From positions 1-28,755 of IMG/VR virus record IMGVR_UViG_3300046328_000332: a stretch of DNA of 28,755 bases. One strand, given 5' to 3'. Made by a program: the position numbers and the translations under genes. Origin of the DNA: a virus. The notes beneath the pieces are model-generated. The model worked only from the letters and a program-made list of their open reading frames with translations. It was not told the origin of the DNA and searched no databases. How positions within the stretch are numbered: the stretch's first letter is position 1; each line of letters opens with the position of its first letter. Below are positions 1 through 28,755 of the stretch, piece by piece.

Positions 1-254
1 GGGTTGTTCACGCTGAGGCCAATGCCATCGCTAACGCGGCGCGCAGCGGTACATCACTTCGCGGCGGCACATTGGTCTGCACCCTGATGCCCTGCATGAC
101 GTGCGCGAAGCTGATCGTGCAGGCTGGCATCGTCCGGGTCATCTGTCTCAGGCCTGGCGACGACATGGCTCGCTGGCACACTGAGTTCGATACCGCAGCG
201 ACTCTCTTCGCTGAATGTGGTGTCGCCCTTCACCAGATCGAGGAGCAAGCGTGA
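1..254 (+). CDS. dCMP/CMP deaminase family protein, 3' part (partial)
   Basis: The reading frame is open from the left edge (first full codon at base 3) to a TGA at 252-254, so the N-terminus lies outside the window. The visible 83 residues contain the two halves of the cytidine/deoxycytidylate deaminase zinc site: HAEANAI at the very start and PCMTCA about 25 residues later, giving the His and two Cys zinc ligands and the catalytic Glu. The phage enzyme of this family converts dCMP to dUMP, the substrate of thymidylate synthase, and a ThyX gene follows two genes downstream, which supports dCMP over free cytidine or guanine as substrate. Its stop overlaps the next GTG start (GTGA), so the genes are probably translationally coupled. 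The substrate is inferred from context; the fold is clear. Confidence 0.85.
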   Translation, partial: VVHAEANAIANAARSGTSLRGGTLVCTLMPCMTCAKLIVQAGIVRVICLRPGDDMARWHTEFDTAATLFAECGVALHQIEEQA

Positions 255-496
255 CGCAATCAAAGTTAGCTTCCTTCTACGAGGCTGTCTTCTCAACTGC
301 CATTGGCTTCGGTCTGAGCTTCGTACTTGGGCAGATTGTGTTCCCCCTCTACGGCTTTGCTATGTCGGTCGCCACCAACTTCCAGATCACCTTGATCTTC
401 ACGGTGCTGTCGATTGCCAGGGGCTACGTCATTCGCAGATGGTTTAACGGAAAACTGGCTAAGGCCGCACAGAAACTCGCAGGAGCAACGCAATGA
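251..496 (+). CDS. Small membrane protein, DUF7220-like
   Basis: I place the start at GTG 251, which overlaps the deaminase stop by four bases. An in-frame ATG at 215 lies inside the deaminase gene and would add residues unlike the family. The 81-residue product begins TQSKLASFYEAVFSTAIGF and has two hydrophobic segments separated by a short polar loop, ending in a basic tail (YVIRRWFNGKLAKAAQK). This pattern, with xQSxxxSxxEA at the start and IFTxxSIxRxYxxRRWF near the end, matches my recollection of the phage protein family DUF7220, whose function is unknown. It is sandwiched between two nucleotide-metabolism genes and its stop overlaps the thyX start (ATGA). It is probably an inner-membrane protein; no enzymatic residues are evident. 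Confidence 0.75.
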   Translation: MTQSKLASFYEAVFSTAIGFGLSFVLGQIVFPLYGFAMSVATNFQITLIFTVLSIARGYVIRRWFNGKLAKAAQKLAGATQ

Positions 497-1257
497 ATGA
501 GATCAAGGTTCTAGATCATGGCTTTGTCAAGTTGCGGAACTTGGCGGGGCCGACGCGGCGAAAGACCACGGTCATCCAGGCCACGAACCCAGGCACCCTT
601 CAGCAGGAAGTGCACATCATCGACCGCGAGTTCGACGCCGACGATACCGACGTGGCCAACGCAGCTCGTCTGTCCTTCGAGGGGCAGGACCAGGACCGCA
701 GCTACGAAATGGAGATGAAGCTCAACCGCTACCTCTTGGCCAACTCGCATATGACCCCGTTCGAGTCCATCGTAGTGTGGCTTGAGTTCAAGATGCCTAT
801 CTTCGTGGCACGGCAGCTAGTGCGTCAGCGCACCCAATCGATCAACGAGGCGTCGGCCCGGTACATCACCTTGCCTGGCGAGTGGTACATCCCTGAAGTG
901 GTAGGCGGCAAAGCAGCCAACAAGAAGCAGGGACAGGCCGACAACCTGAGTCCAGAGGTTCAGGCGAAGTTCAAGCGTCGACTGTATGACTCGTGCTCCA
1001 AGGACTACGAGGAGTACCTTGAAGCGATGGCTGATGGTGTGGCCCCTGAGCACGCGCGCATGTTCTTGCACGTCAACCACTACACGCACTGGATGACGAC
1101 GATGAATCTACGCAACCTCTTCATGTCGTTGCTGGCACTGCGCGACCACAGTCACGCACAGATCGAGTCTCAGCTTTACGCCCGAGCCACGATCGAGCTG
1201 ATCGAGCCGCATCTACCAGGTCTGATGCAGCTATACCGAGAGCTGGTGAAGAAATGA
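493..1257 (+). CDS. thyX: Flavin-dependent thymidylate synthase ThyX
   Basis: ThyX makes dTMP from dUMP using methylene-tetrahydrofolate, FAD and NADPH. The 254-residue length is usual for the family. Recognisable segments are SHMTPFES (86 is the His), the signature RQRTQSINEASARY at residues 111-124, and LRDHSHAQIESQLYA near 216-230. The canonical signature is RHRxxSxNExSxRY; the His of RHR is Gln here, while the Ser, Asn, Glu, Ser, Arg and Tyr positions are kept. The start ATG overlaps the previous stop and has AGGAG about seven bases upstream. With the deaminase gene it forms a dCMP to dUMP to dTMP route. ThyX is unrelated to ThyA and lets the phage make thymidylate independently of dihydrofolate reductase recycling. 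Family assignment is secure. Confidence 0.95.
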   Translation: MNEIKVLDHGFVKLRNLAGPTRRKTTVIQATNPGTLQQEVHIIDREFDADDTDVANAARLSFEGQDQDRSYEMEMKLNRYLLANSHMTPFESIVVWLEFKMPIFVARQLVRQRTQSINEASARYITLPGEWYIPEVVGGKAANKKQGQADNLSPEVQAKFKRRLYDSCSKDYEEYLEAMADGVAPEHARMFLHVNHYTHWMTTMNLRNLFMSLLALRDHSHAQIESQLYARATIELIEPHLPGLMQLYRELVKK

Positions 1258-1373
1258 GGGAATCCGACATGTTCTTCATTTGCAGCATGGTGATGTTTGC
1301 TGGTGACAAGTTTGTACCGGGCATCACCTTCGCTGCGGTCTACATACTCGCCAAGTTCGTGCTCAAGATGTGA
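1254..1373 (+). CDS. Very small membrane peptide (39 aa)
   Basis: An ATG at 1254 overlaps the thyX stop as ATGA, and the frame runs 39 codons to TGA at 1371-1373. The product starts MRESDMFFICSMVMFAGDK and continues with a hydrophobic stretch (ITFAAVYILAKFVL), so it looks like a single- or double-span membrane peptide. Evidence that it is a gene is the perfect coupling at both ends (ATGA upstream, TGATG downstream) and the absence of any gap. I do not recognise a family. It could be a non-conserved filler frame, so confidence is moderate. Confidence 0.5.
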   Translation: MRESDMFFICSMVMFAGDKFVPGITFAAVYILAKFVLKM

Positions 1374-1645
1374 TGGACACGGTCGAACTCGCCCGCGAGA
1401 TCGCGGTACGCATGGCACCTGACTCGTTGCTCGACTCCGATGACATCGGCGCTATGCTCAAGTGTGATGCTCGCTACGTGACCGAGCACTACGCCTTGCT
1501 CGCTGGATTCCCCAAAGCGATCAGGCTCCCGACTCGCTCAGGTGGCAGGGGTCACCCCCGCTGGCTGAGGGCTGATGTCGCCGCCTGGTTGCGAACGCAC
1601 ATTGACGGTAACGGAAAAAGAGGCGGTAAGCCTCGATTGAATTGA
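1373..1645 (+). CDS. AlpA/excisionase-like winged-helix DNA-binding protein
   Basis: I choose ATG 1373, which overlaps the preceding TGA as TGATG; a GTG one codon earlier is possible. The 90-residue protein has the layout of AlpA/MerR-type small regulators: LLDSDDIGAMLKCDARYVTE (helix-turn-helix), then GFPKAIRLP, a short wing containing GHPRWLRADVAAWLRTH, and a basic tail (NGKRGGKPRLN). Proteins of this type act as transcription activators of integrase or as recombination directionality factors that assist excision. It lies about 0.8 kb upstream of the integrase on the same strand, which supports an excisionase role, but a lipoprotein gene, a membrane peptide and a terminator lie between. The fold is likely; the excisionase role is inferred. 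Confidence 0.7.
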   Translation: MDTVELAREIAVRMAPDSLLDSDDIGAMLKCDARYVTEHYALLAGFPKAIRLPTRSGGRGHPRWLRADVAAWLRTHIDGNGKRGGKPRLN

Positions 1646-1699
1646 AGGTATGGGGTTTGTCAGCACCCCTTAAAAGCGGCACCACCACAGAAAGAAACT

Positions 1700-2104
1700 A
1701 TGAAGACTTCCATCCTGATCCTCTCCCTCGTTGCCGCCTTGACCGCTTGCGGTGAAGACAAGGTCTCGTTCGACACCCTCGAACTGCAGCGCTCGGTTGC
1801 GAACGACAACAGCCGCTACAACGCCCAGAAGTGGCGCGCAGAGAACGGCTTCGAGCGCTTCGGCATCCTGACCCGAGGCGACTCCACTCAGCAGGCTGCG
1901 TGCCCCCAGGGCGACGGCTGGGCCTCTGTTGATCTGCTCGAAGCGTCGACTAAGGCGGTAGCTCTCAAGCTGAAGTGCTCGACGGTCAGCGGCAATATCG
2001 GCTGCCTGAAGGACGAGGACTTCAAGGCGCGTGTCGCCCTGGCTTCGCAGGAGAATCGCTGCAACGCGGAAATCCCGAAGACGCTCAAGAAGGTCGAGCA
2101 ATGA
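1700..2104 (+). CDS. Phage-encoded lipoprotein of unknown function
   Basis: The 134-residue product starts with a textbook lipoprotein signal: Lys at residue 3, a hydrophobic core (SILILSLVAAL) and the lipobox LTAC with Cys at residue 17, followed by GEDK. After cleavage and lipidation it would be anchored in the membrane facing the periplasm; Gly-Glu-Asp after the Cys does not give a clear inner- or outer-membrane sorting signal. The mature part has four further Cys residues (QQAACPQ, KLKCST, IGCLKD, ENRCNAE), which could form two disulfides. I do not recognise a family. An AGAAAG sequence upstream of ATG 1700 is a plausible ribosome site. Its position next to the integrase and away from the lytic genes would suit a lysogenic-conversion or exclusion protein, but that is inference. 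Confidence 0.75.
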   Translation: MKTSILILSLVAALTACGEDKVSFDTLELQRSVANDNSRYNAQKWRAENGFERFGILTRGDSTQQAACPQGDGWASVDLLEASTKAVALKLKCSTVSGNIGCLKDEDFKARVALASQENRCNAEIPKTLKKVEQ

Positions 2105-2208
2105 TCGTCTGCACTGTCGGCAGCTTCATGTGGACTTTCCTCACAGGCGTTGTCTGTGGGGGTGGCATCCTGATCGCTGGTTGGACCTACCTGAAGTACA
2201 AGAAGTAG
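2101..2208 (+). CDS. Very small membrane peptide (35 aa)
   Basis: An ATG at 2101 overlaps the lipoprotein stop (ATGA) and the frame runs 35 codons to TAG. The product (MIVCTVGSFMWTFLTGVVCG, then GGILIAGWTYLKYKK) is a single hydrophobic span with a Lys-rich C-terminal end, the usual form of a small inner-membrane protein with its C-terminus in the cytoplasm. It is the last gene before the strong terminator at 2300. The coupling to the lipoprotein gene suggests the two act together at the envelope. No family is recognised. Confidence 0.55.
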   Translation: MIVCTVGSFMWTFLTGVVCGGGILIAGWTYLKYKK

Positions 2209-2299
2209 GGCTTGGTGACAGGGGCGAGTCCCCAATGCTTCGCTAAGCCAGTATCCACGCCATTTTGAGTGCCTCTTCTGGGCACCATACCTCAACACC

Positions 2300-2334
2300 A
2301 AAAGCCCCGTAAGTCGTTGATTTACGGGGCTTTT
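2300..2334 (+). terminator. Rho-independent terminator of the left plus-strand operon
   Basis: A 13-bp perfect stem (AAAAGCCCCGTAA paired with TTACGGGGCTTTT) closes a 9-base loop and runs into a T-rich tail. It ends the operon that contains thyX and the AlpA-like gene and separates it from the integrase, which therefore needs its own promoter. The stem is A-rich on its 5' side, so it could also work in the other direction. Confidence 0.85.
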
Positions 2335-2404
2335 TACTTTCCGCTGGGGACATTGATTAGTTCTCATACTACATAAAACGTCGTCACCGCCCACCCGCAA
2401 CCGA

Positions 2405-2433
2405 TTGACATGTCCCCAGACTGTCTCCATGAT
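2405..2433 (+). promoter_or_regulatory. Probable sigma-70 promoter of the integrase
   Basis: TTGACA at 2405-2410 is a perfect -35 element; after a 17-base spacer comes CATGAT at 2428-2433, which matches four of six -10 positions. Transcription would start near 2440, less than 20 bases before the integrase ATG at 2457. The previous operon is closed by a strong terminator, so a promoter is expected here. The left arm of an 11-bp inverted repeat lies in the spacer, so a protein bound there would block RNA polymerase. Confidence 0.6.
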
Positions 2434-2456
2434 CCGTCCCCAACCTGGAGACAGTC
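2419..2456. repeat. 11-bp inverted repeat over the integrase promoter and ribosome site
   Basis: GACTGTCTCCA (2419-2429) is repeated in inverted orientation as TGGAGACAGTC (2446-2456) with a 16-base spacer. The left arm sits between the -35 and -10 elements and the right arm contains the GGAG ribosome site and abuts the ATG. Related TGTCCCC (2411) and CGTCCCC (2435) copies lie in the same stretch. This is the arrangement of an operator, or of integrase arm-type binding sites near attP. Confidence 0.6.
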
Positions 2457-3527
2457 ATGGCATCAGTTGAACCTCGTGGAAGTTCTTGGAGGGTAGTAGT
2501 GAGACTACCCGGTGGCGGGAAAATCACAGCCACTCGTGACACCAAGGCGGAGGCGCAGGAGTGGGGTCGGCAGCAAGAGCTGCTTAAGTTGAGTGGCAAG
2601 CTCACGCCGTCCAGCTCCGTGACGGTCGGCCAGCTCTTCGAGGCCTTCGACGACGCCGTGGCGAGCAAGACTGACTCGGCCAAGTGGAACAGCTTGCGCA
2701 TCGCCAAGTGGGGTCTTGACCCGCTCGCCAGCGTCAGCCTGCCGGATGTCACCACCCACCACATCAATGAGTGGATCGACAGGAGGGTCAAGGATGTCAG
2801 TGGGGCCACGGTAAACCGCGAGCTTAACCTGATGAGCAGCGCTTTCAGTTACGCGGTGAAGGACCGGCGATGGCTGGAGATCAACCCCTGCCACGGTGCG
2901 CGCCGGCCTGAGCGCGGTCGCCCTCGCAACCCCCCCCTTCTATCCCCAGACCAGGTCGAGGCCATCTTGATCGCGACCGGCTTCCACCGAGACCCACTGC
3001 TGCTCACCAAGACGGCGCGGGTGGGTGCGTGCTTCCTGCTGGCTCAGGAGACAGGGGCGCGGTCGGGCGAGCTGCTGCGGGTCAGCCCCGCAGACTACTG
3101 GAAGGACCGCAGGACGCTGCACATTGCCGCGATCGAGCGCGGAGGCCGCAAGAGTTCACGCAGCGGTCGAGCGAACCTGGACCCGAGCCGTAACGTGCCG
3201 CTGACCGAGAGGGCCAGCGAGCTGCTGGATCAGCTCCTGGTCTCGATGCCCGCTGATCAGCCCTACGTGGTGGGCCTGAACGACTCGCAGCGCGACGCCC
3301 TCTGGCGCAAGGCGATCAAGCAGGCGGGCCTGAGTGACGTTCACTTCCACGACATGAAGCACGAGGCGGCAACCAGGCTCGCCCCGTTCCTGGACGTGCT
3401 AGCCCTTTCACACGCGATCGGAACCAAGGATGTCCGCTTGCTGCGCGACACCTACTACAACAACGACGCCTCTAGATCAGCGGCGTTGTTGCCCAGATCA
3501 CTGTCGGCGCAACAAGACCCCGCCTAG
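2457..3527 (+). CDS. int: Tyrosine-type site-specific recombinase (phage integrase)
   Basis: The 356-residue protein has an N-terminal arm-binding region (residues 1-45, GSSWRVVVRLPGGGKITATR), a SAM-like core-binding domain (about 55-145) and a catalytic domain (about 160-345). It would integrate or excise the phage at an attachment site. Catalytic elements seen are Arg202 in TGARSGEL, a probable Lys232 in RGGRKSSR, His298 in FHDMKHEA and the tyrosine pair at 333-334 in DTYYNND. Two positions differ from the consensus: the HxxR box reads HDMK (Lys301 for Arg), and the second His/Trp position reads IGTKD (Thr323). The start has GGAG about seven bases upstream. Its stop codon lies in the middle of a perfect palindrome. 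Family assignment is secure; activity is less certain because of the substitutions. Confidence 0.9.
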   Translation: MASVEPRGSSWRVVVRLPGGGKITATRDTKAEAQEWGRQQELLKLSGKLTPSSSVTVGQLFEAFDDAVASKTDSAKWNSLRIAKWGLDPLASVSLPDVTTHHINEWIDRRVKDVSGATVNRELNLMSSAFSYAVKDRRWLEINPCHGARRPERGRPRNPPLLSPDQVEAILIATGFHRDPLLLTKTARVGACFLLAQETGARSGELLRVSPADYWKDRRTLHIAAIERGGRKSSRSGRANLDPSRNVPLTERASELLDQLLVSMPADQPYVVGLNDSQRDALWRKAIKQAGLSDVHFHDMKHEAATRLAPFLDVLALSHAIGTKDVRLLRDTYYNNDASRSAALLPRSLSAQQDPA

Positions 3528-3534
3528 GCGGGGT
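3517..3534. terminator. Palindromic hairpin between convergent integrase and late operon
   Basis: ACCCCGCCTAGGCGGGGT is a perfect 18-bp palindrome that contains the last integrase codons and its TAG stop; as RNA it would form a 7-bp GC stem with a CTAG loop. It lies between converging transcription units, where a two-way terminator is expected. There is no good T-run on the plus side; on the minus side a weak TCTTGTTG follows. A second, mutually exclusive small hairpin (GGGGTT-A-AACCCC) starts inside it. Confidence 0.5.
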
Positions 3535-3558
3535 TAAACCCCCACCACAGGGACTCTG

Positions 3559-4620
3559 TCAGACGCCGGCTCGCTTGCGCTTGAACGTAAGAAAGTCAGC
3601 AGCCTCTTCAAGGCACCAGAAGGGCTTGATCAACTCAGCCTGCACTTTTGCCATAGGGTCGATGACGATGGCAACTGTCGGTGCCATCTTCATCTCCTTC
3701 AGGTTCAGAGATTGGGCGTAATCGTCGTGGCGCTTGTATCCAGACACACGCAGCATATGCTGCATGTATCCGTCAGGGCTGGGGACGACGGCATAGCTGT
3801 CGATGTGCTTGTGACCAGCGATGTTGATGTGATCACGCAGGCCGTGCAGGTGCTCTTTGCGAAGGCCGTGCAGCGGGTTGAACTGTGAGTGACCCGGAAA
3901 GTCGTGCCGTGCGTGCAGACGTACTGAGTCGCCCTTAGGGAATTTCAACTCAAGCCTGACACCATGCTCCCGAGATACCTGGGTGCCGGCTTGCTTGATC
4001 ACGAAATTCAACCAGTTCATGCCCTCCAGGAAGATGTCATGATTTCCCCCCACGACTGCAAGAGGTGGAGCAAGGTTAAACATCCATTCTGTAAGTCGAA
4101 TTCCGTCACTAGCCTTTGTCGTCTGGTGGGCGTACAAGCGGGCCAACCTACCCGGCCACTGATTAGTACAGTCTCCGAGGTGCAGAGCGAACATCCCCTC
4201 GCTCTGACCAATGATGGTCATGTCCCGTTCGATTGCTCCTATGTCTGCCCGGTCATCGTCGACGTGCGGGTCACCTACGGCGCAAATTGCCACAGGTCCT
4301 GGGGTTTTCACCTTAATGGGGATCAGCTTGTGGAACTCGTCACTGGCCGACTCACGCGCATAAGCTAGCTTTTTGCGGGCGATCAACTCAGCTATGGGTT
4401 CTGCGCCATCGGGGGGAGTGGGTATATCAAGCTCCGCAGCGGGCTGACGCGGCTTGATCTCGAAGTCCTTGGAGTGCTGGTTCACGTACTGCTGAAGAGT
4501 GCTGCGTGGCAAGCCCATCTCCCTGGCGATCTCCCGGTTGCTGAGGCCCAGCTCTTTCATTTCCTCATACCGGCCCATAACGGCAAGCACTTTGTCAATC
4601 GTCATCTTCGGCGTTGGCAT
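3559..4620 (-). CDS. HTH-metallophosphoesterase fusion protein
   Basis: The start used is ATG 4620, which overlaps the upstream stop as TGATG; a GTG one codon earlier is possible. The 353-residue protein has an N-terminal helix-turn-helix (residues about 22-46, ELGLSNREIAREMGLPRST), a linker, and a calcineurin-like phosphoesterase domain (about 108-275). All metal-site motifs are present: GDPH (Asp117, His119), LGD (Asp150), GGNHD (Asn193, His194), a His in ARHDFPGH near 239-244, and GHKH (His270, His272). Such enzymes use two metal ions to cleave phosphodiesters or phosphomonoesters, including DNA ends and cyclic nucleotides. The HTH suggests DNA as target, but that is inference. It is the last gene of the minus-strand late operon, downstream of lysis genes, which is odd for a nuclease. 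Confidence 0.85.
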   Translation of the reverse strand: MPTPKMTIDKVLAVMGRYEEMKELGLSNREIAREMGLPRSTLQQYVNQHSKDFEIKPRQPAAELDIPTPPDGAEPIAELIARKKLAYARESASDEFHKLIPIKVKTPGPVAICAVGDPHVDDDRADIGAIERDMTIIGQSEGMFALHLGDCTNQWPGRLARLYAHQTTKASDGIRLTEWMFNLAPPLAVVGGNHDIFLEGMNWLNFVIKQAGTQVSREHGVRLELKFPKGDSVRLHARHDFPGHSQFNPLHGLRKEHLHGLRDHINIAGHKHIDSYAVVPSPDGYMQHMLRVSGYKRHDDYAQSLNLKEMKMAPTVAIVIDPMAKVQAELIKPFWCLEEAADFLTFKRKRAGV

Positions 4621-5048
4621 CACTGTTTCCCGTCGTTAAGTAATCGCTTCTTCCAATACAGCGCGTCCTTAAAACTCCACGGCGAGCCAGGCTCGTACAT
4701 CGTGAAGCCAGCCCTTATCAGGTTGTTGGCGCTGTGTGGATTGGTTCGTGTGTCCGAGATGAGCCAGCGCTTTCCAGCGGCTCTCGCGTGCTTCTCACGC
4801 ACTCGAATCAGACGCCGCTGCAAGCCTTTGCCTCGGTGAGAGGCAAGTACGCCGCAGCGGCTCAGGTATGTGGTGTCGCCCCACTGATACGACGGGCGGC
4901 TGGCAGCGAACGCCACCGCCTTGTCACCGTCAAAAGTCAACCACCAAGACCCCTCCAGGGCTGGCATGGAGTCCTCTGGAAGGCAGGCTTTGTGCAGTCG
5001 TGTGATCGTCTGCGCGTAACGCTCAGGATCAACACGACGGGTCATCAT
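4620..5048 (-). CDS. GNAT-family N-acetyltransferase
   Basis: The 142-residue product has the GNAT fold pattern. CGVLASHRGKGLQRRLI (about residues 66-82) is motif A with the acetyl-CoA pyrophosphate loop RGKGLQ (consensus R/QxxGxG/A), and NPHSANNLIRAGFTMYEP is the typical C-terminal motif B. These enzymes move an acetyl group from acetyl-CoA to an amine on a protein or small molecule; the acceptor cannot be told from sequence. The ATG at 5048 overlaps the endolysin stop (ATGA) and the gene's own stop overlaps the next start, so it is coupled into the lysis operon. Phage acetyltransferases of this size are known to modify host or phage proteins, but no specific partner is visible. Confidence 0.85.
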   Translation of the reverse strand: MMTRRVDPERYAQTITRLHKACLPEDSMPALEGSWWLTFDGDKAVAFAASRPSYQWGDTTYLSRCGVLASHRGKGLQRRLIRVREKHARAAGKRWLISDTRTNPHSANNLIRAGFTMYEPGSPWSFKDALYWKKRLLNDGKQ

Positions 5049-5524
5049 GAGTCTTGCGCTGCGTACCTGAGGTTGGCGGCTGCGCGTCTTGCCCAGCCTT
5101 TACCGAAGGTGGACCAGGTGCTGAGCTTCGTCCAAAAATCGATGCGCTCAGCGATAAACAAGATCAGCATGTCCGTGACGCTCTTGCCGTTCACAGCGGC
5201 AAGGGTGACCGGCCCGACGTGACCATCATCAGCAACGTCGGCTGCACGCTGAAGCAGGCGAATCGCAGTCTGGATGCCGTGGTTCACTGCAGCATCGAAA
5301 ACCTGGAAGGCCAAGGCCGGTGCCAGTTTGTCCATCTGAGCCTGATGCCAGAAGTCCCGCAGGTAGATCGCTCGGGCTCCATTGCGCGTGAGGTTCTTGA
5401 TGTCGACATCCGGGTAGGAACGCTTGGAGATTCCGAAGGCAGTCTCCTGGCCCGGATCACGAGGATCATTGACATAGCCACCTTCGTGACTTATCAGGCG
5501 GTTGAATGCGGTCTCGAAGTTCAT
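5045..5524 (-). CDS. Endolysin, glycoside hydrolase family 108 lysozyme
   Basis: The 159-residue protein has the GH108 N-terminal domain: FNRLISHEGGYVNDPRDPG, with the catalytic Glu at residue 14 in the HEGGY motif, followed by ETAFGISKRSYP. The C-terminal half (about 75-155: FDAAVNHGIQTAIRLLQRA, DGHVGPVTLAAVN) matches the peptidoglycan-binding domain that accompanies this family. It would cleave the glycan strands of peptidoglycan at the end of infection. There is no signal peptide or N-terminal anchor, so it depends on a holin for export; two holin candidates lie directly upstream. The start overlaps the stop of the upstream holin gene (ATGA). Confidence 0.93.
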   Translation of the reverse strand: MNFETAFNRLISHEGGYVNDPRDPGQETAFGISKRSYPDVDIKNLTRNGARAIYLRDFWHQAQMDKLAPALAFQVFDAAVNHGIQTAIRLLQRAADVADDGHVGPVTLAAVNGKSVTDMLILFIAERIDFWTKLSTWSTFGKGWARRAAANLRYAAQDS

Positions 5525-6048
5525 CCGCGTGTCGCCGGGATTGAGTTCAACGGGTCAGCTTGTGCTTTTCCACGGAACCAGCTCGCAACGCCAAGCACTG
5601 CGCCAAGTGCGGCCCACGCCTCGAAGGGGATCGAGGGAACCGGCAGCTTAAGCAGCGGCAGAACGAAGTACACACCGAAGAAGCTGATGCCGAACACAAA
5701 GCCGCAGAACGGGCGCCACGAGTACGTGGGCCATTTTTCGGACTTCGCCTCAACCTGCATGGTCTGGTTGACTGCCTGAACCTGCGCTGTCTCGGCTGCA
5801 AGCACGTTGCCCGCGTGCTGGACCGCGAGGCCCTGCAGCTCGACCTGGCGCTCCTTCTCGATCTGCTTCAACTTGACGGCGGCGTCAGGGTTGGTCTGCA
5901 GAGCGACAGAGACTTCGTCAGGCGTGTTGCCGACGCCAAGGCCGCTGGCGATCAGGGCACCTACGGCAGCGCCGGCAGGACCACCAATCAGCGTGCCAAG
6001 GATGGGGGCAGACTTTCCTATTAGCGCGGAAATGTCATTCCAGTTCAT
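5521..6048 (-). CDS. Holin of the 3-TM gene-transfer-agent type
   Basis: The 175-residue protein starts with a Gly/Ala-rich hydrophobic region (residues about 12-42, SAPILGTLIGGPAGAAVGAL), followed by a helical, charged middle (KLKQIEKERQVELQGLAVQH) and then two hydrophobic spans after WPTYSWRPFCGFVF (about 110-135 and 141-158). This order is typical of the 3-TM holin family first described in gene transfer agents. Its location immediately upstream of the endolysin, with overlapping ATGA, supports a lysis role. The start overlaps the 3' end of the small holin-like gene by 14 bases. In some phages this family sits beside a second holin, as here. Confidence 0.85.
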   Translation of the reverse strand: MNWNDISALIGKSAPILGTLIGGPAGAAVGALIASGLGVGNTPDEVSVALQTNPDAAVKLKQIEKERQVELQGLAVQHAGNVLAAETAQVQAVNQTMQVEAKSEKWPTYSWRPFCGFVFGISFFGVYFVLPLLKLPVPSIPFEAWAALGAVLGVASWFRGKAQADPLNSIPATRG

Positions 6049-6244
6049 CTTGCTTTTCCTTGTTGCGTCGCTTCACCTGTGCAACCCACTGCCACACGAG
6101 GTAGGCAGCTTGCAGGGCGATGAATGCGATACCTGCGATGGCAGCCCACTCAGGCAGAGACAAGCCGTAAAGCTGGGCTCCGACAAGGGCGGCGGCAGGA
6201 ACCGAGCGCTCAGCACCCAGCAGGACTTGTTCCTTCATCTGCAT
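6035..6244 (-). CDS. Small holin-like protein resembling T7 class II holin
   Basis: The 69-residue product has a short polar start, a first weakly hydrophobic segment (SVPAAALVGAQLYG), the motif LSLPEW, and a second span (AAIAGIAFIALQAAYLVWQWV) followed by a strongly charged tail (KRRNKEKQDELE). The LSLxEW motif, two-span topology and charged end resemble the T7 gp17.5 type. The ATG at 6244 has AAGG at a suitable distance; an in-frame ATG two codons later could give a dual start (MQMKEQ), a feature of some holin/antiholin pairs. It overlaps the larger holin gene. Which of the two proteins sets the lysis time cannot be told from sequence. Confidence 0.75.
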   Translation of the reverse strand: MQMKEQVLLGAERSVPAAALVGAQLYGLSLPEWAAIAGIAFIALQAAYLVWQWVAQVKRRNKEKQDELE

Positions 6245-6262
6245 ATGCGCCTTGAATTCGTT

Positions 6263-6288
6263 GTGCGGTCACCGCCTGATGACCGCAC
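6263..6288 (-). other. Hairpin between tail-side genes and lysis cassette
   Basis: GTGCGGTCA (6263-6271) and TGACCGCAC (6280-6288) form a perfect 9-bp stem with an 8-base loop, in the gap before the holin-like gene. A smaller GCCGC/GCGGC hairpin precedes it in the transcript. There is no T-run on either side, so it is not a standard terminator. It could be an RNA processing or pausing site, or an attenuator for the lysis genes. Confidence 0.45.
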
Positions 6289-6311
6289 GGGTGCCGCGTA
6301 GCGGCGTCGAC

Positions 6312-6680
6312 TTAGACCGGGTCGGCGGGCTGCTCAGCCGGGGTGTTGGCCGCAACGATCGCGGCGGCACGGGCCTGGATGGCGTCCAGCTCGGCCTTGA
6401 TGGCGTCAAATGCAACCGGGTCGTTGGCGGCGATGGCGGCGTCGAGTTGGGTCTGGAGACCCAACAGGATGGCCGACTGTGCGTTCACCACGGCGATCAG
6501 AGAATCGACGGCAAGGGCGGTCTGGGGGAGTTCAGCTTGGATGTCAGCAAGGGTGCTCATGATGGTTTCTTTCAGTTCGTGGATGGATGATTGAAGGTCT
6601 GTTCGGAGCTTGTTGATCTCCGATGAGGGAGCGGTACCCGAACTCGGGAACCGCACATTCACGTCAAGCGTGAAGTTCAT
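6312..6680 (-). CDS. Helical coiled-coil protein of unknown function
   Basis: The start chosen is ATG 6680, which overlaps the upstream lipoprotein stop as ATGA; the frame is open further upstream but those residues lie within the lipoprotein gene. The 122-residue product begins MNFTLDVNVRFPSS and continues as a mostly helical, Ala/Leu-rich protein (SEINKLRTDLQSSIHELKET, then LADIQAELPQTALAVDSLIA and AIKAELDAIQARAAAI), suggesting a coiled-coil. It ends in a Pro-rich tail. No enzymatic motif is visible. An internal ATG (MSTLADIQ, at about 6560) with a GAAAG site upstream could give a shorter form. Similar small coiled-coil proteins occur in many phage tail-to-lysis regions without known function. 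Confidence 0.7.
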   Translation of the reverse strand: MNFTLDVNVRFPSSGTAPSSEINKLRTDLQSSIHELKETIMSTLADIQAELPQTALAVDSLIAVVNAQSAILLGLQTQLDAAIAANDPVAFDAIKAELDAIQARAAAIVAANTPAEQPADPV

Positions 6681-7423
6681 GGGGCCACCTTGACGAGGGT
6701 GACCTCTAAGGGGCTGAGTGCGCCTGTAAAAGTGCAGTAAGTGGAGGCGCCACTGACTATCTTGGTCGTGCAAATGGCAGTTACGCCGACAGCGGTTTTG
6801 CGCCCTAGCAACACGCGAAGTAGTTTGGTCCCATCGCTGAGATAAACAGCGCCTGTACCGGCTGTCACGTACCTGATGGTGGGTACTGGGGTTGCAGGAG
6901 GTACGAAACCAGTGGGATACCCGGTAGGTAAGCTAGCAAGCATCTTTGCGTAGGCTGGGCACCAGATACTCTTGTGCTCAGCGCTCTGCAAGTCGCCCCA
7001 ACCAAGGTTTCTGGCCTTGAGGTTAAGGTCCGCCATAGTGGAGTATTCAGTCACCAGCTTTGCGAAAGCGGGTAGCTGTGTCTTGAGTTCAGCGTAGGTG
7101 CGTGACGTGAATCGAAGCCGCCATGTGCCGTCAGCTCGCGGACAGTACATCCACATCGAGGCACCTTTTAGCCTGAAATCCCATCCATACCCACGACCCG
7201 TAGCCGCAGCCAAAACAGCGGCAGGTATGACAGAGTCAGGCAGCAACTTCGCAACGTCTTCCGGCAAGCATTCCAGCTCGATTCTTGGATCAGTGGCCGG
7301 GACGATGATGGGCACACCAGTCGGGCCGCTGGTGCTGTAACCCTCACAGATGTTCTGCGCAGTGGCATCTTCAGCGGCGCACGCCGCAAGCGCGAACAGT
7401 GTGATTAGTGTGATTCGCTTCAT
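6677..7423 (-). CDS. Phage-encoded lipoprotein (248 aa), unknown function
   Basis: The N-terminus MKRITLITLFALAACAAEDA is a type II signal peptide with lipobox LAAC (Cys at residue 15). The mature part is about 230 residues, contains several Cys residues (ICEGY, LECLPE, YCPRAD, WCPAY, ICTTK, YCTFT) and has aromatic-rich segments such as KGASMWMYCPRADGTWRLRF. Its last third (about 185-248) is a beta-rich region. I do not recognise a family. The gene is coupled at both ends (ATGA) to membrane-protein and coiled-coil genes between the tail fibers and the lysis genes, so it would be expressed late. It could modify the host surface or be a virion component; neither can be shown here. Confidence 0.8.
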   Translation of the reverse strand: MKRITLITLFALAACAAEDATAQNICEGYSTSGPTGVPIIVPATDPRIELECLPEDVAKLLPDSVIPAAVLAAATGRGYGWDFRLKGASMWMYCPRADGTWRLRFTSRTYAELKTQLPAFAKLVTEYSTMADLNLKARNLGWGDLQSAEHKSIWCPAYAKMLASLPTGYPTGFVPPATPVPTIRYVTAGTGAVYLSDGTKLLRVLLGRKTAVGVTAICTTKIVSGASTYCTFTGALSPLEVTLVKVAP

Positions 7424-7704
7424 AGTTGCCTAACGAGATGAAGTGTCAAACCGCCCAGCACAGTTGCGAGGGCGTCTAGACCGTCAGATGTGTGGGTTGG
7501 CACCAGGCCAGCCTCAACCTGTCGATTTGCAGTGATTCGATCGACAAGCTCCTTCAGCACTGCCATCACACAGACAGCGCCGAAAGCGGCCTGCTCGTAC
7601 ATCGTGACTCCGAAAATCATTTCGGCGGTGACCACGATGGCGTAAATGCCGGCGCCGTAGATCGCGTGGTTGGCTTTGTCGGCAGCAAGTTGAGGAAGTT
7701 TCAC
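7420..7704 (-). CDS. Small membrane protein, VanZ-like pattern
   Basis: The 94-residue product starts at GTG 7704 (no earlier or better ATG keeps the conserved start). It contains LAADKANHAIYGAGIYAIVV, a hydrophobic span, then AAFGAVCVMAVLKELVDRIT, and ends HTSDGLDALATVLGGLTLHL. The KANH motif near the first span, the KE-x-x-D after the second and the D-x-x-D-x-x-A-T before the third resemble VanZ-like and related phage membrane proteins. It would have three short membrane spans. Function is unknown; the location suggests a role in lysis or envelope alteration. The ribosome site upstream of the GTG is weak. Its stop overlaps the start of the following lipoprotein gene. Confidence 0.7.
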   Translation of the reverse strand: MKLPQLAADKANHAIYGAGIYAIVVTAEMIFGVTMYEQAAFGAVCVMAVLKELVDRITANRQVEAGLVPTHTSDGLDALATVLGGLTLHLVRQL

Positions 7705-7769
7705 GTTCGCAAAGCCAGTTAACCAGCGGCTGATTCTACCAGTGGTGGCTCTTTATTTGTTGAAGTGTC

Positions 7770-7816
7770 AAAGGCGACTGCCAACAAAATTGCAATCTTC
7801 TGTTGTCAGTGCCTTT
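7770..7816 (+). terminator. Long imperfect hairpin in a 138-base gap
   Basis: AAAGGCGACTGCCAAC (7770-7785) pairs with GTTGTCAGTGCCTTT (7802-7816) with one bulge and one mismatch, around a 16-base loop. On the plus strand the hairpin is followed by TT, completing TTTTT; on the minus strand, the coding direction, it is followed by GACACTTC. It thus resembles an intrinsic terminator pointing against the late operon, or a structured leader before the VanZ-like gene. The rest of the gap (7705-7842) shows nothing I can name. Confidence 0.45.
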
Positions 7817-7842
7817 TTCACATTCTTGACATACTGCTGAAG

Positions 7843-8028
7843 TTATCGCACGGGCAAACCAAGTCCCAGGTTTCGCAGGGCCTGCTCCCGTTCGATGTGG
7901 GTCATGCGCGTCAGGTCCGCGCACTGCCCCACTTGAGGTTTGTCGCTGCAGGGTGAAGCTACCTGCTTGGAAGGCTGCGAAGCGCAAGCGGAAAGGAGTG
8001 CGGCGAGGGTGATGGCAAACAGTTTCAT
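7843..8028 (-). CDS. Small lipoprotein (61 aa), possible outer-membrane spanin
   Basis: MKLFAITLAALLSACASQPS is a type II signal peptide with lipobox LSAC (Cys at residue 15) followed by Ala-Ser-Gln, which favours outer-membrane sorting under the +2 rule. The mature peptide is only 47 residues and has two Cys residues in SPCSDKPQVGQCADL. Small lipoproteins near phage lysis genes are often o-spanins (Rz1-like), but those are usually Pro-rich and paired with an i-spanin, and no clear i-spanin is seen. The gene stands alone, with gaps on both sides. An entry-exclusion lipoprotein is another option. Confidence 0.7.
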   Translation of the reverse strand: MKLFAITLAALLSACASQPSKQVASPCSDKPQVGQCADLTRMTHIEREQALRNLGLGLPVR

Positions 8029-8048
8029 GGTGGTGCTTTCAGTTGTGG

Positions 8049-8657
8049 TCAGAGAACAACCGCCTCAACAGCGGGGGTAGTGGTGGCTGCTTGAATTGCA
8101 AGCTGCGCATCGCGAAGCCTTACATCAAGCGCCTTGATCGTGTCGTAGAGAGATTTGGCAACCGCACGCATCTGTGTTGCGTTCAGTATCTGCACGGTCC
8201 CGTCCGCCAGTAGCCAGGGTTCGGAGAACGTCGTCGGGTTCAGAATCGCCTGGGTAACTCCCAGAAGAATTTTGGTCTGTGATGCTGCGTCGCTGGCGAG
8301 AGAGAGGCTGCCTACTGTGAAGCCTGAGACGGCCAGTTTGTCACGCTCCTGCTTGTTTCGTGCTACAGCCCTATCTTTCGCAGCTTGAAGCGCGTCGGCG
8401 TTATCGATCACTGGTATGCCTCCAGAGAACTCAGGTGTGAGTCTCGCTGCATCTTCCATTGAGGCGAGTAGCCCTGGAGGTATGGTTCCAATCAGGTACG
8501 AGTTCCAGAGCGCCGGCTTCGACGCCAGATAGTCAGCTTCAGAAACCCAGCTCTGAACGGTATAGGTCAGCACATCATTTACGACCTCGATGCGGGTGAC
8601 CTTGTGAAAATTCAGCGTCGCACCGTTTGGCGCGGTGAATGTCTTAGTGAAAGGCAT
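8049..8657 (-). CDS. DUF4376-containing tail accessory protein
   Basis: The 202-residue protein starts MPFTKTFTAPNGATLNFHKV and has an N-terminal beta-rich region (1-85) followed by a helical C-terminal part (about 90-195). The latter contains AKDRAVARNKQERDKL, GFTVGSLSLASDAASQTKIL, PWLLADGTVQILNATQMRAV and ends with a helix. This order (R-x-x-x-RD, GFTV, SD-x-x-SQ-x-KI, PW-x-x-ADG, QMRAV) is the DUF4376 pattern found in phage tail or tail-fiber-associated proteins. It lies directly downstream of the tip fiber genes, which supports a distal-tail or fiber-assembly role. The start ATG 8657 has AAGGA upstream. Function is not known in detail. Confidence 0.8.
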   Translation of the reverse strand: MPFTKTFTAPNGATLNFHKVTRIEVVNDVLTYTVQSWVSEADYLASKPALWNSYLIGTIPPGLLASMEDAARLTPEFSGGIPVIDNADALQAAKDRAVARNKQERDKLAVSGFTVGSLSLASDAASQTKILLGVTQAILNPTTFSEPWLLADGTVQILNATQMRAVAKSLYDTIKALDVRLRDAQLAIQAATTTPAVEAVVL

Positions 8658-8709
8658 GTGCGTCCTTAATCAGTATGTACCTGTAATTAGTTGAGTTCAT
8701 GCTCTTTGG

Positions 8710-9408
8710 TCAGTTGATGATGAAATATGAGCCGCCAGGAGTCCACGTTGAGTTGCCTCCCGTGACAACAGTCAGGCCCATGTACGCAACCTGTAGGTTG
8801 CTCCCTGAGACTCTCGATGGGTGACCGTAAAGAATCCCCCCAGGGGGTATTCCGCCGCTTGTCTGCTGGCGTCCAGCCGCCCCATTCCCACCAGACAAAG
8901 AGTGCCAGCAGGACGAACCCGCGCCTGAAGGAAGTGCTGCCGATACATAGGTAAAACTGGTGCTCTCTCCGCTTAGCGAGGGTGTCATCACATTCATTAC
9001 AGAGTTGAGTGGAGCGGTAGTCTGTCTAGAGTCAAAGGTAACCTGTCCGCTTGCGTTATACATGAGGATTCCGTAATCCCCAGCACCTGCCCCAGCCACG
9101 TTTGAGCGGGTATAAACTCGGTAGTTGAATGTGCATGCCTCCCTTGCGAGAATTGCATATGACCCACTAGCTGTCCACGAGACAAATCCACACGACGAGG
9201 AAGAAATACTTCCAATGCCAACCCACTGCCCGCCTGCAGGGCTTTGGATCATGATGGTTGGAATCTCTCCCACATCAGGGTAAGTGATCGACCCTGCTCC
9301 CGAAGCGTCCGTAGTTACCGACCCAGACGCAATCAAGGCAAGGGAAAAACTAGAGTCGTCTGCAATGACAAGTCCTGATGAGTTTTGAATTTGAAACCCG
9401 TAACTCAT
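8710..9408 (-). CDS. Distal tail/tip fiber-like protein beginning MSYG (232 aa)
   Basis: The 232-residue protein begins MSYGFQIQNSSGLVIADDSS and is rich in Ser, Gly, Thr and Ala with beta-strand patterns throughout and no charged clusters, typical of phage tail-tip or receptor-binding surface proteins. The C-terminal part is Gly-rich (HSLSGGNGAAGRQQTSGGIP). The first 50 residues are similar to those of the upstream 90-residue neighbour, so the pair are likely paralogs. Start and upstream stop overlap by one base (TGATG). Proteins of the form MSYGxQ occur in siphophage tails (DUF6453-like, from memory). Exact role, perhaps receptor binding, is inferred. Confidence 0.75.
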   Translation of the reverse strand: MSYGFQIQNSSGLVIADDSSFSLALIASGSVTTDASGAGSITYPDVGEIPTIMIQSPAGGQWVGIGSISSSSCGFVSWTASGSYAILAREACTFNYRVYTRSNVAGAGAGDYGILMYNASGQVTFDSRQTTAPLNSVMNVMTPSLSGESTSFTYVSAALPSGAGSSCWHSLSGGNGAAGRQQTSGGIPPGGILYGHPSRVSGSNLQVAYMGLTVVTGGNSTWTPGGSYFIIN

Positions 9409-9680
9409 CAGGCGTACCTATAAACACGCATCGTCGTCGTGCCGTTTGACTGCGATCCAACCACAGAGGCTACACCTGCGGCAGAGACAAACGCCCAGGT
9501 TCTAGAGTCCAACAGGACAGCAGAGTTACTGCTACTGCAGTCTGCTGGAATTGAATAGGTGTTGGTGATGCCTACCAGGGGCACAGTGACTGTTTGAGTG
9601 TCAACAACCCGAGCAGCCTTAGAGCTAGCATCTAGAAGAGTTACTCCACCAGCGTCATATGTTTGTACGCCGTAACTCAT
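9408..9680 (-). CDS. Small tail-tip protein beginning MSYG (90 aa)
   Basis: The 90-residue product (MSYGVQTYDAGGVTLLDASS onward) is beta-rich and ends in MRVYRYA. It shares the MSYGxQ start and the overall strand pattern with the 232-residue downstream protein, which looks like a longer version with an added C-terminal domain. It overlaps the stop of the tip protein gene upstream (ATGA). Being between the central tip protein and a fiber-like protein, it is probably a tip component or fiber attachment protein. No enzymatic motif is visible. Confidence 0.75.
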   Translation of the reverse strand: MSYGVQTYDAGGVTLLDASSKAARVVDTQTVTVPLVGITNTYSIPADCSSSNSAVLLDSRTWAFVSAAGVASVVGSQSNGTTTMRVYRYA

Positions 9681-12600
9681 AGTAAATACCCAATCTTTAC
9701 TCGAAGATTGTTTGAGCTGTCATAAACCCGAATCACGTTAGTCTGCATTTCAACTCGCCCAACGGAAGACCCTGGATTCATCGCAGTCGAGAGCAGACCG
9801 ACATTCAACGACCCAATCAAGGCTGCAGGGATCGCCGCAGCAGCAATGTAGGTAGCTGCGTTACCGCTGGTAATCTGGTTGATCAGGCCCATCGACCCTC
9901 CCCCCAAACCGGCGAAGCTGACCGCGCCGCCACCTCCACCGCTCAGAGCGCCATTCGCTGCGATAGAGATATTCGAGTTGATAAGACCCGGTGCAGCGTT
10001 TGATGTGTTGGCTCCGTAGGTTGCGTTCAACTCCCCGGTATAGGCGTTTCGGTCTAGGTCTTGCACCCACGAGGTAAATGTGGTGCCGGTGTCATCCGCC
10101 GCCCGCCTTCTCCATGTCTTTTCCTGCTGGTAGGCGTACTGGTAGCCCGGATAGCCTCCGCCGCCCTGCGTAAACTGTTTGATGGTTTCCAGGGTCAGCC
10201 AATACCCATCAGAGTCTGACAGGCCGATTGCGGCAGCGTGCTTAAACTCACGGGTTGTTCCCACAGAGTACCAAACGAAATCTCGGTTAGTTTCACGCTC
10301 GGCGTTAATGTCCACGACGGGGAGCGTGGTGACCTGACCACCACCGCCACCCTGCAGGGTACCGTTAGCGTTGATAGTCACATTGGAGTTGAAAATGCCC
10401 GCTGGCTGCGCAGAGATGTTGGCCCAATTCAGGGGTACGCCAGAGCTGAAGCGCACGTTGCCGGCGCTGTCCTGGATCGTGATGCTTCGCCCTACCAGGT
10501 TGCCGGCAGCGTCCATCGTGAGCGTGCCGCTCCCAATGTTCAACGAACCAGCGGTGATCGCTCCAAGGTTTGCGCTGATCGCCGATAGGCTGCCAACCTT
10601 CAGGCTGCTCAGGTACGGCAGACCCCACACAGTGATGTCGGTGGTTGGGTTGTAGATGCCGTTGATCTGGAAGACGGCTTCGCCTGCTGTGAAGCTGGGT
10701 ACCGTGGCACCCCACACCTCCGCGCCACCCCATGTGTTCGTACTGGGGAACGTGCTGGAGCCGCTGGTGTTGAAGGTGGTGGGTGTACCAGCCAAGGGGT
10801 TTGATGTCGATTTAGCGTAGGCGATACGAGCTGAAGCTCCTGCGCTGGCTGCACTGCCGTCTGCGCCGTCTGCGCCGTTCGCGCCTGCATAGCCGATCGC
10901 GCTGATCGATGCGGTTGTCCAATCCACTGAGCTGCTGGAAACCGTCAAGGTGTCGACGAGCTTGACCGTGGCCTGCCACAAGGTGAAGCCGGTGCTGGGG
11001 GATGCTCCAGCGCTTGTGCTCCAACCGCTGGGAACTGCAGCCGTGAAGGTGCTGGTCGCCCACTGGTAGGTGTTGCTGCCGCTGATCGTCGGAATCGTCG
11101 CGGCCCACTGAAACACCTGAGCCAAGGCGAATCGTGCTCCGTTCGCACCTGTGGCGCCTGCGCCGCCAGCAGTACCGTTTGCACCGTTCGCGCTGAGCGC
11201 TGAGACCGTGACGCCAGTCGTCCAGTCAACAGTGCTGCTGGTCGTTGTCGCGGCGGCGCTGATGGACTTCTGAGCAACCCAAAGCAGGACCCCCGGAGTA
11301 CCAGGATTCGCAGGAAGCCCGGTCTGCCATCCGTTGGTACCTGTGTACGATGCGTTGGCTGCAGTAGCCCAGGTGAAGGTCGAGGACGCTGTGGGGTTGC
11401 TGGGTTGAACCGTCGACCACTGGTACATGTAGACCGTGGCAACGCTGGTGCCAGATGCACCAACTGACCCTGCGCCCCCTGCGCCAGCCTTGCTGCGGCT
11501 GATGCTGTAGACCTTGTCGATCGTGACACCGGAATAGATCGCCCGCAAGGTTGCGGTACCCGTGTCGGCAGACGTGCCCGTCAGGCTGTAGACGCCTGCG
11601 GAGTTGATCGTCAATCCGCTGATGCCTGAGCTGGATTGAACGCTGTAGGTAACCGATGCACCAGTGACATCGGTAATGCCGTTGAACACCTTGAAGATGC
11701 CGCCAGCGCCGCTGTAGTCGCCGCCGCTGCCGTCATTGATGGTGGCGACTGAGTATGAGTCGTTGGTCAGGTAGCCAATGATCGGGGTCACGCCGTTCGT
11801 ACCGGATGTTCCATTGGCGCCTGGAGCCCCGTCCTGCGCGACCTTCACCGGACTGGCCCACGTACCCGCAGTCACTGCCGAGCTGGGCGTACTGGTGATG
11901 AATAGAAACGTGGTCGCCCATGTGGGTGTGGTGCTGCTGGTGGGGCGACTGCGAGTCCAACCAGCAGGCGGGACAAGGGTGTTCGTCGAGAACGTGTAGC
12001 TGCCACCAGTCGGTGTTGCGGGGGCTGACGCCGCCTGCTGGAATATCTCGATGGTCAGTGCAACCTGGCCGTCCTGAGCGATGTCAGTAACGGTCACAGG
12101 CACAGACATGACTGCAGTGCCGGTGCTCAGGTTGCCGCTGGCATCAACGTGCCGAACGCGCAGGGTGTAGGTACCTACAGCACTGACCACCTTGGAGTAG
12201 CGGTTGGCTGAGCCTGTCCACTCGGGAGCTGCGCTGGCCCAATCAGTGCCACCAATCCTAGCTTGCGTCTCAGCGTAGTCAAGGTCGTTGCAGGCATCCC
12301 AGGACCAGGTAATGATGCCCTTTGAGACCGTAGCAGCAATGTTGGCTACGTCACTCGGTGGTGCTGTCTTGCCAACTACAAGGTGCGAAGTGAACACCGG
12401 GTTGCTCCTCACACCGATGGAATTCACCACGACCGCACGGACAGTGATCCTGGTGCCCTCCAGAACACCGTTCAGGTAGGTGCTGGTTTCATCGGGCAGT
12501 ACAGAGATAGTGTTCCAGGCTGTGATCCCTACAACCTGCCATGAGACCTCGATACGACCACCAGGGACGACGTAGGCTGAAGTGACTGGCGCCCATGTGA

Positions 12601-14746
12601 CCCTGACACGAGGAACAATCGTTCCGTCTCCAAGCCTCATCAGGTGCGGCGTGCCGCTCTCAGTAGCCAGGGTGCGAATCTCAGCGACGATGTTCGGGTT
12701 CGGCAGATCGGTGTTCGGTGTCGGATCAGCCAGCACCGCGTCCGACTGGTCGTAGGCCGCAGCGCTGTCTTCCTGCAGAGTTAGATTGACCGCAGAGTTG
12801 ATCCCAAATTGCCAATCTGTGACACGGAAGTATTTGTTCGTGAAGCCGTACTCCGCACTGGTGACTCGCACTCGCTCACCAACACGCAGGACCCAGGCAT
12901 TCATCTTGGCTGGGTACTGGATGATCAAGCCGTCACGGTTGCGCTCGGTGAAGATGCGCGCCAGGTTACGCGCTCTGGCTTCCGAGTCAGTGTAGGGGAA
13001 GGTGAAGTTGCTCCACAACTCACGCCCACCGTCCGCTGCCAGGAACGTGGAGTTCTGGTACGGCACCATGTCGCTTGGTGACGTGCGACCGTAGGCAAGG
13101 TAGCTTGCGTGCGCGCCATTGAACAGGCTGTCCATACCTGCGCCAGCCTGAGCGATCGAGATTTGACCGTCGAGATCGTCGTCGGTCAGGTCCATCGCTG
13201 AGGTGGTCCAGGTGCCTGGTGCGATGAGCCACTCACCGCCGTACATCACGTAGCCAGCCATTGACTCGGCAAGCTCTTCAAGCACGGCCTCAGGACCGTC
13301 GTTCGTCGTAAAGGCGCCGTTGCATGTGTAGAGCGGCTCGGTGCGCGTGACAGTGCTGCCAGATGGTGTCAGTGAGCTGAATGTCGTCGACACATCACAG
13401 GCGTTGGCCGCAGCAATCACGTAGGCGTTGTTGATGTCGGTCGAGACAACCTCGAAGCCCCAGGGGGCCATCAAGAAGTCTCGGATGATCAGGGCGTTGT
13501 TATTGCTGTAGGCGGTTAAACCTGTTCGTGGATCGAAGACCTTGCGCCCGCTGATCTCAAACGCCATCTGCGGTGGCCCGCCCTGGAATCGCTGCTCCTC
13601 AAGGTCCAGCGTCACCACAACGTAGGCGCAGCCACGCAGGCGGTGATCGGCAGTCCACTTGTCGGGAAACATGCCGCTCAAAACCGTATCAACCGTCTGA
13701 TCAGTTCCGCCGAGATGTTTCAGCACTCTGATGCTGGAAAGTGACCCGTTGGTCGTGTATGAGATGGTTGCGGGTAGGCTGCCAGTGTTGGTCAGAGTGA
13801 AGCCCCCACCAGTCAAGGTGTAGGGGCTGTCTACCCAACCAGCGTTGTCTCCATCTACGAGAGAATTGGCGCTACGGCCAGAAGACAGCACACTAAGGAT
13901 GGGTGTGGCGGACGTGAACGAAGCGCCTGCGGCCAGGTTGATGTCGCGATTACCGTCGACCTTCTTCGTGAACTCATTGCCAAGCTGAATCGCGGTAGCG
14001 CTGCTAACAAGCGTTTCAAGTCCTGGTGCCGCGATCGTGAGGGTCTGCCCCGCTGCGGTGATGCCTACAGTGACCCTGTAGCGCTTGCTGTCGCCGCTGA
14101 AGGACACCTCGTCGCCTGCCAGGATTGTTCCTGTGCCGGCTGCAACCGGGATCGACGTGGAACCGATAGGCAACGTAGACGACGTTGTGTAGTCTTTGCC
14201 GGTACCAGCAGATGTAGAAACGACCCAGCCATTAGCGTCAAGGGTGCCAATACGAACGCCGTCAATCAGCACATCGTGAATGGCCTCAACCTCGTGAGAG
14301 GCAAGGTGGATCACGAGGTGTTTGTAAGCGTCGGGCTTGGTGTAGGGGGTCCCGTCAGACTTGGTGCTTGGCTTATCGCTCGTGAAGATCGCAACGATGT
14401 CGCCACCGGCAATGCAGCGACCGTAGACAACACGCCAAGGTGGGTCAGGCTGCAGCACGGTCACAGCACGGTCGGTAAGGTTTGAGTTGTACTCTCTGCG
14501 CGCACGCTCAGACTCGCGCCGGGCCTTGCGCCGAGCCGATGAGGCGCCATAGACGTTCAGAGCCACGACTGCCAGTGTTAGGCCGTAAGCAGCAAAAAAG
14601 GCGCTCAAAGCGACAACGCTAGCAGCACCTACAGAAACACCAACGGCGCTCGCGAGGAACAGGATTCCCGATACCGGATCAGCGTAAGCTGGTGTGGCTG
14701 TCAGGCCAAGAGCCAGCAATGTGGTGGCGGCAAGAAGTTTCAGCAT
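9677..14746 (-). CDS. Central tail tip / host-specificity protein (lambda J-like)
   Basis: The start chosen is ATG 14746, giving 1689 residues; the frame is open upstream but that part lies within the DUF6950 gene. Order of parts: a signal-peptide-like N-terminus (LLAATTLLALGLTATPAYAD) and a second hydrophobic region to about residue 70; a tail-hub region (about 85-680, including PDPPWRVVYGRCIAGGDIVA); fibronectin-III-like repeats (about 680-890); then about 100-residue beta modules separated by collagen-like Gly-x-y linkers (about 890-1300); and a C-terminal fiber region with two short NSNxxIxANGxLxGGGGG repeats, ending VRVKIGYLL-like. Lambda J-type proteins form the tail tip and bind the receptor, usually through the C-terminus. 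The position after the DUF6950 gene matches the K-J order of lambda-like tails. Confidence 0.9.
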   Translation of the reverse strand: MLKLLAATTLLALGLTATPAYADPVSGILFLASAVGVSVGAASVVALSAFFAAYGLTLAVVALNVYGASSARRKARRESERARREYNSNLTDRAVTVLQPDPPWRVVYGRCIAGGDIVAIFTSDKPSTKSDGTPYTKPDAYKHLVIHLASHEVEAIHDVLIDGVRIGTLDANGWVVSTSAGTGKDYTTSSTLPIGSTSIPVAAGTGTILAGDEVSFSGDSKRYRVTVGITAAGQTLTIAAPGLETLVSSATAIQLGNEFTKKVDGNRDINLAAGASFTSATPILSVLSSGRSANSLVDGDNAGWVDSPYTLTGGGFTLTNTGSLPATISYTTNGSLSSIRVLKHLGGTDQTVDTVLSGMFPDKWTADHRLRGCAYVVVTLDLEEQRFQGGPPQMAFEISGRKVFDPRTGLTAYSNNNALIIRDFLMAPWGFEVVSTDINNAYVIAAANACDVSTTFSSLTPSGSTVTRTEPLYTCNGAFTTNDGPEAVLEELAESMAGYVMYGGEWLIAPGTWTTSAMDLTDDDLDGQISIAQAGAGMDSLFNGAHASYLAYGRTSPSDMVPYQNSTFLAADGGRELWSNFTFPYTDSEARARNLARIFTERNRDGLIIQYPAKMNAWVLRVGERVRVTSAEYGFTNKYFRVTDWQFGINSAVNLTLQEDSAAAYDQSDAVLADPTPNTDLPNPNIVAEIRTLATESGTPHLMRLGDGTIVPRVRVTWAPVTSAYVVPGGRIEVSWQVVGITAWNTISVLPDETSTYLNGVLEGTRITVRAVVVNSIGVRSNPVFTSHLVVGKTAPPSDVANIAATVSKGIITWSWDACNDLDYAETQARIGGTDWASAAPEWTGSANRYSKVVSAVGTYTLRVRHVDASGNLSTGTAVMSVPVTVTDIAQDGQVALTIEIFQQAASAPATPTGGSYTFSTNTLVPPAGWTRSRPTSSTTPTWATTFLFITSTPSSAVTAGTWASPVKVAQDGAPGANGTSGTNGVTPIIGYLTNDSYSVATINDGSGGDYSGAGGIFKVFNGITDVTGASVTYSVQSSSGISGLTINSAGVYSLTGTSADTGTATLRAIYSGVTIDKVYSISRSKAGAGGAGSVGASGTSVATVYMYQWSTVQPSNPTASSTFTWATAANASYTGTNGWQTGLPANPGTPGVLLWVAQKSISAAATTTSSTVDWTTGVTVSALSANGANGTAGGAGATGANGARFALAQVFQWAATIPTISGSNTYQWATSTFTAAVPSGWSTSAGASPSTGFTLWQATVKLVDTLTVSSSSVDWTTASISAIGYAGANGADGADGSAASAGASARIAYAKSTSNPLAGTPTTFNTSGSSTFPSTNTWGGAEVWGATVPSFTAGEAVFQINGIYNPTTDITVWGLPYLSSLKVGSLSAISANLGAITAGSLNIGSGTLTMDAAGNLVGRSITIQDSAGNVRFSSGVPLNWANISAQPAGIFNSNVTINANGTLQGGGGGQVTTLPVVDINAERETNRDFVWYSVGTTREFKHAAAIGLSDSDGYWLTLETIKQFTQGGGGYPGYQYAYQQEKTWRRRAADDTGTTFTSWVQDLDRNAYTGELNATYGANTSNAAPGLINSNISIAANGALSGGGGGAVSFAGLGGGSMGLINQITSGNAATYIAAAAIPAALIGSLNVGLLSTAMNPGSSVGRVEMQTNVIRVYDSSNNLRVKIGYLL

Positions 14747-15150
14747 CGCATACCTTTTAGATGCCAAGCGTAGTCGGCCTTGTCCATTTGCACCTTGACG
14801 ATGCTTCCTGTGTCGCTGACGACTGCAGCATGTTGACCGACGCAGATTCCGAGGCATCCCCCAGTCGGTAGAGGAATGTGAACTACATCCCCTACCTGCG
14901 CCAGAGTCGCATTGACAGGCTCCTGCCCTAACTGCTTCTTGGTGACTGCGATTAGGTTGCCGCCCATCGAAGCAATCAGCCTCCTGGCCTCTCTCATGTT
15001 GGTTGTTTCTGCAAGGCCCTGCATGAAGTCGCAGCTTGTCATACGAAGAACCCACTTCGATACGAAGTGGCAGCAGTTTGCAGTGCGCCAATCAAAACGA
15101 CCGCGACCGTAGTCGCGTATGTAGTCTTCGAGTTGCACTGCGAGATTCAT
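14740..15150 (-). CDS. DUF6950 family tail protein (NlpC/P60-like, lambda K position)
   Basis: The 136-residue product contains RFDWRTANCCHFVSKWVLRM (Cys26, Cys27), REARRLIASMGGNLIA and VGDVVHIPLPTGGCLGICVG followed by QHAAVV (His107). The DC/CC-x-F-x-A/S-x-W start and the late GDVV...LGIC...H layout match my memory of DUF6950, a compact phage family related to NlpC/P60 peptidases. It would correspond to the tip-assembly or peptidoglycan-cleaving protein that usually precedes the central tip gene; Cys and His are in place for catalysis, but activity is not proven. The start is ATG 15150 (TGATG overlap) behind a strong AGGAGG ribosome site. Its stop overlaps the tip protein start by a few bases. 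Confidence 0.8.
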   Translation of the reverse strand: MNLAVQLEDYIRDYGRGRFDWRTANCCHFVSKWVLRMTSCDFMQGLAETTNMREARRLIASMGGNLIAVTKKQLGQEPVNATLAQVGDVVHIPLPTGGCLGICVGQHAAVVSDTGSIVKVQMDKADYAWHLKGMRC

Positions 15151-15755
15151 CAAACCTCCTGGAACTTCTTCGAGAGCCAGCGCGTGGGCTGCTCGATCAG
15201 GTTCTGCAGGTACTCAAACCCGCGATCGCCTGGGTAGCGTTGCTGGTGCTGAGTGTTCGAGAGTCGACGACCCTGGTAGTTGCGAGCCCGAGCCATGCCA
15301 GCACGAGAGCAAACCATCTCGATCTTGCCGCTCACGTTGCCACCGTCTTTGCCAGGGCTCTCGCGGGTGATCTGAACCTTGTCCATGTAACCCGCCCAAC
15401 GCTTCACAGGGGCTCCATCGGGCTGGAAGCGCTCGTTCATCAATTGGAGGTACGTCCTCACCGCCCTGCCCCGGTAGTTGTCCACGTTGCCAAGCACTGA
15501 CGCGAGCATCGCCTGGTTGACCACGCTGTAGCTGAGCGTGACCTTCTCAGCCGAGTTGGACTCGCTCTCACTCAGGGGGCTGACACCCACAAGGTTGTAG
15601 CCGGCCAGGTAGTCGTTGCCACCAATTGAGAGCTGGATAGGTGAGTTCGTGTAGTAGATCGTGCCAGTACCAAAGTCCATCTGCACAAGCCAAACAACGC
15701 CCTTGACGGGCGCTATGATTCGGGCTGCAGCGGCTGTGTCAAGGGCAATCGTCAC
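15150..15755 (-). CDS. Minor tail protein, DUF2163/lambda L-like hub adaptor
   Basis: The 201-residue product has the features of the siphophage hub family: an N-terminal region with VVWLVQMDFGTGTIYYTNSP and NDYLAGYNLVGVSPLSESES, the latter matching the conserved G-x-S-x-x-x-E segment, then VRTYLQLMNERFQPDG and RWAGYMDKVQIT. The C-terminal part (SRAGMARARNYQGRRLSNTQ and DRGFEYLQNL) is the typical end of these proteins, which link the distal tail ring to the tip. The gene is coupled on both sides (ATGA, TGATG). Naming by family is from memory; a structural role is certain from context. Confidence 0.8.
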   Translation of the reverse strand: MTIALDTAAAARIIAPVKGVVWLVQMDFGTGTIYYTNSPIQLSIGGNDYLAGYNLVGVSPLSESESNSAEKVTLSYSVVNQAMLASVLGNVDNYRGRAVRTYLQLMNERFQPDGAPVKRWAGYMDKVQITRESPGKDGGNVSGKIEMVCSRAGMARARNYQGRRLSNTQHQQRYPGDRGFEYLQNLIEQPTRWLSKKFQEV

Positions 15756-16366
15756 TGGAATGCTTCGAGCAAATCGAGCGCAAATCCGCTCTGCAGCATG
15801 TTACCAGCTTGGTATTCCCATTTTGTTGTTTTGCCAATCTGGCGGGCGTAAAAAACTGGGCGATCGAGCGTGATTACCGCACCCGTCGAGTACGAGATGC
15901 GCAGCGCCGGCTCGAAGGTCACGGTGACCGCTCCAGCTACGGCAGTAACGTCGCTCATAGACTTCACGAGCTGACTGGTGCCAACCCCTGTGCCGATCTG
16001 CAACCAGTCGCCCTTCAGCAGCGTGCCAGATGCGCCGGAGAGGTTGATCGCCGTAGACCCTGCTGGAGCACCCGAGCTAAGCGTTGGTGTGCCCCGCATG
16101 GTGCCTCTCGGGAGCACGCGCACGGGGTCCCAAACCGCCAGATGGTTGATGCCTCTGCGAAGCTGCAGAACGATTACCTCCCACTCGGATGCCTGTGCAA
16201 GGTTCATGTCAGGCATGGCCGACAAGCTGGTGCGCCAGCGCGGGGGACCAAAGAGGCGGATCGCTTCAGCACCAGTCGGGTCGCTGACTTCGACCATGTC
16301 GTAGCTGATCTGCTCCATTGCGAAGCTGCCCATAAGGATGCTTGGGCTCATGGTGATGATGCTCAT
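15752..16366 (-). CDS. Minor tail protein, probable distal tail ring component
   Basis: The 204-residue protein lies directly after the tape measure gene, the usual place of the distal tail protein (lambda M or Dit position). Its N-terminal half contains FGPPRWRTSLSAMPDMNLAQ and WEVIVLQLRRGINHLAVWDP, a pattern seen in siphophage minor tail proteins of this position, and a beta-barrel-like insert follows (GDWLQIGTGVGTSQLVKSMS). No enzymatic motif is seen. Start and stop both overlap neighbours (ATGA). A specific family name cannot be given with certainty. Confidence 0.75.
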   Translation of the reverse strand: MSIITMSPSILMGSFAMEQISYDMVEVSDPTGAEAIRLFGPPRWRTSLSAMPDMNLAQASEWEVIVLQLRRGINHLAVWDPVRVLPRGTMRGTPTLSSGAPAGSTAINLSGASGTLLKGDWLQIGTGVGTSQLVKSMSDVTAVAGAVTVTFEPALRISYSTGAVITLDRPVFYARQIGKTTKWEYQAGNMLQSGFALDLLEAFQ

Positions 16367-19300
16367 GCGATGACTCCCGTGTCCTTCAGGTGCTGCAGCA
16401 TCTGCTTCTGTCCTTGCGCCACGCTGGCCTGCACAAGCTGTGCAACCTGGGCTTGGTCTGTGCGGCTGTCGATGTGGATCGTGGGTGAGTAGCTCAGGCT
16501 CACCGACGCCTTGCTCGAAGAGCCATCACCGTTGAGAGTCACGGGCACGGTGCGACCATCCTGTAGCGGGATGTTCGCCTCGGGCAGGCTGCCTTCGCCA
16601 TGTACGGAGTACTCGGGGCCGTGCGTAATGCCCCCCTTCGCGTACCGGCGCAGCGGCATCGGGCCTTGCGGCGTCATGATGCCGCCCTTGGCGAACCCGA
16701 AGAACGGGAGGACATCGCTGAAGCTGAAGCCGCCACCATCAGCGCTGAATACATCCCCCAAGCTGCCTAGGCCGAAGCCGCCACCGCTCAAAGAGCTGCT
16801 GAGCAAGAACTGCGAGGCAGCAGCAGAAGCGGCGTAGAGCGCGGCAGTCAGGGCAGTAGCAGCGGTCGTCTGAACAACAGTTGCTGCGGTGATGCTAGTG
16901 GTAGCAGCGAGATCGGCGGCATCTGCAGCAGCTTTCGCTGTGTCAGCCACGGCGCTACCGCCCAGGCCGAGCGAGCCCGCGAGTTTGCCGATCTGCTGCT
17001 TGATGACGACCTTGGTGAGATCAGCAGCAACTGCGCGAGCCATGCCACCAAGTTCTAGCTTGCCCGTTGCGGCTGCGTTGGTTAGACCGCCTGCCAGGCT
17101 GTCCGTCACCGACTTGAGGCTGTTCTCGACGATAGCTGCGCTGGTCAGAGCCGAGTCGGTGTACTGCTTCCAGAACTTGTCCCAGCCGGCCTCTGCCGTT
17201 TCAGACTTGACTTGGAGACTCGCAGCCTTGCTGCCAGCCAGCTTCGACTGCGCCGACGCCTGAGCTTCAACCACTGCCAGCACGCCCTGCTCGGCAACGA
17301 CACGCTTCTTCGCCTCATCAACCAACGACTGAGCGTCGAGCTTAGCTTCACCAGTTGTAGCGGCAACCTGTTTCTGCAGGTCCACAACCTGCCGCTGCGC
17401 AAGTGCAATGTCCTGGGTCTTCTTGCTGATCAGGCCACGGTATGAGTCCTCGACCTTCAGCTCCGCTTCAAGGGATGCCGCATCGCCCGTGGAGAGGGTC
17501 TTGGTGCTGTACTTCTTGTAGATGTCCTGAATCTGTTTCTTGTCAGCATCAGCGAGCTTGCGCAGATCGTCCTTGTCTGAGCCGCCCTGATCAAGGGCCA
17601 GGTTCCCGGACTTGATACCTGCGAGCGTCTTGCTCTGTTCGAGCTTTGCTTTCCTCTCGTCGAACTCAGCAACGAGCTTGGTCCGCTCCTTCTGTGTGTT
17701 AGTCAGATCGGCAGGGGTGTACTTCGACCGATTGATAGCGTCGAAGGACGTAAGTGCTGAGCTGCGCTGACTCTCAAGGTCTCGCAGTTCCCTCTTGACG
17801 CGCAGCTCGGTGACCAGCGCTGACATGTAGGGGCCAAAGCGATCGGTACCGTAGGTAGCCTCATCGATCTCCTTCGCGAAGTCCATGCGCTGCTTGTCCA
17901 CCACCATCTTCTGCTTGATGGCCTCGATGTCCTTGTTGCTCTCCGCAATGTTTTCGTTGCGAGCCCTGGATGCAGCGGCACGCTCAGCAGCCTTGTCTGG
18001 TATGACAATGTTCTTGCCGTACTCGTTCAAAGTTGCCTTACGGGCGGTTAGCAGTTTCTCGAAGTCACGCTGAGCTACGTTCGCATCAGCGTCTGAGATA
18101 GAAAGCGACTCTTTGTCGAACTTGATCAACTTGTCAGCAGACAGGGTAGGCCTGAAATCTTTAATCCTCTGATTGAACTCTCGTGCCTGGCTTACGTTAG
18201 CCTGGAGTGTGTTCTGCGCAGCCTTCAGGTTCTTCTGTGCTGCGTCCGTCTCATACTTCTCCTGAGCTTCCAAAGCCGTGTTGTAAAAGCCGCGAAGCCT
18301 TTCAACTTCAGCATTGGCAGCGGTAGCCGTACCTGTGCTGAACTCAGGTCCAAGGTTTGCATCGTATTGTTTTTGGCCCAGAGCCTTTTCTTCCGCTAGG
18401 GCCAGCGCCTGAGCCAACTCGTTTGTCTTGCTGCGCAGCGTGGCACCTTGTGCTGATCCGCCTGCGCGCTTGTTGGCCTCTTCAAGGGTCAAACCTTGCA
18501 ACAGCAAAAGGTTACGTTCAGCCAGGAATACGTTCTCTTCCTTCAGCCTGGAGATGCTGGCGTCAAGATCGCGATTCTGGTTCTTCAGGGACTCGTTGAA
18601 AGCATTCTGCGCTTCAGTGGCTGCATCAGTGTGCTTGGAGAACAGCGCCCACTCAAGCACCAGGGGGATGATGATCGAGAGTCCCAGCGTCGCGCCAACA
18701 GTGAGTGCCTTCCAGGAGATTGCAAGGGCGCCAACGCTAAGCGCTGTTGCGTTCAAAGCGATGGCCTGAGTAGCCAGAGCTGAAACCATCAGAGCAGACG
18801 CAACCCGATACGACGCATACGCTGCAACCGCATATAGCACAGCCTTGCCGTTCTCAACGAACAGGGTAGCAACAGCGCCGATGTTGCTGCCAAGGGCACT
18901 AAGTCCCTGCCGGAACTCGGGCGACGCGACGACGTTTCGCAAGCTGTCTGAGAACAGGTTGACGGAGGTACCAGCGTCGTCAAAAGCTGCGGATGCTGCG
19001 ATCTGGAACTCGGAAAACAACTGCTTGATCTTGCCGCCCGTCGACTCCTTCAGTGCTGTGTCAATAGCAGAAGTGAAACCTTTCGCCTCGTTTGTGATCT
19101 TGCTCAGGCTGGCTCGGAAAAACTCGAAGTCGGTCAAAACCGAGTTGGCCGCTTTCGCGCCGCGCTCGTTGAAGATGTCGTTCAAGAATGTGAGCTTGGT
19201 CTGCTCATTCAGTCCATCCGTCTTGGACTTCAAATCCCCGATAACATCGAGGAAGTCGCGCATCTTTCCGTTGGAGTCAAAGACCTTCAGGCCAAGCAGA

Positions 19301-21600
19301 TTGATGGCCGTCTTTGCCTTCTCCGTTGGTGTAGCCAACTCCACCATCATGTTACGGAAAGCGGTACCCGCTGAAGACCCCTCGATGTTCCGCTTAGCCA
19401 TCGTTGCCAGCACGGCGGCAGTCTGCTCAAGGCTGACGTGGTACTTGTCCGAGACGGTCGAGGCCTGTCGCATCGCCTCCGTCATACCGGACACGCTGGT
19501 GTTCGAGATCGCCGCAGCTTTGGCGAACACGTCAGACACACGTCCAAGGTCGCCAACTGAGAGTCCGAAAGCTGACATAACGCCGGTAGCTGACAGTGCC
19601 GCATCCCGAAGGCTCAACTCGCCTGCGGTCGCAAGCTGCAAAATCACCGGCAAAGCTGCCAATGAGTCGCGTGTATCAAGGCCGTTCTGTGCCAGTGCTC
19701 GCAGACCTTCCGCCGCCTCAAGCGGTGGGACCATTGAGCCTCGAACCGCATTGCCGAAGGCTGTCATCGACAGCGCAGCTTCGCCCGACAGGGCCGAGAC
19801 GAATGCGAGCTGGTAGCCAACGTCCTTGCCGACAACAACAATGCTCCTGAGGGACGCGCCGATCGCAGCGGCAGCGACCAGAGGCACCAGGCTGCCGTAG
19901 GTGGTCCAGAGCGCCCCCATTGAGCCGGCCAGGCCACGGGCAGCACTGTGAGCTTCGCGCATCACTGCGTTCAACTCTCGGTGCGCCCCCGCAGACCTGG
20001 TCGATGCAGATGTCAGCGAGTTGTTGTTCCGGCCTAGAAGCTCAGCCTGCTCCTGCATTCTTTGCAGATCAGGAACACTTTCAACCGCAGATCGTCCGAA
20101 CCTACGTATCGCCAACTCAGCGCGCCCATCCTCGATCAGAAACTGCGCCTGCTTGACCTTCTTGATCTGCGACTCCAACTTTGCAAGTTCGCCGAGTTGG
20201 GGCGCCGCGAACCCAAGATTAGTCACCGCCGCCTTCTCATCTCGCCTGATGCTGCGCAACTGAGACTGGCGCTGACCAGTCTGGTTAAGCGTGTCGAGTC
20301 CTTCAGTGGCCTTCAATAGGTCGGCAGCTTGTTTGCGAGCTTCCCGGACCTTTCTGAAGTCGGATGTCCGCTGGCCTGACTGGTTGAGCGCGTCAAGGCC
20401 TTCCGTCGCCTTCAGGAGATCGGTTGCTTGCTTGCGCGCTTCCTTCACCTTCTTGAAGTCAGACGCTCGCTGACCACTCTGATTCAACGTGTCGAGTCCC
20501 TCTGTGGCCTTCAGGAGATCAGCCACTTGCTTGCGAGCGTCTCGGACCTTCTTGAAGTCGGACGAGCGCTGGCCTGACTGGTTCAGTGCCTCTAGGCCTT
20601 CCGTCGCCTTTAGAAGGGCGTCAGCCTGCTTGCGGGCTTCTCGCACCTTCTTAAAGTCGGACGAGCGCTGACCTGACTGGTTCAGTACGTCAAGGCCTTC
20701 ATTCGCCTTCAGCAGATCAGTCGCTTGCTTGCGCGCTTCTCGAACCTTCTTGAAGTCCGACGAGCGTTGACCGCGCTGATTGAGCAGCTCTGCGTCATCT
20801 TCAATCTTGGTCCTTCTCCTCTTCTGGATGTCGGCCCTGACTAGCTGTGGGTTCTCAAGGGTCTCAGTAACTCCCAGGCTGAAACCGTCTGCATCCTTAG
20901 CTGAGATCGACTTCTTGGCCCGCAAAACGCTGGTCGTGGTCTGCCCCGCGACACCTGACTTCTTGACCGCACTGGCGATCGCGAGGGCCGCTTGCGTCAG
21001 CTCGTTCACTGCCGGCGCCAGCGCACGCTGGATCACCGTGTTCACATCGGGTCCCAGACCCGCTGCAGCGGCCACAGGCGGCGCTGCAACGCCGCTGGCA
21101 CCCGCCAGGCGCACGACGCCGCCCGCGAGGCCTAGATCGACCGCTGCCTTGACCTGGGCAGTGAGCGAAGCACTGTTGATACCGACGCGGTGTTCAACGG
21201 CAAGGGTCGCGGTGACATCTGTGCTGATGTCGGCGATCAGTTTTGCGCGATCGTAGTTGAGCCGGCGCTGCTTGTCGTTGAAGATCGGGTCGAGCGTTGA
21301 GTTCATCGAGCCCCGGAAGCCAGCGGCATTCCAGGACAAGGTGCGGCCCCTCTTTGCGAAGGCGTTGTCGAGGGCGATCCCAAGGGCTTGAGTGACCTCA
21401 TCACCCAGGGCTTGGGTGTTGACCTTGACCGTAAACGCTCGTTTCTGGTTGAGGTACCGCTGAATGTCCTGCCTGACCGAATCCATGTTGACGTTGATCA
21501 ACAGGTTGTGCGGCTGAGACTGCATCTCAGCGCGCAGCTTGCGCAGGCTCTCGAACGCCGCGCCGGTATCGATGCCAACCAGTAAATTCGCAGTGGTCAT
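16363..21600 (-). CDS. Tail tape measure protein
   Basis: The 1745-residue protein determines tail length and is ejected at infection. Visible parts: an N-terminal helical region; a block of five 33-residue tandem repeats plus a degenerate sixth (residues about 273-470, each LNQSGQRSSDFKKVREARKQ-like); the tape-measure core typical of the TP901/PhageMin_Tail family (about 590-830, including AEGLRALAQNGLDTRDSLAA and SSAGTAFRNMMVELATPTEK); strongly hydrophobic spans (about 560-590 and 915-990) that could insert in the host membrane; a long charged helical stretch to about 1480; and a C-terminal Gly-rich domain with FAKGGIMTPQGPMPLRRYAK. The length predicts a tail of roughly 250 nm at 1.5 A per residue. 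Start overlaps the chaperone T stop (ATGA). Confidence 0.95.
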   Translation of the reverse strand: MTTANLLVGIDTGAAFESLRKLRAEMQSQPHNLLINVNMDSVRQDIQRYLNQKRAFTVKVNTQALGDEVTQALGIALDNAFAKRGRTLSWNAAGFRGSMNSTLDPIFNDKQRRLNYDRAKLIADISTDVTATLAVEHRVGINSASLTAQVKAAVDLGLAGGVVRLAGASGVAAPPVAAAAGLGPDVNTVIQRALAPAVNELTQAALAIASAVKKSGVAGQTTTSVLRAKKSISAKDADGFSLGVTETLENPQLVRADIQKRRRTKIEDDAELLNQRGQRSSDFKKVREARKQATDLLKANEGLDVLNQSGQRSSDFKKVREARKQADALLKATEGLEALNQSGQRSSDFKKVRDARKQVADLLKATEGLDTLNQSGQRASDFKKVKEARKQATDLLKATEGLDALNQSGQRTSDFRKVREARKQAADLLKATEGLDTLNQTGQRQSQLRSIRRDEKAAVTNLGFAAPQLGELAKLESQIKKVKQAQFLIEDGRAELAIRRFGRSAVESVPDLQRMQEQAELLGRNNNSLTSASTRSAGAHRELNAVMREAHSAARGLAGSMGALWTTYGSLVPLVAAAAIGASLRSIVVVGKDVGYQLAFVSALSGEAALSMTAFGNAVRGSMVPPLEAAEGLRALAQNGLDTRDSLAALPVILQLATAGELSLRDAALSATGVMSAFGLSVGDLGRVSDVFAKAAAISNTSVSGMTEAMRQASTVSDKYHVSLEQTAAVLATMAKRNIEGSSAGTAFRNMMVELATPTEKAKTAINLLGLKVFDSNGKMRDFLDVIGDLKSKTDGLNEQTKLTFLNDIFNERGAKAANSVLTDFEFFRASLSKITNEAKGFTSAIDTALKESTGGKIKQLFSEFQIAASAAFDDAGTSVNLFSDSLRNVVASPEFRQGLSALGSNIGAVATLFVENGKAVLYAVAAYASYRVASALMVSALATQAIALNATALSVGALAISWKALTVGATLGLSIIIPLVLEWALFSKHTDAATEAQNAFNESLKNQNRDLDASISRLKEENVFLAERNLLLLQGLTLEEANKRAGGSAQGATLRSKTNELAQALALAEEKALGQKQYDANLGPEFSTGTATAANAEVERLRGFYNTALEAQEKYETDAAQKNLKAAQNTLQANVSQAREFNQRIKDFRPTLSADKLIKFDKESLSISDADANVAQRDFEKLLTARKATLNEYGKNIVIPDKAAERAAASRARNENIAESNKDIEAIKQKMVVDKQRMDFAKEIDEATYGTDRFGPYMSALVTELRVKRELRDLESQRSSALTSFDAINRSKYTPADLTNTQKERTKLVAEFDERKAKLEQSKTLAGIKSGNLALDQGGSDKDDLRKLADADKKQIQDIYKKYSTKTLSTGDAASLEAELKVEDSYRGLISKKTQDIALAQRQVVDLQKQVAATTGEAKLDAQSLVDEAKKRVVAEQGVLAVVEAQASAQSKLAGSKAASLQVKSETAEAGWDKFWKQYTDSALTSAAIVENSLKSVTDSLAGGLTNAAATGKLELGGMARAVAADLTKVVIKQQIGKLAGSLGLGGSAVADTAKAAADAADLAATTSITAATVVQTTAATALTAALYAASAAASQFLLSSSLSGGGFGLGSLGDVFSADGGGFSFSDVLPFFGFAKGGIMTPQGPMPLRRYAKGGITHGPEYSVHGEGSLPEANIPLQDGRTVPVTLNGDGSSSKASVSLSYSPTIHIDSRTDQAQVAQLVQASVAQGQKQMLQHLKDTGVIA
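20290..20784 (-). repeat. Five 99-bp tandem repeats inside the tape measure gene
   Basis: Copies begin at 20784, 20685, 20586, 20487 and 20388 on the minus strand, each encoding 33 residues with core GQRSSDFKKVREARKQ and KATEGLD; a degenerate sixth unit begins at 20289. Copies differ mainly at silent and conservative positions, so the array is old enough to have drifted but keeps the exact 99-base period. Confidence 0.92.
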
Positions 21601-22336
21601 TTGGTCTTCAGGTTAGCTCGGATGATCTTGGTCTCAACTGCATCAAGTCCTTGAATAAGCCTCAAGTACTTGAGCTTGGTATCACTGTCCTCAATCCCCA
21701 GCAACCCCAGGTAGGCTGCGACCTCGGAAACCTGCAGGGGGTTTGGCCCCACCTGGTTCCACGTACGAGAAGCGCTCAAGGATCGAAAGGCATCGTAGTA
21801 ACGACGGTCTTCGTCTTTGAGCGCTGGCCTTGTCAACTCTGCCGGGTGGACGTTGCCGTCCGACCTCATCACCTTGAAGAGTTCCGTGAACTCCTTGGTA
21901 CCGTATTTCAGGTACCACTCAAGGTGACCTCTTAATCGTTTCCCGCCGCCTTCTCCGCCTTGACCTTGTAGGCGTCCATCTGGTCACTCAGACCGGCGAC
22001 GTGCTTGCGAAAGTCTTTCACTGCCAAGAGCTTCTTGGCCTTCTCAGTCGAGTAGTCGCCCATGTCTTCGCCCTTGAAGCTGAGCTTCTTCCAACCAAGC
22101 AGGATGGTCTCGGCCATCACGTCGACCATGATCTGGTCCGAGACGTTGGCCGCGTTGTCGTCGGCGGCGTCCAGCTCGACGCGGCGAGCCTCGACGGCCT
22201 TGGTGATGGCCTTGGCGTAGGCGCGGTTGCCGGCGCGAGCAACGGTGATCTCTGCGCCCTTGCCGAGCTTGAAGATCGTGCCGTTGTTTTCGAGGTTCTC
22301 GTCGGTGGCGAAGGCGGTGAATATGTCAAAGGTCAT
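21597..22336 (-). CDS. Tail assembly chaperone G-T fusion made by -1 frameshift
   Basis: Ribosomes reading the chaperone G frame would slip back one base at GGGAAAC (21944 to 21938, minus strand) and continue CGA TTA AGA into a frame that stays open to the TGA at 21597-21599. The product would have 133 residues from G and 113 from T, 246 in total. The T part reads RLRGHLEWYLKYGTKEFTEL onward and has no good independent start before MRSDGN, which lies mid-domain. This is the lambda G/G-T arrangement, found in most long-tailed phages between tail tube and tape measure genes. G and G-T coat the tape measure and recruit tube subunits but are not in the virion. The T stop overlaps the tape measure start. 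Confidence 0.88.
21932..22336 (-). CDS. Tail assembly chaperone (lambda G-like)
   Basis: This is the unshifted product, 134 residues ending AEKAAGND. It is helical and charged, with a short beta-rich start (MTFDIFTAFATDENLENNGT) and GWKKLSFKGEDMGDYSTEKA in the middle. The position between tube and tape measure genes and the slippery heptamer at its very end identify it as the G-type chaperone. Most ribosomes would make this form and a few per cent the longer G-T form in known systems. The ATG at 22336 has GGAAAC upstream. A 111-base gap with no recognised element other than a weak hairpin precedes it. Confidence 0.88.
   Translation of the reverse strand: MTFDIFTAFATDENLENNGTIFKLGKGAEITVARAGNRAYAKAITKAVEARRVELDAADDNAANVSDQIMVDVMAETILLGWKKLSFKGEDMGDYSTEKAKKLLAVKDFRKHVAGLSDQMDAYKVKAEKAAGND
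21938..21944 (-). promoter_or_regulatory. -1 ribosomal frameshift slippery site GGGAAAC
   Basis: In the G frame the codons are GCG GGA AAC GAT TAA, so the heptamer G GGA AAC fits the X XXY YYZ rule exactly, two codons before the stop. Lambda uses the close relative GGGAAAG. A 7-bp perfect hairpin (TGGTACC/GGTACCA, 21896-21917) starts 20 bases downstream in the transcript, farther than the usual 5-9 bases. Confidence 0.88.
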
Positions 22337-22447
22337 GGTGTTTCCGGTGGTGGTTGTGGTGCGCTTTTTATGAAAACGTCACTCGGTAGTGTAGACGAAG
22401 ATTTGCTCCCTGCGGGGTTTTGGCAAGTGAGTTCTCAGGAATTTTGT

Positions 22448-23731
22448 TTAGACCGTGTCAACAGCGTAGACGGTTGAGTCGGCTTCGTCTTTCATAGAAT
22501 TCATCAGTGAATTCAATGAGGAAGCCTTGCCAGCCCAATTAGAGCCGGCACCTGGGACGTAATACTGAGATAGCAAAACAGTTTTACCGGCAAGTTTTGC
22601 AAAAAGTGGAGAGCCGGAGTCGCCACCTAGCCCCGTTGATTGCCATCCATTAAGTGCCCTGCCCGAGTAGATTACAACGCCATCTGCATCGCAGATAAGC
22701 CCGTTGCTACCTACTTTGCGTATCCATTCTTCCGATGGCACTAAAGATCGCACTGTAATGGTAAAGACCAAGCTGCCGTGTGAATATTTACCCAGGTTTG
22801 TCTCAAAGGTCTCCGTTTTAGTTAAAGAGTCAGGTGGAAGTATTGTAACTCTACTTAGAAACGGGATACGCGCCGCGAGTATAGACGCAGGAGTTACATT
22901 GGTAATCGGAGCGCTGAGATAACCTATTGCGCCGTCCGACACGCCCGGTACCGGTTGAACTCTCAAAACTGTGGCCGTTTGCAGAACATTGTCCATGCTC
23001 AAGAAACCAATAGTACCATACGCCTGCCAATGATTTGCCATAAGAATATACCTAGGCGATATAAGGGTCGCGGGAGCACCCTGGCCGAGGAACGAGAATG
23101 GACCGAGGTCGACCACTGAGTGCAGCGGGTTAGTAGTATTTCTTCTGGCCAGGTTCCAGGTGGAGGGTTCATAACTCTGCCACTGTGAAGACTCTTCAAA
23201 AACACGTGCGTTGCCGATGTTTCTTGCTGTTGAACCTAGCGTAGCCTGGACTACGTCGGCCATCGCTCTCAGCGTCGTACCTGCTTTAAACACCAAGGGC
23301 TCATATAAAACTTTAGAGCCTATAAAGTTAGCGGTGGCAGGAACAGTTTCGCTCCCGCCCGCGTGAGTCATAGTCAAATTGAAGTTAAATATAACGGGAA
23401 CATTAGAGGCTATCAGCTCCGCCGAAGCCGCGGGGGTGCAGTCTCTTCCGTTTGGCGTTATGCTGTAAACAATACGAGAGTCAGAAGACACCGCGCTCAA
23501 AAGCACTTGTGGCTCTGAACCCCTTAAAATATGACCGCCACCCGCTAAAAACTGATAGCTTGTACCTACATTATAGGTTTCAAGGTCAGCGTCTAAAGCG
23601 GTCCCCGGCACCACTGCGGTGTTTATGGGGTAGCTAACGTCTGGAGTCGAAACAAAGGGCGCAAATGTGGCCCCTACGGAAGTGCCTTGAAGTTGGTTTT
23701 CAGAAAGATTAGCGTTTATGACTATAGGCAT
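22448..23731 (-). CDS. Virion-module protein with trypsin-like serine protease domain
   Basis: The start chosen is ATG 23731, two bases after the upstream stop; the frame is open 23 codons further but that overlaps the neighbour. The 427-residue product has a beta-rich N-terminal region (about 1-210, starting MPIVINANLSENQLQGTSVG) and a chymotrypsin-fold protease domain (about 215-400). The complete triad is visible: His234 in SPRYILMANHW, Asp266 in GVSDGAIGYL, and Ser372 in GLGGDSGSPLF. The His, Asp and Ser contexts match the usual TAAHC, DIAL and GDSGSP motifs. It would cleave peptide bonds; the target is unknown and could be the neighbouring fiber-like protein, itself or a host surface protein. 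The gene lies among tail genes but is more AT-rich than they are, suggesting later acquisition. Confidence 0.8.
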   Translation of the reverse strand: MPIVINANLSENQLQGTSVGATFAPFVSTPDVSYPINTAVVPGTALDADLETYNVGTSYQFLAGGGHILRGSEPQVLLSAVSSDSRIVYSITPNGRDCTPAASAELIASNVPVIFNFNLTMTHAGGSETVPATANFIGSKVLYEPLVFKAGTTLRAMADVVQATLGSTARNIGNARVFEESSQWQSYEPSTWNLARRNTTNPLHSVVDLGPFSFLGQGAPATLISPRYILMANHWQAYGTIGFLSMDNVLQTATVLRVQPVPGVSDGAIGYLSAPITNVTPASILAARIPFLSRVTILPPDSLTKTETFETNLGKYSHGSLVFTITVRSLVPSEEWIRKVGSNGLICDADGVVIYSGRALNGWQSTGLGGDSGSPLFAKLAGKTVLLSQYYVPGAGSNWAGKASSLNSLMNSMKDEADSTVYAVDTV

Positions 23732-23733
23732 GC

Positions 23734-25173
23734 TTACGTGCCGTCTGTACTGCTTTGGTTGCCAAATCCTAGAACTGAGGCCCTGATTACTGCGCGCCAT
23801 TTGATGTTGGTGGCCGCGATCCCCGTCACCGAGATGTTAAGACCGCCAGTCACAACACTCAGAGTGGGGGCCGGAGGCGCAAATCCTGAATCTGTAAAGT
23901 CTGAGATACCTGTGGGCGTCTGGACTGAGCCCTTCAAAACCCATCCAGCAGACGTGCTACGCATCACCAAGCGGCGGCGATAGAGGGCGGTTAAACTGGA
24001 TGAGCTGCTGTCCATCATTGCGGCTACGTCCACATCTAGAATCATTAAACCCCTGAAAACGGTCACTCTCCAAGTGTCGTTCAAGCCTTCTGTCAAAAGT
24101 GTGGGAGTAGCATCAGTGGTGCGGGCGTAAAGTAGCCCGGTAAGGTCTCCGTGATCGCTTGCCGCCAGGCCTCGCATTGAAAGCCAGATAGAGTTCTGCA
24201 TAGACACATCACTGTTGCCGATACATACAGAGTTATTGCCATATGACGAGGTGCTGTCGAAAATGGCTACTGAGTAACTACCAGGGATCGTTACTGGGGG
24301 CAAACTGTCTATATTAATACTATTTCCGGCGATTAAAATATTATTTTTAATATCTGTGCCGCCGTCATTCGGAAACTCGGTCGGCGTAAAAATTCTTCGC
24401 CCTATAAGAGTGTTTCCGTACGCGACTACTCCAGATCCGGAAGCGTCAGCTGCGCTGTATCCGCCCAGCACACTGTTGTGCGCCGCACTCGGGATCAAAG
24501 CGGGGTCGGCAATATGCGTTGCAAAATTTATAGGCCTTGCGCCTCCGACAATACCGTTCATTAAAACCAGCGATTTAGTGTCAGAAGCAAGCGCGACTTC
24601 ATTTGAAAAGCCGGCAACAGCCTGCAGGTCATCCAGCGTGCCCACTCGCGGAACAAGGTTCGCCGGAATAACTAAATTGCCGGACACGTCGGTGGTGAGA
24701 GCCGCGTCCAACGTGGTGAGGTTGGCTGTGAGGCCGGAACTGTAGACAACCGCAGCACTCCAGACCGATGCACCTGTCTTCGTGTAATAGCTGCCGGCAG
24801 CAAAGTCGACAGCCAGGTCTCCTATTGCCCCTGTTCCGCCCGCTGGAGCACCAGTGGTCCGCAAAACTGTGTTGCCAGCAGCAGCCAAAACAACAGAGAC
24901 TCCAGTTGGCAAAAGGACTGTCCGAGCATGCTGCAGGCTGATGCTCCAAACTCGCTGAACTCCAGCGGGTTCGCTCGCGACGGTGATAGGTTGACCGTTG
25001 AACCAAATAGCCGAAGCCGCTCCGATATTTGCAACTTCCCTGGTCACACCGGAGTTCAAGTCTGCCAGCGTCTCGAAGTGCATGTGCAGGCCCGAGGACT
25101 TCCAAATCTCTGTCTTGTTGACCAGAGGGATTTGGTCATTGGAAGTACCGAGGGGCGAGGTTACGTTTGGCAT
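23734..25173 (-). CDS. Fiber- or decoration-like structural protein (479 aa)
   Basis: The 479-residue protein is rich in Ser, Gly, Ala, Thr and Asn with few Lys or Cys. The N-terminus (MPNVTSPLGTSNDQIPLVNK, then SGLHMHFETLADLNSGVTRE) could be a virion attachment domain. The middle (about 210-345) has short repeated turns with Asn/Gly (NSVLGGYSAADASGSGVVAY, NNILIAGNSINI, YGNNSVCIGNSDVSMQNSIW), reminiscent of the left-handed beta-roll of trimeric adhesin heads. The C-terminus (about 430-479) looks Ig-like (LSVVTGGLNISVTGIAATNI). I do not recognise a family. It lies between tail tube and protease genes with a terminator-like hairpin upstream; a tail-tube decoration or side fiber is likely from context only. 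Confidence 0.65.
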   Translation of the reverse strand: MPNVTSPLGTSNDQIPLVNKTEIWKSSGLHMHFETLADLNSGVTREVANIGAASAIWFNGQPITVASEPAGVQRVWSISLQHARTVLLPTGVSVVLAAAGNTVLRTTGAPAGGTGAIGDLAVDFAAGSYYTKTGASVWSAAVVYSSGLTANLTTLDAALTTDVSGNLVIPANLVPRVGTLDDLQAVAGFSNEVALASDTKSLVLMNGIVGGARPINFATHIADPALIPSAAHNSVLGGYSAADASGSGVVAYGNTLIGRRIFTPTEFPNDGGTDIKNNILIAGNSINIDSLPPVTIPGSYSVAIFDSTSSYGNNSVCIGNSDVSMQNSIWLSMRGLAASDHGDLTGLLYARTTDATPTLLTEGLNDTWRVTVFRGLMILDVDVAAMMDSSSSSLTALYRRRLVMRSTSAGWVLKGSVQTPTGISDFTDSGFAPPAPTLSVVTGGLNISVTGIAATNIKWRAVIRASVLGFGNQSSTDGT

Positions 25174-25216
25174 GTCTTAGGTCTCAGATTAGGTTTCTCT
25201 CAGCACAATTGAGTAA

Positions 25217-25237
25217 GGGCGGCAACTTGTGCCGCCC
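25217..25237 (-). terminator. Terminator-like hairpin after the tail tube gene
   Basis: GGGCGGCA and TGCCGCCC form a perfect 8-bp stem with a 5-base loop, 14 bases after the tail tube stop in the direction of transcription. The following TTACTC is only weakly T-rich, so partial termination is likely. That would make the tube the most abundant message and lower expression of the genes that follow. Confidence 0.65.
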
Positions 25238-25250
25238 CTGGTTTCAGCGC

Positions 25251-26936
25251 TTAGCTGATAGTGAACGACCCGCCCGCGTTGGAGTAGTCCTGGCGGAAGA
25301 ATCGCCAGATAGTGCTGTTGCCGTCCGTGTAGGTCGGCACGACCGCTCCCGTAGGAGTTACGCCTGCACCCGGAGGCGACAAGGTGGGGTCGGGCGAGGC
25401 ACCCGTGTTGTTGCCCGTGAAGCCGGCACCAGACCAGCCACCGTAGCCAACACCGTCGAAGAAGCGCACGCCGGAGACCGAGGGACCGGCGACCACTGCA
25501 ACCCAACCGTAGTTGCCGACACCTGGAGCAACAGTGAAGGTACCGGCCTTGCCGTCGTTCACACTGCCAGTCACGAAGCTCGACAATCCTGCCAGCAAGG
25601 TCGCGGGATTGCTGTATGCGCCAGGCAGAGCCACACCGTAGCGCGGACGAGTGTCAAGAACGGTGATCAACGTACCAGAGTACAGTGCGCCAACGCGATA
25701 GATCGCGACGGTCTTGCCAACGGTCGGAGAGGCGGTGACAGGGTCCACAACGGCTTCCCAGTCAACCGACAGCATCGCGTCCTGATCTTGACCGCCGACT
25801 TGCACCTTGGCAGCCGTGTACTTGATGCGCGGGAAGTGGTAGACGTAGCCGTTGCCTTCCACGTCCAGCAGCGGGATGGTCAGCGAGGTAGCGACGCCAC
25901 TGAGCAGCTTCTGGTACATGATGGAGTCAGCGAAGTAGACCTCCAGCTTGCCCATCGCCTTGAACGTGCCTGCACCGATACCGGCTGCGCCGAACACGCC
26001 AACAGCGTCCTGCATGCGCAGGTTGTTGTCGATCGTGAACTCGCCCGACTTGATGTAGGTCGTGGCCGAGATAGAGGCCCCATTCTCGAAAATGTCAAAC
26101 ACGCCGCGAGTCGCATTGGCGGGCGTGAATACTTGAGACACGTTGGGCGTGCCGTTGCCGGTCGTGCCGCGCAGCGAGAAGCCTTGACCCATGAAGTCGA
26201 ACATGCCAGTGACGATCGAGCCGACCGACAGCTTGACTTCCATCTTCGAGCAGACCATCCCCTTGTACTGGCGGAACTGGTTGATGTCAGCGTGGCCCAC
26301 TTCGAGCGTGTACGACTTCATCGTACTGGCGTTATAGGCACGCGAGCTACCGATCTTGGCACCGGTCAGCATGGTCGTACCGACAAGGGTTGTGTTGATC
26401 GGGGTGATCGCTTCCAGCGTGATCACAGTGGTCGTCGGAGCCACAGTCTTCGACACCTGGAACGCACGGGCAGCGAAGTAGTCCTTGATCACCTGGCTGG
26501 ACGAAGGCACGGGGATGAAGCCGAACCACTGGCCGGGAGCCAGGGTGGCCCAGCTATCGACGCCGGCAGTCGCGGAACCCGCAGTGATGGTGCCAGCGGC
26601 AAAAGTCAGGGCGGGAAGGTTAGCGCTGAGGCCCGACGTACCGTACTCGGTGAAGTCATTCTGAACGACAGCCTGAATGAAGGGGTCGTACTCGCGGTAC
26701 TGGGCTTCAAAGGCGAAGCCACCTGAGGCGCTGGCGCCGACCTGGACGATGTCGGAAGTCTGACGGTCGCTGCGGATGGTCTTCGAGGACTCGTTCTTGA
26801 CTGTGAAGTCGAGCGTCTCGCTCAGCATGTTCAGGTTCGAGCCGTTGCCCGGACGAGGGTCGCCGAAAAAGTTCGGGTAGATGCCCTCCAACTTGTATCC
26901 AAGTTGGCTGCGGTTCGATGAGGCAAGGGTTGGCAT
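25251..26936 (-). CDS. Major tail tube protein with C-terminal extension
   Basis: The 561-residue protein occupies the tail tube position (after the terminator, before the chaperones). Residues about 1-390 match the siphophage tube type (Phage_tube_2-like): an N-terminal MPTLASSNRSQLGYKLEGIY, NESSKTIRSDRQTSDIVQVG with the usual GGFAFE strand, EVGHADINQFRQYKGMVCSK, TGMFDFMGQGFSLRG, and IKSGEFTIDNNLRMQDAVGV before DVEGNGYVYHFPRIKYTAAK. Residues about 415-561 form an added beta-rich, Gly-rich domain (YGWVAVVAGPSVSGVRFFDG, IWRFFRQDYSNAGGSFTI) that would project from the tube, as the extra domains of lambda V do. Start ATG 26936 has AGGA upstream. Confidence 0.88.
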   Translation of the reverse strand: MPTLASSNRSQLGYKLEGIYPNFFGDPRPGNGSNLNMLSETLDFTVKNESSKTIRSDRQTSDIVQVGASASGGFAFEAQYREYDPFIQAVVQNDFTEYGTSGLSANLPALTFAAGTITAGSATAGVDSWATLAPGQWFGFIPVPSSSQVIKDYFAARAFQVSKTVAPTTTVITLEAITPINTTLVGTTMLTGAKIGSSRAYNASTMKSYTLEVGHADINQFRQYKGMVCSKMEVKLSVGSIVTGMFDFMGQGFSLRGTTGNGTPNVSQVFTPANATRGVFDIFENGASISATTYIKSGEFTIDNNLRMQDAVGVFGAAGIGAGTFKAMGKLEVYFADSIMYQKLLSGVATSLTIPLLDVEGNGYVYHFPRIKYTAAKVQVGGQDQDAMLSVDWEAVVDPVTASPTVGKTVAIYRVGALYSGTLITVLDTRPRYGVALPGAYSNPATLLAGLSSFVTGSVNDGKAGTFTVAPGVGNYGWVAVVAGPSVSGVRFFDGVGYGGWSGAGFTGNNTGASPDPTLSPPGAGVTPTGAVVPTYTDGNSTIWRFFRQDYSNAGGSFTIS

Positions 26937-26974
26937 GGCTGTGGGTTCCTAATTTGCGGAAGCGACTAACTTCG

Positions 26975-26980
26975 ATTGTA
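26975..26980 (-). promoter_or_regulatory. Possible -10 element before the tail tube gene
   Basis: TACAAT on the minus strand matches five of six -10 bases and lies about 40 bases upstream of the tube start, just after a terminator-like hairpin. No clear -35 element is seen at the right distance, so this is a weak call. Confidence 0.25.
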
Positions 26981-26995
26981 CGAGGTATCGCGTGG

Positions 26996-27019
26996 AAAAA
27001 ATACCCGTCAGGCGGGGTC
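26996..27019 (-). terminator. Terminator overlapping the tail terminator gene stop
   Basis: A short GC stem (ACCC and G on one side, CGGGT on the other, one bulged C) is followed by TATTTTTT, giving an intrinsic terminator form. The gene's TGA stop is in the loop. Its first ten bases, GACCCCGCCT, are identical to the start of the hairpin at the end of the integrase gene. Confidence 0.6.
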
Positions 27020-27409
27020 TGAGTAGAAATAGAGCTTCAACTGTTCACAGTACCAGCCCGAAGGCGAGGAATCTGGCACAGGTTCAGCGGCTTGCAGTTG
27101 AACGCGATTTGCGGCCCTGTATTGGAGCCTCGCGGCGAACCAGTCCAGCATGGTCAGCGCTGTTTTGGAGCCAGTGCCCTCACGTACCCAAACGGTGACG
27201 TAGAGGAAACCATGAATGCGAGTCTTCGGTAAAGCAGCAAGGGCGATTTGACTGCCCCCTGAGAACTTGATCTCATACTCCACCCACTGCGCAGGCGGGT
27301 TATTTCTGTCGAAGGGCGCGTTGTCGAAGACAATCGGAATTGTCGGGTACGCAGCAATGTAGTCATTCCTGACCAGGCCGATCAAAGACTCACGAATCAG
27401 AGCTTGCAT
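27008..27409 (-). CDS. Tail terminator protein
   Basis: The 133-residue protein lies directly before the tail tube gene, the normal place of the tail terminator (lambda U position). The pattern fits the DUF4128-type terminators: a helical start (ALIRESLIGLVRNDYIAAYP), NAPFDRNNPPAQWVEYEIKF with the conserved W-x-x-x-x-I, a strand pair (LPKTRIHGFLYVTVWVREGT), a helix (ALTMLDWFAARLQ) and a C-terminal strand (GWYCEQLKLYFYSD). It caps the tube when the tape measure length is reached and joins head to tail. The start overlaps the upstream gene by 20 bases. Confidence 0.82.
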   Translation of the reverse strand: MQALIRESLIGLVRNDYIAAYPTIPIVFDNAPFDRNNPPAQWVEYEIKFSGGSQIALAALPKTRIHGFLYVTVWVREGTGSKTALTMLDWFAARLQYRAANRVQLQAAEPVPDSSPSGWYCEQLKLYFYSDPA

Positions 27410-27944
27410 TTGATTGTCCGATGCTCAGGGCCTTCAGTGAAGACGCCTTCGCTTTGGTTATGGTCCTGTAGTACGTCCCAGCCCAGTCCAAGGTGCGCGA
27501 AGCCGGGGCGCCTGGCCTGTTGACGGCTCTCAACTTGATACTGCCGTCCTCGATACCGCTCGCATAACCGCCCTCTCCGTGGTCAACACCATTGGTGAGG
27601 TAAACGGTCATACCCAACTTGAAAGCCCTGTCCTTACCCTTGTTCGCCTGGTTGGCGATAGCGATGGCAAGTGGGTGGCCCCGATACAGTCCCTTGAAGG
27701 TACCAAAGTCGGAATACACTCTGCTGTTCAACTTCTCGGAAAGCGGATCAACCATGTTCGAGCGGTCTGAATACTCGGGTGTACCAAGGCAGTAGTTCCA
27801 GCTCGCCGTCATGCGTCCGAGAAACTGGGGCGTCTTTGAGAGAGTGCCGTTAAAAACTCGTACTGTCAGACCTCTGACCACGTCCTCGCATTCAGCCTCA
27901 AGCTCGGCAAAAGCCTGGTCCAGGTCGCGCCACTGATCAGCCAT
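27390..27944 (-). CDS. HK97-gp10-like neck/tail completion protein
   Basis: The 184-residue product begins with a helix (WRDLDQAFAELEAECEDVVR), followed by TPQFLGRMTASWNYCLGTPE, a segment typical of gp10-like proteins (a loop leading to a strand after the first helix), and VYLTNGVDHGEGGYASGIED, with the conserved N-x-x-x-Y-x-x-x-x-E style of this family. It sits directly before the tail terminator, as gp10-type proteins do. It is likely a neck or tail-completion protein at the head-tail junction. Exact family naming is from memory. It overlaps the upstream gene by 8 bases. Confidence 0.75.
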   Translation of the reverse strand: MADQWRDLDQAFAELEAECEDVVRGLTVRVFNGTLSKTPQFLGRMTASWNYCLGTPEYSDRSNMVDPLSEKLNSRVYSDFGTFKGLYRGHPLAIAIANQANKGKDRAFKLGMTVYLTNGVDHGEGGYASGIEDGSIKLRAVNRPGAPASRTLDWAGTYYRTITKAKASSLKALSIGQSNASSDS

Positions 27945-28755
27945 AGCGGGTGGCTCGGCAAAGCCAGGCGTTGCCCTCGCTCACCACCGATGCGATCCGC
28001 CAACTGCCGTCACTCAGGACGATCGTCGAGCCTGCGAGCGGAGTCGTTGCGGCTTTGGCAATCCCAAGCTGGATGTCGCCTGGCTCGAACTTCGGAGCCA
28101 TAGAGCTGCTGTAAGTGAACAAAGACTGCCAGCGCATTCTCACAACCGTGACGGGTATTGAGCTGCCCAGAAACACGTCCTGAACTGGTTCGTAGACGCC
28201 ATCCAGAAAACTGACTGACTCAACACTGGGCTCGGCGATCTCTTCGCACAGGGCGACAAGCGTTCCACTTGCCCCGTAGTTCGTGCTGCGCACCACGTAG
28301 AGCCGATTACCAAACGTCGCAAGTTGGTTGGGCAGCACGGTCTCGGTCGAGCTGTAGTGAAGCTGGTAGAGCGGTGCCTCGTTCGAGTTGTGCTCGGAGT
28401 AGACCGCGTCCTTCACCCAAGCCCTTCCGGCGTAGGCGGTGAATCCTGTCTGACCAAGGCAGACCTGTGCGATCGTGCGGACGTTGCTAAGGAAGGTCGC
28501 CTCATGCAGCACGTAGCCCACACGGATAGTCGAGCCCCGGAAGTCGTCAGGCGTGCCGTGCCCGACCACGTAGCGCGTGCCTGCGGCTGCGATCACACGC
28601 CGAGCCGGGATCGCCACGCTGGGCGCGAGTGACAGAACCCGGCGCTCCGTGACCACAGAGTCACGCTTGTTGTCGTCGTACAGCGCGAGCTGGCCAGAGA
28701 AGAGCGTTTGCCCCGTGTAGCCGTCCGCGCAGACCGCGTTGTTGAAGGCGTTGGC
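27937..28755 (-). CDS. Virion neck-region protein, 5' end outside window (partial)
   Basis: The frame is open from the right edge to TGA at 27937-27939, so at least 272 residues are present and the start is not in the window. A GTG at 28656 is in frame but the upstream part (ANAFNNAVCADGYTGQTLFS) reads like continuing coding sequence, so I do not take it as the start. The protein is beta-rich with several strand-like segments (GTRYVVGHGTPDDFRGSTIR, PVTVVRMRWQSLFTYSSSMA, PKFEPGDIQLGIAKAA and TIVLSDGSWRIASVV). The position before the gp10-like gene suggests a head-closure or adaptor protein, but I do not recognise a specific family, and it is larger than most stopper proteins. Confidence 0.7.
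   Translation of the reverse strand, partial: ANAFNNAVCADGYTGQTLFSGQLALYDDNKRDSVVTERRVLSLAPSVAIPARRVIAAAGTRYVVGHGTPDDFRGSTIRVGYVLHEATFLSNVRTIAQVCLGQTGFTAYAGRAWVKDAVYSEHNSNEAPLYQLHYSSTETVLPNQLATFGNRLYVVRSTNYGASGTLVALCEEIAEPSVESVSFLDGVYEPVQDVFLGSSIPVTVVRMRWQSLFTYSSSMAPKFEPGDIQLGIAKAATTPLAGSTIVLSDGSWRIASVVSEGNAWLCRATRYG

Follow-up and report, generated by a model that had tools for sequence, protein, structure and literature searches.

A predicted chymotrypsin-fold serine protease in the tail operon of an IMG/VR virus and its possible role at the host cell surface

The tail operon of the virus recorded as IMGVR_UViG_3300046328_000332 encodes a protein that, by its conserved triad order and its predicted double beta-barrel, belongs to the chymotrypsin-fold proteases (clan PA, S1-like). 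We propose, with a probability of roughly 55%, that this protease is made together with the tail, is probably borne on the virion, and cuts a host-surface protein at adsorption, its gene occupying a swappable accessory-enzyme slot. Hereafter, the window designates the whole stretch of DNA analyzed, i.e., the entire virus record of 28,755 bases.

Results

The protease gene lies on the minus strand at 22448..23731 (ATG at 23731, stop at 22448) and encodes 427 amino acids followed by a stop. An earlier reading made from the letters alone (the sequence-only reading) had the open reading frame right; the minus strand, absent from its statement, was found here. Along this strand, the gene is preceded by a phrog_169 neck-type gene, a phrog_179 tail terminator, the gene of the 561-aa major tail tube protein (25251..26936, minus; Phage_tube_2, E = 3.5e-32), and that of a 479-aa fiber-like protein (23734..25173, minus), and its ATG begins 2 nt past the TAA of the latter. 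It is followed by two tail assembly chaperone frames (21932..22336, minus, phrog_313, E = 1.5e-11; 21597..21872, minus, Phage_TAC_18, E = 8.9e-7), the tape measure gene, a phrog_1302 distal tail protein, and further genes. The 1,745-aa tape measure protein (16363..21600, minus) was assigned by its size, position, and reading, and it gave tblastn matches in the tail loci of relatives. Judged by this gene order, the protease gene sits in an intact-looking tail operon, and its claimed position within the tail block was confirmed, the fiber-like and protease genes lying between the tail tube and chaperone genes.

The three residues proposed from the sequence alone as a catalytic triad were found on the 427-aa translation at their expected positions and in the chymotrypsin order: His234 (codon at 23030..23032, minus), Asp266 (22934..22936, minus), and Ser372 of GGDSGSP (22616..22618, minus). 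The corresponding motifs start at residue 232 (ANHW), 265 (SDGAIGYL), and 369 (GGDSGSP).

As a single query, the window protein gave no match among phages, plasmids, and contigs of IMG/VR or GTDB; its divergence puts it beyond the reach of exact peptide patterns and single-sequence tblastn. Nothing exceeded the thresholds among PHROGs and NCBIfam, with the window protein as sole query, or among PDB sequences, and no Pfam family matched above its cut-off, Peptidase_S6 appearing below threshold only. Relatives were recovered from IMG/VR with a degenerate DNA pattern ([LF]I[ST]PR[HY] then AxH), which returned 68 contigs. A second, GDSG-type motif stands at a suitable distance in 63 of them a truncation of the frame by a contig end accounting for its absence from the others; many of the 63 encode proteins of ~400 aa that, like the window protease, have the histidine near residue 215-235. 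A protease-domain profile of the IMG/VR relatives matched the window protein over residues 216-420 (72.8 bits). Moreover, a full-length profile built from 40 relatives, with the window excluded, scored it at 73.5 bits, while the top score among 2,000 composition shuffles was 7.0; the aligned residues are 190-286 and 363-415. The match of the window protease to this family is more than chance. A GDSGSPLF codon pattern, also tried, was abandoned: of the 5 contigs it returned, two encode the same Deg-like protease, which is membrane-anchored and has no relation to tails.

The triad is conserved by these homologs, as the sequence-only reading implied for a working protease: in a non-redundant set of 106 viral and cellular sequences that includes the window, His234 and Ser372 are present in all 106 and Asp266 in 105. 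In the 41-sequence alignment, no variation is seen at His234, Gly370, Asp371, or Ser372, and very little at Asp266. His234 belonged to the main viral search pattern, while Asp266 belonged to none; the conservation of Asp266 is therefore independent evidence of an active site. The nearest relative of the window protease is L162 (29-31% over the domain), and a quick tree placed it nearest L165, L101, and L162, within an all-viral set (SH-aLRT of 96, with a program warning of long branches).

The fold was approached by profiles and by modeling. Pfam Trypsin is matched by 3 of the 41 family members (best E = 1.4e-5), and L159 passes its cut-off. As relatives pass the PF00089 cut-off and the window protein itself does not, its Trypsin membership is by family only. 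The family profile matched the trypsin structures 4m7g and 5dj7 across the whole domain (E = 0.001). AlphaFold2 (AF2) run on the single sequence gave a pLDDT of 29; with the alignment, block-mean pLDDT reached 75-95 (about residues 191-290) and 80-93 (about residues 371-427), with a pTM of 0.61, the model being unreliable at residues 1-116 and in the loop 293-360. Foldseek retrieved 238 PDB matches to this model at E <= 0.001, and the 50 listed of these 238 are all trypsin-fold proteins or chains containing that domain, including the SPATE SepA. Normalized by target length, the TM-scores of single-domain matches are modest, at about 0.40-0.53. The structure prediction and trypsin-fold search proposed earlier thus returned a double beta-barrel, and profile, PDB-profile, AF2/Foldseek, and conservation evidence agree on a chymotrypsin-fold protease with a conserved triad. 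By family profile, AF2 with alignment, and Foldseek, the domain spans about residues 200-420 (22472..23134, minus). A BFVD fold search with the window model found no phage relative. Six residues before Ser372, the window protein has Thr366 and not Asp, at a position that varies across the family; strict trypsin (Arg/Lys) specificity is therefore not indicated.

Three other assignments were rejected. Peptidase_S6 (IgA1 protease) scored 14.8 to 15.4 bits against a Pfam cut-off of 23.3, and the Peptidase_S74 tailspike chaperone had no Pfam match. A phage head maturation protease was set aside, as Pfam, PHROG, and NCBIfam gave no match to one and the gene belongs to the tail block.

The remainder of the protein, residues 1-199 (23135..23731, minus), is the part that we propose for attachment. 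The sequence-only reading had described a 210-residue beta-rich domain: about 200 residues do precede the protease domain, but they are modeled with low confidence and have no detectable relative. They hold no recognized attachment fold, the first 190 show no similarity to the full-length family profile, and neither a signal peptide nor a lipobox was seen when the N-terminal region was checked by reading. A Big_2 Ig-like domain occurs in the N-terminal part of 9 of the 41 aligned members, and domains of this kind also decorate tail tubes (PMC8718954). An Ig-like N-terminal region was considered for the window protease and dropped, the protein having no similarity there.

The place of the gene was compared across related tail loci. 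In R5C, Pan1, and RpAliso, the tail tube gene adjoins the chaperone gene. Among 80 IMG/VR relatives found via the tail tube protein, the distance from the tube gene to the next recognized gene was measurable in ~60 loci, in most of which the tube and chaperone genes are neighbors; this distance is mostly <350 bases and ~1.3 kb at the largest, compared to 2.9 kb in the window, and the longer slots that were inspected contain unrecognized chaperone frames or small unrelated genes. The slot is empty in L017, whose tail tube is 58% identical to that of the window. In L013, the window's nearest relative (tail tube 71% identical), it measures at least 3.4 kb and includes a 505-aa and a 345-aa protein, both starting with the ~132-aa N-terminal domain of the window's 479-aa protein (46-59% identity over 136 columns). 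The 479-aa protein has no Pfam match, and a search with its N-terminal domain recovered L013 only.

Where the window has its protease, L013 has a gene, cut by the contig end, in which an IGDSITDG motif comes after a beta-rich stretch. This incomplete gene falls below threshold for Lipase_GDSL_2 (E = 0.12); in its relative from phage XAJ2, nearly the whole of Lipase_GDSL_2 is aligned, at 30.1 bits versus a cut-off of 32.9 (E = 8.6e-7). BLASTP detected no similarity of the protease to the L013 slot gene, which is therefore a replacement and not a relative of the protease, and none to the 479-aa neighbor. From these few genomes, the slot looks accessory and swappable.

Tail, fiber, and other virion genes also surround the protease in the wider family, as the sequence-only reading would have it for the window. 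Among 98 neighbor proteins of the viral relatives, the commonest families are tail fiber, minor tail, structural, tail spike, hyaluronidase, and head decoration, in a tally where one protein may match several families and some neighbors are terminase or portal genes. L122 and L098 adjoin tail fiber genes, and L162 adjoins a head-tail adaptor gene. Two prophage-like loci add to this. In L194 (Anabaena lutea FACHB-196), the genes downstream of a major head gene are, in order, a tail-fiber-like gene, the protease gene, a pair of small genes, and the tape measure gene; in L193 (a Puniceicoccaceae MAG), the protease directly precedes the tape measure gene, with a fiber-like gene two positions upstream. 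Both repeat the layout of the window, i.e., a fiber-like gene and then the protease, upstream of the tape measure gene. In L195 and in L206 (Luteolibacter pohnpeiensis KCTC 22041, likewise a prophage-like locus), fiber-like genes precede the protease and, by reading, lysis-cassette-like genes follow it; PHROGs named none of the neighbor genes tested in these two loci.

The rarity of such a gene in isolated phages was borne out, two family members used as tblastn queries having matched one of 50,697 phage records. This sole match, the podovirus MW202510, carries its family gene beside genes annotated as rhamnogalacturonan lyase and FN3. The family is scattered through uncultivated viruses and prophages. 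Its cellular relatives are mostly from Verrucomicrobiota, and also from Kiritimatiellota, Patescibacteria-type groups, and Bacteroidales. Many of them start, by reading, with signal peptides or lipobox motifs, which point to extracellular proteolysis. On these comparisons, the protease domain is common to secreted bacterial proteins and to genes of phage virion blocks. Among L193-L254, a trypsin-like protease that bears the same motif and is a lipoprotein recurs in genomes of Verrucomicrobiota, including bins labeled Akkermansia and Prosthecobacter.

Discussion

We propose that the serine protease is produced together with the tail proteins and that it would be carried on the virion surface, probably via its N-terminal region and/or the upstream fiber-like protein. 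During adsorption, it would cut a protein of the host cell (S-layer, matrix, pilus, or outer membrane), a role parallel to that of the glycan depolymerases that clear capsules. It would fill an accessory-enzyme slot behind the tail tube gene, in which a related virus may place a GDSL-type hydrolase. With no signal peptide and a fiber-like neighbor in the stretch from tube to chaperone genes, the protein is most simply read as a virion-surface enzyme. Among the roles raised by the sequence-only reading (fiber maturation, digestion of a host-surface protein, self-cleavage), digestion of a host-surface protein is favored. Virion enzymes directed at non-polysaccharide coats have a precedent in the PhiNIT1 poly-gamma-glutamate peptidase (PMC5380687).

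The main rival is that the protease processes the virus's own fiber; more broadly, its targets during assembly could be the upstream fiber, the tube extension, or the tape measure protein. Such processing, which we consider unlikely, would fit a gene placed directly between the fiber-like gene and the chaperone and tape measure genes, and the fiber-like genes found just upstream in several relatives. However, processing of the tail tube or tape measure protein is disfavored because L017 lacks the gene, L013 has an unrelated one at its place, and a podovirus carries the family; the first two argue that it is no general need.

Autocatalytic chaperones are known from phage spikes (Peptidase_S74), and the N-terminal region and the protease domain of the window protein form a single chain. 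The protease domain could cleave the N-terminal region to which it is joined, or cut itself a single time, e.g., on assembly, as a self-cleaving structural protein. We regard this as improbable, since Peptidase_S74 is unmatched in the window protein and the triad is kept in cellular relatives devoid of a window-type N-terminal region. Equally improbable to us is a soluble late protein outside the virion, freed at lysis, that would digest host or matrix protein or aid release. Secreted cellular relatives are known, and the genes following the protease in L195 and L206 read as spanin, holin, and endolysin, so that the protease of these two loci may act in the release phase; in the window and in L193 and L194, however, tail morphogenesis genes surround the protease gene, and lysis genes are distant. 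Finally, virion proteins sometimes reuse enzyme folds and the activity of the window protease is a predicted one, but an inactive structural or binding protein retaining the protease fold is very improbable given that even highly divergent viral relatives retain the triad and the Gly-Asp-Ser-Gly motif.

Neither the fold nor the concept of a virion enzyme is new. The window protein resembles the S1 chymotrypsin family (clan PA, PF00089) by its triad order and spacing, its GDSG motif, and its predicted fold, and differs from it by falling below PF00089 detection, by Thr366 at the pocket position, and by its long uncertain loop 293-360. With the trypsin-like proteases that Verrucomicrobiota and other bacteria produce as secreted proteins or lipoproteins (L193-L254), it shares a homologous domain and the same triad, but many of these have signal peptides or lipoboxes and lack a phage-type N-terminal region, and the window protein groups instead with the viral sequences (on long branches). 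Like virion depolymerases and esterases (tailspikes, GDSL/SGNH enzymes), it is encoded among tail and fiber genes, L013 having a GDSL-like gene in the same slot; unlike them, it would cut peptide bonds and not glycans or esters, and its fold is unrelated. A "trypsin-like serine protease" is mentioned in passing for phiM9-type phages (PMC10783043). This is likewise a phage gene with that annotation, the comparison being by annotation only, and the one phage matched by our family in tblastn is a different one. In a literature search that mostly missed paywalled papers, we found no description of such a protease family among the virion genes of uncultivated phages.

A wider reading is put forward tentatively, at slightly under even odds for all its parts taken jointly. 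The window protease would belong to a widespread, unrecognized class of virion-borne protein depolymerases of uncultivated tailed phages, often combined with an Ig-like domain and encoded in a variable enzyme slot. Members of this class would lack a signal peptide, be kin to secreted bacterial proteases, and occupy a slot beside fiber or tail tube genes, where other lineages would place esterases or glycan lyases. Phage entry enzymes have been described mostly as cutters of polysaccharide or peptidoglycan; a conserved protease among virion genes suggests that enzymatic clearance at entry may extend to protein coats. The outcome is a family definable by a motif and a profile, whose window member is left unnamed by standard libraries.

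Other observations on the tail genes

Several features of these loci were noted in passing. The tail tube protein of the window has a C-terminal extension of ~150 aa (25251-25700, minus), missing from the aligned known relatives; it is common to the window and L013 and, by reading, is unlike the usual Ig-like domain. In L013 (L013:4580-7962), the adjacent genes with the common N-terminal ~132-aa domain differ in their C-terminal parts, as do modular fiber or spike proteins. The "hemagglutinin-like protein" of Xanthomonas phage XAJ2 (KU197014.1:4720-6426; L255:4081-5787), whose gene is part of the head block, resembles a GDSL-type hydrolase. At the end of the first chaperone frame of the window, a GGGAAAC heptamer (21944-21938, minus) stands in the right phase, and a -1 slip there would join the two chaperone frames, as in lambda G/GT. 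Lastly, the 1,804-aa open reading frame at 9677-15091 (minus) overlaps, in a different frame, a gene at 14740-15153; the tail-tip protein probably starts further downstream (MLKLLAATT...), and the listed length of 1,804 aa is too long.
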